A stretch of DNA of 64,000 nt from Ramlibacter agri. Its GTDB lineage: Bacteria; Pseudomonadota; Gammaproteobacteria; Burkholderiales; Burkholderiaceae_C. The position numbers were made by a program, and so were the translations under genes. Below the pieces are notes generated by a model that was not told where the DNA came from, made no database searches, and worked only from the letters and a program-made list of their open reading frames with translations. The first letter of the stretch is position 1; each line of letters opens with the position of its first letter. Below are positions 1 through 64,000 of the stretch, in pieces. The DNA lies in the NCBI RefSeq assembly GCF_012927085.1, contig NZ_JABBFX010000003.1, forward strand, positions 930,001 to 994,000, in the 5' to 3' direction.

Positions 1-2
1 AC

Positions 3-92
3 GCGGGCTTCGAGCACATCCTCCAACGCAACGGCGCCGCGCCCGCCCTTGCTTCCCGCCCCCGATCCACCCGTTCCGCCCGCAAGGAGTAA
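3..92 (+). CDS. C-terminal end of an upstream gene (partial)
   Basis: An open frame enters from the left edge and ends at a TAA at 90-92, seven bases before the next start. Nearly every third codon position in it is G or C, as in the confirmed genes of the window, so it is probably the last ~29 codons of a real gene. The tail is rich in Ala, Arg and Ser and carries no motif I recognise. Its spacing suggests it is the gene directly before the acyl-CoA dehydrogenase in the same operon. The ribosome-binding site of the next gene (AAGGAG, 84-89) overlaps its last codons. Confidence 0.5.
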   Translation, partial: AGFEHILQRNGAAPALASRPRSTRSARKE

Positions 93-98
93 AGAAAC

Positions 99-1895
99 AT
101 GCCCAGCTACACCCCGCCCCTGCGCGACATGCAGTTCGTGCTGCACGAAGTTGTCAAGGTCACCGACGAACTGAAGGCCTGCCCCAAGCACGCCGACGTC
201 GATGTCGACACCGTCAACGCGGTGCTGGAAGAAGCCGGCAAGTTCGCCGCCGAGGTGCTGCAGCCGCTGAACATCCAGGGCGACACCATCGGCTGCAAGC
301 TGGACCAGGAAACGCACGCGGTCACCACGCCGCCCGGCTTCAAGCAAGCCTATGCCAAGTTCATCGAAGGCGGCTGGCCGGCGCTGAGCTGCGACCCCGA
401 GTTCGGCGGCCAGGGCCTGCCCTTCGCGCTGAACCAGTGCCTGTACGAGATGCTCAATAGCGCCAACCAGGCCTGGACGATGTACCCCGGCCTGTCGCAT
501 GGCGCTTACGAAGCGCTGCATGCGCACGGCACGCCGGAGCAGCAGAAGATGTTCCTGCCCAAGCTGGTGAGCGGCGAGTGGACCGGCACGATGTGCCTGA
601 CCGAAGCCCATTGCGGCACCGACCTGGGCCTGCTGCGCACCAAGGCCGAACCGCAGGCGGACGGCACCTACAGGATCACCGGCAACAAGATCTTCATCAG
701 CGCCGGCGAGCACGACATGGCGGACAACATCGTCCACCTGGTGCTGGCCCGCCTGCCGGACGCGCCGCAAGGCAGCAAGGGCATCTCGCTGTTCCTGGTG
801 CCCAAGTTCCATGTCAACGCCGATGGTTCGCTGGGCAAGCGCAACGACATCTTTTGCGCCGGCCTGGAGCACAAGATGGGCATCCACGGCAACGCCACCG
901 CGCAGCTGGTGCTGGACGGCGCCGTCGGCACGCTGGTGGGCCAGCCGAACAAGGGCCTGCCCGCGATGTTCGTGATGATGAACGCCGCCCGCCTGGGCGT
1001 GGGCAACCAGTCGCTGGGCCTGACCGAAGTGGCGTACCAGAACGCGCTGGCCTACGCCAAGGACCGCATCCAGATGCGGTCCCTCAGCGGCCCGAAAGCC
1101 AAGGACAAGCCGGCCGACCCGATCATCGTGCACCCCGACGTGCGCAAGATGCTGCTGACCGCCAAGGCCTATGCCGAAGGCGGCCGCGCGCTGGCCGTGT
1201 ACTGCACGATGCTCCTGGACAAGGAGCTGTACCACCCCGACGAGAAGGTGCGCAAGGACAGCGAGGAACTGGTCGCGCTGCTGACGCCCGTCGTCAAGGC
1301 CTTCCTCACCGACAACGGCCACACCGCCACCAACGCCTGCATGCAGGTGTTCGGCGGCCACGGCTACATCAAGGAATGGGGGATGGAGCAGTTCGTGCGC
1401 GACAACCGCATCAACATGATCTACGAAGGCACCAACACGGTCCAATCCCTGGACCTGCTGGGGCGCAAGATCCTCGCGAACAACGGCGCCAGCCTGAAGA
1501 AGTTCGGCAAGCTGGTGGCGCAGCTGGTGGAGGAAGAGGGCGTCAACGAGAAGATGGCGGAGTTCATCAACCCCATTGCCTACCTCGGCGACCAGATGAC
1601 CAAGTTCACCACCGAGATCGGCTTCAAGGCCTTCCAGAACCCCGACGAAGTGGGCGGCGCCGCGGTGGACTACCTGCGCGTGCTGGGCCACCTGGTGTTC
1701 GGCTACTTCTGGGCCCGCATGGCGCAAGTGGCGCTGCGCGAGATCGACGCCGGCAACCAGGACCCGTTCTACCTGGGCAAGCTGCAGACGGCGCGCTTCT
1801 ACTTCGCGCGCCTGTTCCCCGAGACGGCGTCGCTGATGCGCACGGCGCGCGCCGGCGTGGCTTCGCTGCTCGACACCGACGCGGCACTGGCATGA
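99..1895 (+). CDS. Acyl-CoA dehydrogenase with extended C-terminal domain
   Basis: Flavin-dependent acyl-CoA dehydrogenase of 598 residues, catalysing the alpha,beta-dehydrogenation that opens each beta-oxidation cycle. It has the helical N-terminal domain, the beta-domain signature around TGTMCLTEAHCGTDLG (near residue 167), and the C-terminal helical domain with IYEGTN, where Glu443 is the likely catalytic base. It is about 200 residues longer than short-chain dehydrogenases, matching the bacterial subfamily with an extra C-terminal helical domain (Acyl-CoA_dh_C type). The ATG at 99 has a good Shine-Dalgarno, AAGGAG, at 84-89. The stop overlaps the next start (ATGA). The hydratase/dehydrogenase and thiolase follow at once, so a role in fatty-acid beta-oxidation is likely. 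Substrate chain length is not deducible. Confidence 0.96.
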   Translation: MPSYTPPLRDMQFVLHEVVKVTDELKACPKHADVDVDTVNAVLEEAGKFAAEVLQPLNIQGDTIGCKLDQETHAVTTPPGFKQAYAKFIEGGWPALSCDPEFGGQGLPFALNQCLYEMLNSANQAWTMYPGLSHGAYEALHAHGTPEQQKMFLPKLVSGEWTGTMCLTEAHCGTDLGLLRTKAEPQADGTYRITGNKIFISAGEHDMADNIVHLVLARLPDAPQGSKGISLFLVPKFHVNADGSLGKRNDIFCAGLEHKMGIHGNATAQLVLDGAVGTLVGQPNKGLPAMFVMMNAARLGVGNQSLGLTEVAYQNALAYAKDRIQMRSLSGPKAKDKPADPIIVHPDVRKMLLTAKAYAEGGRALAVYCTMLLDKELYHPDEKVRKDSEELVALLTPVVKAFLTDNGHTATNACMQVFGGHGYIKEWGMEQFVRDNRINMIYEGTNTVQSLDLLGRKILANNGASLKKFGKLVAQLVEEEGVNEKMAEFINPIAYLGDQMTKFTTEIGFKAFQNPDEVGGAAVDYLRVLGHLVFGYFWARMAQVALREIDAGNQDPFYLGKLQTARFYFARLFPETASLMRTARAGVASLLDTDAALA

Positions 1896-2398
1896 ACATG
1901 GCCCACCCCCGAAGCGCCTTCGGCGCCTCCCCCTCAAGGGGGCGCCACCAGTGGCCCGGCAAAGCCGGTTCCACGGTGGCCCGCGCATGCGTCATCTGCT
2001 TGCTTGCCGTGACGGGCTCCGCCTTCGCCCAGTCCAGCCCCGTGGGCCTGTGGCGCAACATCGACGACAAGACGGGCGAGGCGAAGGCCGAGATCCGCAT
2101 CACCGACAACGGCGGCAAGCTCACCGGCAAGATCGAGAAGACGCTGAAGAAGGACGCCAAGCCCACCTGCGACGAATGCAAGGACGAGCGCAAGGGCCAG
2201 CCGATGGCGGGCCTGGAGATCATCCGCGGCGTGAGCAAGGGCACGGGTGAGGATTGGGAAGGCGGCAAGATCCTCGACCCCGAGAACGGCAAGGAATACA
2301 CGGTGCGCTTGACGCCCGTCGAGGGCGGCCAGAAGCTGCAGGTGCGCGGCTACCTGGGGCCGTTCTACCGCACGCAGGTCTGGGTGCGGGTGCAATAA
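1892..2398 (+). CDS. DUF2147 family exported protein
   Basis: Small secreted protein of about 168 residues. The mature part opens with SSPVGLWRNIDDKTGEAKAEIRI, the typical opening of DUF2147 proteins (small periplasmic beta-barrel-like proteins of unknown function). A hydrophobic segment ending in AFA before QSS is a Sec signal peptide. The ATG at 1892 overlaps the previous stop, but the first ~27 codons are encoded by an interspersed intergenic repeat (1912-1972). A GTG at 1976 begins exactly at the signal peptide and could be the original start. A CXXC pair (CDEC) lies in the mature domain. The gene sits inside a beta-oxidation operon, as DUF2147 genes sometimes do; its role there is unknown. 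Confidence 0.87.
   Translation: MNMAHPRSAFGASPSRGRHQWPGKAGSTVARACVICLLAVTGSAFAQSSPVGLWRNIDDKTGEAKAEIRITDNGGKLTGKIEKTLKKDAKPTCDECKDERKGQPMAGLEIIRGVSKGTGEDWEGGKILDPENGKEYTVRLTPVEGGQKLQVRGYLGPFYRTQVWVRVQ
1912..1972. repeat. Interspersed palindromic repeat inside the DUF2147 5' end
   Basis: Two adjacent stem-loops: GGCGCC...CCCCCT/AGGGGGCGCC at 1922-1946 and CCGGC-AAA-GCCGG at 1956-1968. From memory this resembles a short palindromic repeat common between genes in Comamonadaceae; I see no second copy in this window. It lies between the acyl-CoA dehydrogenase stop and the signal-peptide codons of the DUF2147 gene, and is open in that frame. Confidence 0.6.
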
Positions 2399-2413
2399 GC
2401 GCGGAGAGGACAC

Positions 2414-4864
2414 ATGTACAAGGAACACGAAGCCAACGCCGCCGTGGCCGCGAAGGCGCCCAAGGCGAGCCGCTTCCAGGTGAAGAAGGTCGCGGTGCTG
2501 GGCGCCGGCGTGATGGGCGCGCAGATCGCCGCCCACCTGGTCAACGTCAAGGTGCCGGTGGTGCTGTTCGACCTGGCCGCCAAGGAAGGGCCGAAGAACG
2601 GCATCGTCCTCAAGGCCGTCGAGAACCTGAAGAAGTTCAAGCCCTCGCCGTTGGGCGTGCCCGAGGACGCCGCGCTGATCCAGGCGGCGAACTACGAGGA
2701 GAACCTGGCGCTGCTGGGCGAATGCGACCTGGTGATCGAGGCGATCGCCGAGCGCATGGACTGGAAGCTCGATCTGTACAAGAAGATCGCGCCGCACGTG
2801 GCGAAGCACGCCATCGTCGCTTCCAACACCTCCGGCCTGTCGATCACCAGGCTGTCCGAGGCGCTGCCCGAGTCCATCAAGCCGCGCTTCTGCGGCATCC
2901 ACTTCTTCAACCCGCCGCGGTACATGTACCTGGTGGAGTTGATCGCCACGCCGACGACGCAGCCGGAGATCCTGGACCACCTCGAGACCTTCGTCACCTC
3001 CGGGCTGGGCAAGGGCGTGGTGCGCGCCAAGGACACGCCGAACTTCATCGCCAACCGCGTCGGCATCGCCGGCATGCTGGCGACGATGCGCGAGGTGGAG
3101 CGCTATGGCCTCAGCTTCGACGTCGTCGACGACCTCACCGGCAAGAAGCTGGGCCGCGCATCGTCGGGCACCTTCCGCACGGCGGACGTGGTGGGCCTGG
3201 ACACGATGGCGCACGTCATCAAGACGCTGCAGGACACGCTGAACGCGGACACCGACCCGTTCTACGGCAGCTTCGGCACGCCGGAAGTGTTGAAGACGCT
3301 GCTGGAGATGGGCAACCTGGGCCAGAAGGCCAAGGCGGGCTTCTACAAGAAGGTCGGCCGCGACGTGCTGCGCTTCGACCTGGCGAGCAAGCAGTACGTG
3401 CCGGGCGGCCAGAAGGCCGACGAGGTCTACGGTCGCATGCTGAAGAAGCCGGCGGCCGAGCGCCTGAAACTGCTGCGCAATGCGACCGGCCCGCAAGGCC
3501 AGTTCCTGTGGGCGATCCTGCGCAACAGCTTCCACTATGCGGCCGTGCACCTGGCGTCCATCGCCGAGACCGCGCGCGACGTCGACCAGGCCATGCGCTG
3601 GGGCTTCGGCATGAAGCAGGGCCCCTTCGAGCTGTGGCAAGAGGCGGGTTGGCTGCAGGTGGCGCAGTGGATCCAGGAAGATATCGCCGCGGGCAAGACG
3701 CTGTCGAATGCGCCGTTGCCGGACTGGGTCTTCAAGGGCCCCGTCGCCGAAGCGGGCGGCGTGCACACCGAGCAGGGTTCGTGGAATCCGAGCGCGAGCC
3801 GGTTCGAGCCGCGCCGCGTGCTGCCGGTGTATCAACGGCAGCTGTTCCCCGAACTGCTGCTGGGCGAAGCCGGTCCGCGCTTCCAGAGCGCGGGCACGAC
3901 CTTGCACGAGGACAAGAACATCCGGCTGTGGACCCTGGACGATGAAGTCCTGATCGCCAGCCTGAAGACCAAGATGCACGTCATCAGCCCCGAGGTCTGC
4001 GAAGGGCTGCAGCAGGCGGTGGAGACGGCGGAGAAGGAGTTCCAGGGGCTGGTGATCTGGTCGGGCGATGAGCCCTTCAGCGCCGGCGCCGACCTCGAGT
4101 CCACGCTGCCAGCCTTCATCGCCGTGGGAGTGGCCGCGATCGAAGACGCGGAAGGTTTCATGCAGCAGACCATGCTGCGCCTGCGTTATGCGAGCGTGCC
4201 GGTGGTGTCCGCGATCCGCGGGCTGGCGCTGGGCGGCGGCTGCGAACTGGGGCTGTATTCGGCCAAGCGCGTCGCGCACATGGAAAGCTACATCGGCCTG
4301 GTCGAAGTGGGCGTGGGCCTGGTGCCGGGCGCCGGCGGCCTGACCTACATCGCGCGCCGCGCGGCGGAGAACGCCGCGACGAGCACCGACAAGGACCTGC
4401 TGAAGTTCGTCACCGAAGGCTTCACGGCCGCGGCGATGGCCAAGGTGGGCACCAGCGCGCTGGAGTCGCGCAAGCTGGGTTACCTGCTGGAGAGCGACAT
4501 CGTCGTCCCGAACAAGGACGAACTGCTGTACGTGGCCGTGCAACAGGCCAAGTCCATGGCGGACTCGGGCTGGCGCGCGCCGCTGAAGCGGATGTTCCCG
4601 GTCGGTGGCCGCAGCGCCAAGGCGACGATCCAGGGCCAGCTGGTGAACATGCGCGACGGCGGCTTCATCAGCCGCCACGACTTCCACATCGCCTCGCTGA
4701 TCGCCGGCGTGGTGACCGGCGGCGACGTCGACGCGAACACGATGGTCACCGAGGAATACCTGATGACCCTGGAACGCCGCGCCTTCTGCGAACTGGTGCA
4801 GCACCCGAAGACGCAGGAGCGGATCCTGGGGATGCTGAGCACGGGGAAGCCCGTTCGGAATTGA
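2414..4864 (+). CDS. 3-hydroxyacyl-CoA dehydrogenase / enoyl-CoA hydratase fusion
   Basis: Bifunctional beta-oxidation enzyme of 816 residues, hydrating enoyl-CoA and oxidising 3-hydroxyacyl-CoA with NAD. The NAD-binding domain is N-terminal (VLGAGVMGAQIA near residue 30; CGIHFFNPP with likely catalytic His163). The hydroxyacyl-CoA dehydrogenase C-terminal domains follow, and the crotonase domain is at the C-terminus (FSAGADLES and RGLALGGGCELG, about residues 555-615). This order is the reverse of E. coli FadB and matches the FadN-like arrangement. A purine-rich GGAGAGGA lies just upstream of the ATG at 2414. The thiolase follows 11 bases after the stop, the usual partner for completing the cycle. 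Confidence 0.96.
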   Translation: MYKEHEANAAVAAKAPKASRFQVKKVAVLGAGVMGAQIAAHLVNVKVPVVLFDLAAKEGPKNGIVLKAVENLKKFKPSPLGVPEDAALIQAANYEENLALLGECDLVIEAIAERMDWKLDLYKKIAPHVAKHAIVASNTSGLSITRLSEALPESIKPRFCGIHFFNPPRYMYLVELIATPTTQPEILDHLETFVTSGLGKGVVRAKDTPNFIANRVGIAGMLATMREVERYGLSFDVVDDLTGKKLGRASSGTFRTADVVGLDTMAHVIKTLQDTLNADTDPFYGSFGTPEVLKTLLEMGNLGQKAKAGFYKKVGRDVLRFDLASKQYVPGGQKADEVYGRMLKKPAAERLKLLRNATGPQGQFLWAILRNSFHYAAVHLASIAETARDVDQAMRWGFGMKQGPFELWQEAGWLQVAQWIQEDIAAGKTLSNAPLPDWVFKGPVAEAGGVHTEQGSWNPSASRFEPRRVLPVYQRQLFPELLLGEAGPRFQSAGTTLHEDKNIRLWTLDDEVLIASLKTKMHVISPEVCEGLQQAVETAEKEFQGLVIWSGDEPFSAGADLESTLPAFIAVGVAAIEDAEGFMQQTMLRLRYASVPVVSAIRGLALGGGCELGLYSAKRVAHMESYIGLVEVGVGLVPGAGGLTYIARRAAENAATSTDKDLLKFVTEGFTAAAMAKVGTSALESRKLGYLLESDIVVPNKDELLYVAVQQAKSMADSGWRAPLKRMFPVGGRSAKATIQGQLVNMRDGGFISRHDFHIASLIAGVVTGGDVDANTMVTEEYLMTLERRAFCELVQHPKTQERILGMLSTGKPVRN

Positions 4865-4875
4865 GGATTGATTCG

Positions 4876-6084
<1,209 letters not shown>

Positions 6085-6106
6085 CCTTCTTCCAGCAGGA
6101 GGACGG

Positions 6107-6970
6107 ATGGAGAAAGTGACGCTTCTCGCCGCCGACGGCGTCCCGCTGGCGGCGCGCATCTACGAAGCCCAGGCGCCGCTGCACGGCAACGTCGTCATCG
6201 GCGGCGCCATGGGCGTGCGGCAGGACTACTACGCGCGCTTCGCGCAGTGGCTCGCGCGCCAGGGCTGGCGCGTCCTCACCTTCGACTACCGCGGCAGCGG
6301 CGACTCAGCGCCGCCCAGCCTGCGCGGCTACCAGGCCGACCTGTTCGACTGGACGCGCGACTACGAAGCGGCCATCGACGATGCGCATGCCGCGCACCCC
6401 GACCTGCCGCTCTACCTGCTCGGCCACAGCCTCGGCGCGCAACTGCCCGGGCTGCTCGCGAACCAGGGCAAGGTGGACGGGCTGCTGTCCATCGCGGCGG
6501 GCAGCGGCTACTGGCGCGAGAACGCGCCGCAACTGAAGCGCGTGGTGCCCTGGTTCTGGTTCGTGCTGGTGCCGCTGGCCACCCGACTCTTCGGCTATTT
6601 CCCCGGCCGCATGCTGCGCAAGGTGGGCGACCTGCCCACGGGCGTGGTGCTGCAGTGGCGCCGGTGGTGCCTGGACCCGCAGTACAGCGTCGGCGCCGAA
6701 GGCGAACTGGCGCGACTGGCCTATGCCCGCGCTCGTTTCCCCGTGTTCGCGCTGTCCATCGACGACGACGAGCTGATGACGCTGCGCGGCACGCACAGCC
6801 TGCTGGCCCTCTACGAAAACGCGCCGCGTCAGGTGCAGCGCATCGCGCCGGCCGACCTGGCCGTGCGCCGCATCGGCCACTTCGGCCCCTTCCGCAGCGA
6901 GCACGAGACCAGGCTCTGGCCCCGCATGGCCGGCTGGCTGCAAGACCTCGGAGCCCCCGCAACAGCATGA
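6107..6970 (+). CDS. Alpha/beta hydrolase (serine hydrolase)
   Basis: Alpha/beta-hydrolase-fold protein of 287 residues. The nucleophile elbow is GHSLGAQ, in the strand-turn-helix after LPLYLL, and RVLTFDYRGSGDS is a typical oxyanion/cap-region motif. A hydrophobic stretch near residues 145-165 lies in the cap domain and may form a membrane-facing lid. AGGAGGA precedes the ATG. Its stop overlaps the next start (ATGA), so translation with the thioesterase-like protein is probably coupled. The context suggests a thioesterase or lipase acting on acyl substrates; the sequence does not define the substrate. Confidence 0.9.
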   Translation: MEKVTLLAADGVPLAARIYEAQAPLHGNVVIGGAMGVRQDYYARFAQWLARQGWRVLTFDYRGSGDSAPPSLRGYQADLFDWTRDYEAAIDDAHAAHPDLPLYLLGHSLGAQLPGLLANQGKVDGLLSIAAGSGYWRENAPQLKRVVPWFWFVLVPLATRLFGYFPGRMLRKVGDLPTGVVLQWRRWCLDPQYSVGAEGELARLAYARARFPVFALSIDDDELMTLRGTHSLLALYENAPRQVQRIAPADLAVRRIGHFGPFRSEHETRLWPRMAGWLQDLGAPATA

Positions 6971-7776
6971 GCGAAGCACCGCACCCTTTCGACACCGCGA
7001 TCGCGCTGCAAGCCGAAGGCGGCGCCTTCCACGGCAGCACCAGCCCCGCCTACGCCAACATGATCGGCCCCTACGGCGGCATCACGGCGGCCCAGGCGCT
7101 CGCGGCCATCCTGCAGCACCCGGACCGGCTGGGCGAGCCCATCGCCTTCACCATCAACTTCGCCGCGGCGCTGGCCGACGGCGCTTTCGAGATCCGGCCG
7201 CGCGCCGCCCGCACCAACCGCTCGACGCAGCACTGGACGCTGGAGATCGTGCAAGGCGACGGCGTGGTCGCCACCGCCACCGCCGTAACGGCGACGCGCC
7301 GCGAGACCTGGAGCGGCCACGAAGCCGAGATGCCCGAGGTGCCGCGCCCGCTGGACGTGCCGCGCACCCCGCGCCGCGGCGTCGAATGGCTGAACCGCTA
7401 CGACATGCGCTTCCTCGCCGGCTTCATCCCGCGCGACTGGAAAGGGCAGGAGACGGACGACAGCCTGACGCGGCTGTGGGTGCGCGACGATCCGCCGCGT
7501 CCGCTGGACTTCGCTTCGCTCACCGCCGCCGCCGACGTCTTCTTCCCGCGCGTGTGGCTGCGCCGCGCCACCTTCACGCCCATCGGCACCGTGTCGATGA
7601 GCGTCTATTTCCACGCCACCTCCGAGCAGCTGCAGGCCACCGGCGACGGCTGGCTGCTGGTGCAGGCCAAGGGCCAGGGCTTCGGTGGCGGCTATTTCGA
7701 CCACAGCGGGCAGCTGTGGAACGAGGCGGGCGAACTGCTCGCCACCACGCACCAGGTCGTCTACTTCAAGGAGTAA
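6967..7776 (+). CDS. Thioesterase-family (double hotdog) protein
   Basis: Protein of 269 residues resembling TesB-like acyl-CoA thioesterases with two hotdog domains: an N-terminal half with NMIGPYGGITAAQAL, and a C-terminal half with LTAAADVFFPRVW and a final GELLATTHQVVYFKE strand. The ATG at 6967 overlaps the hydrolase stop. Such enzymes release free fatty acid and CoA from acyl-CoA and act as overflow valves for beta-oxidation. It belongs to the same transcription unit. Substrate unknown. Confidence 0.88.
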   Translation: MSEAPHPFDTAIALQAEGGAFHGSTSPAYANMIGPYGGITAAQALAAILQHPDRLGEPIAFTINFAAALADGAFEIRPRAARTNRSTQHWTLEIVQGDGVVATATAVTATRRETWSGHEAEMPEVPRPLDVPRTPRRGVEWLNRYDMRFLAGFIPRDWKGQETDDSLTRLWVRDDPPRPLDFASLTAAADVFFPRVWLRRATFTPIGTVSMSVYFHATSEQLQATGDGWLLVQAKGQGFGGGYFDHSGQLWNEAGELLATTHQVVYFKE

Positions 7777-7780
7777 GGAC

Positions 7781-8512
7781 ATGCCCGATCGGAACCCGGT
7801 TGCGGTGGTGATAGGCGCGGGCGACGCCACCGGCGGCGCCATCGCGCGCCGCTTCGCCCGCGGCGGCTACTCCGTCTGCGCCACGCGCCGCAACGCCGAC
7901 AAGCTGCAGCCCTTGCTGGAACAGATCCGCGCCGACGGCGGCCAGGCCCATGGCTTCGGCTCCGACGCGCGCGAAGAGGATGAAGTCGTCGCGCTGTTCC
8001 GGAAGATCGAGGACGAGATCGGGCCCATCGAGGTCTTCGTCTTCAACATCGGCGCCAACGTTCCGACCAGCATCCTCGAAGAGACGGCGCGCAAGTACTA
8101 CAAGGTCTGGGAGATGGCCTGCTTCGCCGGCTTCCTGACGGCGCGCGAAGCAGCGAAGCGCATGGTCACGCGCGGCAAGGGCACCATCCTCTTCACCGGC
8201 GCGACGGCGTCGCTGCGCGGCGGCGCCAACTTCGCGGCCTTCGCCGGCGCCAAGCACGCCTTGCGCGCGCTGGCGCAAAGCATGGCGCGCGAGCTGGGCC
8301 CGCGCGGCATCCACGTGGCGCATGTCGTCATCGACGGCGCCATCGACACGGCCTTCATCCGGGACAACTTCCCGGAGCGCTATGCACTGAAGGAAAAAGA
8401 AGGCATCCTCCAGCCCGAACACATCGCCGACAGCTACTGGATGCTGCACAGCCAGCCGCGCGATGCCTGGACCCACGAACTCGACTTGCGCCCCTGGATG
8501 GAGAAATTCTGA
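7781..8512 (+). CDS. SDR-family oxidoreductase lacking the catalytic Tyr
   Basis: Short-chain dehydrogenase/reductase-fold protein of 243 residues. The Rossmann glycine motif is GAGDATGG at the N-terminus, and ATRRN at the end of beta-2 suggests NADP preference. TGATAS supplies the usual Ser region. The position normally held by the YxxxK tyrosine is Phe154 (FAGAK, Lys158). Loss of this Tyr suggests an altered reaction or a non-catalytic binding role. GGAG precedes the ATG at 7781. It sits four bases after the thioesterase and two bases before the DsbA-fold gene. Confidence 0.9.
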   Translation: MPDRNPVAVVIGAGDATGGAIARRFARGGYSVCATRRNADKLQPLLEQIRADGGQAHGFGSDAREEDEVVALFRKIEDEIGPIEVFVFNIGANVPTSILEETARKYYKVWEMACFAGFLTAREAAKRMVTRGKGTILFTGATASLRGGANFAAFAGAKHALRALAQSMARELGPRGIHVAHVVIDGAIDTAFIRDNFPERYALKEKEGILQPEHIADSYWMLHSQPRDAWTHELDLRPWMEKF

Positions 8513-8514
8513 TC

Positions 8515-9108
8515 ATGGCTTCGAAGACCGTGGAGTTCTGGTTCGACCTCGGCAGCCCCGCCGCCTACCTGGCGTGGACGCAACTGCCGGCGCTGGCACG
8601 CGAAACCGGCAGCGCCGTGGTGCATCGCCCCTTCCTGCTGGGCGGCGTGTTCCAGGCCACGGGCAACCGTTCGCCGGCGGAAGTCCCCGCCAAGGGCCGC
8701 TACATGATGGACGACCTGCGCCGCTTCGCTCGCCGCTACGGCGTCCCCTTCGACTCCAACCCGCACTTCCCGATCAACACGCTGACCTTGATGCGCGGTG
8801 CGCTGGGCCTGCAGATGCGCGAGCCCGATCGCATGCCGGCCTACGTCGATGCGATCTATCGCGCCATCTGGGTGGAGGGCCGCAACATGGGCGAGCCCGC
8901 CGTCGTCGGCCGCGTGCTGCAGGAAGCCGGCTTCGACCCGCAGCGCTTGCTGGCGCTGGCGGGCGACCCGGAAGTGAAGGAGCAGCTGAAGGCGGTGACG
9001 CAGGACGCGGTACAACGCGGGGTATTCGGCGCGCCGACCTTCTTCGTCGGCGAGCAGATGTTCTGGGGCCAGGACCGGCTCGATTTCGTCAAGGAAGCAT
9101 TGCAATGA
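8515..9108 (+). CDS. DsbA-fold protein, 2-hydroxychromene-2-carboxylate isomerase family
   Basis: Protein of 197 residues with the thioredoxin/DsbA fold of kappa-class GST and 2-hydroxychromene-2-carboxylate isomerase enzymes. It opens with KTVEFWFDLGSPAAYLAW, where a Ser replaces the redox CXXC, and ends with GVFGAPTFFVGEQMFWGQDRLDFV, the conserved cis-Pro and C-terminal block. It probably uses glutathione as a cofactor, as known for the family. The substrate here is probably an acyl or aromatic intermediate of the operon rather than naphthalene, since no ring-cleavage genes are nearby. The stop overlaps the next start (ATGA). Confidence 0.9.
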   Translation: MASKTVEFWFDLGSPAAYLAWTQLPALARETGSAVVHRPFLLGGVFQATGNRSPAEVPAKGRYMMDDLRRFARRYGVPFDSNPHFPINTLTLMRGALGLQMREPDRMPAYVDAIYRAIWVEGRNMGEPAVVGRVLQEAGFDPQRLLALAGDPEVKEQLKAVTQDAVQRGVFGAPTFFVGEQMFWGQDRLDFVKEALQ

Positions 9109-9869
9109 GCGACATCCGTGTCCACGCCGAAGCCGGCGTGATGACCATCACCTTCAACCGCGCGGAGCGCAAGAATTCCATCACGGCTGCCATGTACGGC
9201 ATGCTGGCCGACGCGCTCGCCGCCGCGCAGGCCGATGCCAACGTGCGCGTGGTGGTGCTGCAAGGCAGCGAGACCATCTTCTCGGCCGGCAACGACATCA
9301 ACGATTTCCTGAACAACCCGCCGGCGGGCGCGGAGTCGCCGGTGTCCCGCTTCCTGCGCGGCATCGCCACCTTCCCGAAGCCGCTGCTGGCCTGCGTCTG
9401 CGGGCCCGCGGTGGGCATCGGCACCACGATGCTGTTCCACTGCGACCTGGTCTACGCCGGCGACAACGCGGCGTTCTCCATGCCCTTCGTGAACCTCGGC
9501 CTGTGTCCGGAAGCGGCGTCCAGCCTGCTGGTGCCGCAGATGCTGGGCTACCACCGCGCGGCCGAAGCGCTGCTGCTCGGGGAACCCTTCATGGCCGAGG
9601 CCGCCCTCGAAGTGGGCCTGGTCAACCGCGTGCTGCCGCCCACCGAAGCGCACGGCTATGCGCAGGCGCAGGCGAGGAAGCTGGCGGCCAAGCCGCTGTC
9701 GGCGCTGATCGAGACCAAGCGCCTGATGAAGGCCGGCAAGCAGGAAGCCGTGCTGGCCCGCATGGACGAAGAAGGCGCGGTCTTCGGCCGCATGCTGCGC
9801 GAACCCGCCGCGCGCGAGGCCTTCACGGCCTTCATGGAAAAGCGGCGTCCCGATTTCAGCAAGGTCTGA
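9105..9869 (+). CDS. Enoyl-CoA hydratase/isomerase
   Basis: Crotonase-superfamily protein of 254 residues. The oxyanion-hole motif is around FSAGNDINDF (residues ~61-70), with the second half CGPAVGIGTTML. The Asp of NDIND resembles Delta3-Delta2 isomerases and related hydratases. The start at 9105 (MSDIRVHAEAG) overlaps the previous stop, and its reading phase continues to the end of the crotonase domain at 9869. It is a second crotonase in the operon, in addition to the fused hydratase, and could handle unsaturated or branched substrates. Confidence 0.94.
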   Translation: MSDIRVHAEAGVMTITFNRAERKNSITAAMYGMLADALAAAQADANVRVVVLQGSETIFSAGNDINDFLNNPPAGAESPVSRFLRGIATFPKPLLACVCGPAVGIGTTMLFHCDLVYAGDNAAFSMPFVNLGLCPEAASSLLVPQMLGYHRAAEALLLGEPFMAEAALEVGLVNRVLPPTEAHGYAQAQARKLAAKPLSALIETKRLMKAGKQEAVLARMDEEGAVFGRMLREPAAREAFTAFMEKRRPDFSKV

Positions 9870-9879
9870 GGAGCGCCCG

Positions 9880-10716
9880 ATGAACCTGCACGGCAAGACC
9901 CTCTTCATCACCGGTGCCTCCCGCGGCATCGGCCTGGCCATCGCGACGCGCGCGGCGCGCGATGGCGCCAACGTCGTGATCGCGGCCAAGACTTCGGATC
10001 CCAATCCCAAGCTGCCCGGCACCATCCACAGCGCGGCGGAGGAAATCCGCGCCGCCGGCGGCCAGGCGCTGCCGCTGCAGGTGGACATCCGCGAGGAGGG
10101 GCAGGTGCTCGCCGCCGTGAAGCAGGCCGTGGAAGCCTTCGGCGGCATCGACATCCTGGTCAACAACGCCAGCGCGATCAGCCTCACCGGCACCGAGCAG
10201 ACGCCGATCAAGCGCTACGACCTGATGAACCAGATCAACGCGCGCGGCACCTTCCTGTGCACGCAGGCCTGCCTGCCGGAGCTGAAGAAGTCGGCCGCGG
10301 CCGGCCGCAACCCGCACGTGCTGACCATGTCGCCGCCGCTGTCGATGAAGACCAGGTGGTTCGCGCCGCACACGGCCTACACGATGGCCAAGTACGGCAT
10401 GAGCATGTGCACCCTGGGCCATGCCGGCGAGTTCCGCCAGTACGGCATCGCCGTCAACAGCCTGTGGCCGCGCACCGCCATTGCCACCGCCGCCTTGCAG
10501 ATGATCCCCGGCGTCGACCTCGCGCGCTGCCGCAAGCCGGAGATCCTGGCCGACGCGGCTTACTTCATCCTCACGTCCGACGCGAAGGACGTCGCCAACA
10601 GCGGCAACTTCTTCATCGACGACGAACTGCTGGGGCGCCACGGCGTGACGGACCTGGAGCGCTACTCCGTGACGCCGGGCACGCGGGATTTCATTCCCGA
10701 TTTCTTCGTGGACTGA
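9880..10716 (+). CDS. SDR-family oxidoreductase (HSDL2-like)
   Basis: Short-chain dehydrogenase of 278 residues. The cofactor motif is TGASRGIG and the active-site motif YTMAK carries the normal Tyr and Lys. The middle segment DPNPKLPGTIHSAAEEI and the C-terminal block with SGNFFIDDELL are characteristic of the hydroxysteroid-dehydrogenase-like 2 group, often linked to fatty-acid metabolism. GAGG precedes the ATG. It is the last gene of the beta-oxidation run; a GC-rich hairpin follows. Confidence 0.94.
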   Translation: MNLHGKTLFITGASRGIGLAIATRAARDGANVVIAAKTSDPNPKLPGTIHSAAEEIRAAGGQALPLQVDIREEGQVLAAVKQAVEAFGGIDILVNNASAISLTGTEQTPIKRYDLMNQINARGTFLCTQACLPELKKSAAAGRNPHVLTMSPPLSMKTRWFAPHTAYTMAKYGMSMCTLGHAGEFRQYGIAVNSLWPRTAIATAALQMIPGVDLARCRKPEILADAAYFILTSDAKDVANSGNFFIDDELLGRHGVTDLERYSVTPGTRDFIPDFFVD

Positions 10717-10721
10717 CCAGG

Positions 10722-10744
10722 CCTTGCCGGCGGGCCCGGCAGGG
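10722..10744 (+). terminator. GC hairpin after the beta-oxidation operon
   Basis: An inverted repeat CCTTGCCGG / CCGGCAGGG with a short loop lies 6 bases after the stop at 10716. There is no T-tract, so it may be a 3'-end stabilising or weak termination hairpin, not a classical intrinsic terminator. Confidence 0.4.
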
Positions 10745-10896
10745 TAGGCCGCCTGGCTTACGCAGTTGCCATCTCGCTGGTATTAGTCAATTTGCCTAGG
10801 CATGCGGGGGCCCGGCAGGCGCCGCAGTAAATATTCCGCGCCGCGCCCATGTTGCCCTTCGTTTGCGTGCGGCGAGGCCGGCCGCGCGCAAACCGC

Positions 10897-11571
10897 ATGG
10901 GACACTCTCGCCCCCTTCGAAGCCGGAACACAGGATTGCCCACCGCTGCCTTGCGGGTCGTGCTTGCCGACGACCACGACCTCGTCCGCTCGGCCCTCCA
11001 GGCCTTGCTCCTCTCCATTCCCGGCGTCCAGGTCACCGGCGAAGCGCGTGACGGCATCGAGCTGCTCGCGCTGCTCGAATCCGCGCCGGCCGACCTGGTG
11101 CTCACCGACATCTCGATGCCCCGCATGGACGGCATCGAGGCGACGGCGCAGATCCGCGCGCGCTTCCCGGGCGTGAAGGTGCTCGCCGTGTCCATGTACG
11201 ACAGCGCGGACTTCGTCCAGCGCGCCGTGGGCGCCGGCGCCTGCGGCTACCTGATGAAGCAGGCGAGTCCCGCGGAGCTCGCCGAAGCGCTGCGTTCGAT
11301 CGTGGCGACCGGCAGCTACTTCAGCGCCCCGGTGGCGCGACTGCTGATGCAGCCTACCGAGCGCGCGGCCGACGACGACCTGACCGGCCGCCAGCTCGAA
11401 GTGCTGAAGTGCATCGCCGGCGGCCTGTCGGCCAAGGAGATCGCCTTCCGCCTCGGCCTGAGCCGCAAGACGGTGGACGTGCACCGTGCCCGCATCATGG
11501 ACCGCCTGCAGGTGAGCGACGTCGCCAGCCTGACGCGCTACGCCCTGCGCCAGGGGCTGATCGCGCAATGA
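10897..11571 (+). CDS. NarL/LuxR-type response regulator
   Basis: Two-domain response regulator. The receiver domain starts at LRVVLADDHDLVRS (acidic pocket) and has the phosphoacceptor Asp in LTDISMPRMDG (codon at 11107) and the switch Lys in GYLMKQASP. The C-terminal HTH_LuxR domain is LTGRQLEVLKCIAGGLSAKE followed by SRKTVDVHRARIMDRL. The start is uncertain. The ATG at 10897 lacks a clear ribosome-binding site; TTG at 10936 or 10951 would place the phosphoacceptor at residue 58 or 53, which fits the family better. The stop overlaps the kinase start. It lies directly upstream of the Hfa-like genes, so it is a candidate regulator of them; this is inference from position. Confidence 0.92.
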   Translation: MGHSRPLRSRNTGLPTAALRVVLADDHDLVRSALQALLLSIPGVQVTGEARDGIELLALLESAPADLVLTDISMPRMDGIEATAQIRARFPGVKVLAVSMYDSADFVQRAVGAGACGYLMKQASPAELAEALRSIVATGSYFSAPVARLLMQPTERAADDDLTGRQLEVLKCIAGGLSAKEIAFRLGLSRKTVDVHRARIMDRLQVSDVASLTRYALRQGLIAQ

Positions 11572-13127
11572 GCGCCGGGCCGGCCAGCCGCGAGGGCGCC
11601 TGCGATGGCGAGGTCGAGGAACTGCTGGACAGCATCCGGCGCGCCAAGGGCCGCCTGCGCGAACTGCTGGTCGAACGCGAAACGCAGCTGCGCATGGCGG
11701 CGCGCCTGGCCTCGGTGGGCGCGTGGCGGGTGGTGCTGGCGCCCCTGCGCTTCCTGCCTTCGGCGGAATGGCTGCGCCTGCTGGCGCAGGGCACGGATGG
11801 CGCCGTCTCGCTGACCGGCGCGCTGCGCCTGTTCCCGCGGCCGGCGCGGCGTACGCTGCTCGCGCACGTGCGCGACGGACTGCGCGGCCACGCCGGCTTC
11901 GATCTCGTGGTGCCTGCCCGCACCCTCGCCGGCGAGCGCATCCACCTGCGCCTGATCGCCGAGCCCGAGTTCGACGCTACGGGTGCGCTGGCGGCGCTGC
12001 ATGGCGCCTGCCAGGACGTCACCGAACAGGTGGCGCGGGAGCGCGAGGCCACCGGCCTGGCGCTGCGGCTCGCCAACACCGTGGAGAGCATCACCGACGG
12101 CCTGCTGAGCCTGGACCGCGACTGGCGCGTCACTTACGTCAACGCGGCGGCCGAACGCATCCTGCGCTGCCGCCGTGAACCGATGGCGGGCCAGGTGCTG
12201 TGGCAGGTGTTTCCCCACGCGGTGGGCGGCGTCTTCCACCATGAGTGCGAGCAGGCGCTGGCGGAGAACCGGCCGCGCGTGTTCCAGTCCTTCCTGGAAG
12301 GGCTCGGCATCTGGCTGGAAGTGCGCGCCTATCCGACGGGGCAGGGGCTGGCGGTCTACTTCACCGACGTCACGCAGCAGCGGCTGCTGCAGGAGGAACT
12401 GGCGCGCCACCAGCGCGGCCTGGAGCAGCTGGTGCAGGAGCGAACGCAGGAACTGCGCAACGCCAACGATGAACTCGCCGCCTTCACCATGGCCGTCGCG
12501 CACGACCTGCGGGCGCCGCTCGCGGCCATCGAAGGCTTCAGCCGCGCATTGCAGGAGCGGCTGCCGGCGCACGACGACCGGGCGCAGCACTATGCCGATC
12601 GGACCGCTGCGGGGGTGGAACGCATGGGCGACATGATCGACGCGCTGCTGGCGCTTTCCCGCGTGGGGCAGACGCCGCTGGAGCGGCGCCCCATCGACTT
12701 GAGCGCGCTGGCCGCGGAGGTGGTGGAACAGCTGCGCGCGGCCGACCCGCTGCGGCAGATCAAGGTGGAGATCACGCCGGGCCTGCAGGCCAGCGCCGAC
12801 CCGCGCCTGCTGCGCACCGTGCTGGAGAACCTGCTGGGCAACGCCTGGAAATTCACCCGGCGGACGGCCGGCGCGCGAATCAGGTTCGGGCTGGCCGGCG
12901 ACGGCGCCTTCTGCGTCGCCGACAACGGCGCGGGCTTCGATCTCGCCTATGCGCACAAGCTGTTCACGCCATTCCAGCGCTTCCATGCGCAGGAGGACTT
13001 CCCGGGCACCGGCGTCGGGCTGGCCGCCGTGCGCCGGGTGATCCAGCGCCACGGCGGCACGATCAGCGCGGAGTCGGCGGCGGGAGAGGGCGCCACGTTC
13101 CATTTCACGCTGGCGCCGGCGGGCTGA
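11568..13127 (+). CDS. Soluble PAS-type sensor histidine kinase
   Basis: Histidine kinase of 519 residues with no transmembrane segment, so it senses a cytoplasmic signal. An N-terminal helical region (EELLDSIRRAKGRLRELLVERE) precedes two PAS-like modules (about residues 40-160 and 165-285), then a coiled linker. The HisKA box is AVAHDLRAPLAAIEGF, with His312 as the likely phosphorylation site. The HATPase domain has an N-box (LENLLGNAWKF), a G1 box (VADNGAGFD) and a G2 box (GTGVGLAAVRRV). The ATG overlaps the regulator stop (ATGA), so the two form an operon and a cognate pair. The N-terminal PAS ligand cannot be predicted. Confidence 0.94.
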   Translation: MSAGPASREGACDGEVEELLDSIRRAKGRLRELLVERETQLRMAARLASVGAWRVVLAPLRFLPSAEWLRLLAQGTDGAVSLTGALRLFPRPARRTLLAHVRDGLRGHAGFDLVVPARTLAGERIHLRLIAEPEFDATGALAALHGACQDVTEQVAREREATGLALRLANTVESITDGLLSLDRDWRVTYVNAAAERILRCRREPMAGQVLWQVFPHAVGGVFHHECEQALAENRPRVFQSFLEGLGIWLEVRAYPTGQGLAVYFTDVTQQRLLQEELARHQRGLEQLVQERTQELRNANDELAAFTMAVAHDLRAPLAAIEGFSRALQERLPAHDDRAQHYADRTAAGVERMGDMIDALLALSRVGQTPLERRPIDLSALAAEVVEQLRAADPLRQIKVEITPGLQASADPRLLRTVLENLLGNAWKFTRRTAGARIRFGLAGDGAFCVADNGAGFDLAYAHKLFTPFQRFHAQEDFPGTGVGLAAVRRVIQRHGGTISAESAAGEGATFHFTLAPAG

Positions 13128-13266
13128 GCGCCGGCAACGCCGCGAGACTCTGCACAGAAGCTTACGATTTTCTGCGCCGAAACTGGTAGGCATTCTCTCT
13201 GTCCAACCCGCAAATTGGCGTGCCAGAAAGTATTCACGCCGCTGGCGGGAGGCTGCAGCAATTTCA

Positions 13267-13283
13267 AACTTTGAATCAAAGTT
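13267..13283. promoter_or_regulatory. 17-bp palindrome, operator candidate
   Basis: AACTTTGA and TCAAAGTT flank a single central A, a perfect dyad typical of a dimeric regulator site. It lies about 140 bases upstream of the promoter-like block of the hfaA-like gene. Its right half continues into GTTGTA, which also occurs in the shared promoter block. The binding protein is unknown; the LuxR-type regulator just upstream is a candidate. Confidence 0.45.
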
Positions 13284-13404
13284 GTAGGGCGTTTCCCGAC
13301 GAACTAGTCGGCATGCCTGACAGGGATAAGCGATGTTCCTATGGTGGTTACCTATTAGGAAATCGGCTCCAAACCCCTGGCTCAATCTACCTACCGATTC
13401 AGGT

Positions 13405-13433
13405 TTGAAAGAAGTTGTAATTCAGTCCATGGA
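13405..13433 (+). promoter_or_regulatory. Putative promoter of the hfaA-like operon
   Basis: TTGAAA (13405-13410), a 17-base spacer containing GTTGTAAT, and a weak -10-like CATGGA (13428-13433), followed by TTCGTTGC. The same order and spacing occurs upstream of the second cyclase-homology gene at 20950-20978, which supports function. The poor -10 suggests activator dependence. Confidence 0.5.
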
Positions 13434-13489
13434 TTCGTTGCAAAGATGAACGCAGCGAAACGAGAAAACAGCTCACCACGGACGGAACC

Positions 13490-14062
13490 ATGCAACCCTT
13501 CCTCGTAAAAACGGCCGCTGCCTGCCTGGCAGCCCTGCTGCTTGCCGCCCTGCCGGCCCGCGCCAACAACATCGGCGAAAACAGCTCCTGGTCTTTCGAG
13601 ACGACCCAGGAAAAGTCGGCCCGCCAGACCAACCTCGACCTCTCCGAGCGCAAGAAGGGTGGGTACTACGACTCCTTCCAGACGTACACCACCAACAACA
13701 CCTACATCCAGAACCAGACCAACTGCAGCCTGTCGGCGTCCTCGGTCGGCAACTCGGGCAGCAACGGCCTGTCTTCGTACACCTCCTCGCCCTCGGTGAG
13801 CGGCAGCGCCAGCACCTCGGCCGGTTCCACCGCCAACGGCGCGACCAACAGCACCCTGGGCGCGACCGGCCTCACCAGCACCCAGAGCAACAGCGGCAGC
13901 CTCTATTCGGGCGTCGGCTCCTCGATCACCAGCGGCACCACCGGCAGCGTCGCGGCCGGCGGCGGCACCTCGAGCCAGGTGCTCAATTCGCAACAGACCA
14001 GCTCCGGCGTCCTCACCGCCGGCGTCAGCGGCAGCACTGCCTGCGCCGGCGTCCGCTACTAA
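13490..14062 (+). CDS. HfaA-like holdfast anchor protein (small secreted subunit)
   Basis: Exported protein of 190 residues. A Sec signal peptide ends at LPARA (residue 25). The mature N-terminus ENSSWSFETTQEKSARQT, then LDLSERKKGGYYDSFQ and a threonine/asparagine-rich TYTTNNTYIQNQTNCS, resembles Caulobacter HfaA, a small amyloid-like protein anchoring the holdfast to the envelope. The remainder is a low-complexity Ser/Gly/Thr/Asn tail typical of fibre-forming or curlin-like proteins. There are two cysteines in the mature protein, Cys79 and Cys185. The ATG at 13490 follows GGACGGA. The HfaB- and HfaD-like genes follow in the order of Caulobacter hfaABD. The family call rests on recalled similarity and gene order. 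Confidence 0.72.
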   Translation: MQPFLVKTAAACLAALLLAALPARANNIGENSSWSFETTQEKSARQTNLDLSERKKGGYYDSFQTYTTNNTYIQNQTNCSLSASSVGNSGSNGLSSYTSSPSVSGSASTSAGSTANGATNSTLGATGLTSTQSNSGSLYSGVGSSITSGTTGSVAAGGGTSSQVLNSQQTSSGVLTAGVSGSTACAGVRY

Positions 14063-14110
14063 GCCTCTCCGCGGCGCAGCGCGCCGCCTCCCTCTTCTCC
14101 AAGGATTCCC

Positions 14111-15412
14111 GTGATCAAGACCTTCAGCACGTCCACCGTGCTGTTGGGGGCCCTGCTCGCCCTCGGCGGCTGCAGCACGCTCCCTTCACAGCAGTTTGCC
14201 CCCGACGAAGCCCCCGTCGTCGTCGGCCCGGCGCCCCGCGCCAACGTGACCTCCATCGAGCCGTCCCTGGCCTGCCTGGCCGAGACGCTGCGCAGCTGGC
14301 ACGCGCCCGTGCTGGGCGTGGCCGTCGGCGACGTCAAGGACTACACCGGCAAGTTCAGCCAGACCGAAGGCAGCGAGATCACCCAGGGCGGCGCCCTGAT
14401 GGTGTACTCCGCGCTCGGCAAGCTGGGCGAGACCGTGCGGGTGCACGAGCGCTTCGACACGCGCATCGCCGAACTGGAACTGGCCTACACCGACCGCCGC
14501 CAGCTGGGCGACGGCCAGCGCCATGACATCGAGCAGGGCAAGCCCGCCGTGCCGTGGCTGCCGTACTTCGGCGGCTCCATCCTCAAGTCCGACTACTACA
14601 TCGTCGGCGGCATCACCGAGCTGAACTACAACATCGCCTCCGGCGGCATCGAGGCCGACATCGCCGGCTACAACGCCAAGGCCCGCACCTACAGCATGAA
14701 CGTGGGCGTGGACCTGCGCATCGTCGACACCCGCACGCTGGCGGTGGTCAAGACGGTGAGCCTGCAGAAGCACGTGATCGGCGAGGAAGTCGGCGCCGGC
14801 ATCTACCGCTTCTTCGGTTCGCGCCTGGTCGACCTCAACGCCGGTTCCAAGAAGCAGGAGCCGCTGCAGCTGGGCGTGCGCGCCACGCTGGAGCAGGGCG
14901 TCATCGAGCTGGTCGCCGCCGTCACCAAGGTCGACGCGTCGCCCTGCACCGGCGCGCAGCCGGCTCCGGCCCCCGCACCCGCCAAGCCGCGCGCCGCCGC
15001 GAACACCGTGCCCGCCGCGGCAGCGCCCGCGCCGCAAGGCACGCAAAGCGGCCTTGCCCCGCAGAACGCGACCGGCGCCGACGCCGCCGGCCAGCAGCTC
15101 GTGGCCTTCGACATCAACAGCAGCACCATCGCGCCGCGGGCGCAGGGCGTGCTGGACGCGCTGGCGCAGGAAGCCGGCGCCGGCCGCAACCTCACCGTGC
15201 AACTGCTGGCGCGCGACACCGAACAACTGCCGCCGCAACAGCTGGCCGACCTGATCGAGCAGCGCGTGCGCGCCGTCAGCGACGCGCTGGCCGCCAAGGG
15301 CGTGACCCCCGGGCGCATCCGCGTGAGCTGGCGCGCCACCCGCATCGACGCCAGCGTGCCGCGCATCGGCGCCGGCTACGTGGCGGTCGCCACCGTCGTC
15401 ATCGGCTCTTGA
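14111..15412 (+). CDS. HfaB/CsgG-family outer-membrane lipoprotein with OmpA-like C-terminus
   Basis: Lipoprotein of 433 residues. The signal peptide ends in LALGGC, with Cys21 as the lipidation site. The CsgG-like domain (residues ~45-275) has APRANVTSIEPSLACLAETL, VGDVKDYTGKFSQTEG, VPWLPYFGGSILKSDYYIVGGI and GVDLRIVDTRTLAVVKTV. CsgG/HfaB proteins form the outer-membrane pore that exports amyloid or anchor subunits. A Pro/Ala-rich linker (about 281-325) leads to a C-terminal segment (about 330-433) that looks like a diverged OmpA peptidoglycan-binding domain (LVAFDINSSTIAPRAQGVLD), which CsgG lacks. The start is GTG at 14111, with AAGGA upstream. It presumably exports the flanking HfaA- and HfaD-like proteins. 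Confidence 0.82.
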   Translation: MIKTFSTSTVLLGALLALGGCSTLPSQQFAPDEAPVVVGPAPRANVTSIEPSLACLAETLRSWHAPVLGVAVGDVKDYTGKFSQTEGSEITQGGALMVYSALGKLGETVRVHERFDTRIAELELAYTDRRQLGDGQRHDIEQGKPAVPWLPYFGGSILKSDYYIVGGITELNYNIASGGIEADIAGYNAKARTYSMNVGVDLRIVDTRTLAVVKTVSLQKHVIGEEVGAGIYRFFGSRLVDLNAGSKKQEPLQLGVRATLEQGVIELVAAVTKVDASPCTGAQPAPAPAPAKPRAAANTVPAAAAPAPQGTQSGLAPQNATGADAAGQQLVAFDINSSTIAPRAQGVLDALAQEAGAGRNLTVQLLARDTEQLPPQQLADLIEQRVRAVSDALAAKGVTPGRIRVSWRATRIDASVPRIGAGYVAVATVVIGS

Positions 15413-15456
15413 GCCGTCCCATCCACCCCTCGCAGATTCCCCCTCGAAAGCAACAA

Positions 15457-18400
15457 GTGAAGAAGAAGTCCGTCCAATTCCGCCGCACGATCCTGGCCAC
15501 GGCCTGCGTGCTGGCCGCCGGTGCCGCTTCCGCCCAGGTGTCCTACCCCTGGGGCCCGTCCGGCACGTACAACCTGTCGTTCGGCGCCGCCTCCTCGCAG
15601 CAGCTGAGCCTGCGTGACTACATCCTCGCCATCACGGCGCCGCAGGAGAACCCGGAATCGGTTTCCGCGCTGATCCAGGCCGCGTCGGCCGGCGGCACCT
15701 TCCAGGGCGGTTCCGCGAACGGCGTCACCGTCGGCGGCAACAGCATCGCCGCCAAGGCGACCGGCAGCGACAACTCCTCCAGCGCCGACCTCGCCCTGCT
15801 GCGCAGCGGCGCCGAAGGCCAGGACGGCATCGGCATCGCCACCTCGCAAGTGCGCGGCAACAACTCCTACCCCTACGGCTACGGCACGCAGACCGAAGCC
15901 CGTGTCGACGGCTCGCACATCGGCGTCGACAGCTACGGCATGACGCCCGCCAGCGTCGCCATCGAAGGCAACGCCGTTTCCGCCGCCGCGGTCCTGAACC
16001 AGTCCGCGTCCATCGCCTCCGGCGTGGTCCCGGCCGGCTACGGCGCATCGCAAGCCGTCGCCTCGATTTCCTCCTACTCCGTGGAGCCGTCCATCGGCGC
16101 CGCCGCCCAGGCCTCGACCAGCAACGACGGCATCATCGCCAGCACCGCCGGCTCGGTGAACGTGGCCACCTACCAGTCGGCGCAGCAGGCCGGCGTGAAC
16201 GCCGGCTCCGGCGCCAGCGTCCGCTACACCGACGTCGCCCTGCAACTGGGCGGCGGCGGCACGGCCGAACAGGGCCTGAGCCTGAAGGACAACAGCATCT
16301 CCGCCGGCTACGCGGCCAACAGCGCCAGCAACGCCGTGCAGGCCACCGGCGGTTCCACCTTCGCCACGAGCGCCATGGTCACCAACGTGCAGGCCAACGG
16401 TGAAGGCCGCTACCTGCCCATCCCGGTGGGCGACGAGCCCCTGGTGCCCGTCACCCCCGGGCCGCTGAGCTTCGCCGCCTACGGCGCCGAAGTGCCGAAC
16501 GCCACCGCACAGGTGGAAAGCAGCCGCATCACCGCCGACCTCGGCGGCTACGACGAAGCCGGCCCGACTGCGCTGGCAGCCGCCCTGCGCCTTACTGGCA
16601 ACTCCATCTCCGCCACCTCCACCGGCAACGCCGCCGGCGCCCGCCTGGCCGACGGCACCGTGCAGGCCGGCAACAGCATCGTGCTGGACGCCTCCACCGT
16701 GGGCCGCAGCGGCTACGACTCCGGTTACCTCGGTGCCGGCGCGCAGCTGCACACCGACGGCAGCTACTCCGACGCCAGCCTCTACGCCGACCTCGGCCTG
16801 CTGAACACCCAGGCCAACAGCTCCACCACCCTGGCTTCCCGCGTCTACGGCAGCGGCGTCGCCGCCAACGTGGATCGCCTGCTGTCGCAGGCCGCGGTCG
16901 CCATCAGCGGCAACAGCCTGAAGGCCGACGCCACCGGCAACCTGGCCGGCAACCTGGTCGACGTGAAGGCCACCGACTTCGGCGCCACCGTCGCCGCGGC
17001 CAACGTGCAGAGCAACGACGACACGTCGATCTCCGCCTCGCAGGAAGAATCGCAGGTCACCGTGCAAGGCGGCGGCAGCGGCCGCAAGGTCACGGTCGGC
17101 GGTTCGACCACCCTGGCCAACAACACCATCGCGGCCACCGCGGCCGGCAACATCGCCGCCACCAGCGTGTCCGTGCAGGCCACCCGCCTGCAGTCCGTGG
17201 ACTCCGAGTCCGGCAGCGCGATGGCCATCGCGCAGACCTGGGAAGGCACTTACGCCGGCGCCCGCGGCGGCGTCACGGCCAGCAACCTGCAGTCCAACAC
17301 GGGCTCCAAGCAATCCATCGACGCCTCCATCTACGGTGGCGTCGTCGGTGCCGACCTGACCGGCAGCTACTACGGTGAAACCGCCGGCCGTCCCCGCCTC
17401 GACAGCGCCACCATCGCGCTGACCGGCAACACCATCGTCGCGCAAGCCACCGGCAACGGCGCCGCCACCGGCGTCAGCCTGGCCGGCACCGACGGCCTGG
17501 TCCACGCGGCAGTCGCCAACGCGCAGTCCAACGACGTGCGCATCTCCGCCACCGCCATGGAAACGGGCGTGTTCGCGCAGACCGGCCCGGCCGCCGGCAG
17601 CACCATCACCGTGCAGGGCAACGCCGTCGGCGCCGCCGCCACGGCGAACCAGGCGAGCAACACGTTGTCCGCGCAGTTCGCCAACATGGACGTGTCGTCC
17701 TCGCCCTACTACTACGGCGACTCCATCGACGGCCCGGGCTTCTACGGCAACCGTGCCGTGCAGGCCATCGGCAGCGCCCAGCGCAACAGCGCCGACGTGA
17801 CCGCCAGCAACACCAGCGAGTCCGGCTTCGCCACCGCCACGGTGACGGGCGCGCGCGGCATCATCGGCAGCAACGTCACGGTGCAGGGCAACCAGGCCAC
17901 GGCCACGGCCGCCGGCAACCAGGTGCGCAACGCCATCGCCATCGATGCCGGCTCCATGGGCCGCCAGTACGGCAGCGGCGCTTCCATCGCCGACATCAGC
18001 AGCACGCAGGACAACTACGGCTCCACGCAGTCGGTGCTGGCGGGCTACGGCCAGCAGCTGTCGATCGGCGCCCACGTGCAGGGCGCGATGGACAGCGCCA
18101 ACGTCGCCGTCACGGGCAACACCGCGCTCGCCACGGCCACCGCCAACGACGCCAGCAACAAGCTGGCGGTCACCGGCGGCAGCCTGGGCCAGTCCAGCGG
18201 CTATGCGATGTACGGCATGCCGTACTCCAACGCCACCGACTTCAACCTGGCGAACCAGCAGAGCACCGACGGCCCGGTGCAGGCGCAGGCCAGCGATGTC
18301 CGCATCGCCATCGAGCGCGCCGGCAACCGCAACGACTACGTCGGCGGCTCCACGCTGGCCGTCAACGGCAACACCATCGCCGCGGAAGCCCGTGCCAACA

Positions 18401-19938
18401 GCGCCGTGAACGCGGCCTCGCTCACCGGCTTCACCACGCTGGCCAGCAGCGCCGCGGTGTCGAACAGCCAGTACGGCGAATCCAGCGTCGATGCCCGCGT
18501 CGATGGCGCCCAGCTGCGCATCCGCAGCGTGGACAGCTCCGTCGAGAGCTCGCAGCTGGCGATGAAGGACAACACGGTGAAGTCCCTGGCCGTGGGCGCA
18601 TCGGCGACCAACAGCCTCGACGTGCAGGCCACCGCGCTGCAAGGCACCGCGCCGGTGTACTACCCGGACGTCGTGTCGGTGATCGCTCCGCTGGCCATGG
18701 AGTCCACGCCCGCCGGCTACGCCGTCGTCAACAACCAGTCCCAGTGGGGCTCGGTGTCGGCGCGAACCGAAGCGTCGGTGCGCATGAACCTCTCGGGCTC
18801 CGGCCTGGAAGGCGGCACGGCGACCGTGTCGGGCAACGCGATCTCCGCCGTGGCGCAGGCCACCAGCGCCAGCAACACGCTGAACCTGGCCGGTACCACC
18901 ATCGGCAGCATCGGCGGCACCGTGAACAACAGCCAGTTCACCTCGGCCGACGTCTCCGCGGAGCAGGCTTCGCAGCCCCAGGCCGGCGGCAGCTTCGTGG
19001 TGCAGGCGGGCGGCGTCTACGCCGCGCCGCTGACGGTGAGCAACAACAGCGTGCTGGCGTCCGCCGGCCAGAACGAGGCCTTCAACAGCGCCAGCGCCAG
19101 CGGCGCCACCGTGGCCGGCCAGTTCAGCGTGCTGAACTCGCAGCAGGGCCAGGGCTCCGTCTCGGCGCATGCCGACACGGGCCTGGTGGGTGTCTCCGCC
19201 AGCGCGGCCTCCGGCAGCAGCCTCGCGGTGACCGGCAACACGGTTGCAGCGAAGGCAGCGTTCAACACGGCGACCAACAACCTGGCTGTCGAAGCCAGCG
19301 CCGCCAACGCGGCCGGCGGCTCGGTGAGCAACGTGCAGACGACGAACTCCGGCAACGGCACGGCCTCGGTCGGCAGCTATGAAGGCCGCGGCACGATCGT
19401 CGGCGTGAGCCAGGGCCTGAACGGCTACAGCCAGGGTGTCGCCCTCAACGGCGGCACGGCCAGCGTGAACGGCAATGCCATCAGCGCCGACGCCTCCGGC
19501 AACACCGCGGCCAACGCGCTGAGCGTGGCGGCCCCGGCGGCCACCGGCTACAGCTACGGCCCGGCGTGGTCGGTGCTGAACACGCAGGCCAACGCGGCTG
19601 CGCTGAACGCCACCGTCACCTATGGCGGCCTGTTCCTGAACGGCGCTTCGCTGCAAGGCAGCTCCGCGGCGGTCACCGGCAACACGGTGGCGGCCACGGC
19701 CAGCGGCAACACGGCCAGCAACTCCCTGAGCCTGGCGGGCACGCAGTCCGGCTACGGCCAGGGCGCGGCGATCAGCAACGTGCAGACCAACAGCGCCTCG
19801 ATCAGCGCCATGGTCCGCGGCGCGATGGTGGGCGTGGGCGCCGGCCTGGCCGGCGGCGGCAGCACGGTGGTGACCGGCAACAGCATCTCGGCGCAAGCCG
19901 TGGGCAACACCGCGGTCAACAAGCTCGTCGCCAAGTAA
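15457..19938 (+). CDS. HfaD-like giant repeat surface protein
   Basis: Secreted protein of 1,493 residues with a signal peptide (RRTILATACVLAAGAASAQ). The rest consists of about 18 diverged units of 70-110 residues, each with a core like VTGNTVAATASGNTASNSL followed by a SNVQTN-type segment. Periodic Asn/Gln/Gly/Ala/Ser with no Cys suggests a beta-solenoid or amyloid-like fibre. Position after the HfaA- and HfaB-like genes matches hfaD, whose product helps fix the holdfast to the cell; Caulobacter HfaD is much shorter. The GTG at 15457 is chosen because it begins the signal peptide, with GAAAG a few bases upstream. A strong intrinsic terminator follows. It is possibly the main structural adhesin, exported through the CsgG-like pore. 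Confidence 0.78.
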   Translation: MKKKSVQFRRTILATACVLAAGAASAQVSYPWGPSGTYNLSFGAASSQQLSLRDYILAITAPQENPESVSALIQAASAGGTFQGGSANGVTVGGNSIAAKATGSDNSSSADLALLRSGAEGQDGIGIATSQVRGNNSYPYGYGTQTEARVDGSHIGVDSYGMTPASVAIEGNAVSAAAVLNQSASIASGVVPAGYGASQAVASISSYSVEPSIGAAAQASTSNDGIIASTAGSVNVATYQSAQQAGVNAGSGASVRYTDVALQLGGGGTAEQGLSLKDNSISAGYAANSASNAVQATGGSTFATSAMVTNVQANGEGRYLPIPVGDEPLVPVTPGPLSFAAYGAEVPNATAQVESSRITADLGGYDEAGPTALAAALRLTGNSISATSTGNAAGARLADGTVQAGNSIVLDASTVGRSGYDSGYLGAGAQLHTDGSYSDASLYADLGLLNTQANSSTTLASRVYGSGVAANVDRLLSQAAVAISGNSLKADATGNLAGNLVDVKATDFGATVAAANVQSNDDTSISASQEESQVTVQGGGSGRKVTVGGSTTLANNTIAATAAGNIAATSVSVQATRLQSVDSESGSAMAIAQTWEGTYAGARGGVTASNLQSNTGSKQSIDASIYGGVVGADLTGSYYGETAGRPRLDSATIALTGNTIVAQATGNGAATGVSLAGTDGLVHAAVANAQSNDVRISATAMETGVFAQTGPAAGSTITVQGNAVGAAATANQASNTLSAQFANMDVSSSPYYYGDSIDGPGFYGNRAVQAIGSAQRNSADVTASNTSESGFATATVTGARGIIGSNVTVQGNQATATAAGNQVRNAIAIDAGSMGRQYGSGASIADISSTQDNYGSTQSVLAGYGQQLSIGAHVQGAMDSANVAVTGNTALATATANDASNKLAVTGGSLGQSSGYAMYGMPYSNATDFNLANQQSTDGPVQAQASDVRIAIERAGNRNDYVGGSTLAVNGNTIAAEARANSAVNAASLTGFTTLASSAAVSNSQYGESSVDARVDGAQLRIRSVDSSVESSQLAMKDNTVKSLAVGASATNSLDVQATALQGTAPVYYPDVVSVIAPLAMESTPAGYAVVNNQSQWGSVSARTEASVRMNLSGSGLEGGTATVSGNAISAVAQATSASNTLNLAGTTIGSIGGTVNNSQFTSADVSAEQASQPQAGGSFVVQAGGVYAAPLTVSNNSVLASAGQNEAFNSASASGATVAGQFSVLNSQQGQGSVSAHADTGLVGVSASAASGSSLAVTGNTVAAKAAFNTATNNLAVEASAANAAGGSVSNVQTTNSGNGTASVGSYEGRGTIVGVSQGLNGYSQGVALNGGTASVNGNAISADASGNTAANALSVAAPAATGYSYGPAWSVLNTQANAAALNATVTYGGLFLNGASLQGSSAAVTGNTVAATASGNTASNSLSLAGTQSGYGQGAAISNVQTNSASISAMVRGAMVGVGAGLAGGGSTVVTGNSISAQAVGNTAVNKLVAK
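15733..19930 (+). repeat. 18-copy degenerate repeat in the HfaD-like protein
   Basis: Cores of the form GN(T/S/A)-x-x-A-x-A-x-x-N-x-A-x-N recur at codons near 15733, 15961, 16288, 16591, 16906, 17113, 17420, 17611, 17881, 18109, 18361, 18562, 18829, 19036, 19228, 19468, 19672 and 19873. Spacing is about 70-110 residues, shorter toward the C-terminus. Confidence 0.8.
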
Positions 19939-19953
19939 GGCGCGTTGCGTGAG

Positions 19954-19991
19954 GGGGCCGGACGCCTGCAGGCGGGCCGGCCCTTTTTTTT
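19954..19991 (+). terminator. Intrinsic terminator after the hfaD-like gene
   Basis: GGGCCGG pairs with CCGGCCC around an inner CGCCTGCAGGCG palindrome and is followed directly by eight T residues. It lies 15 bases after the stop codon. It closes the Hfa-like transcription unit and separates it from the cyclase-homology gene at 20010. Confidence 0.9.
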
Positions 19992-20009
19992 CATTCGAAG
20001 GAGAACCCC

Positions 20010-20525
20010 ATGGCCCTGGCCTCCACCCCGGCGCTGCTCGAGGCCCTTGCCATCCGCGTGCGGCGCTGCCTGCCGCTCGCGGTCTGGCAGGAAGTGTTCG
20101 AACGGCAGCGAGGCTGCAATGTCCTGTTCGAGGAGCATCACCTGACGCTGCTGCATGCGGACCCCGAGGATCCCGTCACCGGCCCCGAAGCCGCGCTGCT
20201 GCAGCAAGGGCTGCGCGCGCTGGCCACCAGCTATCACGGCAAATCAGATTACAGCGCTGCCCCCAGCTCGCTGACCTTGTTCCGCCATCCGCAGCGCGCG
20301 TTGCGGATGGCGACCGCCTTGCGCCAGCGCGTGCAGGACATGCGCTTTCGCGTCGGCATCCACACCGCGCCCTGCCACCTGGGCATCTTCGAAGCCCAGG
20401 ACCGCCACTGGGTCGTCGTGCTCGGGCCGGAACGCGAGCGCGCGGCCTCGCTGGCCTGGAACGCCGCGGCCGGCGCCATGGCGGTCTGCCCCGCGAGCCG
20501 CCGCGCGCTGGGCGCGCCCGCCTGA
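20010..20525 (+). CDS. Degenerate nucleotide-cyclase-homology protein 1
   Basis: Cytoplasmic protein of 171 residues whose layout matches class III adenylate/guanylate cyclase domains: LTLLHAD aligns with the first-metal strand, LTLFRHPQRALRMATALRQ with the dimerisation helix region, and FRVGIHTAPCHLGIF with the GIHTG strand. Only one possible metal Asp remains. The second Asp and the Asn/Arg pair used for ATP turnover are missing, so it is probably catalytically inactive. It is paralogous to the protein at 21007-21648 over its whole length. AAGGAGA precedes the ATG. Sitting between the Hfa-like operon and a small membrane protein, it may be a signalling or binding partner; that role is inference. 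Confidence 0.8.
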   Translation: MALASTPALLEALAIRVRRCLPLAVWQEVFERQRGCNVLFEEHHLTLLHADPEDPVTGPEAALLQQGLRALATSYHGKSDYSAAPSSLTLFRHPQRALRMATALRQRVQDMRFRVGIHTAPCHLGIFEAQDRHWVVVLGPERERAASLAWNAAAGAMAVCPASRRALGAPA

Positions 20526-20593
20526 AGCCGGCACTGCTGCTTGCAATCGGCCCATGCCGCTCGGTTACGCTCGCAGGCTCATCAGGAGTACCG

Positions 20594-20848
20594 ATGGATT
20601 TTCTGAGCACCCTGCATACCGACGTGAAGCTGTTGCTCGTCGGCGGGGCACTGGCATTGCTGGCGGGCCTGTTCAGCGGCACCAAGAAGAACGAGCACCG
20701 CTACATGGCCGTCTTCGTCGCCCTGATGGTGATCGCCGGCGTGCGCTTCCACCAGCACAGCGCCCAGGACGATGCCGATCGCAGCGCCAGCACGGATGCG
20801 GCGGTCAACCAGATGAAGAGCGGCGGCCTGCGCTCCGCGCGCCGCTGA
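20594..20848 (+). CDS. Small predicted membrane protein
   Basis: Protein of 84 residues (MDFLSTLHTDVKLLLVGGAL...). Two hydrophobic segments (about residues 11-26 and 38-49) are separated by a basic loop FSGTKKNEHRY, with a polar Ser/Asp/Arg tail. CAGGAG lies 7 bases upstream of the ATG at 20594, deciding the start. It lies between the two cyclase-homology genes. I do not recognise a family. Confidence 0.72.
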   Translation: MDFLSTLHTDVKLLLVGGALALLAGLFSGTKKNEHRYMAVFVALMVIAGVRFHQHSAQDDADRSASTDAAVNQMKSGGLRSARR

Positions 20849-20949
20849 CTCCGGCGGCTTCAGCGCCGGCGCGGGCCGCGAGCTCGTGTATGCGAAAGGG
20901 CTAGGCAAATCACGGAGGCACGCCACGCGAACTCCCTAGCTTGCGCGAA

Positions 20950-20978
20950 TTGAAAGCGGTTGTAATCCGATGCATCAA
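20950..20978 (+). promoter_or_regulatory. Putative promoter shared with the hfaA-like operon
   Basis: TTGAAA (20950-20955), a 17-base spacer containing GTTGTAAT, CATCAA (20973-20978) and then TTCGTTGC. These match the block at 13405-13433 in order, spacing and much of the sequence. It starts 57 bases upstream of the GTG of the second cyclase-homology gene. The similarity suggests co-regulation with the Hfa-like operon. Confidence 0.5.
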
Positions 20979-21006
20979 TTCGTTGCCAAGCTCCTGGAGT
21001 CCGAAC

Positions 21007-21648
21007 GTGCAGCCTGATCCCGTGAGTCCCCAACTGGAAGAACTTTCCGCCCGCGTCCTGCGGTTCCTGCCGCGCAGCTTGTGGCACGAACTCTTCGTGG
21101 AAGGCAATGGAGACGGCGTGCGCTTCGAGGACTGCACCTTGACGCTGTTGTTCGCGCAGGCTTCGCGGCCGGTGCCGGAGCAGGCGGCGGCCCTGCTGCA
21201 GCGCGAGATGCGCTGGCTGGCGGGCAGCCACCAGGGCAAGGCCGACCCGAGCGCGGGCCCGGACCACCTCGTCATGTTCAAGAATCCGAAGGCGGCGTTG
21301 CGGATGGCCTTGGCCCTGCAGAACAGCGAACAGAACGTGCAGTTCAAGGTCGGCATCCATACCGGCCGCTGCACGCTGGCGCTGTTCGAGGCCGAAGGGC
21401 GCCAATGGGCGCTGGCCCTCGGCCCTGAGCGCGACGAAGCCATCGCCGTGTCCGCCAAGGCGGTGGCCGGCACGGTGATCATCTCGGGCGGCACGTGCAA
21501 GGCGCTGGGCGATGCGCTGGACGAGGAAGTGGGCGGCGCGCTCGTGTCCGAGGAGTTCGAGGGCGCGGAGCTGGTGCAGGCCACGGTCATCCTGCCGCCG
21601 AAGCCGACGGCTTTCCAGAGCAGCTTCGCCGGTCTCGGGCTGACGTAA
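21007..21648 (+). CDS. Degenerate nucleotide-cyclase-homology protein 2
   Basis: Protein of 213 residues, paralogous to the product of 20010-20525 (shared LPRSLWHELF / LPLAVWQEVF, LTLLFA, NPKAALRMALALQ and VGIHTGRC). The cyclase fold is recognisable, but the metal-binding Asp of the first strand is Gln (LLFAQ), the GDG motif is changed and the catalytic Asn/Arg pair is absent, so cyclase activity is unlikely. A C-terminal extension (SEEFEGAELVQATVILPP) is not present in its paralogue. The start is GTG at 21007, with CTGGAGT 6-7 bases upstream. A promoter-like block almost the same as that of the hfaA-like gene lies upstream. Confidence 0.82.
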   Translation: MQPDPVSPQLEELSARVLRFLPRSLWHELFVEGNGDGVRFEDCTLTLLFAQASRPVPEQAAALLQREMRWLAGSHQGKADPSAGPDHLVMFKNPKAALRMALALQNSEQNVQFKVGIHTGRCTLALFEAEGRQWALALGPERDEAIAVSAKAVAGTVIISGGTCKALGDALDEEVGGALVSEEFEGAELVQATVILPPKPTAFQSSFAGLGLT

Positions 21649-21670
21649 AGCCGGTGCGTATGATGAGGAC

Positions 21671-22024
21671 ATGTCCTACATGCTCCTCATCCACGAACCC
21701 ATCGGCCAGCGGGCCACGCGCACGCGCGCCGAAGGCGAAGCGGTGTACGCGCGCATGGGGCAATTTGCGGAAGGCCTGAAGCAGCGCGACCTGCTGCTGG
21801 CCGTCGAATCGCTGCAGAACGTCGACAAGGGCACGCGCGTACAGGTGCGCGCCGGCAAGGCGCAACTGCTGGACGGCCCGTTCGCCGAAGCCAAGGAAAT
21901 GGTCGGCGGCTTCTTCCTCCTGAATTGCAGGACGCGCGAAGAGGCGCTGGCCATCGCGCGCGAATGTCCCGCCGCCGAATGGGCGAGCGTCGAAGTCCGC
22001 GAATCCGGTCCCTGCTACCTCTGA
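21671..22024 (+). CDS. YCII/DGPF-domain protein 1
   Basis: Protein of 117 residues: MSYMLLIHEPIGQRATR at the N-terminus, and LLDGPFAEAKEMVGGFFLL with the DGPF signature that names this YCII-related family. TMSYM-type starts and a ferredoxin-like fold are usual; function is unknown, although such genes commonly accompany ECF42 sigma factors, one of which lies at 23780. GAGGA precedes the ATG. The stop is four bases from the convergent TPR gene. Confidence 0.9.
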   Translation: MSYMLLIHEPIGQRATRTRAEGEAVYARMGQFAEGLKQRDLLLAVESLQNVDKGTRVQVRAGKAQLLDGPFAEAKEMVGGFFLLNCRTREEALAIARECPAAEWASVEVRESGPCYL

Positions 22025-22028
22025 AGCC

Positions 22029-22757
22029 TCACTGCGCCGGCGGCTGCTGCTGGCGCACGCGGGCGATGTACTGCAGCTCGCCCGCCGCGCGCGGGTCGCG
22101 CGGATCCACTTCCAGGCATTGCCGGTACAGCTTCTCGGCTTCGTCCAGCTGCCTGCGTTCGACCAGCACGTAGGCCTGCGAACGCAGGGCGCGCGTCAGC
22201 TCCTGGTTGCGCACTTCGGGCGGCGAGAACTCGCGCGCCGCCTGCTCGGCGCGGGTGAAGGACTGCATGGCGGCGTCCATGTCGTGCAGCACCAGCTGGA
22301 CCTGGCCCAGCTCGGTCAGGACCATGGCATTGAGCGGCGCCAGTTCCACCGCCGCGGTCTCCGCGGCCAGCGCTTCGTTGGGACGCCCCAGGTCCAGCAG
22401 GGCATAGGCCTTCAGGTGGTAGGCATTGGCCCAGTTGCTGGAATAGACGCCGGCGCTGCCCGGCGCCTGGGCCTGGTTGCTGGCCACCTTCATGGTGTAG
22501 GCCAGCGTCTCCGGCGTCGAGCGCGCCGAGAACACGAAAGTCTTCGCGCCGCGGTAGCTCGCTTCGTAGGCGGCGATCACCTTGTCCAGCTCGGGCAGGG
22601 CCTGCTGCGGGCGGCCCGCCTTCAGCAGGCCGGCGCCCGCGACCAGGTTGCGGGACTGCTCCAGGTCCAGGCCGTCGGTCGCGGCGGGCCGCGCCTGGGG
22701 CCAGGCCGCGGACACGGCCAGCAGCAGCGGGAGCACCAGCAGGCGGGCAAGGCGCAT
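22029..22757 (-). CDS. Exported TPR-containing protein
   Basis: Protein of 242 residues with a signal peptide (RLLVLPLLLAVSAAWPQA), then helical repeats including QLVLHDMDAAMQSFTRAEQA and RRQLDEAEKLYRQCLEVDP, typical tetratricopeptide repeats. It is likely periplasmic. The start at 22757 is preceded by AAGGAGGAAGTG, a near-perfect ribosome-binding site; upstream in-frame ATGs would add a charged, unlikely extension. It is transcribed divergently from the second DGPF gene and shares a 161-base upstream region with it. No family-specific function recognised. Confidence 0.88.
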   Translation of the reverse strand: MRLARLLVLPLLLAVSAAWPQARPAATDGLDLEQSRNLVAGAGLLKAGRPQQALPELDKVIAAYEASYRGAKTFVFSARSTPETLAYTMKVASNQAQAPGSAGVYSSNWANAYHLKAYALLDLGRPNEALAAETAAVELAPLNAMVLTELGQVQLVLHDMDAAMQSFTRAEQAAREFSPPEVRNQELTRALRSQAYVLVERRQLDEAEKLYRQCLEVDPRDPRAAGELQYIARVRQQQPPAQ

Positions 22758-22843
22758 CACTTCCTCCTTGATGAAACTGCCGCGATGCTGGCTCATGCGC
22801 GGCGGGCTGTCATCCGGCCTAGGGTTTGTCCGGAGCGCTCGCC

Positions 22844-22870
22844 TGTCGATTTCGCCTCGACTCGTTCGTC
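22844..22870 (+). promoter_or_regulatory. Candidate ECF42-dependent promoter
   Basis: TGTCGA (22844-22849), a 17-base spacer and CGTC (22867-22870), 48 bases upstream of the ATG of the second DGPF gene. ECF42 sigma factors have been reported to recognise a TGTCGA -35 element and a CGA/TC-type -10 element (from memory). The site therefore fits autoregulation of the DGPF-VOC-sigma operon. Confidence 0.55.
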
Positions 22871-22918
22871 GTGCCAGCAAGAGCCGCGGATCGCCGCTTA
22901 GTCCACCAGGAGAGAACC

Positions 22919-23341
22919 ATGCGCTTCATGATCATCGTCAAGGCCACCGCGGACAGCGAAGCCGGACGCTTCCCGCCCAATCCCGAGCCGCTGTTCGCCG
23001 CCATGGCGGCCTACCACGAGGAGCTGGCCAAGGCCGGCGCGCTGCTCGATGCCTCCGGCCTGCAACCGAGCAGCACGGGCTGGCGCGTCCAATACGATGG
23101 CGGCAAGCGGAGCATCGTCGACGGGCCCTTCACCGAATCCAAGGAACTCATCGCCGGCTACACGCTGATCCAGGCGCGCAGCCGCGAGGAAGCCATGGAA
23201 TGGACGCGCCGCTACCCCAACCCGGTGGGCGAGGGCGTGCAGTGCCACATCGAGGTGCGCCAGCTCTACGAACTGGAAGATTTCGAAGGCAAGATCCAGC
23301 CCCAGACCGCGGACCGCTTCCGCGACATGGGCATGCAGTAA
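22919..23341 (+). CDS. YCII/DGPF-domain protein 2
   Basis: Protein of 140 residues: MRFMIIVKATADSEAG at the N-terminus and IVDGPFTESKELIAGYTLIQ, the DGPF signature. It is slightly longer than the protein at 21671, with a C-terminal VQCHIEVRQLYELEDFEG. CAGGAGAG precedes the ATG. It is the first gene of a tight run (20- and 7-base gaps) with the VOC protein and the ECF42 sigma factor, the arrangement known for ECF42 loci. Molecular function unknown. Confidence 0.92.
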   Translation: MRFMIIVKATADSEAGRFPPNPEPLFAAMAAYHEELAKAGALLDASGLQPSSTGWRVQYDGGKRSIVDGPFTESKELIAGYTLIQARSREEAMEWTRRYPNPVGEGVQCHIEVRQLYELEDFEGKIQPQTADRFRDMGMQ

Positions 23342-23361
23342 GAAGGAAAGGACAAGAAACG

Positions 23362-23772
23362 ATGGCCCGCAAGATTTTCGTCAACTTGGCCGTAAAGGAC
23401 ATGAAGCGCTCGCAAGCCTTCTTCCGCGCGCTCGGCTTCGACTTCAACCCGCAGTTCACCAACGAGCAGGGCGCCTGCATGGTGGTGTCCGAGGACATCT
23501 TCGTGATGCTGCTGGTGGAGCCCTTCTTCGCCACCTTCATCAAGAAGCCCATCTCCGACGCGAAGAAGGCCACCGAAGTGCTGGTCTGCCTGTCGTGCGA
23601 CAGCCGCGAGGAAGTGGACGCGCTCGTGAAGAAGGCGCTGGCCGCAGGCGGCACCGCGCCCAACGCGCCGCAGGACCACGGCTTCATGTACGGCCACGGC
23701 TTCGAGGACCTCGACGGCCACGTCTGGGAGCTGGTGTGGATGGATCCCAAGGCCGCGCCGCCGCAGGCTTGA
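23362..23772 (+). CDS. VOC-family (glyoxalase/bleomycin-resistance fold) protein
   Basis: Protein of 136 residues: MARKIFVNLAVKDMKRSQAFF, the typical first beta-alpha-beta unit, and a final GHGFEDLDGHVWELVWMDP with the Glu commonly used for metal binding. The family includes glyoxalases, dioxygenases and antibiotic-binding proteins; the reaction here is unknown. AGGAAAGGA lies upstream. It sits between a DGPF gene and the sigma factor and is probably part of the sigma-factor regulon. Confidence 0.93.
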   Translation: MARKIFVNLAVKDMKRSQAFFRALGFDFNPQFTNEQGACMVVSEDIFVMLLVEPFFATFIKKPISDAKKATEVLVCLSCDSREEVDALVKKALAAGGTAPNAPQDHGFMYGHGFEDLDGHVWELVWMDPKAAPPQA

Positions 23773-23779
23773 CCGCCCG

Positions 23780-25054
23780 ATGCATTCGGCCACCCACCAG
23801 GCGATCGCCGCCGTCTGGCGCATCGAGTCCGCGAAGATCGTCGCCGCGGTGGCGCGCATGGTGCGCGACATCGGCGTGGCGGAGGAACTGGCCCAGGACG
23901 CCCTGGTGGCCGCGCTGGAACACTGGCCCACGGAGGGCATCCCGGACAAGCCCGGAGCCTGGCTGATGACGACCGCGAAGCGCCGCGCGCTGGACCAGAT
24001 CCGCCGCAACAAGCTGCACGGCGAGAAGCTGGAGGAGCTGGGGCTGGACCTGGAGGCGCAGGAGGCGCTGGTGGTGCCGGACTTCGTCGACGCGCTCGAC
24101 GCGGCGCGGCAGGACGACATCGGCGACGACCTGCTGCGGCTGATCTTCACCGCCTGCCATCCGGTGCTGTCGCCGGATGCGCGGGCGGCGCTGACCTTGA
24201 AGCTGCTGGGCGGCCTGACGACGCACGAGATCGCCCGCGCCTACCTGGTGCCGGAGCCGACGATCGCGCAGCGCATCGTGCGCGCGAAGCGCACGCTGTC
24301 CGAAGCGAAGGTGCCCTACGAAGTGCCGCGCGGCGCCGAACTGCAGCCGCGCCTGGCCTCCGTGCTGGAGGTGATCTACCTCGTCTTCAACGAAGGCTAT
24401 ACCGCCACCGCCGGCGCCGACTGGATGCGGCCGGCGCTGGCGCAGGAAGCGCTGCGGCTGGCGCGCATGCTGGCGGAGCTGGCCGCGGGCGAAGCGGAGA
24501 CGCACGGCCTGGCGGCGCTGCTGGAACTGCAAGCCTCGCGCATGAACGCGCGCACGGACCGCGAGGGCCGGCCCATCCTGCTGCAGGACCAGGACCGCGC
24601 GCGCTGGGACCACCTGCTGATCCGCCGCGGCCTGGCCGCGTTGGCACAGGCGGAAGCGCTGGGCGGCGGCATCTACACCTTGCAGGCGGCCATCGCGGCC
24701 TGCCATGCACGCGCGCCGACGGCTGCCGACACCGACTGGGCGCGCATCGCGGCGATCTATTTCGAGCTGGCGCGCATCGTGCCGTCGCCGGTGGTGGAAC
24801 TCAATCGCGCCGTCGCCGTCGGCATGGCGCAGGGGCCGGCCGCGGGCCTGGAGATCATCGACCGCCTGCGCGCGGACAAGGCCTTGCGCAACTACCAGTG
24901 GCTGCCCAGCGTGCGCGGCGACCTGCTTTCGAAATTGGGTCGGCACGCCGAGGCGCGGGAAGAGTTCTTGCGGGCGGCGGAGCTGGCGGGGAACGAGCGG
25001 GAGCGGGAACTGCTGCTGGCGCGGGCGGACGCATCCCTGCGCGGGACCCTGTAG
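23780..25054 (+). CDS. ECF42-type RNA polymerase sigma factor
   Basis: Sigma-70-family factor of 424 residues. Region 2 is N-terminal (VRDIGVAEELAQDALVAALEHW ... PGAWLMTTAKRRALDQIRR). Region 4 is near residues 125-180 (ALTLKLLGGLTTHEIARAYLV, then ATIAQRIVRAK-like PTIAQRIVRAK). A long C-terminal extension (about 190-424, including VFNEGYTATAG and ELNRAVAVGMAQGP) has TPR-like helical repeats. This extension and the DGPF neighbours are the marks of ECF42; no anti-sigma gene is present, as usual for this group. The stop TAG is the first three bases of a palindromic repeat. Confidence 0.94.
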   Translation: MHSATHQAIAAVWRIESAKIVAAVARMVRDIGVAEELAQDALVAALEHWPTEGIPDKPGAWLMTTAKRRALDQIRRNKLHGEKLEELGLDLEAQEALVVPDFVDALDAARQDDIGDDLLRLIFTACHPVLSPDARAALTLKLLGGLTTHEIARAYLVPEPTIAQRIVRAKRTLSEAKVPYEVPRGAELQPRLASVLEVIYLVFNEGYTATAGADWMRPALAQEALRLARMLAELAAGEAETHGLAALLELQASRMNARTDREGRPILLQDQDRARWDHLLIRRGLAALAQAEALGGGIYTLQAAIAACHARAPTAADTDWARIAAIYFELARIVPSPVVELNRAVAVGMAQGPAAGLEIIDRLRADKALRNYQWLPSVRGDLLSKLGRHAEAREEFLRAAELAGNERERELLLARADASLRGTL

Positions 25055-25127
25055 GGTGCGCAGCTCTGCTGCGCACCGCGCGACACGGCCGCATGGTCAC
25101 AGGTGCGCAGCGGAGCTGCGCACCCTA
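25052..25127. repeat. Inverted repeat between convergent genes, bidirectional terminator candidate
   Basis: Two 26-base arms (25052-25077 and 25102-25127) are inverted copies with one mismatch; each arm also contains a smaller TGCGCAGC/GCTGCGCA hairpin. The sequence between the ECF42 gene and the convergent MFS gene consists of little else. It resembles mobile palindromic repeats common in betaproteobacteria and could stop transcription from both sides. The first arm supplies the sigma-factor stop codon. Confidence 0.75.
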
Positions 25128-25150
25128 CGAGTCCCGGTCCCGTCCGCGAA

Positions 25151-26350
25151 TCACCCGTGCCGCATCGACGCGATCGGGAAGCGCAACTCCCCGATCGCCC
25201 ACACGAGCAGCGCCCCCACCGCCATCGCCGCCCCGATCGCACACGCGCCCGCCCACCCGTACTGCGCATACGCCGGCCCGGTCAGCGCCGAGCCCACGGC
25301 GCCGCCGGAGAAATACATCGACATGTAGACGGTCGTCAGGCGGCTGCGCGCCTTCGCGTCCAGCCGGTAGACCTCGCTCTGGTTCGAGATGTGCGCGCCC
25401 TGCAGCCCCAGGTCCAGCAGCACCACGCCGGCGATCAGCGCGACGAGCGAATGCGTGCCCAGGAACAGCAGCGCCCAGCTCGCCACCACCAGCAGCACGA
25501 AGACGCCCGTGGACACGCGCGCCCAGCCCCAGTCGGCCAGCCGCCCGGCGAAGCGCGCGCTCATCGCGCCGATGGCGCCCACCAGCGCCACCGCGCCGAT
25601 AGCCGCTTCGCCGGCGTGCCAGCTCTCGCGCAGCATGAAGGCCATCGCGGTCCAGAAGGCCGCGAAGGCGCCGAACAGCAGGCCGCCGATCAAGCCGCGC
25701 CGGCGCAGCACCGGTTCGTCCAGGAACAGGTGCACGATGGTCTTCAGCAGCGCGGGATAGCTGCCCTTCGCGGTGGGCTCCACGCGCGGCAGGCGGCGCT
25801 GGCACAGCCAGCAGAAGCCCGCCATCAGCACCGCGGCCAGCAGGTACACGGCGCGCCAGCCGGCGACTTCGGCGATCAGGCCGGCGGCAAAGCGGGCCAG
25901 CAGGATGCCGATCAACAGGCCGCTCATCACGGTGCTGACGACGCGGCCGCGCGTCGCATCGGGCGCCATGTGCGCCGCCAGCGGCACCAGGATCTGCGCC
26001 GCCACCGTCGTCGACCCCAGCAGCACCGAGACGCCGAGCAGCGCGTGGAAGCCGGGCGCCAGGCCCATCGCGGCCAGGAACACCGTCGACAGCGCGGTGC
26101 AGGTGACGAGGAGCCGGCGCCGCTCCAGCAGGTCGCCAAGCGGCACCACGAACAGCAGGCCGCAGATGTAGCCCAGCTGGGCGAAGGTCACCAGCAGCGC
26201 CGCCTGCGTGCTGGTGAGGCCGAAAGCCTGCGCGAAGAGCGCGAGCAGCGGCTGGGCAAAATAGTTGCTTGCCACGCACAGGCCCGCGCCGGCCGCCATC
26301 AGGCGGACCAGGCCGGGAGTCAATGGATTCTGTTCGGGAGTCGGATGCAT
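25151..26350 (-). CDS. MFS transporter
   Basis: Integral membrane protein of 399 residues with about 12 hydrophobic segments. The first half has VTFAQLGYICGLLFVVPLGDLLERRRLL, the major-facilitator signature loop between helices 2 and 3. The second half begins near LIGGLLFGAFAAFWTAMAFML. It most resembles the drug/sugar efflux branch of the superfamily. No substrate can be assigned. It is on the minus strand behind the DUF2889 gene, with a 61-base gap. Confidence 0.93.
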   Translation of the reverse strand: MHPTPEQNPLTPGLVRLMAAGAGLCVASNYFAQPLLALFAQAFGLTSTQAALLVTFAQLGYICGLLFVVPLGDLLERRRLLVTCTALSTVFLAAMGLAPGFHALLGVSVLLGSTTVAAQILVPLAAHMAPDATRGRVVSTVMSGLLIGILLARFAAGLIAEVAGWRAVYLLAAVLMAGFCWLCQRRLPRVEPTAKGSYPALLKTIVHLFLDEPVLRRRGLIGGLLFGAFAAFWTAMAFMLRESWHAGEAAIGAVALVGAIGAMSARFAGRLADWGWARVSTGVFVLLVVASWALLFLGTHSLVALIAGVVLLDLGLQGAHISNQSEVYRLDAKARSRLTTVYMSMYFSGGAVGSALTGPAYAQYGWAGACAIGAAMAVGALLVWAIGELRFPIASMRHG

Positions 26351-26411
26351 CGGGAACGGGTGGGCCTGCAGGTCGCCTGGCCTGCAGGCATGTCTGGCGA
26401 AGAGGGAAAGA

Positions 26412-26990
26412 TCAGTCCGCCTTGGGCTGGCGGTAGAACTGCGGCGCCACGCGCTGCACCACCGGCCCGTCGAAGCGCCAGGACATGCACTGTCCCATGT
26501 AGAACGGCGGCTGGTCGCTGCCGGCGCCGCGCGGGCCGGCGCTGCCTTTTTCCATCTCCCGATAGTGCGGGATCATCTGGAAGGCCGCGGTCGCCGCGTT
26601 GAACACCAGCTCGCGGATGTGGGTGCAACCAGCGACGCCGCCGATGGCGCCGTCGATCTTCTTGCGCCAACCCGGGCCCATGGTCAGGCCGACCAGCTTG
26701 CGCAGGGGTTCGCTGGACGCCTCGTGGCACTCGCCCCAGGGCACCTTGGCCATCGCGGCCTGCGCGTCGCGGATCGTGAAGCCGTCGTCGACGGTCAGGC
26801 GCACGCGAATCAGGTGGATCGGTTCGCCCGGTGGCAGCACGCCGCGCTCGTTCAGCGTGATCTCGATGGCCTTGGTGTCGGACAGTTCGCAGTCGATGTC
26901 CCACAGCCCGTCGTCGCGCAGGAACCCTTCGAACTGGATGCGGCGGGTATGGATGGGGCGGCGCGGGGCCGCCGCGGGAAGCTCGGTCAT
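26412..26990 (-). CDS. DUF2889 family protein
   Basis: Protein of 192 residues: PIHTRRIQFEGFLRDDGLWDIDCELSD at the N-terminus, then GPGWRKKIDGAIGGVAGCTHIRELV, conserved blocks of DUF2889. The Cys/His in GCTH and several acidic residues suggest a metal site, but no activity is known. It is transcribed away from the UvrA2 gene; the 86-base gap between their starts must hold both promoters. Not obviously linked to the MFS gene downstream. Confidence 0.9.
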   Translation of the reverse strand: MTELPAAAPRRPIHTRRIQFEGFLRDDGLWDIDCELSDTKAIEITLNERGVLPPGEPIHLIRVRLTVDDGFTIRDAQAAMAKVPWGECHEASSEPLRKLVGLTMGPGWRKKIDGAIGGVAGCTHIRELVFNAATAAFQMIPHYREMEKGSAGPRGAGSDQPPFYMGQCMSWRFDGPVVQRVAPQFYRQPKAD

Positions 26991-27076
26991 CCCCGCATCT
27001 TAGGCCGCGGCTCCTACAGCTGTTTCGGAGGCCGCCGACGGCCCTGCCGCGCGCATGCCTCTACAGTTGCGGCAGC

Positions 27077-29635
<2,559 letters not shown>

Positions 29636-29665
29636 ACTGGCCCGGCATAACAAGGCTCGGGAGCG

Positions 29666-30592
29666 ATGACGGCCAAGACCACGGTGATGTTCGCGGACCT
29701 GACCGGCAGCACGTCGGTGTTCGAGGCCCTCGGCAACGAGGCCGCGACGCAGGCCATCACCGGCCTCACGCAGTGGATCGCGCAGGTGGTGACCGACCAC
29801 GACGGCCGCGTCATCAAGATGCTGGGCGATGGCGTGCTTGGCCTGTTCCCCGATCCCGCCAGCGCCGTCCTCGCCGTCGTCGAAATGCAGCGCGAACATG
29901 CGCGCCGCGTCAGCGACGGCGGCGCCGCCGGCCGCATGCAGCTGCAGGTGGGCCTGGATTGCGGCGACATCGTCGAAGTGGATGGCGACTGCTACGGCGA
30001 TGCGGTGAACGTGGCCGCGCGCCTGTCGGACCTGTCGGGCGCGCGCCAGATCTGGGCGACCGAGGAGGTCGTGCGGCAAGCGGGCACGCCGCCGCCGGGC
30101 GCGCGCTTCCACGCGCTGGGGCCGGTGGCGATCCGCGGCAAGGCGCAGGTGCGCAACCTGTTCCGCATCGAGTGGCAGGAGGACACCTCCACCGACATGA
30201 TGACGCTGCCGGCCTTCGACCCCCGCAGCGGCATGATGGCCCGGCCGGCACCGGCGGGGCGCATCGAGCTGCGCTACCTGGACCAGGCGCAGGGCTTCAG
30301 CACGGCGGACCTGCCGATCCACATCGGCCGTTCGCGCGAAGCCGAATTCATCGTGATGGACCCGCGCGTGTCGCGGCTGCACGTGCGCATCGAATGGCGC
30401 AACAACAGCTTCGTGGCGGTGGACCTGAGCAGCTACGGCAGCTGCGTGCAGTTCCAGGGCGCGGACGCGGTGGTGCGCCTGCGGCGCGACGAATGCGTGC
30501 TGCATGGCGCGGGCGAGATCGCGCTGGGGCCGGAGCTGGGGGACTTCACCTTGCCGGCGGTGCAGTTCGAGCTGGTGCTGGGCAGCCGTTAG
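29666..30592 (+). CDS. Class III nucleotide cyclase with FHA domain
   Basis: Protein of 308 residues. The cyclase homology domain (1-170) keeps the residues needed for activity: metal-binding Asp11 (FADLTGS) and Asp55 (MLGDG), the purine-contacting Lys51, and the transition-state Asn115 and Arg119 (AVNVAARL). The C-terminal FHA domain (about 205-305; IHIGRSREAEFIV, then RVSRLHVRIEW) binds phosphothreonine peptides. There is no membrane segment. CGGGAGCG precedes the ATG at 29666. It is intact, unlike the two degraded cyclase-homology proteins at 20010 and 21007, and could supply a second messenger in response to kinase signalling. Confidence 0.92.
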   Translation: MTAKTTVMFADLTGSTSVFEALGNEAATQAITGLTQWIAQVVTDHDGRVIKMLGDGVLGLFPDPASAVLAVVEMQREHARRVSDGGAAGRMQLQVGLDCGDIVEVDGDCYGDAVNVAARLSDLSGARQIWATEEVVRQAGTPPPGARFHALGPVAIRGKAQVRNLFRIEWQEDTSTDMMTLPAFDPRSGMMARPAPAGRIELRYLDQAQGFSTADLPIHIGRSREAEFIVMDPRVSRLHVRIEWRNNSFVAVDLSSYGSCVQFQGADAVVRLRRDECVLHGAGEIALGPELGDFTLPAVQFELVLGSR

Positions 30593-30651
30593 GCAAAGCC
30601 CGTACGCTCCCCGCATCCGACGCGATGCCGCCACGGGCGTCGTGTCCGTGC

Positions 30652-30680
30652 TTGTCGCACTTCGTTACCTCTGCTATGGT
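30652..30680 (+). promoter_or_regulatory. Promoter candidate of the acyl-CoA carboxylase operon
   Basis: TTGTCG (30652-30657), a 17-base spacer and TATGGT (30675-30680) with an upstream TGC, 27 bases before the ATG at 30707. It is a reasonable housekeeping sigma promoter and the only one I see in the 114-base gap. Confidence 0.5.
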
Positions 30681-30706
30681 CCCGGCCCAATGGCACTGCA
30701 GGCGGA

Positions 30707-32323
30707 ATGAACTTCGTTTCCAGCTGGAACCCGCAATCCGCCCCCGCGCAGCAGCGCGCCGAGGCGATGCGCGAGCGCGTCTCGCAACTGCGCGCGCTGG
30801 AGCAGCGCGCGGCCGGCAAATCCGCCGAAGCGCGCGCGGTGTTCGAAAAGCGTGGCCAGCTGCTGCCGCGCGAACGCGTCGCGCTGCTGCTCGACTCGGG
30901 CGCGCCCTTCCTCCCGCTCGCTGCGCTGGCGGGCTACCTGCAGGACAGCAAGGATGCGGCGGCCTCCGTGCCCGGCGGCGGCGTCATCGCCGGCATCGGC
31001 TTCGTCAGCGGCGTGCGCTGCATGGTGGTGGCCAGCGATTCCGGCATCGACGCCGGCGCCATCCAGCCCATGGGCCTGGACAAGATCCTGCGCGCGCAGG
31101 AACTGGCGCTGCAGAACAAGCTGCCCTTCCTGCACCTGGTGGAAAGCGCCGGCGCCAACCTGATGCGCTACCGGGTGGAAGGCTTCATCCACGGCGGCGC
31201 GCTGTTCCGCAACCTCGCGCGCCTGTCGGCGGCGGGCCTGCCGGTGGTCACCGTGCAGCATGGCTCGGGCACGGCCGGCGGCGCCTACATGCCGGGGCTG
31301 AGCGACATCGTCATCCTGGTGCGCGGGCGCTCGCGCGCCTTCCTGGCCGGCCCGCCGCTGCTGCTGGCGGCGACGGGCGAAGTGGCGACGGAGGAGGAGC
31401 TGGGCGGGGCGGAGATGCATGCGGCGGTCACGGGCTTGGGCGAGTTCCTGGCCGAGGATGATCGCGAAGCTCTCGGACTGGCTCGCCAACTCGTCGCGTC
31501 ATTCCGGCGCAAGCCGCAATCCAAGGCATGGATGGCGGGTCAAGCCCGCAATGACAAGGAGACGGCCGAGGATTTGCTCTCGCTGATGCCGGCGAACCTG
31601 CGGGAACCGGTCGACATGCGCGAGGTCATGGTCCGCCTCGTCGACGACGAGCTCCTCGAGTTCAAGGCAGCGTACGGCTCGGCGACGGTCTGCGCCCAAG
31701 GCAGCATAGCCGGCCACGCCGTCGGCATCATCAGCAACAACGGCCCCATCGACGTTGCCGGCGCCAACAAGGCCACGCACTTCATCCAGTGGATGTGCCA
31801 GCTGGGCCACCCCATCGTCTACCTGCAGAACACCACCGGCTACATGGTGGGCAAGGACAGCGAGCAGGGCGGCATGATCAAGCATGGCAGCAAGATGATC
31901 CAGGCCGTGACCAACGCCACGGTGCCGCAGCTCACCATCCAGTGCGGCGCCTCCTTCGGCGCCGGCAACTACGGCATGTGCGGGCGCGGCTACGCGCCGC
32001 GCTTCCTTTTCAGCTGGCCCAGCGCGAAGACCGCGGTGATGGGCGGCGAGCAGGCGGCGCGCACCATGCAGATCGTCAGCGAAGCCGCACTGGCGCGCAA
32101 AGGCATCCAACCTGACCCCGCGCGATCGCAGGCCCAGTTCGACCAGATCGTCGCCATGTTCGAAGCGCAGGCTGACGCGTTCTACACGTCCGGCCTGCTG
32201 CTGGACGACGGCGTCATCGACCCCCGCGACACCCGCGCCGTGCTGGCCTTCTGCCTGGATACCATTGCGGAAGCGGATGCCACGACCCTGCGGCCCCTGC
32301 AGTTCGGCGTCGCGCGCATGTAA
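30707..32323 (+). CDS. Acyl-CoA carboxylase beta (carboxyltransferase) subunit
   Basis: Carboxyltransferase subunit of 538 residues, of the methylcrotonyl/geranyl-CoA carboxylase type. It transfers carboxyl from biotin to an acyl-CoA. The N-terminal lobe has HLVESAGANLMRY and QHGSGTAGGAYMPGLSD. The C-terminal lobe has ISNNGPIDVAGANKATHFI, TTGYMVGKDSEQGGMIKHG and the oxyanion region GASFGAGNYGMCGRGYAPRF. About 20 residues (264-283) between the lobes are encoded by an interspersed palindromic repeat. The biotin-carrying alpha subunit is two genes downstream. The acyl substrate is not defined; a branched-chain or isoprenoid acyl-CoA is plausible from the neighbours. Confidence 0.94.
   Translation: MNFVSSWNPQSAPAQQRAEAMRERVSQLRALEQRAAGKSAEARAVFEKRGQLLPRERVALLLDSGAPFLPLAALAGYLQDSKDAAASVPGGGVIAGIGFVSGVRCMVVASDSGIDAGAIQPMGLDKILRAQELALQNKLPFLHLVESAGANLMRYRVEGFIHGGALFRNLARLSAAGLPVVTVQHGSGTAGGAYMPGLSDIVILVRGRSRAFLAGPPLLLAATGEVATEEELGGAEMHAAVTGLGEFLAEDDREALGLARQLVASFRRKPQSKAWMAGQARNDKETAEDLLSLMPANLREPVDMREVMVRLVDDELLEFKAAYGSATVCAQGSIAGHAVGIISNNGPIDVAGANKATHFIQWMCQLGHPIVYLQNTTGYMVGKDSEQGGMIKHGSKMIQAVTNATVPQLTIQCGASFGAGNYGMCGRGYAPRFLFSWPSAKTAVMGGEQAARTMQIVSEAALARKGIQPDPARSQAQFDQIVAMFEAQADAFYTSGLLLDDGVIDPRDTRAVLAFCLDTIAEADATTLRPLQFGVARM
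31498..31555. repeat. Interspersed palindromic repeat inserted in frame in a coding region
   Basis: The ends GTCATT and AATGAC are inverted. The inner part is like the GCGGGTCAAGCCCGC-containing repeat common between genes in Burkholderiales (recalled, not searched). It encodes RRKPQSKAWMAGQARND-type residues in the carboxyltransferase, where homologues have a variable linker. The length keeps the frame. Confidence 0.65.
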
Positions 32324-32338
32324 GCCAAGGAGACCGCC

Positions 32339-33520
32339 ATGCAGTACACGCATGAACACCTCGAGCTGCAGAAGACGCTGAAGCGCTTCATCGCCGAGGA
32401 GATCAACCCGCACGTGGACGAATGGGAGGCGGCGGAGATCTTTCCCGCCCACCAGGTCTTCAAGCGCCTGGGCCAGCTCGGGCTGCTGGGCCTGACCAAG
32501 CCGGAAGAATACGGCGGCGCCGCCCTCGACTACTCGTACTCGATGGCGATGGCCGAAGCGCTGGGCGACATCGAGTGCGGCGGCGTGCCGATGGCGATCG
32601 GCGTGCAAACCGACATGGCCACGCCGGCGCTGGCGCGCTTCGGCAGCGACGAGCTGCGGCGCGAGTTCCTGGCGCCGGCGATCGCCGGCGACATGGTGGC
32701 CTGTGTCGGCGTCAGCGAGCCGGCGGCCGGCAGCGACGTGTCCGGCATCAAGAGCCGCGCGCGCAAGGACGGCGACGACTACGTCATCACCGGCCAGAAG
32801 ATGTGGATCACCAACAGCCTGCAGGCCGACTGGATGTGCATGCTGGTGAACACGGGCGAAGGCCCCGTGCACCGAAACAAGAGCCTGGTGATCGTGCCGA
32901 TGCGCGACGACAAGGGCAACTTGCGGCCCGGCATCGAGGTGGCGCGCAAGATCCGCAAGATCGGCATGATGAGCAGCGACACCGGGCTGATCTACTTCGA
33001 CGAGGTGCGCGTGCCGCAGCGTTACCGCATCGGCGAGGAAGGCCAGGGCTTCATCTACCAGATGCAGCAGTTCCAGGAGGAGCGCCTGTGGGCCGCCGCG
33101 AACTGCCTGCTGTCGCTGTCCAACTGCATCCACTGGACCGTCGAATGGGCGCAGGAGCGCAAGCTGTTCGGCGCCACGCTGGCCGACCAGCAATGGGTGC
33201 AGTTCAAGCTGGCCGAACTGCAGACCGAGGTGGAGGCGCTGCGCGCGCTGACCTATCGCGCCTGCGACCTCTACGTGCAGGGGCAGGACGTGCTGCAGCT
33301 CGCGTCGATGGCCAAGCTGAAGGCCGGGCGCCTGAACCGCCTGGTGCCGGACACCTGCCTGCAGTTCTGGGGCGGCATGGGCTACACCTGGGAGAACAAG
33401 GTGGCGCGCATGTTCCGCGACGGCCGGCTCGCTTCCATCGGCGGCGGCGCCGACGAAGTGATGCTGGGCATCCTGGCCAAGACCATGGGCGTGGCCAAGC
33501 GTCCGCCCGCGCAGGGATGA
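32339..33520 (+). CDS. Acyl-CoA dehydrogenase
   Basis: Acyl-CoA dehydrogenase of 393 residues, the usual length. It has MAIGVQTDMATPALARFGSDEL, the FAD/substrate block CVGVSEPAAGSDVSGIK, KMWITNS, and the C-terminal GGMGYTWENKVARMFRDGRLASIGGGADE. The usual catalytic-base region of this isovaleryl/citronellyl-like group lies in the last helix block. It lies between the two carboxylase subunits, as in leucine/isovalerate and acyclic terpene (liu/atu) pathways, where dehydrogenation precedes carboxylation. AAGGAGA precedes the ATG. The stop overlaps the alpha-subunit start. Confidence 0.95.
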   Translation: MQYTHEHLELQKTLKRFIAEEINPHVDEWEAAEIFPAHQVFKRLGQLGLLGLTKPEEYGGAALDYSYSMAMAEALGDIECGGVPMAIGVQTDMATPALARFGSDELRREFLAPAIAGDMVACVGVSEPAAGSDVSGIKSRARKDGDDYVITGQKMWITNSLQADWMCMLVNTGEGPVHRNKSLVIVPMRDDKGNLRPGIEVARKIRKIGMMSSDTGLIYFDEVRVPQRYRIGEEGQGFIYQMQQFQEERLWAAANCLLSLSNCIHWTVEWAQERKLFGATLADQQWVQFKLAELQTEVEALRALTYRACDLYVQGQDVLQLASMAKLKAGRLNRLVPDTCLQFWGGMGYTWENKVARMFRDGRLASIGGGADEVMLGILAKTMGVAKRPPAQG

Positions 33521-35376
33521 AGATCCGCCGCCTGCTGATTGCGAATCGCGGCGAGATCGCCCGCCGCGTCCTCCGCACCGCGCATCGCCTGGACATCGCG
33601 ACGGTCGCCGTGTATTCGGAGCCGGACGCGCAGGCGCTGCACGTGCGCGAAGCCGGGCGCGCCCATGCGCTGGGCGGCCAGGCTTCGTCGGACAGCTACC
33701 TGCGCATCGACAAGCTGGTGGCGGCGGCGCTGGTCACCGGTTGCGACGCAGTGCATCCGGGCTATGGTTTCCTCAGCGAGAACCCCGATTTCGCGCAGGC
33801 GGTGGAAGACGCCGGCCTCACCTGGGTCGGGCCGCCGGTGGGCGCGATGCGCGCGCTGGGCAGCAAGTCGCGCGCGAAGGAACTGGCGCAGGCGCGCGGC
33901 GTCCCGGTGTTGCCTGGCTACTGGGGCGAGGACCAGTCCGAGGCCCGGCTGCTGCTGGAGGCCGAAGGCATCGGCTTTCCGCTGATGGTGAAGGCCGCGG
34001 CCGGCGGCGGCGGCCGCGGCATGCGGCTCGTGCACGCCGCCGCGGAACTGCCGCAGGCCTTGCGCAGCGCGCGCTCGGAAGCGCAGGCCGCCTTCGGTTC
34101 CGGCGAGCTGCTGCTGGAACGCGCGCTGCTCGCGCCGCGCCACGTGGAGATCCAGGTGTTCTGCGATCGCCATGGCGGCGGCGTCCACCTGGGCGAGCGC
34201 GACTGCTCGGTGCAGCGGCGCCACCAGAAGATCATCGAGGAAAGCCCCAGCCCCGCGGTGGGCGAGGCGCTGCGCGAGCGCATGGGCGCGTGCGCGGTGG
34301 AACTGGCGCAGGCCGCGGGCTACGAAGGCGCGGGCACGGTCGAATTCCTGGTGGACAGCGACCAGTTCTACCTGATGGAGATGAACACGCGGCTGCAGGT
34401 GGAGCACCCGGTCACCGAGATGCTCACCGGCTTCGACCTGGTCGAATGGCAGCTGCGCATCGCCGGTGGCGAACGCCTGCTGCTGCGCCAGGGCGACCTG
34501 GAGCCGCAAGGGCATGCCATCGAGGTGCGGCTGTGCGCGGAGGACGACCACTTCCATCCGCAGCCCGGGACGGTGCGCCGCTTCCTGCCGCCGCCGCTGC
34601 ATGGCGAGCGGCTGCGCTTCGACCATGCGATCCACGAAGGCCTGCAGGTCACGCCCTGGTACGACTCGCTGCTGGGCAAGCTGGTCGTCCATGCCGATAC
34701 GCGCGAGCAGGCGATCGAGCGGCTGGCGGACGCCCTGGACGACTTGCAGCTGCTGGGCCTGCCCACCAATCGCCGGCTGCTCGCGGCCTGCCTGCGGCAC
34801 CCGGTGTTCCAGGCGGGCGAGGCGCTGATTCCCTTCCTGGCCGAACATGGCGACGAAATCCGCCGCCAGCTGGAAGAAGAGGAGTTCGTGCTGGCGCCCG
34901 AAGCGGCCTTCTCCGCGCTGCTGCCGCAAGGCTCGGCGCCGGCGCTGGCCAGCCCCTTCGAGCGGCCGCTGCGCGTGCGCCATCGCGGCGTGGTGCTCGA
35001 CGTGCCGCTGCGCGAAGCCGAAGGCGTGAGCCCCGCGCAGGCCGTCGTCGTGGCGCTGCCGCAGGGCGGCTGGCACGTGCAGGTGGGGTCGGTGGACCTG
35101 TTCATCGAGGATGCGTCCTTCGCGCCGCCGGCCGGCGCAGGTGCGGGCACGGGCGCGAGCGAATTGCGTGCGCCCTTCAACGGCAAGGTGATCGAGGTGC
35201 GGGCCGAAGCCGGCCGCGCGGTGAAGAAGGGGGAGACGCTGTTGGTGATCGAATCGATGAAGCTGGAGCACGCCGTGGCCGCGCCGCGCGATGCGCTGGT
35301 GCGGGCGGTGCACGTGGAGGCGGGGCAGCAGGTGGCGCCCGCGCGCGTGCTGCTCATTTTCGAGGCTGCGCCATGA
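33517..35376 (+). CDS. Acyl-CoA carboxylase alpha subunit (biotin carboxylase + BCCP)
   Basis: Protein of 619 residues. The biotin-carboxylase domain begins with RRLLIANRGEIARRVLRTA, then VHPGYGFLSENPDF, the ATP-grasp glycine loop KAAAGGGGRGMRLV and MEMNTRLQVEHPVTEM. The C-terminal biotinyl domain carries Lys582 in ESMKLEH, a variant of the usual EAMKM. It charges biotin with bicarbonate and ATP for the beta subunit encoded at 30707. The ATG at 33517 overlaps the dehydrogenase stop (ATGA), and the stop overlaps the next gene. Confidence 0.96.
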   Translation: MKIRRLLIANRGEIARRVLRTAHRLDIATVAVYSEPDAQALHVREAGRAHALGGQASSDSYLRIDKLVAAALVTGCDAVHPGYGFLSENPDFAQAVEDAGLTWVGPPVGAMRALGSKSRAKELAQARGVPVLPGYWGEDQSEARLLLEAEGIGFPLMVKAAAGGGGRGMRLVHAAAELPQALRSARSEAQAAFGSGELLLERALLAPRHVEIQVFCDRHGGGVHLGERDCSVQRRHQKIIEESPSPAVGEALRERMGACAVELAQAAGYEGAGTVEFLVDSDQFYLMEMNTRLQVEHPVTEMLTGFDLVEWQLRIAGGERLLLRQGDLEPQGHAIEVRLCAEDDHFHPQPGTVRRFLPPPLHGERLRFDHAIHEGLQVTPWYDSLLGKLVVHADTREQAIERLADALDDLQLLGLPTNRRLLAACLRHPVFQAGEALIPFLAEHGDEIRRQLEEEEFVLAPEAAFSALLPQGSAPALASPFERPLRVRHRGVVLDVPLREAEGVSPAQAVVVALPQGGWHVQVGSVDLFIEDASFAPPAGAGAGTGASELRAPFNGKVIEVRAEAGRAVKKGETLLVIESMKLEHAVAAPRDALVRAVHVEAGQQVAPARVLLIFEAAP

Positions 35377-35846
35377 AGGCCGTGCCGGAAGAATTCGAGG
35401 ATGAGTTCATCCGCGGGCTCAAGGAGATCTTCGAGCACCGGATCCTGTTCAACCAGGTGCTGGGGCTGCAGATCGAGAGCCTGCGGCCGGAGAAAGTGGT
35501 GGGCCGCATCGCCATGAAGAACGAGCTGGTCGGCCACTACCTCCACAACCGCCTGCATGGCGGCGTGATCAGCGCCGGCCTGGACGCCATGGGCGGGCTG
35601 GCGGTGATGGCCGCGATCGGCGCGCGCCATATGGACGAATCGCCCGAGCAGCGCCTGCACCGCTTCGGCAAGCTGGGCACCATCGACCTGCGCATCGACT
35701 ACCTGCGGCCCGGCATCGGCGAACACTTCCAGCTCGAAGCCGAGGTCCTGCGCCTGGGTTCGCGCGTGGCGAGCACCCGCATGGAGTTCCGCGGTGCCGA
35801 AGGCAAGCTGCTGGCGACGGGGGCGGGGGCGTACATCATCTCGTGA
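35373..35846 (+). CDS. PaaI-family thioesterase (hotdog fold)
   Basis: Protein of 157 residues. LHNRLHGGVISAGLDAMGGLAVM is the hotdog motif HGG-x(5)-D, whose residues carry out acyl-CoA thioester hydrolysis in this family, and the strands IDLRIDYLRPG and TRMEFRGAEG complete the fold. It is the last gene of the carboxylase operon, with ATGA overlap at its start, and probably recycles CoA from dead-end acyl-CoAs of that pathway. The stop overlaps the carbamoyltransferase ATG. Confidence 0.92.
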   Translation: MKAVPEEFEDEFIRGLKEIFEHRILFNQVLGLQIESLRPEKVVGRIAMKNELVGHYLHNRLHGGVISAGLDAMGGLAVMAAIGARHMDESPEQRLHRFGKLGTIDLRIDYLRPGIGEHFQLEAEVLRLGSRVASTRMEFRGAEGKLLATGAGAYIIS

Positions 35847-37372
35847 TGAAACTCCTCGCCGTCGCCCTCCCGCACCACGACGCCAACTTCGCGTACTTCG
35901 ACGGGCAGGCGATTCGCTACATCAAGCTGGAGCGCCTCCAGCAGGAGAAGCGATTCCACTTCGGATCGTTGGCCGACTGGAAGCCCGCAGCTGAGGAGTT
36001 GTGGGGAATCGACTGCGAAGCCATCGACGACTTCGTCTTCAGCTTCGATCCGGCTTCGCTGCCGCCCGCGCTACGCGGGCAAGTCCCACCCGAAGCGATG
36101 ATGCGACTCATGTCGGGCGCGTCCGAGGCCGAGCCGCTCGCGCCCGCTGTCTGCGAATACCTGGGCGTGCCGCGCGGCTGGCTGGTCAGCCATCACTGGC
36201 TGCATGCGCTCAGCACCTGGATGCTGGAGCCGCGGCTGGCCGACGTGCGCATCGTCATCGATGGCGTCGGCGATGGCCGCGCCTGGAGCGTCTACCGGGG
36301 CGACCGGCCGGTGGCGATCGGCGACATCCGGCGCGGGTCCATCGGCTGGGGGATGCGAGAAGCAGGAAAATTGCTCGGGATCCGCGCCGGCCACTACAAC
36401 GACATCGCCGGCAAGCTGATGGGCCTGCAGGCCCACGGGCGGGTGGACGCGGCCTTCCTGCAGCGGCTGCGCGCTTTCGGCATCGGCGACCTGCGCGAGC
36501 TGTGGTCGCCGCAGCATTGGGAGGCGCACCGCGGCGACCCGCTGGTGGCGCGTCTCGCGCTGCTCGATTGGGCGGCGACCGTGCATGCCCGCACCGGCGA
36601 GCTGCTGGTGGAATTCTTCCGCCAGCACGCGCAGCTGGACGACGTGGTCTCCTATTCCGGCGGCGTCGCCCAGAACGTGCTGTGGAACGCGATGCTGAAG
36701 CAGGCCTTCCCGCAGCTCGTGATTCCGCCGCATGCCTCCGACGAAGGCCTGGCGCTGGGCGGCATCGAATGGCTGCGGCGGCGCCACGGCCTGCCGCCGC
36801 TCGAGTGGCCCGGTTTTCCCTTTGCGCAGTCCGACACCGGCGTGGAGCCGCCTACGGGCCGCACCATCAACGTCGCGGCGCAGGTGCTGGCGCAGGGCGG
36901 GCTGGTGGGCTGGTACCAGGGACAGGGCGAGGTGGGGCCGCGCGCGCTGGGCAACCGCTCGATCCTGATGGATCCGCGCCTGCCGCAGGGCCATGCACTC
37001 CTGAACCGGATGAAGCAGCGCGAGCCCTACCGGCCTTTCGGCGCCTCGGTGCTGGCGGAACACCACGAACGCTATTTCGACGGCGTGCCGGACGCCTTCA
37101 TGCTGCAGGCCTCGCGCGTGCGCGGCGCGGGGCTGCCGGCCATCACGCACGTCGATGGCAGTTCGCGGGTGCAGTCGGTGGGCCCGGAGCAGGGCGCTTT
37201 CCAGGCGCTGCTGGCGCGCTTCCAGCAGCTCACGGGCTGCCCGGTGCTGGCCAACACCAGCCTCAACGTGGCAGGGCGGCCGATCGCGGCGTCACCGGAA
37301 GATGCGCTGGAGCTGTTCCGCGGCAGCCCGCTGCAGGCGCTCGTTGTAGGTGATCAGGCTTACTTGAAATGA
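35846..37372 (+). CDS. NodU/CmcH-family carbamoyltransferase
   Basis: Carbamoyltransferase of 508 residues. The N-terminal domain has the ASKHA-like Kae1 fold: VALPHHDANFAYF with the metal His, VIDGVGDGRAWSVYRG, and SYSGGVAQNVLWNAML. The C-terminal YrdC-like domain carries QGEVGPRALGNRSIL and CPVLANTSLNV. Enzymes of this family transfer carbamoyl from carbamoyl phosphate to small molecules (antibiotics, Nod factors, sugars). The ATG at 35846 overlaps the thioesterase stop; a GTG at 35843 is also possible. The acceptor is unknown. No biosynthetic cluster is visible apart from the convergent 2OG oxygenase, so a tailoring role is speculative. Confidence 0.92.
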   Translation: MKLLAVALPHHDANFAYFDGQAIRYIKLERLQQEKRFHFGSLADWKPAAEELWGIDCEAIDDFVFSFDPASLPPALRGQVPPEAMMRLMSGASEAEPLAPAVCEYLGVPRGWLVSHHWLHALSTWMLEPRLADVRIVIDGVGDGRAWSVYRGDRPVAIGDIRRGSIGWGMREAGKLLGIRAGHYNDIAGKLMGLQAHGRVDAAFLQRLRAFGIGDLRELWSPQHWEAHRGDPLVARLALLDWAATVHARTGELLVEFFRQHAQLDDVVSYSGGVAQNVLWNAMLKQAFPQLVIPPHASDEGLALGGIEWLRRRHGLPPLEWPGFPFAQSDTGVEPPTGRTINVAAQVLAQGGLVGWYQGQGEVGPRALGNRSILMDPRLPQGHALLNRMKQREPYRPFGASVLAEHHERYFDGVPDAFMLQASRVRGAGLPAITHVDGSSRVQSVGPEQGAFQALLARFQQLTGCPVLANTSLNVAGRPIAASPEDALELFRGSPLQALVVGDQAYLK

Positions 37373-37382
37373 CGCGGGGCCC

Positions 37383-37895
37383 TTACGGGGCGGCCGGTAT
37401 CCGCAGCATGTTCACGTTCAACACCAAACGAAAGTCCGCATCCGTGCACGATGCCCCGGTGTGTCGCAAGGACGCATCGAAAAGCACCAGCCGGTTGGCG
37501 ACGCTGGGCACGCGGGTGCCGTCCTCGAACACCGTATAGCCGTTGTTGGTGTTGAGATACAGGATGGCCGTGGTGGCGCCCGGGTGGCGCGTGTCCACGT
37601 GCATTCCGTACTCGATGTGGCTGTCCTGGCGGGGCGTGAGGTTCAGCTTGGCCTTGATCAAGGCCTGCGGCTGCAGCCGCGCCAGCACCGGGTCCAGCAA
37701 CGGCAGGCAGGGCGAACGGTGGGAGAAGCCCGGCTTCTCCAGGTAGAAACCGTGAACGAATTGGCGGTTGTGTGACGCGGGCAACGCACGACCCGCAAGG
37801 ATCTCGCTCGCTTCCCAGGGGAAGGAGCCGGCCAGCACCGCGGTCACCAGCGTCTTCAGCTGGAGCGGCTGCAGGAATTCGTCCACCACCTCCAT
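37383..37895 (-). CDS. 2OG-Fe(II) oxygenase
   Basis: Iron/2-oxoglutarate dioxygenase of about 170 residues. The iron triad is His99 and Asp101 (MHVDTRH) and His145 (RHTG), with Arg156 (FRLVLNV) for 2-oxoglutarate. YLNTNNGYTVFEDGT is the usual double-stranded beta-helix segment. The start is placed at the ATG at 37895 (MEVVDEFLQPLQLK). The frame stays open back to 38093, but that extension has poor character and would cover the promoter candidate of the next gene. It resembles prolyl/protein hydroxylases of this superfamily. It is convergent with the carbamoyltransferase, ten bases apart; substrate unknown. Confidence 0.85.
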   Translation of the reverse strand: MEVVDEFLQPLQLKTLVTAVLAGSFPWEASEILAGRALPASHNRQFVHGFYLEKPGFSHRSPCLPLLDPVLARLQPQALIKAKLNLTPRQDSHIEYGMHVDTRHPGATTAILYLNTNNGYTVFEDGTRVPSVANRLVLFDASLRHTGASCTDADFRLVLNVNMLRIPAAP

Positions 37896-38007
37896 GAGGG
37901 GCAACAGTATCGCCCAGGCGCAAGGGGGCGCCGCACTCTTTGTCCCAGGAAACGGAACGATGTCCGCAGTGCGCTGGAAATGCGCGTCAAGGGTGCGACT
38001 ACCCTCT

Positions 38008-38035
38008 TTCAAGCGTAACAAAGCGCAGCTATAGT
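38008..38035 (+). promoter_or_regulatory. Promoter candidate of the giant adhesin gene
   Basis: TTCAAG (38008-38013), a 16-base spacer and TATAGT (38030-38035), a good -10. Transcription would begin near 38042, giving a ~215-base leader with two hairpins. Confidence 0.5.
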
Positions 38036-38070
38036 CGCCGCTCGCAAGAGTAGGAGGGGACCGCGCCATC

Positions 38071-38108
38071 GCGTCGGTTGTTGTCCCTTTCACTCACGCA
38101 ACCGACGC
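38071..38108 (+). promoter_or_regulatory. Leader hairpin 1 of the giant adhesin mRNA
   Basis: A perfect 10-base inverted repeat, GCGTCGGTTG (38071-38080) and CAACCGACGC (38099-38108), with an 18-base loop. It could be an operator dyad or an RNA hairpin; no T-tract follows, so it is not an intrinsic terminator. Confidence 0.45.
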
Positions 38109-38166
38109 ACCCCCAATGACAAGAACGAACGGGCCCCCCGTCCGCGCTGCTCGCCCCCTGTCCGTC

Positions 38167-38198
38167 GCCCACGCGCGTGCGTTCGCACGCGTGTGGGC
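38167..38198 (+). promoter_or_regulatory. Leader hairpin 2 of the giant adhesin mRNA
   Basis: A 15-base stem GCCCACGCGCGTGCG / CGCACGCGTGTGGGC with one G-T pair and a two-base loop, about 60 bases before the ATG. It would be very stable in RNA and could slow translation or protect the long mRNA. Confidence 0.5.
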
Positions 38199-38258
38199 GC
38201 TCGCATGCGCGCGCCGCCGTTCCCCCTTGTCCCTCTCTCGCCTCACAAGGTCCTGCCC

Positions 38259-41200
38259 ATGAAAGCAAGAAAAACCAGCATTGCCACCCGCCTGCGCGAA
38301 GCCTTCCGGCTCGAGCCGCTGGAGCCACGCGTCCTGCTCTCGGCGGACCCGGTGCTGGGCGCGGCCCAGGCAGTGCTCGCTCCGCAGACGAGCGAGGACC
38401 AACTTGCGCAGGAGGCCTACTCCAGCGCGATGGCGCAGCAGACCACGCAGGCATCCAGCGCGGTGGTGGCGCAGATCCTGCGGCAGACCAGCAGCTCGCG
38501 CGGCATGACGGAGTTCGCGGTGGACAGCGCGACCTTCGACATCGCGAGCGTGCAGGACCAGCTGGGGATGCTGGAGGGGGCGTTCGACGTGCAGGCCGGC
38601 CAGACGATGGGGGGCACCGGCACGGTCATGATGGACCTGTACAACGACGGCAACATCTCGCCCGGCCACTCGCCCGGCAAGATCGACGTCGCCGGCAACT
38701 ACACGCAGGCCGCCGGCAGCACGCTGACCATCCAGCTGGGAGGCACGGACCCCGGCACCGGCTACGACCAGTTGAACGTCAGCGGCCAGGCCACCCTGGA
38801 CGGCACGCTGTCGCTGGAGCTGTGGAACGGCTACAAGCCCACCGACGGCGAGACCTTCGACATCCTCACCTTCGGCTCCGCCATCGGCAAGTTCGATGTG
38901 GGCGCCGGCTTCATCCAGGAAGACGCCGGGCTGTGGTTCTCGATCGACCAGCTGTCCAACGGCCTGCGCCTGACCGCGCACGAGATCGACCCCACCCTCG
39001 GCTACCTGCTGCAGGCGCTGCCCGACGCGACGAACGACGCGATGGGCCAGTGGCTGAACCACGACTACTTCGCCGACGTCACGCCGCAGACCTTCACCGG
39101 CGCCATCAGCCTGGGCAACCAGCTGACCGTGGACGGCACCTTCACCTTCGGCTTCGATTCGGGCGAGACGCTCACCGACCCCAACACCGGCGGCGCCGTC
39201 GAGGCGGACTTCTGGAAGCTGAGCATCTCCAATGCCACCGGCAGCCTGGGCCTGGACCTGAGCGACCCGTCGGCGCTGGGCATCTCGCTGTCGGACGTCG
39301 ACCTGGGCCTGCTGTACGTCATGCCCACGTCCGCCAGCGCCACGCATGGCTGGCTGATGGCCGAAGGCTCCATCGGCGGCGCGTCCGCGGTTCTGGGCGG
39401 CCTGTCGCTGCATGACAACGGCACGCCGCTGGATTTCAACCTCAGCTGGGTCACCGGCGACGCGGCGACGCAGACGCTGGACCTGTCGGGCCAGCCGGTC
39501 GACGTCGGCGGCGGCCACGTGTTCGACGCCGATGGCTCCAAGGGCGAGTACCTGCTGCTCTCCGGCGGCTTCAGCGGCAGCCTGGACAGCATGGCGTTGT
39601 CCGCCACCATCGGCATCTCCATCGACAACAACGCCTTCGAGATGGCCGCGAGCGACGTGTCCGCCACGGTCTCCGGCGGCGGCATGTCGGTGGGCATCAC
39701 CGACGGCGAATTCGGCCTGGTCGCCAGCGACGCCGGCGTCTCACTGGAAGCGCGCGGCGCGGCCAGCTTCGCCACCAGCGGCTTCAGCATGGGCGCGCAG
39801 GCGGTGCGCATCGCCTACAACAGCACCAGCGACGACGTCAGCGGGCGCGAGCTGAGCTTCGCCGGCGACTACAGCTACACCTTCGGCGACCTGCCGGCGG
39901 GCCCGGGCTCGCTGGCCGTGTCGGCCGTCGGCGTCACGGCCACCGTGGGCGACGGCGTCACGCTGAGCGGCGACTTCGCCTTCCAGCGCAGCGGCACTGG
40001 CGACAGCATGGCCGTCATCGGCCAGCACGTCGATGCCAAGGTCGCCGCCGGCGACTTCACGCTGGGCGTGAGCGACGGCGACCTGGCGCTGCTGGTGCGC
40101 ACCGACGGCGTCGCCCTCGAGGCGAGCGGCGGCCTGGCCGCCAGCCTGGGCGACCAGGTGAGCCTGTCCGCGACCCAGGTGGACCTGCGCTTCAACGAGA
40201 CGACCACGGACCTGGCCGGCACGGCGATGAACGCCGGGTCCCTCAGCCACACCTTCTCCAGCAGCATGAAGGCCGGCGCGCACGACCTGGCGCTGACCGG
40301 CGCCGATGTCGCCATCGGCGACTTCGTGCATGCGAGCGGCAGCCTGGCCGTGCACTGGGGCGACGAGACCACGCTGGACCTCGCCGGCGGCGGCACCGTG
40401 GACGTGAAGCAGCTCTTGATCGGCGGCACCGGCCTCACGGGCCAGGTGGGCCTGAACGGCGGCACGTCCGACTTCATCGGCTTCGACGCCAACGACGTGC
40501 AGCTGGCGCTGGGCCTCTTCAGCGACGCCGCCAACGACGCGCGCGGCTGGCAGGCCGTCAAGGTGCACACCGGCGCGGTGTCCTTCGAAGGCATCGACGG
40601 CGTGACGATGAAGGCCAACGACCTGGACGTCGTCGGCAACTTCAAGAGCAATCCGCTCGACCCGGTGATCGACTTCGCCGCCAGCCCGGTGCTGGTGGCC
40701 ACCGGCGCAACCACTTCGCTGACGCTGGACATGGCCGGCGCGCGCGGCGCGCTGCTGGAAGCCTCGGGCACGGTGAACGTGTCGCTGTTCGGCTTCTTCC
40801 AGGTGTCCGGCGGCTTCGCCTTCCAGCGCAGCACCGAGTCGCTGACGCTCGCCGATGGCGAAGTGGTCGACGCGCAGCTGTTCACCCTGGGCGCGGCCAA
40901 TGCCGACGCCTTCGCGGGCACCGGTGGCGACCGCGCCGACCGCGTGGGCCTGGACCTGCACCACGTGGACTTCGGCCTGGCGCTGGCCAGCGACCAGGCG
41001 GATCCTTCGCGCAGCTGGACCAGCCTGAGCGCCAAGGTCGGCAGCATCGCCGTCGTCGGCGTCGAAGGCCTCACGCTTTCGTCCTCCGACCTGATGGTCG
41101 CCGTCAACAGCAGCAGCATCGGCGCCCCGGTGGTGGACTACGCCGCTTCGCCGCTGCTGGTGTCCACCGGCCCCGGCACCAGCGTCAAGCTGGACATGGA

Positions 41201-44200
41201 CGGCAAGCGCGGCCAGCTGCTGGAAGCGCGCGGCACGCTGGACGTCGATGCGTTCGGCTTCTTCCAGGCTTCGGGCAGCTTCGCGCTGACCAAGTCCAGC
41301 GAGAACGTCAAGCTGGATAACGGCGACGCCGTTGCCGTGGACACGCTGACCCTCGGCGCGGAAGGCGTGGACGCCTTCGTCGGCATTGACGGCGGCACGC
41401 CCGATGCCGTGGGCTTCGAACTGAATGACGTGGGCTTCGCGCTGGCGCTGATGCGCGAGCAGCTGCCCGCGGCCAGCCCCTCGGTGGCGCGCCAGTGGAG
41501 CGCGCTGCAGGCGAGCGCCGGCAAGGCTGCGCTGGACGGCGTGAGCGGCATCACCGCCACGGCTTCCAACGTGTCGGTCCGCATCAACAATGCCGACACC
41601 GCCGGCCACGTGGTCGATTTCGCGGCGACGCCGCTGGACGTGGCCACCGGCCCCGGCCTCGCCGTCACCTTCGACATGGACGGCGCCGCAGGCGCCACGC
41701 TGGCGGCGTCCGGCAACTTCGACCTGGATGTCGATGGCTTCTTCCAGGCCTCCGGCAGCCTCGCCATCGAGCGCCGCCAGGACAAGCTGACCCTGGCCGA
41801 CGACCCGGCCACCACCGCCGTCGACGAATCCGCGACGCCGGTCGACGTGGACCTGCTGACCATCGGCGGCGCGGGCCTGAACGCCTTTGTCGGCGTCAAC
41901 GGCGGCACGGCCTCGGCCCTGGGCCTGGCCATTGGCGACGTCGACTTCGCGCTGGTGCTGGCCAAGGAAAGCGCCGGCACCCGCAGCTGGAACACGCTGC
42001 AGGCCAGCGCCGGTTCCGTGGCGCTGGTCGGCATCTCCGGCCTCACCTTGTCCGGCAGCGACCTGGCCGTGCAGGTGAACGAAGCCGCCGCCGACGGCAG
42101 CGTCGTCGACTACGCCAAGCACAACCTGCCGGTCGCCACCGGCACCAGCAGCAGCCTGACGCTGGACATGGACGGCAGCGTTGGCGCGGTGCGCCGCGCC
42201 TCCGGCCACCTGGCCGTCGATATGTTCGGCTTCCTGCAGGCCGAAGGCGGCTTCGCGCTGGAAAGCCGCAGCACCACCGTGACCCTGGCCGACGGCAGCT
42301 CGGTCGCCGTCGACCTGCTGACCATCGGCGCCGATGGCGTCGACGCCTTTGCCGGCATCAACGGCGGCACGGCCGATGCCATGGGCTTCGCGCTGAACGA
42401 CGTCAACGTGGCCCTGGCGCTGATGCGCCAGCACGGTGGCACGCGCACCTGGACTTCCGCCTACGCGCAGGCCGGTTCCGCCGGCCTGGTGGGCGTGGAC
42501 GGCGTCACCGTCACCGGCGAATCGCTGGAAGTGCTGGTCAACCAGGCCGGCACGGTGGGCGACAAGGTCGTCGACCTGTCGGCCGCGCCGCTGACCGTGG
42601 CCAGCGGCCCGGACAGCAGCATCCAGCTCGATACCGACGGCAGCCTCGGCGCGCTGCTGCGCGCCTCCGGCCACCTGAAGCTGGACCTGTTCGGCTTCGT
42701 GCAGATGGAAGGCGACCTCTCCTTCGAGAAGTCCGCCCGCAACGTCACCCTGGCCGACGCGGCCCACACCACCGTGGCGGTGGACATGCTGGCCATGTCG
42801 GCCAGCAACCTGGATGCCTTCGTCGGCGTCAACGGCGGCAGCGACGACGCCATGGGCCTGGCGCTGCAACACGTGAACGTGGCGCTGGCGCTGCTGACCG
42901 CGCAGGACAACGCCGCGCGCACGTGGGTGAGCCTGCAGGCCAGCGCCACCAGCGCCGGCCTGGTGGGCCTGGACGCGGTCACGCTGAGCGCCAGCAACCT
43001 CGAGGTCTACGTCAACCAGGCCAAGCTGGCCGGCGACGATGTCGTCGACTACGCGGCCGGCGCGACCTCGCTGACCCTGGGCGGCCTCAAGCTGGACATG
43101 GACGGCGCGCAAGGCGACCTGCTGCGCGCCACCGGCGACCTGGAGATCGGCGTCGCCGACTACTTCCACGTGCAGGGCAGCTTCGGCATCGAAAGCCGCA
43201 CCACCGACGTGACGCTGTCGGACGGCACCGCGACCCGCGTGCGCCTGCTGTCGATCGGCGCGCACAACGTCAACGCCTTCGCCGGCATCAACGGCGGCAC
43301 CACCGACGCCCTGGGCCTGTCGCTGGGCAGCGTGGACTTCGCGCTGGCGCTGATGTCCGACGTCGCCAACCCGGCGCTGCACTACACCAGCCTGCAGGCT
43401 TCGGCCGGCCTGGCCAGCTTCATCGGCGTCGACGGCCTCACCGTCAAGGCCGACACGCTGTCGGTGCAGATCAACCGCGGCGTGCAGATCGCCGCGCAGG
43501 CGGCGCAGCACCTCACCGAGAACACGCAGCTGCACCTCACCGTCGGCGGCAGCGCCGGCACCCTGCATTTCACCCAAGGCGGCAACAGCGCCGACGTGGT
43601 GGTGGCGCCCGGCGAGACCAACGCGCAGGTGCTGACCGGCCTGCTGGGCGCCCTCGAATCGCTGGTGGGCGCCGGCAACGTCCTCGTCTCCGGCACCCGC
43701 GTCGGCGGCTACGACATCGTCTTCACCGGCGCGCTGAGCGGCCAGGACGTGAGCGGCCTGGCGGTGAACCTGCTGGCCCCGGATGCCACCGCAGCCGTCA
43801 CCACCACCACCGATGCGGTGGCGGGTGTCAACGAGCTGAAGCAGATCACGCTGGAGCGCCAGCGTGGCGCGGTGCCGGACGTCACGACCAGCGTGACCCA
43901 GCTGGCCGCGATGGCCCTGGGCATCAACGAGATCAAGGGCATCGTCTTCACCACGCCCTACAGCACCTCGGGCAACTTCCAGATCTCGCTGGGCGCGCTG
44001 ACGCAGACGGTGCGCTACGTCCAGAACGACGTCGACAACAACAAGGCGCGCCTGCGCACCGCTTTCGCCGCCCTGCTGGGCGTGGCCGAGAGCAACATCG
44101 ACGTCACGTTCGACGGCACCTACAGCGCCGGCCACCTGTACAAGATCGAGTTCCGCGGCACGACGGCGCAACGGAACATCGGCGACATCACGATCACCGA

Positions 44201-47200
44201 GAGCCTGAAGGGCGCCATCCTGCCCTACACGCTGCAGGAAGGCTCGCAGCCGCAGGGCGAGACGCAGCGCGTCACCGTCGACGCGGGCACGGCCACCGGC
44301 ACCTTCAAGCTGAGCCTGAACTACCTGACCTTCGGCACCTTCACCACGGGCGACATCGCCTTCGGTGCCGACGCCGCCACCGTCCAGGCGGCGCTGCTGG
44401 CGGCCAGCAACGGCACGCTGCAGCTCTCCAGCCAGGGCGCCGTCACCGTTACCAAGAACGGCAACAACTACGACGTCGCTTTCGGCGGCGGCTTCTCCGG
44501 CCGCGACCTGAAGAACCTGCAGGTGGCGCTGGCCGTGGACAGCACCGCGCCCAGCGGCAGCTTCACCGTCGAATACGACGGCCACACCAGCACCGCCATC
44601 GCCTACAGCAGCGACTCGGCGACGATGGCTGCCAACATCCAGGCGGCGCTGGAAGGCCTGGCCGGTATCGGCGCCGGCAACGTGCTTGTCACGTACGACG
44701 CCGCTGCTTCCGACACGCTGCACGCGAGCTTCAGCGTCTCCTTCCAGGGCGCGCTGGCGAACCAGGACGTCGCCGACTTCACGACGCACTTCGCCGGCCT
44801 GACCAACGCCACGGCCACGCCTTACGAGATCACCAAGGGCCACGCCGCCGTCGCCGAGCAACAGACGCTCGCCATCACGACGTCCGCGCCGGCAGCCACC
44901 TTCACCCTCACTTTCGGCGGCCACACCACGGCCTCCATCAGCACCGGCGCCACGGCTGCCGACGTGCAGGCCGCGCTGGACGCCGCCTTCACCGACGTCG
45001 AACTGGTCTCCTTCAGCGGCAAGCAGCTGACGGTGCGTTTCGGCGGCGCGCTGGCCGGCGCCAACGTCGCCCTGATGACGGCGACGGTTGCCACCACCGC
45101 CGGTACCGCCACGCTGGACGTCGTCACGCACGGCTCCACGACCGACATCGCGGCCACGCCGGCGCACAGCGTCGTCGTCGATTACGCGGCCGGCAAGACG
45201 GCGCTGACCGTGCCCACGGGCACCGGCAGCAGCTTTGACTTCAGCATGGACGGCGCCAAGGGGGCGCTGACGCGCGTCAGCGGCCACCTGGTCATCGACG
45301 CCTTCGGCTTCTTCCAGCTGGATGGCAACTTCGCCCTCGACAGCGGCTACGGCAGCGTGACCCTGGCCAGCGGCGCCGTCGTCGACGCGCAGGTGCTGAC
45401 CCTCGGCGGCGACAACATCAGTGCCTTCGTCGGCGTCGGCGGCGGCAAGGCCGACCGCGTGGGCCTGGACCTCACCGGCGTGGACTTCGCGCTGGCGCTG
45501 ATCGGCGACCGCAACGACACGGCCCGCAGCTGGATGAGCCTGCAGGCCAGCGCCGACACCATCGCCACGGTGGGCCTGGGCGAGCTGGAACTCTCGGCCG
45601 ACACGCTGTCGGTCACCATCAACCGCGCCTCCGCCAAGGACGGCTCGGTCATCGACTACAAGCAGCAGAACCTGGAAGTCGCCACCGGCGCCACCACCAG
45701 CGTGACGCTGGACATGGACGGCAAGCGCGGCGACCTGCTGGAAGCCAGCGGCAACCTGCACATTGACGCCTACGGCTTCTTCCAGGCCGACGGCGGCTTC
45801 GCCATCGGCAAGCGCAGCGAGACGGTGAAGCTGGGCGACGGCAGCGACGTGGACGTCGACCTGCTGACCATCGGCGCTTCCAACGTCAACGCCTTCGCCG
45901 GCGTTGACGGTGGCACGACGAACCAGATCGGCCTGAAGCTGGAGAACGTGAGCTTCGCGCTGGCCATGATGCGCGAGCACACCGACCCGCTCGCCACCGC
46001 CACCGCGCGCTCCTGGACCGCGCTGCATGCGCAGGCCGGCAGCGCCAGCTTCGTCGGCGTCAACGGCCTCACCGTCACCGTGTCCTCGGTCGACGTCGAG
46101 ATCAACCAGCCGGACGTGAACGGCAAGGTCGTCGACCTGGCCGCGGCTCCGGTCGATGTGGCGGTCGGCCCGGGCCAGAGCGAGAGCCTGGACTTCGCCG
46201 CTGCCGACGGCGCGCTGCTGCGCGCGAGGGGCGCCTTCGAGATCGACGCCTTCGGCTTCTTCCAGGCCTCGGGCAACCTGGCGCTGGAAAAGCGCACGAG
46301 CTCGGTCGCGATCGCCGACAACCCGCTGACGACGACAGTCGATGAAGCGGCCACCGTCAACGTGGACCTGCTGACCCTGGGCGGCTCCGGCCTCAACGCC
46401 TTCGTCGGCGTGGGCGGCGGCACCGCCGACGCGATGGGCCTGCAGATCGGCGGCGTGGACTTCGCGCTGGTCATGGCCAGCGAAGCCGGCCTGGCCGCGG
46501 GCGTGACGCCGCGCAGCTGGAACAGCCTGGAGGCCACGGCGCAGTCCGTGGCGCTGGTCGGCATCGAAGGCGTGACCATCGCCGCCGACACGCTGTCCGT
46601 GCAGGTGAACCGGTCCGCCATCGACGGCACGGTCATCGACTACGCGACGCAGGGCCTCGCCGTGAAGACCGGCCCCAGCGACACGCTGGCGCTGGACATG
46701 GACGGCAGCGAAGGCGCCGTGATGCGCGCCTCCGGCCACCTGACGCTCGACGTGCTGGGCTTCTTCCAGGCCGATGGCAACTTCGCCATCGAGAAGAAGA
46801 CCACGACCCTGACGCTGGCCGACGCCGGCGCGACCCAGGTCAACGTGGACCTGCTGGCCATCGGCGCTTCCGGCGTCGACGCCTTCGCCGGCGTCAACGG
46901 CGGCACCGCCGATGCGATCGGCCTGGCGCTGAACGACGTCGACGTCGCCCTGGCGCTGATGCAGGAACACGGCGCCGCCACGCCGCGCAGCTGGACCGGC
47001 CTGAAGGCCAGCGCCGGCTCCGCCGCGCTGGTCGGCATAGCCGGCCTGACGCTCTCCGGCGAGAGCCTGCAGGTCGAAGTGAACAGCGCTTCCGACCCGG
47101 CCGGCCCGGTGATCGACTTCGCGAAGCAGAATCTCGACATCGCGACCGGCCCCGACAGCCACACCACGCTGGACGCCGACGGCTCGCTGGGTTCGCTGCT

Positions 47201-50200
47201 GCGCGCTTCCGGCCACCTGAAGCTCGATGTGTTCGGCTTCGTGCAAGCCGAGGGCGACCTGGCGCTGGAGAAGTCCTCCGGCCAGGTGACGCTGGGTGAC
47301 GGCAGCACGGTGCAGGCCAACCTGCTGACCATCGGCGCCGACAACCTGAGCGCCTTCGCCGGCGTCAACGGCGGCACCGACGACGCCATGGGCCTGCAGC
47401 TCGATGACGTCGACCTCGGCCTGGCGCTGATCAGCGACAAGAACGATCCGACCCGCAGCTGGACGGCCCTGTCGGCGCATGCCGGCAGCGTCGCGCTGGT
47501 GGGCATCCCCAGCGTGACGGTGCAGGCCGATACCCTGGACGTGATCGTGAACCAGGCTGCCGCCGATGCGAGCCTGGTGGACTTCAGCGCCGCACCGATG
47601 AACATCGCCACCGGCGGCGACCCGGTCAAGCTGGACATGAAGGCCAGCGACGGCGAGCTGCTGCGCGCCACCGGCCACCTGAAAGTGGACGTGGCTGGCT
47701 TCTTTGCCGTCGACGGCAACTTCGGCGTCGAGAAGCGCACGACCGACGTCACGCTGTCCGATGGGAGCACGGCGCACGTCAACCTGCTCTCGATCGGCGC
47801 CGACAACGTCGACGCCTTTGCCGGCGTCAATGGCAACACCAGCGACGCGCTGGGCCTGAGCCTGGGCCACGTCGACTTCGCCATCGCGCTGATGGCGGAC
47901 ACGGCGAACCCGGCGAACAAGTACACCAGCGTGCAGGCCTCCGCCGGCCTGGCGGAGTTCGTCGGCGTCGACGGGCTGGTGATCTCGTCCAACGACATCA
48001 AGGTCAACATCAACCGCGGCGTGCAGGTGGCGGCGGTGCCGGCTTCCAGCACCACCACCAACACGCTGCTGCACCTGGACCTGGCGGCCACCGCCGGCAA
48101 CCTGCACCTGGCCCAGGGCACGGACAGCGCCGACGTGGCGCTGAGCCCGACGCTGTCCAACGCGCAGTTCATCGCCAACCTGACCTCTGCGCTGGAGTCG
48201 CTGGACGGCGTGGGCGCGGGCAACGTGCGCGTGAGCGGCACGCGCCTCTCGGGCTACACCATCGAATTCATCGGCACGCTGGCCGGCACGGACGTCGCCG
48301 GCATCGCGGCGACCGTGGGCGCGGCGAGCGCCAGCACCTCCGTCACGACCACGCAGAACTCCTCTGCGGGCGTGAATGAAGTCAAGCAGATCACCCTCGA
48401 GAAGGAGCGCGGCGACGTCCCGAACGTGGACACCAGCGTCACGCAGCTGATCGCGGCGGCCGTGGGCGTCAACGAACTGAAGGCCATCGTCTTCAGCTCG
48501 CCGTACGTCACCTCGGGCACCTACCAGATCTCGCTGGCCGGTGGCGGCACCCAGACGGTGCGCTTCACCCAGAACGACATCGAGAACAACAAGACGAACA
48601 TCCGCAACGCGCTGAACGCGCTGTTCGGGGTGTCGTCGGGCATCACGGTCGCCTTCGACAGCACTTACACCGGCGTCGGCCACCGCTACACCATCGCCTT
48701 CGGCGGCACGCTGGCGCAGCAGGACATTGCCGACATCAGCATCACCGAGAGCCTGTCGGGCGACATCACGCCGGTGAACCTGAAGCAGGGCTCGGCGGCC
48801 ACCGGTGAGACGCAGCGCGTCACCATCGCCGCGGGCACGGCCAGCGGCACCTTCAAGCTGAGCCTGAACTACCTGACGCTGGGCACCTTCACGACGGCGG
48901 ACATCGCCATCGGCGCCACGGCGGCGCAGGTGCAGGCGGCGCTGCTGGCCGCCACGAACGGCACGCAGACTCTCTCCAGCCAGGGCACGATCGCCGTCAC
49001 CAAGACGGGCGACAGCTACGACGTGGCTTTCGGCGGCGGCTTTGCCGGCCGCGACCTGAAGAACCTGCAGGTCGCGCTGAACGTGAACGCCAACGCGCCG
49101 AGCGGCAGCTTCACGGTGGAATACGACGGCCACACGAGTGCCGCCATCGCCTACAGCGCCGACCACGCCGTCATGGCCGCCAACATCCAGGCGGCGCTGG
49201 CAGCGCTGGCCGGCATCGGCGCCGGCAACGTCACGGTGAGCTTCAATGCCACCGCGTCCGACAGCACGCACGACAGCTACAAGATTACTTTCGGCGGTGC
49301 GCTGGCGCAGCAGGACGTCGCGGACTTCACGACGCACTTCGCGGGCTTGGTCAACGCCACGGCCACGCCTTACGAGATCACCAAGGGCCACGCGGCCGTC
49401 GCCGAGCAGCAGACCGTTGCCATCACGAGCACGGCCACGCAAGCGAACTTCACGCTCACTTTCAACGGCCACACCACCGCCGCCATCAGCACCACGGCTA
49501 CGGCCGACGACGTGCAGGCCGCGCTCACCGCGGCTTTCGGCGCCGACGTGCAGGTCGTCTCCTTCAGCGGCAAGCGCCTGACCGTGGAATTCGCCGGCGC
49601 GCTGGCGGGCACCGACGTCGCCCTGATGACGGCTGCCGCAACGACCACGGCGGGCAGCGCCACGCTGGCCGTCACGCAGCACGGCGCCACCGAGAACATC
49701 GCCGCCACCGCCGCCCATGCGGTGGTGGTGGACTACGCCACCGGCAAGACCAGCCTGAGCGTCGCCACCGGTCCGGCTACGACCTTCACGTTCACCATGG
49801 ACGGCAGCCGCGGCGACATCACCGAAGCCAGCGGCCACCTCACCCTCGACGCCTTCGGCTTCTTCCAGCTGGATGGCTTCTTCGCCTTCGAGAGCAGCTA
49901 CGGCAGCGTGACCCTGGCGAGCGGCCAGGTGGTGGACGCGCAGCTGCTGACGCTGGGCGGCAGCGGCATCTCCGCCTTCGCCGGTGTCGGCGGCGGCAGC
50001 GCCGACGCCGTGGGCCTGCAACTGGGCGACGTCGACTTCGGCCTGGCCCTGGTCAGCGACCGCAACGACACCGCCCGCAGCTGGATGAGCCTGCAGGCGA
50101 ACGCGGGCAACGTGGACTTCGTCGGCATCGACGGCCTGGAGATCAGCGCCACCGAGCTGAACGTCAACATCAACAGGGCGGCGGCGGACGGCTCCGTCAT

Positions 50201-53200
50201 CGACTACGCGCAGCAGAACCTGGAAGTCGCGGCCGGCGGCGGCAACACTGTCACCCTGGGCATGGACGGCCAGCGCGGCGACCTGCTGGAAGCCAGCGGC
50301 AACCTGAAGATCGACGCGTTCGGCTTCTTCCAGGTGCAGGGCGGCTTTGCCCTGACCAAGGGCACGGACCACGTCACGCTCAGCGACGGCAGCCAGGTCG
50401 ACGTCGACGCGCTGACCATCGGCGCCTCCAAGGTCAGCGCCTTCGCCGGCATCAACGGCGGCACGGCCAATGCGATGGGCCTGCAGCTGACCGACACGAA
50501 CTTCGCGCTGGCGATGCTGCGCGAACACCTGGGCACCGGCGTCACCACGCCGGCCCGCAGCTGGATGGGCCTGCGCGCCACCGCCGGTTCGGTCGCCTTC
50601 ACCGGCGTGGCCGGCGTCACGATCCAGGCCACCGACCTCGAAGTGGTGGTCAACCAGCCGAACGCGCCCGGCGGCACGGTGGTCGACTTCGGCGCGGCCC
50701 CGCTCAATGTCAAGACCGGTCCCGGCCAGTCCATGGACCTGGACATGGACAGCGCCGACGGCGCGCTGCTGCGCGCCACCACGCACGCCACGCTGGACGT
50801 CCTGGGCTTCTTCCAGGTCGACGGCGACTTCGCCTTCGAGAGCAAGACCGCGCAGGTGACGCTGGCCGACAACCCGGCCACGACGACCGTCGACGAATCC
50901 GCGACGCCGGTCAACGTCGACCTGCTGACGGTCGGCGCGAGCAACCTCGATGCCTTCGCCGGTGTCGGCGGCGGCACCGACAGCGCGCTGGGCCTGCAAC
51001 TGGCCGGCGTCGAATTCGGCCTGGCGCTCATGAGCGACCACGCCACGCCGACCCGCAAGTGGACCGCGCTGCAGGCCAGCGCCGCTTCCGCCGGCTTCAT
51101 CGGCGTCGACGGCCTCACCATCGGCGGCGAGAACCTCGCCGTGCAGGTGAACCAGGCCGCCAGCGACGGCAGCCTGGTCGACTTCGCCGCGCGCACGCTG
51201 GACGTGCCCACCGGCACCTCCAGCGCGATGACGCTGGACATGGACGGCAGCCTGGGCGCGCTGGTGCGCGCCAGCGGCCACCTGAACCTGGACATCTTCG
51301 GCTTCTTCCAGGCCGAGGGCGACTTCGCCGTCGAGAAGAAGACGGCGCAGGTCACGCTGGCCGATGCCGCGCACAGCGTCGTCGACGTCGACCTGCTGAC
51401 GGTGGGTGCGAGCAACCTCGACGCCTTCGCCGGCATCCACGGCGGCACCGACAACGCGCTGGGCCTGGCCCTGAACGACGTCGACTTCGGCCTGGCGCTG
51501 ATGCACGAACACGTGGCCGCGGGCGCGCCCGCCGGCCGCAACTGGACCAGCCTGAAGGCGGAAGCCGGCAGCGTCGCCTTCGTCGGCATCGACGGGATCG
51601 GTGTTTCCGCCACCGACCTGTTCGTCGAGATCAACCAGGCCGGCACGGCCCTCACGCCCGTGGTGGACCTCGCGGCCGCGCCGCTGCAGGTGGCCACGGG
51701 CGGAACGCCCATGGACCTGGACATGGCCGGCTCGCGCGGCGCGCTGCTGCGCGCCGGCGGCACGCTGGACCTGGACGTGTTCGGCTTCGTGCAGGCGCAC
51801 GGCGACTTCGCCTTCGAGAAGTCGTCGACGCAGGTCACGCTGTCCGACGCCACCGAAGTGCAGGTGGACCTGCTCACGCTGGGCGCACACGACACCAGCC
51901 TGTTCGCCGGCGTCAACGGCGGCACCGCGGACGCGCTGGGCCTGAGCCTGACGCACGTGGACTTCGGCCTGGCGATGCTGAGCGACCAGGCCAACCCCAC
52001 CCGCAAGTGGACGGCCCTGCAAGCCGACGTGGGCGGCGCCTCCTTCGTCGGTATCGACCAGTTCACGCTGGCCGCCACCGGCCTCAAGGTGCAGGTGAAC
52101 CAGGCGGCCGCCGACGGCACCGTCGTCGACTTCCTGGCCGAGCCGCTGGCCGTGAGCACCAGTGCCACGACCACGATGGACCTGAAGATGGACGGCAGCC
52201 AGGGCGCGCTGCTGCGCGCCACGGGCCACCTGGACATCGGCGTGGCCGGCTTCTTCAGCGTGTCCGGCGACTTCGGCCTGGAAAAGCGCACCCAGCTGGT
52301 GACGCTGTCCGACGGCACCGAAGTCCAGGTCAACCTGCTGTCCATCGGCGGGCATGACATCGACGCCTTCGCCGGCATCAACGGCGGCACCAGCGACGCG
52401 CTGGGCCTGAGCCTGGGCCAGGTGGACTTCGCGGTCGCGCTCATGAGCGACGTCAACGTCCCGGCCCACAAGTACACCAGCGTGCAGGCCACGGCCGGCC
52501 TCGCCACCTTCCTGGGCGTGGACGACCTGACGGTGGAAGCGCGCGACATCGCGGTCAACATCAACCGCGGCGTGCAGGTCGCGGCCACGCCGGCCACCGA
52601 CGTCACCACCAACACCAAGCTGCAGCTGGACGTCGCCAGCGCGGCGGGCTCGGTCCAGTTCACCAAGGGCGCGAGCACGGCCACGGCGAACGTCAGCGCT
52701 TCGCTCTCCAACGCGCAGGTGCTGGCCAACCTCAAAGCCGCCATCGGCCAGCTGGCCGGCGTGGGCGCGGCCAACGTGCTGGTCACCGGCAACCGCGTCA
52801 CGGGTTACACGATCGAGTTCGTCGGCACGCTGGCCGGCACGGACGTGGCCGGCATTGCGGCCGCCGTCGGCACCGCCAGCGCCAGCGGCACGGTGACGAC
52901 GACGCAGAACGCGTCGGCGGGCGTCGACGAGGTCAAGCAGATCACCATCGAGAAGGAGCGTGGCGACGTCCCGAACGTGGACACCAGCGTCACGCAGCTG
53001 ATCGCGGCGGCGGTGGGCGTCAACGAACTGAAGGCCATCGTCTTCAGCTCGCCCTACGTCACCTCGGGCACCTACCAGATCTCGCTGGCCGGTGGCGGCA
53101 CCCAGACGGTGCGCTTCACCCAGAACGACATCGAGAACAACAAGACGAACATCCGCAACGCGCTGAACGCGCTGTTCGGGGTGTCGTCGGGCATCACGGT

Positions 53201-56200
53201 CGCCTTCGACAGCACTTACACCGGCGTCGGCCACCGCTACACGATCGCCTTCGGTGGCACGCTGGCGCAGCAGGACATTGCCGACATCAGCATCACCGAG
53301 AGCCTGTCGGGCGACATCACGCCGGTGAACCTGAAGCAGGGTTCGGCGGCCACCGGTGAGACGCAGCGCGTCACCATCGCCGCGGGCACGGCCAGCGGCA
53401 CCTTCAAGCTGAGCCTGAACTACCTGACGCTGGGCACCTTCACGACGGCGGACATCGCCATCGGCGCCACGGCGGCGCAGGTGCAGGCGGCGCTGCTGGC
53501 AGCCACGAACGGCAGCCAGACTCTCTCCAGCCAGGGCACGATCGCCGTCACCAAGACGGGCGACAGCTACGACGTGGCTTTCGGCGGCGGCTTCGCCGGC
53601 CGCGACCTGAAGAACCTGCAGGTCGCGCTGAACGTGAACGCCAACGCGCCGAGCGGCAGCTTCACGGTGGAATACGACGGCCACACGAGTGCCGCGATCG
53701 CCTACAGCGCCGACCACGCCGTCATGGCCGCCAATATCCAGGCGGCGCTGGCAGCGATGGCCGGCATCGGCGCCGGCAACGTCACGGTGAGCTTCAATGC
53801 CACCGCGTCCGACAGCACGCACGACAGCTACAAGATCACTTTCGGCGGTGCGCTGGCGCAGCAGGACGTCGCGGACTTCACGACGCACTTCGCCGGCCTG
53901 GTCAACGCGACGGCCACGCCTTACGAGATCACCAAGGGCCACGCGGCCGTCGCCGAGCAGCAGCAGGTGGCGATCACCACCACCGCGCGCGAAGCGAGCT
54001 ACACGCTCTCCTTCACCTACGCCGGCCACACCTACACCACCGGCGCGATCTCCATCACCGGCACGCAGGCCGAAGCCCAGGCCGCGCTGGACGCCGCCTT
54101 CGCCGGCCTCACCGGCGCCGACGTGCAGATCACGTCCTTCGCCGGCAAGCGCATGACGGTCAGCTTCGGCGGCAGCCTGGCGGGCGTCAACGTGCCGACG
54201 ATGACGGTCAACGTGACGGCCGATGCCGGCACGGCGGACCTGCAGGTCAAGCAGCACGGCGCCACCGTGCACCACGATGCCGTCGGCGCCCACCAGGTGG
54301 TCGTCGACTACAGCGCCGGCAAGACGGCGCTGACCGTCGCCACCGGCAGCAGCAGCGACTTCACGTTCGACCTGGACGGCTCCCGCGGCGCGCTGCTGGA
54401 AGCCTCCGGCCACCTGAAGATCGACGTCTTCGGCTTCGTCCAGATCGAATCCGACTTCGCGGTGCAGAAGGACACGCGCACCGTCACGCTGGCCGACACC
54501 GGCCACAGCGTGGTGACGGTCGACGTGCTGACCATCGGCGCCTCGCACGCCCATGCCTTCGCCGGCATCAACGGCGGCACCGACAGCGAAGTCGGCTTCG
54601 ACATCACCGACGGCAACTTCGCCCTGGCGCTGATCAGCGACCAGGCCAACCCGGCCCGCACCTGGACCGCGCTGAAGGCCGACGTGGCCAGCGCCGGCCT
54701 GGTGGGCTTCGACTTCCTCACCATCCACGCCGCCGACATCGCGGTGCAGGTGACGCGCGCCGGCCGCGTCGGCGACCCGGTCATCGACTATGGCGCGATG
54801 CCCATCACCGTCGCCACCGGCGGCGGCACCTCGGTGGACATCGACTTCGCGGGCAACCGCGGCGCACTGACGGCCGTCTCGATCGGCCGCGCGACGCTGG
54901 CCATCTCCGACTACATCTACGTCAGCGGCGGCTTCTACTTCGAGCAGGGCGCCGGCCAGACGGTGGACGTGGTGACCGGCCTGCCGGACAACCTGTCCAC
55001 GCTGCCGCCCAGCCTGCAGGCGGGCCTGGCCAAGGTGGCCGGCCTGTCGGCGGACCACAGCCACATCGCCAACCTCGCCGTCGACACGATGCTGCTGAGC
55101 GGCTCGGACATCGACATCTTCGTCGGCCTGGGCCCGTACTTCATCGACGTCAACGGCAACGGCCTGTTCGACCCGGGCGAGTCGCTGAACCCCGACGCCT
55201 TCGGCATCACGCTGAACGACATCGACTTCGGCATGGCGATGTTCAGCGCCACCGCCGCGGCCGACCCGAACCACGTGATCCCCAAGTTCACCGCGCTGCA
55301 GGTGAAGTGGGACAGCGGCCTCAACATCGACTGGGACTTCTTCAAGTTCCAGGCCGACCACATCGAGGTCAACGCCAACATGGGCGGCGCCTGGGCCGGC
55401 GCGACGCAGCTGGCCAAGCCCTACGTCGACTTCCAGTCCAGCTTCGGCCCCACCGGCCTGGCGATCCCGGCCGGTACCAGCTCCATCAACCTGGACTTCG
55501 ACACCCAGATGCTGGGCGTGTCCATCGGCCACGCACTGCTGAACGTCGGCGACTTCTTCCAGATCGAAGGCAGCTTCGCGTTCACCAAGTCCACGGCCGT
55601 GCCCGTGGACGTGGCGACGGGCCTGTCGACCTCCGCGCCGCTCGGCTCGCCGGCCGCGTCGAAACTGACGCAGCTGCGCAGCGTCGCCGCCGGCTACCTG
55701 TCGGCCGACGGCACGATGCTGGACGACCTGCCGATGGACGTCATCAGCTTCGGCGCCAAGGACGTCAGCATCAAGGTCGGCGACACCAGCGACCCGCTGT
55801 TCTCGCTGGACGACATCGACATCGGCTTCGCGATCTTCCGCGCCAGCACGAACCTCTCGTTCGCCGCGCAGATCCCGCGCATGTACGCCATGAAGGCGCA
55901 CTGGGCGAACCCGCTGGATGTCGACTGGGGCTTCATGCAGCTCCAGGTGCAGGACCTGGACTTCAACCTGAACAAGGGCGCCGTGTGGTCCGGCACCACC
56001 GTCGCCCCGCACGTGGACTTCGTCTCCAGCTTCGGCGCGGACGGCTACCAGGTGCAGACCGGCGCCGACCCGATAGGCCTGGACTTCGCGCGCGCCACCA
56101 TCGGCGTGTCGGTCGGCCACGCGCTGATCCGCATCGACGATTTCATCTACATCGAGGGCGGTTTCGCCCTGGAGAAGAGCGACTCGGTCCAGCTGGATAT

Positions 56201-59200
56201 CAAGACCGGCCTGGGCGCGAGCGCCTCGCTCGCCGACAAGGCGATGCTGACGTCCAAGTTCGGCCCGCTCACCGACTACACGACGCTCAACGACTACGCG
56301 ATGAACGCGGTGACGATCGGCCTGTCCGACGTCAAGCTGTTCATCGGCGCCGGCCCCTACTTCCGCGACGGGCAGGACCCCGACCCGGATGCCGTCGGCC
56401 TGGTGATCGACAACCTCGACCTGGGCCTGGCACTCTTCACCGACCCGACCGGCAAGGTTCCGAAGCTCTACGCGCTGGAAGCCACGAGTGACCTCGTGGG
56501 CTTCGTGGGCCTGGACTTCCTGACGCTGGAAGCGCGCGGTGCCGAAGTGCATGCCAACGGCGGCAGCGCCTGGGGCGGCAGCACCATCAAGCCCTACGTC
56601 GACTTCGTCTCCAGCTTCGGCGCGGGCGGCCTGCAGGTGGCCACCGGCAACCTGCCGGTCACGCTGGCCTTCACCAGCAGCGTCATCGGCGCCACGGTGA
56701 CCGAAGCCACGCTGCAGATCGACGAATTCGTCTACGTGCACGGCGCCTTCTCCTTCGAGAAGGGCGCGAAGCAACAGGTCTCCGTGGACACGGGCGTCAC
56801 GCTGACCAGCGGCGCCAGCCTGGCCGGCACCATGGCGGTGCTGGAAGCCACTTCGGGCGTGACCGTCGCCTCCGACTGGTCGAAGATCAGCGGCCTGGAG
56901 GTCGAGACCTTCACCTTCGGCATGAGCGACGTCGACGTGTTCGTCGGCTACGGCGTGCCGGACTTCAACTCCACGACGGCCATCAAGGACCAGAGCAACG
57001 TGTTCGGCCTGGTGCTGGACCACGTGGACCTCGGCCTGGCCGTGATGACGCCCACGCTGAAGACGGTGAAGCTGCCGCGCTTCACCGCGCTCAGCGCCTC
57101 CGCGCACCAGTTCCTGGTGGCGGGCGGCGGCGACGACTTCCAGCTGGAAGGCAACGACATCGCCGTCAACGTCAACTGGAGCACCGGCTGGCAGGGCGTG
57201 CCCAACGCCACCCCGGTCGTGAACTTCAAGGACAGCTTCGGCCCGTCCGGCCTGGCCATCCAGACCGGCGGCACGCCGGTGGCGCTGACCTTCACCGAAG
57301 GCGTGATCGAGGCGCGCGTCACCGACGCCGTGCTGGCGGTCTCGCAGTTCGTCTACCTGAGCGGCGACTTCGCCTTCCGCCGCGGCGCGTCCGCGGAGCT
57401 CACCGTCAACGGCCCGCTGGGCACCAGGTTCGAGAACGTCAAGGCGTCCAGCGTGGAGTTCGGCGGCAACGACGTCGAGGCCTTCGTCGGCGTCGGCGGC
57501 CCGTACCGCAAGAAGGACGCGAGCGGCAACTGGGTGATCAACCCCGACGCCGTGGGCCTGGTGGTGCAGGACTTCGACTTCGGCCTGGCGATCTTCCAGC
57601 CGGTGTACGACATCACCAACCCGCTGATCCCGCAGGGCACCAAGTTCACGGCGCTGAAGGCGCACGGCGAGAACGTCGGCTTCGTCGGCTTCGGCGACGT
57701 CATCGACCTGCAGCTCGATGACATCAGCGTCGGCATCAACCACAGCAGCCAGGCCGGCATCAGCGTCGACTTCAAGGACGCCGCGCACCCGGACGGCTAC
57801 CAGGTGGAAACCGGCGGCACGCCGGTCTACCTGGACTTCGACAACGAAATCATCCAGGCCTCCGTCGGCCACGCCACCGCCAAGATCGCCGGCCTGGTGG
57901 AACTGGAAGGCAGCTTCGCCTTCGAACGCCGCTACCTGCCCAGCGTCAGCTACAACCTGCTCGGCATCGAAGCCAGCATGCCGGGCGAAGCGCTGGTGAT
58001 CGTGGGCCTGGACGTCAACGCGTTCGCCGGCATCCACATCGGCGACCACAAGGTCGGCCTGGAGATCGACAACCTCGACTTCGCACTGGCCCTGGTGACG
58101 CCGGCGGTCGCGCCCGGCGTCAACGTCGACGCCATCCGCTTCTTCACCCTGGAGGCCACCGCGGACTACGCGGGCCTCGTGGGCACCGACCCCTTCCTCA
58201 CGCTCGACGCGCACGACGTCGTGCTGGAGCTGAACGCGGGCATCATCGACAGCTACCCGCTGCCGATCAACATCGACTGGAGCACGCAGCCGGACGGCGG
58301 CCTGACGATTCCCGTGGGCACCTCGGGCATGAGCTACACGTTCGACCAGAGCGACGCCATGCTGCGGGTCGGCATGCAGGCCGACATCGGCATCTTCGAC
58401 CTGTTCACGCTGTCGCTGCCGGCCTTCGACTTCACCTTCGTGATGCCGGACATCCCGGGCCTGCCGGACCTGAGCCTGAGCCTGCCGGACCTGAGCACCG
58501 GCCTGCCCGGACTGCCGACGCTGAACCTGCCTTCGTTCAACGTCTCCAGCTTCCTGCCGCGCCTGAGCCTCAAGTCGCTGGGCGACATCCCCGACATCGA
58601 CTTCCCGGGCCTGGACTTCCTGAAGGGCGCGCTGGACTTCGCGAAGAACCTGGACCTGTCCATCGGCTTCGACGCGAACTTCAACCTGTCGCTGCTCGGC
58701 TCCATCGAGCTGCCGAACCTGACGCTGGACCTGGGCGACTTCGTCTACCTGAACGGCAACTTCAAGCTCAGTTTCGGCCAGAGCTTCACCGGCACCATGT
58801 ACACCGGCCTGCCGTCGGACCTGTCGGCGGTGGAGAACCTGCTCGGGTCCACGGGGCAGACCATGGTCGACGCGCTCAAGTCGGCAGCCGGCGTGTCGAG
58901 CGACTTCTCGCGCATCGACAACGTCCGCTTCTCGGGCATGACCTTCGGCGCTTCCGACGTCGACGTGTTCGTCGGCACCGGCGGCCCGGACTTCAGCAAG
59001 CCGCTGCAGGACCAGAGCGACCTGTTCGGCTTCGGCATGCAGAACCTGGACATCGCGCTGTCGGTGTTCCAGGCGCAGGGCTCGCTGGCCGACGCCATCC
59101 ACGCCGAGAAGTTCTTCTCGCTGAAGGCGCACGCCGACAGCCTGGGCACTTACGGCATGGGCGACATCCTGAAGATGCAGGCCCAGGACATCACGATCGA

Positions 59201-62200
59201 GGTCAACTCCGGCGGCAAGGCGGCCGGCGGCCTGATGCGCGCGACCGCGGACTTCGCCTCCAGCTTCACCGGCGACGCCACCCACCCGGCGGGCCTGAAG
59301 GTGGAAACCGGCGGCGACCCGGTCTACCTGGACTTCAGCGGCAACGAACTCATTGGCATCGACATCGGCATGGCGGACATCGCCGTGGCCGACTTCCTGT
59401 TCCTGCGCGGCTCGCTGGCCTTCCGCAAGGGCGAGGTCTACGACGTCAAGGTCAACCTGGGCGGCCTGGAGCCGCTGGTGAACAGCCTCAACGAAGGCGC
59501 CAACATCAGCATCCCCGACCCGCTGTCCATGCAGGTCACGGCGCTGACCTTGGCCGGCGCGAACCTGAGCGGCTTCGCCGGTGTCGGCGGCCCCTACCGC
59601 TACGGCGAGGACGCCGACCACGACGGCTACCTGGACCAGATCAACCAGGGCGCCGTGGGCCTGGTCATCGACCACGTCAACTTCGGCCTGGCGATCATGA
59701 CGCCGACGCTCGCCACGGCGATCCCGGGCATGGAGCAGTACGCGCCGAAGTTCATCACCGCCAAGGCCTCGGTCGGCACCGCCGCCCTGGTGGGCGTCGA
59801 CCCCAACCTGCTGACGGTGCAGGCGCAGGACGTCGAGGTGAACATCAACACCTTCTACGTCCCGGCGCTGGGCGCCGTGGGCAACGGCATCCTGCAGCTG
59901 TTCGGGCCGCCCTCGATCGACTACAAGGCGAGCTTCACCGAGGACACCAACGGCAACGGCGTGCTGGACGCCGACGAGGACAAGAACCACAACGGCATCA
60001 TCGACACCGGCCTGGAGATCCCGGCCGGCGGCAACAACAGCATCCTGGTCGACTTCGACCAGGAGATCGTGCAGGCCAAGGTCGGCTACGCGCAGATCAA
60101 CCTGGCCGGCTTCGTGCAGCTGTCCGCCTCGATGGCCTTCACCAAGAAGGGCTCCGAGCACGTCACGCTGTCGGACGGCACCGAGACCACCGTCACCACG
60201 CTGGCCATCGGCATCAACGACGCCTTCGGCTTCGTCGGCGTGGGCGGCTACTGGCAGGACAGCAACCACGACGGCCGCATCACCAGCGCCGACACGCCGG
60301 ACACCAGCGCAGTCGGCCTCGCGATCCAGGACCTGGACGTCGGCATCATCGTCGCCAAGGAGCTGGTGATCAGCGCCGAGGGCGTGGACGTGGGCGTGTA
60401 CCTGGCCGCCAAGGCCTCGGTCACCAAGGTCGGCCTCGTCGGCGTGCCCGACGTCACCCTCCAGGCCGACAACATGGACCTGGAGATCAACACCGGCCTG
60501 CGCTTCTCGCTGGGTGTCGGCCAGTTCACCACCGACGCCAGCGGCGCGGTCAGCTACGACAGCAACCTGTCGGTCAGCGCGTCCTTCACGACGATCGACT
60601 TCTCCAAGAGCACCTGGACGAAGCCGAGCGCGCCGGACGTGCAGCAGCCCGGCTACGCCATTCCCACCGGCAACCCCGAGGTGCCGGTGGTGCTGGACTA
60701 CAGCGGCCAGTTCCTGCGCATCCGAGGCGCGGTGGAACTGGATGTCTTCGACATCGTCACGATGACGGGCGTCCTGGACTTCACCGCCGACGAACACACG
60801 GGCATCACCGCCTTCGCCGACGTGCAGGTCACGATCGGCGCCGCCGGCCTGGGCCTCACCTCGCATGCGACCGGCCTGCTGGCCATCCGCGACGGCGTCG
60901 CGATGCGCATGGAGCTGGACACCGGCGTCGACCTGGGCGACTTCGCCAAGCTGGACGCGCACCTGGACCTGACGCTGAACAGCTTCGGCCAGGAAGTGAC
61001 CTACGACGTGCCCGCGGAATTCCGCGACAAGGTGGGCTTCGACACCTACACGATCCCGGCCACGCCGCCCGGCAAGCCGGACTGGACCGGCATGTACGTG
61101 GCGCTGGTGGGCAACGGCCACCTCCAGCTGCTGGACGACGCGCTGGACCTGAAGGGCGACTTCAGCATCATCGTGTCGCAAAGCGGCCTGGAGCTGGGCG
61201 CCACGGCCACGCTGGACCTGCCGGTGTTCGAACCGCTGTCGGTGACCGGCACGCTGGGCATCGTCGCCGGCGGCGTCTACGGCTCGCTGCAGGTGGGCAA
61301 CCCCTCCGACAGCGGCGGCTCGCTGCTGATCGACGCCGGCCTGTTCGAGGTGCGCGGCGGCTTCCTGCTGCAGATCAACACCACCAGCAGCGCGCAACAG
61401 GTGCGCTCGCTGGAGCTGGACGCCGACGGCGAGCCGACCGGCAACACCAAGCTGGTGACGCTGGCCGGCCACAGCCTGCACATGGCCGGCAGCGCCGGCA
61501 TCGCGGTGGGACCGGTGTCGCTGAAGGGGTCGATGGACATCGACATCAGCGAGCAGGGCCTGCAGGCCAGCATCGGCATGATCCTGGACCTGGACGTGCT
61601 GGGCTCGGTGAAGGTGAACGGCGCCATCACGATCCTCGACACCCCGACCGAGGGCGCGGTGTTCGCGATGAAGGTCGCGACCTCGGTGAACCTGGGCGTG
61701 GGGGTGCTGGGCATCTCCGCCGGCGCCACGCTGGAGATCAACACCAGCCAGGAGCAGGAATACGCGGGCGTCGCCGCCAACACGCTGTTCAAGCTGTCGC
61801 TGGACGGCAAGATCCACGTGCTGGCCTTCGACGTCGACTTCGCCGGCAGCATGAGCGTCGTCGACGACGTGTTCGAGCTGCGCATCGACCACGCCGGCCT
61901 CGACTTCTTCGGCGTGTTCCAGGTGGACGTCAGCGGCTACGTCCGCAGCGATGGCCACTTCAGCATCACCGGCTCGGCCCACCTGGGCATCGACATGGGC
62001 CCGCTGCAGCTGAATGCGGGCATGTCGCTGACCATCTCCGACCACCTGCTGGCCGCGACGGTCTACGGCTCGCTGGACATCCACATCGACCTGGGCCTGT
62101 TCAGCATCGACGAGACCCTGGCCGGCTTCAGCGGCACGATCGAGCTCACGCCGGTCAGCGCCTACCTGTCGGCGCGCGTCACCATCGTCGGCATCTCGGT

Positions 62201-64000
62201 GTCGGGCTCCTACCTCTGGAGCTGGGGCGCCCCGCCGGTCATCTCGCACCAGGTCGGCGACACCCTGTACCTGAACATGGGCGACACCTCGGGCCGCTAC
62301 GGCAGCGGGGACCTGTACGACGACACGGTCAACGAGTCGTACACCATCAACAAGGAAGGCGACCAGATCGTCGTGCGGGCGCTGGGGCAGAAGCTGTCCT
62401 ACGACGCCAGCACCGTCAAGCACATCGTCGCCAACGGCGGCAGCGGCAACGACTCGATCATGGTCTCGCCGGGCGTCGACGCCATCCTCGACTTCGACGG
62501 CGGCGACGGCAACGACAACTTCGTCATCGGCGGCGGCCTGGCGGGCTCCGTCATCCACGGCGGCAAGGGCAAGGACACCATCACCGGCGGCGGCGTCAGC
62601 GGCATCAGCTACTACGGCGACGAGGGCGACGACAAGTTCGTGGGCGGCCAGGGCGATGAATACATCGACATGGGCAGCGGCACGAACACCATCTTCGCGG
62701 CCGGCGGCAACGACACGATCCGCATCGACCAGGGCACCAACACGGTCGACGCCGGCGACGGCGACGACACGCTCCTGGTCGGCACGGTCGGCATCCTGAA
62801 CCTCACGGCCGGCGCGGGCAACGACCGCGTCGTTCTGGACACGGTGACCTCCACGGCGGCCGACACGCTGACGCTGGGCGCGCACCAGCTGGTCTACGGC
62901 GCCCGCACGATCAACTTCGACGACAGCCTGGACCGCGTCGAGTTCAAGGACCTGGGCGCGACGACCAAGGTGGTCTCGCTGGCGAACCAGGACTGGGGCA
63001 GCACCGACCTGGTGATCAACGCGGCCGGCGTGCTGAACGTCAACGCCGCGCGCTTCAATGCGGCCAACGCCATGCTGTCGATCACGGCGGCAGGCATCAG
63101 CGGCACGCTGAACACGCAGCTGGCCGAACTGTCGGTGCTGAACACCGGCACCGGCGCCAACGCCAACATCACGGTGCGCGAAGCCGACAGCCTGGTGCTG
63201 GTCGGCAGCGGCCTGAACACGAGCAACGGCGCCATCGACGTGCAGCTGGCGGCGCGCGAGTCGCTGCTGACGCTGTCGCAGGGCGTGATCTCCACCAACG
63301 CGAGCGGCGGCGCGATCAGCATCGTCGCCGACGACGTGGACTTCGCCTCCGGCGCCGACCAGGTGCGCGGCACCGGCGTGCTGACCCTGCACGCGAAGAG
63401 CGCCCTCCAGAACTACCGCATCGGCGGCGCGGCGCAGTCCGACTTCGGCCGCGACTACTCCACGGCCGGCCAGACCGGCTACTTCGAACTGTCGATGACC
63501 GACCTGTCGGCGCTGCAGGACGGCTTCAGCCAGATCAACATCGGCAGCAGCGGCGGCAACACCGTCGTGTGGATCGGCGACGTGCAGGACGAGACGGTGG
63601 GCAGCTTCCTGATGTCCGCCCGCCTGCGCGACCCGGCCACCTTCTACGCCGACGACTACAAGATCGTGGGCGAGATCGAGTCCACGCAGTCCCTGTCCTT
63701 CCAGGGCCGGACGATGGAAGTGCAGAAGCAGAACGTGGCCGACCCGATGGGCACGCCGCGTTCGGGCATCTACGCGCCCGACGTGCACATCAACCTGAGC
63801 GAGCAGCTGCTCGTCTCCGGCTGGATCCGCGCGGCCAACCTGGTGAGCATCAGCGTGCTGGGCTCCACCGGCGCGCACGCGCTGGTCAGCTACGGCGCCG
63901 AGGTCAACAGCTTCACCGCCGACCCGGGCAGCCAGATCTACACCGAAGCCGCGGGCAGCCGCGTCGAGGTGACGACCTCCGCGTCCATCATGAGCGGCAC
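38259..64000 (+). CDS. Giant LEPR-XLL repeat adhesin (3' end outside window)
   Basis: The frame is open from the ATG at 38259 to the window edge: more than 8,580 residues with no stop. The N-terminus is basic, with LEPLEPRVLLSADP (residues 18-31), the LEPR-XLL motif known at the start of very large exported proteins; no Sec signal is visible. A leader region with TLTIQLGG, LDGTLSLELWNGYKPTDGE-type strands extends to about residue 800. It is followed by tandem ~155-residue units with cores such as FGFFQ, AFAGINGGT and DFALALM. Three higher-order repeats fill 40662-54296. Longer diverged units follow, with EF-hand-like loops (DVNGNGLFDPGE near residue 5629, DTNGNGVLDADE near 7229, DSNHDGRITSAD near 7333), then RTX-like Gly/Asp repeats (near 8060-8190). 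The likely role is a calcium-dependent surface adhesin, probably type I secreted; its transporter is not in the window. Confidence 0.9.
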   Translation, partial: MKARKTSIATRLREAFRLEPLEPRVLLSADPVLGAAQAVLAPQTSEDQLAQEAYSSAMAQQTTQASSAVVAQILRQTSSSRGMTEFAVDSATFDIASVQDQLGMLEGAFDVQAGQTMGGTGTVMMDLYNDGNISPGHSPGKIDVAGNYTQAAGSTLTIQLGGTDPGTGYDQLNVSGQATLDGTLSLELWNGYKPTDGETFDILTFGSAIGKFDVGAGFIQEDAGLWFSIDQLSNGLRLTAHEIDPTLGYLLQALPDATNDAMGQWLNHDYFADVTPQTFTGAISLGNQLTVDGTFTFGFDSGETLTDPNTGGAVEADFWKLSISNATGSLGLDLSDPSALGISLSDVDLGLLYVMPTSASATHGWLMAEGSIGGASAVLGGLSLHDNGTPLDFNLSWVTGDAATQTLDLSGQPVDVGGGHVFDADGSKGEYLLLSGGFSGSLDSMALSATIGISIDNNAFEMAASDVSATVSGGGMSVGITDGEFGLVASDAGVSLEARGAASFATSGFSMGAQAVRIAYNSTSDDVSGRELSFAGDYSYTFGDLPAGPGSLAVSAVGVTATVGDGVTLSGDFAFQRSGTGDSMAVIGQHVDAKVAAGDFTLGVSDGDLALLVRTDGVALEASGGLAASLGDQVSLSATQVDLRFNETTTDLAGTAMNAGSLSHTFSSSMKAGAHDLALTGADVAIGDFVHASGSLAVHWGDETTLDLAGGGTVDVKQLLIGGTGLTGQVGLNGGTSDFIGFDANDVQLALGLFSDAANDARGWQAVKVHTGAVSFEGIDGVTMKANDLDVVGNFKSNPLDPVIDFAASPVLVATGATTSLTLDMAGARGALLEASGTVNVSLFGFFQVSGGFAFQRSTESLTLADGEVVDAQLFTLGAANADAFAGTGGDRADRVGLDLHHVDFGLALASDQADPSRSWTSLSAKVGSIAVVGVEGLTLSSSDLMVAVNSSSIGAPVVDYAASPLLVSTGPGTSVKLDMDGKRGQLLEARGTLDVDAFGFFQASGSFALTKSSENVKLDNGDAVAVDTLTLGAEGVDAFVGIDGGTPDAVGFELNDVGFALALMREQLPAASPSVARQWSALQASAGKAALDGVSGITATASNVSVRINNADTAGHVVDFAATPLDVATGPGLAVTFDMDGAAGATLAASGNFDLDVDGFFQASGSLAIERRQDKLTLADDPATTAVDESATPVDVDLLTIGGAGLNAFVGVNGGTASALGLAIGDVDFALVLAKESAGTRSWNTLQASAGSVALVGISGLTLSGSDLAVQVNEAAADGSVVDYAKHNLPVATGTSSSLTLDMDGSVGAVRRASGHLAVDMFGFLQAEGGFALESRSTTVTLADGSSVAVDLLTIGADGVDAFAGINGGTADAMGFALNDVNVALALMRQHGGTRTWTSAYAQAGSAGLVGVDGVTVTGESLEVLVNQAGTVGDKVVDLSAAPLTVASGPDSSIQLDTDGSLGALLRASGHLKLDLFGFVQMEGDLSFEKSARNVTLADAAHTTVAVDMLAMSASNLDAFVGVNGGSDDAMGLALQHVNVALALLTAQDNAARTWVSLQASATSAGLVGLDAVTLSASNLEVYVNQAKLAGDDVVDYAAGATSLTLGGLKLDMDGAQGDLLRATGDLEIGVADYFHVQGSFGIESRTTDVTLSDGTATRVRLLSIGAHNVNAFAGINGGTTDALGLSLGSVDFALALMSDVANPALHYTSLQASAGLASFIGVDGLTVKADTLSVQINRGVQIAAQAAQHLTENTQLHLTVGGSAGTLHFTQGGNSADVVVAPGETNAQVLTGLLGALESLVGAGNVLVSGTRVGGYDIVFTGALSGQDVSGLAVNLLAPDATAAVTTTTDAVAGVNELKQITLERQRGAVPDVTTSVTQLAAMALGINEIKGIVFTTPYSTSGNFQISLGALTQTVRYVQNDVDNNKARLRTAFAALLGVAESNIDVTFDGTYSAGHLYKIEFRGTTAQRNIGDITITESLKGAILPYTLQEGSQPQGETQRVTVDAGTATGTFKLSLNYLTFGTFTTGDIAFGADAATVQAALLAASNGTLQLSSQGAVTVTKNGNNYDVAFGGGFSGRDLKNLQVALAVDSTAPSGSFTVEYDGHTSTAIAYSSDSATMAANIQAALEGLAGIGAGNVLVTYDAAASDTLHASFSVSFQGALANQDVADFTTHFAGLTNATATPYEITKGHAAVAEQQTLAITTSAPAATFTLTFGGHTTASISTGATAADVQAALDAAFTDVELVSFSGKQLTVRFGGALAGANVALMTATVATTAGTATLDVVTHGSTTDIAATPAHSVVVDYAAGKTALTVPTGTGSSFDFSMDGAKGALTRVSGHLVIDAFGFFQLDGNFALDSGYGSVTLASGAVVDAQVLTLGGDNISAFVGVGGGKADRVGLDLTGVDFALALIGDRNDTARSWMSLQASADTIATVGLGELELSADTLSVTINRASAKDGSVIDYKQQNLEVATGATTSVTLDMDGKRGDLLEASGNLHIDAYGFFQADGGFAIGKRSETVKLGDGSDVDVDLLTIGASNVNAFAGVDGGTTNQIGLKLENVSFALAMMREHTDPLATATARSWTALHAQAGSASFVGVNGLTVTVSSVDVEINQPDVNGKVVDLAAAPVDVAVGPGQSESLDFAAADGALLRARGAFEIDAFGFFQASGNLALEKRTSSVAIADNPLTTTVDEAATVNVDLLTLGGSGLNAFVGVGGGTADAMGLQIGGVDFALVMASEAGLAAGVTPRSWNSLEATAQSVALVGIEGVTIAADTLSVQVNRSAIDGTVIDYATQGLAVKTGPSDTLALDMDGSEGAVMRASGHLTLDVLGFFQADGNFAIEKKTTTLTLADAGATQVNVDLLAIGASGVDAFAGVNGGTADAIGLALNDVDVALALMQEHGAATPRSWTGLKASAGSAALVGIAGLTLSGESLQVEVNSASDPAGPVIDFAKQNLDIATGPDSHTTLDADGSLGSLLRASGHLKLDVFGFVQAEGDLALEKSSGQVTLGDGSTVQANLLTIGADNLSAFAGVNGGTDDAMGLQLDDVDLGLALISDKNDPTRSWTALSAHAGSVALVGIPSVTVQADTLDVIVNQAAADASLVDFSAAPMNIATGGDPVKLDMKASDGELLRATGHLKVDVAGFFAVDGNFGVEKRTTDVTLSDGSTAHVNLLSIGADNVDAFAGVNGNTSDALGLSLGHVDFAIALMADTANPANKYTSVQASAGLAEFVGVDGLVISSNDIKVNINRGVQVAAVPASSTTTNTLLHLDLAATAGNLHLAQGTDSADVALSPTLSNAQFIANLTSALESLDGVGAGNVRVSGTRLSGYTIEFIGTLAGTDVAGIAATVGAASASTSVTTTQNSSAGVNEVKQITLEKERGDVPNVDTSVTQLIAAAVGVNELKAIVFSSPYVTSGTYQISLAGGGTQTVRFTQNDIENNKTNIRNALNALFGVSSGITVAFDSTYTGVGHRYTIAFGGTLAQQDIADISITESLSGDITPVNLKQGSAATGETQRVTIAAGTASGTFKLSLNYLTLGTFTTADIAIGATAAQVQAALLAATNGTQTLSSQGTIAVTKTGDSYDVAFGGGFAGRDLKNLQVALNVNANAPSGSFTVEYDGHTSAAIAYSADHAVMAANIQAALAALAGIGAGNVTVSFNATASDSTHDSYKITFGGALAQQDVADFTTHFAGLVNATATPYEITKGHAAVAEQQTVAITSTATQANFTLTFNGHTTAAISTTATADDVQAALTAAFGADVQVVSFSGKRLTVEFAGALAGTDVALMTAAATTTAGSATLAVTQHGATENIAATAAHAVVVDYATGKTSLSVATGPATTFTFTMDGSRGDITEASGHLTLDAFGFFQLDGFFAFESSYGSVTLASGQVVDAQLLTLGGSGISAFAGVGGGSADAVGLQLGDVDFGLALVSDRNDTARSWMSLQANAGNVDFVGIDGLEISATELNVNINRAAADGSVIDYAQQNLEVAAGGGNTVTLGMDGQRGDLLEASGNLKIDAFGFFQVQGGFALTKGTDHVTLSDGSQVDVDALTIGASKVSAFAGINGGTANAMGLQLTDTNFALAMLREHLGTGVTTPARSWMGLRATAGSVAFTGVAGVTIQATDLEVVVNQPNAPGGTVVDFGAAPLNVKTGPGQSMDLDMDSADGALLRATTHATLDVLGFFQVDGDFAFESKTAQVTLADNPATTTVDESATPVNVDLLTVGASNLDAFAGVGGGTDSALGLQLAGVEFGLALMSDHATPTRKWTALQASAASAGFIGVDGLTIGGENLAVQVNQAASDGSLVDFAARTLDVPTGTSSAMTLDMDGSLGALVRASGHLNLDIFGFFQAEGDFAVEKKTAQVTLADAAHSVVDVDLLTVGASNLDAFAGIHGGTDNALGLALNDVDFGLALMHEHVAAGAPAGRNWTSLKAEAGSVAFVGIDGIGVSATDLFVEINQAGTALTPVVDLAAAPLQVATGGTPMDLDMAGSRGALLRAGGTLDLDVFGFVQAHGDFAFEKSSTQVTLSDATEVQVDLLTLGAHDTSLFAGVNGGTADALGLSLTHVDFGLAMLSDQANPTRKWTALQADVGGASFVGIDQFTLAATGLKVQVNQAAADGTVVDFLAEPLAVSTSATTTMDLKMDGSQGALLRATGHLDIGVAGFFSVSGDFGLEKRTQLVTLSDGTEVQVNLLSIGGHDIDAFAGINGGTSDALGLSLGQVDFAVALMSDVNVPAHKYTSVQATAGLATFLGVDDLTVEARDIAVNINRGVQVAATPATDVTTNTKLQLDVASAAGSVQFTKGASTATANVSASLSNAQVLANLKAAIGQLAGVGAANVLVTGNRVTGYTIEFVGTLAGTDVAGIAAAVGTASASGTVTTTQNASAGVDEVKQITIEKERGDVPNVDTSVTQLIAAAVGVNELKAIVFSSPYVTSGTYQISLAGGGTQTVRFTQNDIENNKTNIRNALNALFGVSSGITVAFDSTYTGVGHRYTIAFGGTLAQQDIADISITESLSGDITPVNLKQGSAATGETQRVTIAAGTASGTFKLSLNYLTLGTFTTADIAIGATAAQVQAALLAATNGSQTLSSQGTIAVTKTGDSYDVAFGGGFAGRDLKNLQVALNVNANAPSGSFTVEYDGHTSAAIAYSADHAVMAANIQAALAAMAGIGAGNVTVSFNATASDSTHDSYKITFGGALAQQDVADFTTHFAGLVNATATPYEITKGHAAVAEQQQVAITTTAREASYTLSFTYAGHTYTTGAISITGTQAEAQAALDAAFAGLTGADVQITSFAGKRMTVSFGGSLAGVNVPTMTVNVTADAGTADLQVKQHGATVHHDAVGAHQVVVDYSAGKTALTVATGSSSDFTFDLDGSRGALLEASGHLKIDVFGFVQIESDFAVQKDTRTVTLADTGHSVVTVDVLTIGASHAHAFAGINGGTDSEVGFDITDGNFALALISDQANPARTWTALKADVASAGLVGFDFLTIHAADIAVQVTRAGRVGDPVIDYGAMPITVATGGGTSVDIDFAGNRGALTAVSIGRATLAISDYIYVSGGFYFEQGAGQTVDVVTGLPDNLSTLPPSLQAGLAKVAGLSADHSHIANLAVDTMLLSGSDIDIFVGLGPYFIDVNGNGLFDPGESLNPDAFGITLNDIDFGMAMFSATAAADPNHVIPKFTALQVKWDSGLNIDWDFFKFQADHIEVNANMGGAWAGATQLAKPYVDFQSSFGPTGLAIPAGTSSINLDFDTQMLGVSIGHALLNVGDFFQIEGSFAFTKSTAVPVDVATGLSTSAPLGSPAASKLTQLRSVAAGYLSADGTMLDDLPMDVISFGAKDVSIKVGDTSDPLFSLDDIDIGFAIFRASTNLSFAAQIPRMYAMKAHWANPLDVDWGFMQLQVQDLDFNLNKGAVWSGTTVAPHVDFVSSFGADGYQVQTGADPIGLDFARATIGVSVGHALIRIDDFIYIEGGFALEKSDSVQLDIKTGLGASASLADKAMLTSKFGPLTDYTTLNDYAMNAVTIGLSDVKLFIGAGPYFRDGQDPDPDAVGLVIDNLDLGLALFTDPTGKVPKLYALEATSDLVGFVGLDFLTLEARGAEVHANGGSAWGGSTIKPYVDFVSSFGAGGLQVATGNLPVTLAFTSSVIGATVTEATLQIDEFVYVHGAFSFEKGAKQQVSVDTGVTLTSGASLAGTMAVLEATSGVTVASDWSKISGLEVETFTFGMSDVDVFVGYGVPDFNSTTAIKDQSNVFGLVLDHVDLGLAVMTPTLKTVKLPRFTALSASAHQFLVAGGGDDFQLEGNDIAVNVNWSTGWQGVPNATPVVNFKDSFGPSGLAIQTGGTPVALTFTEGVIEARVTDAVLAVSQFVYLSGDFAFRRGASAELTVNGPLGTRFENVKASSVEFGGNDVEAFVGVGGPYRKKDASGNWVINPDAVGLVVQDFDFGLAIFQPVYDITNPLIPQGTKFTALKAHGENVGFVGFGDVIDLQLDDISVGINHSSQAGISVDFKDAAHPDGYQVETGGTPVYLDFDNEIIQASVGHATAKIAGLVELEGSFAFERRYLPSVSYNLLGIEASMPGEALVIVGLDVNAFAGIHIGDHKVGLEIDNLDFALALVTPAVAPGVNVDAIRFFTLEATADYAGLVGTDPFLTLDAHDVVLELNAGIIDSYPLPINIDWSTQPDGGLTIPVGTSGMSYTFDQSDAMLRVGMQADIGIFDLFTLSLPAFDFTFVMPDIPGLPDLSLSLPDLSTGLPGLPTLNLPSFNVSSFLPRLSLKSLGDIPDIDFPGLDFLKGALDFAKNLDLSIGFDANFNLSLLGSIELPNLTLDLGDFVYLNGNFKLSFGQSFTGTMYTGLPSDLSAVENLLGSTGQTMVDALKSAAGVSSDFSRIDNVRFSGMTFGASDVDVFVGTGGPDFSKPLQDQSDLFGFGMQNLDIALSVFQAQGSLADAIHAEKFFSLKAHADSLGTYGMGDILKMQAQDITIEVNSGGKAAGGLMRATADFASSFTGDATHPAGLKVETGGDPVYLDFSGNELIGIDIGMADIAVADFLFLRGSLAFRKGEVYDVKVNLGGLEPLVNSLNEGANISIPDPLSMQVTALTLAGANLSGFAGVGGPYRYGEDADHDGYLDQINQGAVGLVIDHVNFGLAIMTPTLATAIPGMEQYAPKFITAKASVGTAALVGVDPNLLTVQAQDVEVNINTFYVPALGAVGNGILQLFGPPSIDYKASFTEDTNGNGVLDADEDKNHNGIIDTGLEIPAGGNNSILVDFDQEIVQAKVGYAQINLAGFVQLSASMAFTKKGSEHVTLSDGTETTVTTLAIGINDAFGFVGVGGYWQDSNHDGRITSADTPDTSAVGLAIQDLDVGIIVAKELVISAEGVDVGVYLAAKASVTKVGLVGVPDVTLQADNMDLEINTGLRFSLGVGQFTTDASGAVSYDSNLSVSASFTTIDFSKSTWTKPSAPDVQQPGYAIPTGNPEVPVVLDYSGQFLRIRGAVELDVFDIVTMTGVLDFTADEHTGITAFADVQVTIGAAGLGLTSHATGLLAIRDGVAMRMELDTGVDLGDFAKLDAHLDLTLNSFGQEVTYDVPAEFRDKVGFDTYTIPATPPGKPDWTGMYVALVGNGHLQLLDDALDLKGDFSIIVSQSGLELGATATLDLPVFEPLSVTGTLGIVAGGVYGSLQVGNPSDSGGSLLIDAGLFEVRGGFLLQINTTSSAQQVRSLELDADGEPTGNTKLVTLAGHSLHMAGSAGIAVGPVSLKGSMDIDISEQGLQASIGMILDLDVLGSVKVNGAITILDTPTEGAVFAMKVATSVNLGVGVLGISAGATLEINTSQEQEYAGVAANTLFKLSLDGKIHVLAFDVDFAGSMSVVDDVFELRIDHAGLDFFGVFQVDVSGYVRSDGHFSITGSAHLGIDMGPLQLNAGMSLTISDHLLAATVYGSLDIHIDLGLFSIDETLAGFSGTIELTPVSAYLSARVTIVGISVSGSYLWSWGAPPVISHQVGDTLYLNMGDTSGRYGSGDLYDDTVNESYTINKEGDQIVVRALGQKLSYDASTVKHIVANGGSGNDSIMVSPGVDAILDFDGGDGNDNFVIGGGLAGSVIHGGKGKDTITGGGVSGISYYGDEGDDKFVGGQGDEYIDMGSGTNTIFAAGGNDTIRIDQGTNTVDAGDGDDTLLVGTVGILNLTAGAGNDRVVLDTVTSTAADTLTLGAHQLVYGARTINFDDSLDRVEFKDLGATTKVVSLANQDWGSTDLVINAAGVLNVNAARFNAANAMLSITAAGISGTLNTQLAELSVLNTGTGANANITVREADSLVLVGSGLNTSNGAIDVQLAARESLLTLSQGVISTNASGGAISIVADDVDFASGADQVRGTGVLTLHAKSALQNYRIGGAAQSDFGRDYSTAGQTGYFELSMTDLSALQDGFSQINIGSSGGNTVVWIGDVQDETVGSFLMSARLRDPATFYADDYKIVGEIESTQSLSFQGRTMEVQKQNVADPMGTPRSGIYAPDVHINLSEQLLVSGWIRAANLVSISVLGSTGAHALVSYGAEVNSFTADPGSQIYTEAAGSRVEVTTSASIMSG
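40662..45170 (+). repeat. Higher-order repeat copy A of the giant adhesin
   Basis: Six ~155-residue units, each with an FGFFQ-like core (near 40790, 41257, 41732, 42226, 42690, 43160), then an insert (about 43430-45170) with ITLERQRGAVPDV, YDVAFGGGFSGRDLKNLQVAL and EYDGHTSTAIAY modules. The same order recurs in copies B and C. Confidence 0.8.
45171..49721 (+). repeat. Higher-order repeat copy B of the giant adhesin
   Basis: The same order of six FGFFQ-type units (near 45303, 45772, 46252, 46757, 47229, 47696) and an insert (about 48000-49721). The VVVDYA junction marks each boundary. The insert is almost the same as that of copy C over about 1 kb at the DNA level (48404-49412 against 52955-53963). 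Confidence 0.8.
49722..54296 (+). repeat. Higher-order repeat copy C of the giant adhesin
   Basis: Six units (near 49855, 50319, 50807, 51298, 51780, 52249) and an insert (about 52560-54296). The insert end is 24 bases longer than in copy B (an extra THTYTTG-like loop, 54010-54060). Diverged longer units follow it to about 62.3 kb. Confidence 0.8.
62436..62841 (+). repeat. RTX-like Ca2+-binding repeat block
   Basis: Glycine/aspartate nonapeptide-like segments: GGSGNDSIM, GGDGNDNFV, GGKGKDTIT, GDEGDDKFV, GGNDTIRID, GDGDDTLLV and AGAGNDRVV, about residues 8060-8195. Such repeats form calcium-bound parallel beta-rolls in type I-secreted proteins. The copy number is modest, and further repeat domains follow to the window edge. 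Confidence 0.8.

Follow-up and report, generated by a model that had tools for sequence, protein, structure and literature searches.

A conserved three-gene operon of Ramlibacter agri with an HfaB-like lipoprotein and a giant repeat protein as a candidate export system for a protein adhesin

Three genes at positions 13490-19938 of the window, by which is meant the whole 64,000-nucleotide stretch of the Ramlibacter agri genome analysed here, form a core operon for a small secreted Q/N-rich protein, a CsgG/HfaB-class lipoprotein and a 1493 amino acid repeat protein. From this arrangement we infer, with a probability of roughly 0.7, that the operon specifies a peptidoglycan-anchored pore that exports a protein adhesin and works without holdfast polysaccharide. 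The comparison invited by the gene order is with HfaABD, described in PMC6707917 as the anchor of the holdfast polysaccharide in Caulobacter. An earlier note on this DNA had set out the genes from a response regulator to the second of two cyclase-like proteins, and its order, strands and coordinates were borne out (Table 1).

Table 1. Features of the operon and its surroundings (positions in the window)
Feature	Positions	Strand	Basis
NarL/LuxR-type response regulator	10849..11571	+	domain match, synteny
PAS-HisKA-HATPase histidine kinase	11568..13127	+	domain match; 4-base overlap with regulator
Probable promoter region, AT-rich intergenic, upstream of operon	13128..13489	+	GC by segment
hfaA-position gene, 190-aa secreted Q/N-rich protein	13490..14062	+	family alignment
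hfaB-like gene, CsgG/HfaB-class outer-membrane lipoprotein	14111..15412	+	NCBIfam HfaB, CsgG, OmpA, PDB profiles
hfaD-position gene, 1493-aa repeat protein, GTG start 15457	15457..19938	+	repeat motif, homologues
Intrinsic terminator closing operon	19951..19991	+	fold; T8 at 19984-19991
Cyclase-homology protein 1, paralogue of protein 2	20010..20525	+	profile comparison
Small hydrophobic protein, 84 aa	20594..20848	+	no domain match above a cut-off
Cyclase-homology protein 2	21010..21648	+	profile comparison, synteny
YCII gene, neighbour of cyclase-like gene 2	21671-22024		
Sigma-factor gene, neighbour of cyclase-like gene 2	23780-25054		

The operon and its conservation

The segment upstream of the operon has a GC content of 51%, compared with about 70% around it, and the sigma-70-like site at 13317-13345 is the sole one found in 10600-21800, where 0.5 would be expected by chance. 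At the other end, the terminator that had been placed after the long protein is real, consisting of a GC-rich hairpin followed by T8 (-30.1 kcal/mol; z -2.4, with 4 of 200 shuffles as good). A simple scan did not list this terminator, presumably owing to its loop-length limit. A riboswitch near the operon was rejected, the four matches up to E 1 all scoring far below the gathering score of their family.

A search with the exporter returned 390 relatives, occurring for example in Variovorax, Novosphingobium and Sphingomonas, and the best 80 loci were kept. By tblastn, the small gene lies just upstream of the hfaB-like gene in 79 of these 80, and the window's giant protein finds a counterpart in 64. 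When the giant gene was picked by composition instead, 73 loci offered at least 2 kb of downstream room, and a gene of the repeat type followed in 68 of them. The hfaA-hfaB-hfaD order on one strand is seen in the window and also in the holdfast loci. The three-gene operon with its long repeat protein, in keeping with the earlier description of an expanded HfaABD-like operon, is conserved well beyond this genome. Three loci (L112, L113 and L119) hold the small gene and the hfaB-like gene without a giant gene, so the class does not depend on the giant protein.

The three encoded proteins

The HfaB-like protein scores 229-230 bits against NCBIfam HfaB, below the equivalog cut-off of 300 bits, which one control genome passes (presumably that of Caulobacter vibrioides), and 68.8 bits against CsgG. 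With its CsgG domain and a lipobox cysteine at Cys21 it belongs to the CsgG/HfaB export class, and these traits run through the family: of 56 aligned proteins, all have a CsgG match at E 0.001 and 55 have the lipobox Cys. An OmpA/Pal-like domain at the C-terminus, at about residues 321-427, is indicated by the profile of the family, whose PDB matches include CsgG (6.6e-15) and Pal (1.2e-6), though the window protein alone scores 20.8 bits against OmpA, under the Pfam cut-off of 27.2, and only 16 of the 56 reach E 0.001 singly. Arg385 of this domain is found in 56/56 and Asp369 in 44/56, the window protein having both; we take the two residues to be the pair of the peptidoglycan-binding motif.

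In a tree, ten holdfast-type HfaB proteins and one Burkholderiales protein (G090) formed a clade with 100/100 support that leaves out the window protein, and in a reduced tree (33 of 70 rows) five of five holdfast HfaB again grouped without it. Holdfast HfaB was placed inside the tailed family in two trees, and the arrangement of all tailed proteins as one clade was not rejected (p-AU 0.119).

The labels HfaA-like and HfaD-like, given to the other two products in the earlier note, were not confirmed; neither NCBIfam HfaA (NF037934) nor NCBIfam HfaD (NF037936) has a match in the genome at E 0.001. For the hfaA-position protein, a profile-profile comparison with holdfast HfaA (profile built from 9 of the 11 loci fetched) gave a Prob of 82% and a score of 43.4, and this similarity was rejected because it proved to be signal peptide. 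With the signal peptides cut, the Prob fell to 1.2% (score 17.8, versus at most 13.8 in 100 shuffles), and the realigned mature parts scored 17.7, versus at most 18.7 in 100 shuffles; neither comparison is significant. The protein has no significant match in Pfam or NCBIfam, and its family has no model in either; its 76 homologues, where named, are called "hypothetical protein". Two Cys are conserved, with at least two after residue 30 in all 80 aligned members. It is also unlike the curlin-like protein of the same genome (one sequence compared, Prob 0.1%).

The very long repeat protein is present as the earlier note had it. It has 19 motif starts in its 1493 residues, most of them 64-107 residues apart, of the type VxGNtxxAxAxGNxAxN...QxN. 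At least 117 homologues besides itself were found among the 7988 best word-sharing candidates scored, the named ones being "hypothetical", "S-layer family" or "beta strand repeat", and across loci in which the gene is neither split nor cut by a contig end its length is 990-2808 residues. Against holdfast HfaD (7 of 11 loci) the full-length comparison gave a Prob of 6% and a score of 34.7, versus at most 20.7 in 30 shuffles, but the unrelated pair of the hfaA-position and hfaD-position families scored 34.9; repeat by repeat, the score was 11.1 versus at most 8.9 in 60 shuffles. Neither result is significant, and the case for homology to HfaD stayed weak. Of the three proteins, only the HfaB-like one is supported by its sequence as a relative of the holdfast anchor.

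Flanking regulators and cyclase-like genes

The calls of a regulator and a kinase upstream agree with the domain matches, the former having a receiver (91.6 bits) and a LuxR HTH (57.1 bits) and the latter the PAS-HisKA-HATPase architecture. Cyclase homology downstream likewise holds at the level of the fold (profile of 10 family members against Pseudomonas CyaB, E 1.8e-15). In CyaB the stretch GREVNLASR contains an Asn and an Arg that, together with two metal-binding Asp, we take to be the catalytic residues of class III nucleotidyl cyclases. Both window proteins have other residues at the Asn and Arg positions; the reading is less certain at the metal positions, protein 2 keeping an Asp before the LVMF region and protein 1 having Ser there. 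Neither protein carries the full set of catalytic Asn/Arg and two metal-binding Asp of an active class III cyclase.

The claim that these flanks and the operon make one system did not hold up for the flanks. None of the 80 fetched loci, with flanks of up to 10 kb and some cut by contig ends, has a tblastn match to the cyclase pair or the small membrane gene between them. Genes of the cyclase-like family occur commonly within the genus (39 of 99 genomes, 1 of 41 genera), and in the three other genomes with both (G001, G022 and G050) the cyclase-like genes and hfaB are on separate contigs. Two relatives that lack hfaABD at this place still have the YCII gene next to cyclase-like gene 2. One of them, the Ramlibacter genome G001, has an empty site, in which the response regulator directly adjoins cyclase-like gene 2 and the kinase, hfaABD and cyclase-like gene 1 are missing, hfaABD being elsewhere in that genome; a regulator-cyclase pair occurs in G009 as well. 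The cyclase-like pair was accordingly rejected as part of the system. Cyclase-like gene 1 and the small hydrophobic gene lie outside the conserved operon, cyclase-like gene 2 belongs with its YCII and sigma-factor neighbours, and the cyclase-like genes as a whole would be part of an older local neighbourhood. The response regulator is a resident of the site.

Related regulators flank hfaABD in three of the six loci seen in the genus (the window, L048 and L075), as different paralogues in different orientations, and two of the other three loci (L046 and L039) are cut short upstream. The two-component link to hfaABD is lineage-specific, and the regulatory genes that surround this copy of the operon are for the most part local neighbours. 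The idea of dedicated regulators stands in part: just upstream of the operon, EAL genes (15/70) and receiver genes (10/70) are enriched over controls (at most 2 and 3 of 111), but kinase ATPase domains are not (3/70 versus 6/111). Some kinds of regulator recur next to the operon, and which kind it is depends on the lineage: genes with a receiver domain, EAL proteins (8 of the 15 being degenerate) or Crp-like genes.

These counts come from Pfam scans, a motif search having undercounted EAL and receiver genes, and a simple GC-position script predicted the neighbour genes, so that single calls may err; related genomes in the counts are not independent, L082 and L083 being the same strain. The upstream set (A2) holds 70 of the 78 loci with an upstream ORF (dropped: L046, L057, L071, L083, L097, L099, L104 and L108). 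The second ORF was taken in L082, L088, L090 and L096 and the third in L085, the ORFs passed over being short except for one of 290 aa in L090; four of the five replacements are EAL genes, and without them the EAL count is 11/70. For the downstream set (A3), 63 of 67 loci supplied 65 rows (L046, L053, L083 and L118 dropped), with a later ORF replacing the first in L054, L055, L064, L066 and L082, and two ORFs each from L052 and L096. The control set (A4) was drawn from 132 third genes, of which 111 were used; most of the 21 left out were short or duplicates, and among them is one EAL gene (L085) that the upstream set already includes. EAL is absent from the 25 listed of 108 control families, the last of which has 2 members, hence "at most 2".

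Proposed function and comparison with known systems

In the mechanism that we favour, the three proteins would cross the inner membrane by Sec, the HfaB-like lipoprotein would form a CsgG-type ring in the outer membrane, and its OmpA/Pal-like tail would grip peptidoglycan. The ring may then export the small Q/N-rich protein and the long repeat protein, a step argued from gene order. Once outside, both may form a protein fibre or coat by which cells would adhere to surfaces or to one another, with no need for holdfast polysaccharide. Regulators would have been recruited separately in each lineage, and here the NarL-type regulator and the kinase upstream may exert control.

Other readings were weighed against this one. 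The HfaB-like complex might instead anchor a polysaccharide as in Caulobacter (PMC6707917), with the long protein only a spacer or receptor. HfaB homology speaks for this, as does a weak glycosyltransferase match upstream in L043 (PF04488, E 9.6e-6); with no polysaccharide family in the top 25 by frequency of either the 48 upstream or the 39 downstream neighbour families, we regard it as unlikely. Somewhat less probable again is the single dedicated attachment system of the earlier note, made up of the two-component pair, hfaABD and the cyclase-like pair. The related regulators in three Ramlibacter-group loci, the general upstream enrichment of EAL and receiver genes, and the absence of the kinase from the empty site along with hfaABD and cyclase-like gene 1 all fit it, but it has to contend with the regulator and cyclase-like gene adjoining without hfaABD in G001, a further regulator-cyclase pair in G009, the lack of any cyclase-like match in the 80 loci and the terminator that separates hfaD from cyclase-like gene 1. 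That the giant protein builds an S-layer-like coat and not an adhesive fibre is the least probable of these readings: several homologues are named S-layer family proteins by their sources, but the window protein has no S-layer domain match, and a length varying over the range given above would in our judgement be unusual for a lattice.

The peptidoglycan-anchored adhesin exporter, to return to the preferred reading, might be extended to a widespread fibre export system, independent of polysaccharide, in Burkholderiales and Sphingomonadales. A co-oriented EAL protein, whose catalytic residues are lost in some lineages and which might serve as a receptor, would often place it under c-di-GMP-type control, and the Caulobacter anchor would be a shortened, tail-less offshoot; this larger picture is tentative and, on balance, doubtful. 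If the preferred reading is right, HfaB-type export would be a more general route for surface proteins and not a Caulobacter speciality; genera such as Variovorax, Novosphingobium and Sphingomonas would use it, with a built-in domain fixing it to the cell wall. It would be testable in culturable strains and would separate protein anchoring from holdfast polysaccharide, and the small protein family, with no Pfam or NCBIfam model, would be a candidate amyloid-like subunit.

Among known systems, class III cyclases such as CyaB share a fold-level sequence match with the flanking proteins, which differ in that the domain stands alone here and, in a relative, is joined to a receiver. With Pal/OmpA the HfaB-like protein shares the family-profile match and the Asp/Arg pair of the binding motif, whereas here the domain is fused to a CsgG-class channel. 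The CsgG domain, the lipoprotein and a small Q/N-rich partner are held in common with curli CsgG (type VIII secretion), but a separate CsgG locus with a strong match lies elsewhere in the genome (C2:168360, 239.9 bits), and the operon differs in its giant partner and in a small protein unlike the curlin-like protein of that locus. Caulobacter HfaABD has the same A-B-D gene order on one strand with tight spacing, an HfaB-class lipoprotein, and a repeat protein with GN and QxN motifs that ends in a GN half-repeat. The Ramlibacter operon departs from it in having no HfaA or HfaD profile match, in an HfaB-like protein that has an OmpA/Pal-like tail and falls outside the holdfast HfaB clade, and in an hfaD-position protein whose length exceeds that of the extracted holdfast HfaD proteins (316-484 aa) by a factor of 3 to 5.

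Gene layout and conservation of the three-gene unit

The host was guessed in the earlier note to be a betaproteobacterium, and this was right, since the same-genus genomes met in the searches are Ramlibacter and Caenimonas records (Comamonadaceae, Burkholderiales). The genome around the window measures 7.2 Mb. The genes of the table all lie on the + strand.

Features of the gene run around the three-gene operon
Feature	Position	Strand	Remark
Response regulator	10849-11571	+	
Histidine kinase	11568-13127	+
Small secreted protein (hfaA-position)	13490-14062	+
HfaB-like protein	14111-15412	+
1493-aa repeat protein (hfaD-position)	15457-19938	+
Terminator	between repeat protein and first cyclase-like gene	+
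Cyclase-like protein 1	20010-20525	+
Small hydrophobic protein	20594-20848	+
Cyclase-like protein 2	21010-21648	+

The operon of the small, HfaB-like and giant proteins is real and conserved, and it is probably unnamed so far. A tblastn scan (E 0.001, one genome per species) yielded 390 relatives of the HfaB-like protein, which may include holdfast HfaB proteins, and the best 80 of the 390 were surveyed as loci; they come from Burkholderiales, Sphingomonadales, Caulobacteraceae, Aureimonas, Halomonas and others. In 79 of these 80, the exception being locus L118, the gene immediately 5' of hfaB is a homologue of the small one. A giant repeat-type gene, chosen by amino-acid composition and with a median of 1613 aa, comes next downstream in 68 of the 73 loci that have at least 2 kb there (not in L092, L097, L112, L113 and L119), and the giant protein of the window, used as a tblastn query, found a match in 64/80. 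Judged by their titles, 12 genomes are represented by two copies each in this set of 80. In an even phylum sample, an HfaB-type protein was present at E 1e-30 in 18 of 398 genomes, with the window's own genome counted and holdfast proteins included.

The small proteins share an N-terminal WxFxT/S motif (76/80), at least two cysteines beyond residue 30 (80/80) and Q/N-rich repeats. No Pfam or NCBIfam model covers the family, and among 76 homologues all that bear a name are called "hypothetical protein". The 56 aligned HfaB-like proteins all have a CsgG domain, and 55 have the lipobox cysteine. In its C-terminal domain their family profile matches solved Pal and OmpA structures (E 1.2e-6); singly, only 16/56 reach the OmpA model. 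The classic motif GHAD/GHTD is plainly visible in three members, L112, L113 and L119. In these three loci the small gene is accompanied only by the tailed HfaB-like gene, with no giant gene found adjoining, and in L054, L082/L083 and L097 the giant gene appears split or shortened. Elsewhere in the window, an open frame of 8045 codons (39741-63878, minus strand) possibly encodes a giant surface protein; two end pieces of it (39741-42299 and 61277-63878) matched nothing in Pfam at 1e-5.

Regulatory genes and the flanking region

An EAL domain occurs in the nearest upstream gene at 15 of 70 loci (11/70 when farther reading frames are not swapped in), against at most 2 of 111 third-gene controls. 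Receiver domains are found in 10/70 against 3/111 at most, and kinase ATPase domains show no enrichment (3/70 against 6/111). All 15 EAL genes are co-oriented with hfaA and end 350-1283 bases ahead of the HfaA match. The AVNIS, DDFG and EGVE positions, which we take to hold the catalytic residues, are changed in eight of them, with loss of the catalytic motifs; seven retain most of the motifs. The eight degenerate genes (L054, L056, L061, L063, L070, L077, L082 and L114) belong to five Variovorax, two Xenophilus and L114, and judged from their motifs their products are candidate c-di-GMP receptors. After hfaD, a Crp-like gene stands in 8 of 65 downstream rows. A similarity search with one of these genes picked out eight, every one from Variovorax or Xenophilus. 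A two-partner-secretion transporter domain (ShlB/POTRA) was detected in 4/65; putative cases picked by eye from sequence starts are L052, L075 and L096.

In the related genome G001, the gene order of both window flanks is preserved (thiolase, SDR, DsbA-like, enoyl-CoA hydratase, regulator, cyclase-like, YCII, TPR, YCII2, sigma factor), with 73-92% identity for most genes, 64% for the TPR gene and the regulator and 60% for the cyclase-like gene. Between its regulator and its single cyclase-like gene there, G001 lacks the kinase, hfaABD, the gene for the small hydrophobic protein and another cyclase-like gene. Collinearity is imperfect, as the hydrolase-like gene (6107-6970) and second SDR (9880-10716) of the window have no clear G001 counterpart, and the assembly is fragmented (690 contigs, 81% complete, 5% contamination). 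On another contig G001 does carry hfaABD, with its own regulator (58% identical) divergently oriented and a receiver-EAL gene overlapping the hfaD end. Two further genomes have such neighbours without hfaABD: in G030 the cyclase-like gene adjoins the YCII gene, and in G009 a regulator adjoins a cyclase-like gene. As the simplest reading of this gene order, the block would have been inserted between the regulator and cyclase-like gene 2, the alternative being a deletion in the relatives.

Of 99 genomes searched, 39 contain the cyclase-like family, and each of the 39 belongs to the window's genus. At L166 (4638-5699) a receiver domain is fused to the same cyclase-homology domain, likely a response-regulator output, and other matches in the genus have frame lengths similar to this fusion.

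Relation to HfaABD and curli

The earlier note regarded the operon as HfaABD-like, and this held in part. Gene order and exporter class agree with it, and the giant protein, with 19 repeat-motif starts based on GN and QxN motifs, has a repeat logic in common with holdfast HfaD proteins as judged by eye. However, the HfaB-like protein scores 229 bits against the HfaB model (cut-off 300) and is placed by trees outside the clade of holdfast HfaB, and the HfaA and HfaD models have no match in the window's genome; the system is therefore not classed as HfaABD. Homology to HfaA was rejected: a first profile comparison gave 82% probability because of the signal peptide, but 1.2% once this was removed. 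For HfaD the profile comparisons, at full length and at the level of single repeats, gave weak scores, and at full length an unrelated pair of families scored as high. In the open-licence literature (titles and abstracts, among the matches listed), HfaB in the holdfast sense appears only in studies of Caulobacter and relatives; most listed papers with these letters concern antibody fragments or other subjects. One Burkholderiales HfaB-like protein, L040 (G090:C1:34785-35654), groups with the holdfast clade on a long branch.

A separate CsgG locus in the window's genome (L042 7432-9553, C2 near 168360) adjoins a gene with curlin-like Q/N repeats, so a curli-type system is probably present besides the hfa-type operon. 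The latter, whose function we infer throughout, is a variant within the HfaB/CsgG export class that has gained a tail-like domain and whose regulators differ by lineage; judged by gene order and exporter class, it would resemble HfaABD in its working.
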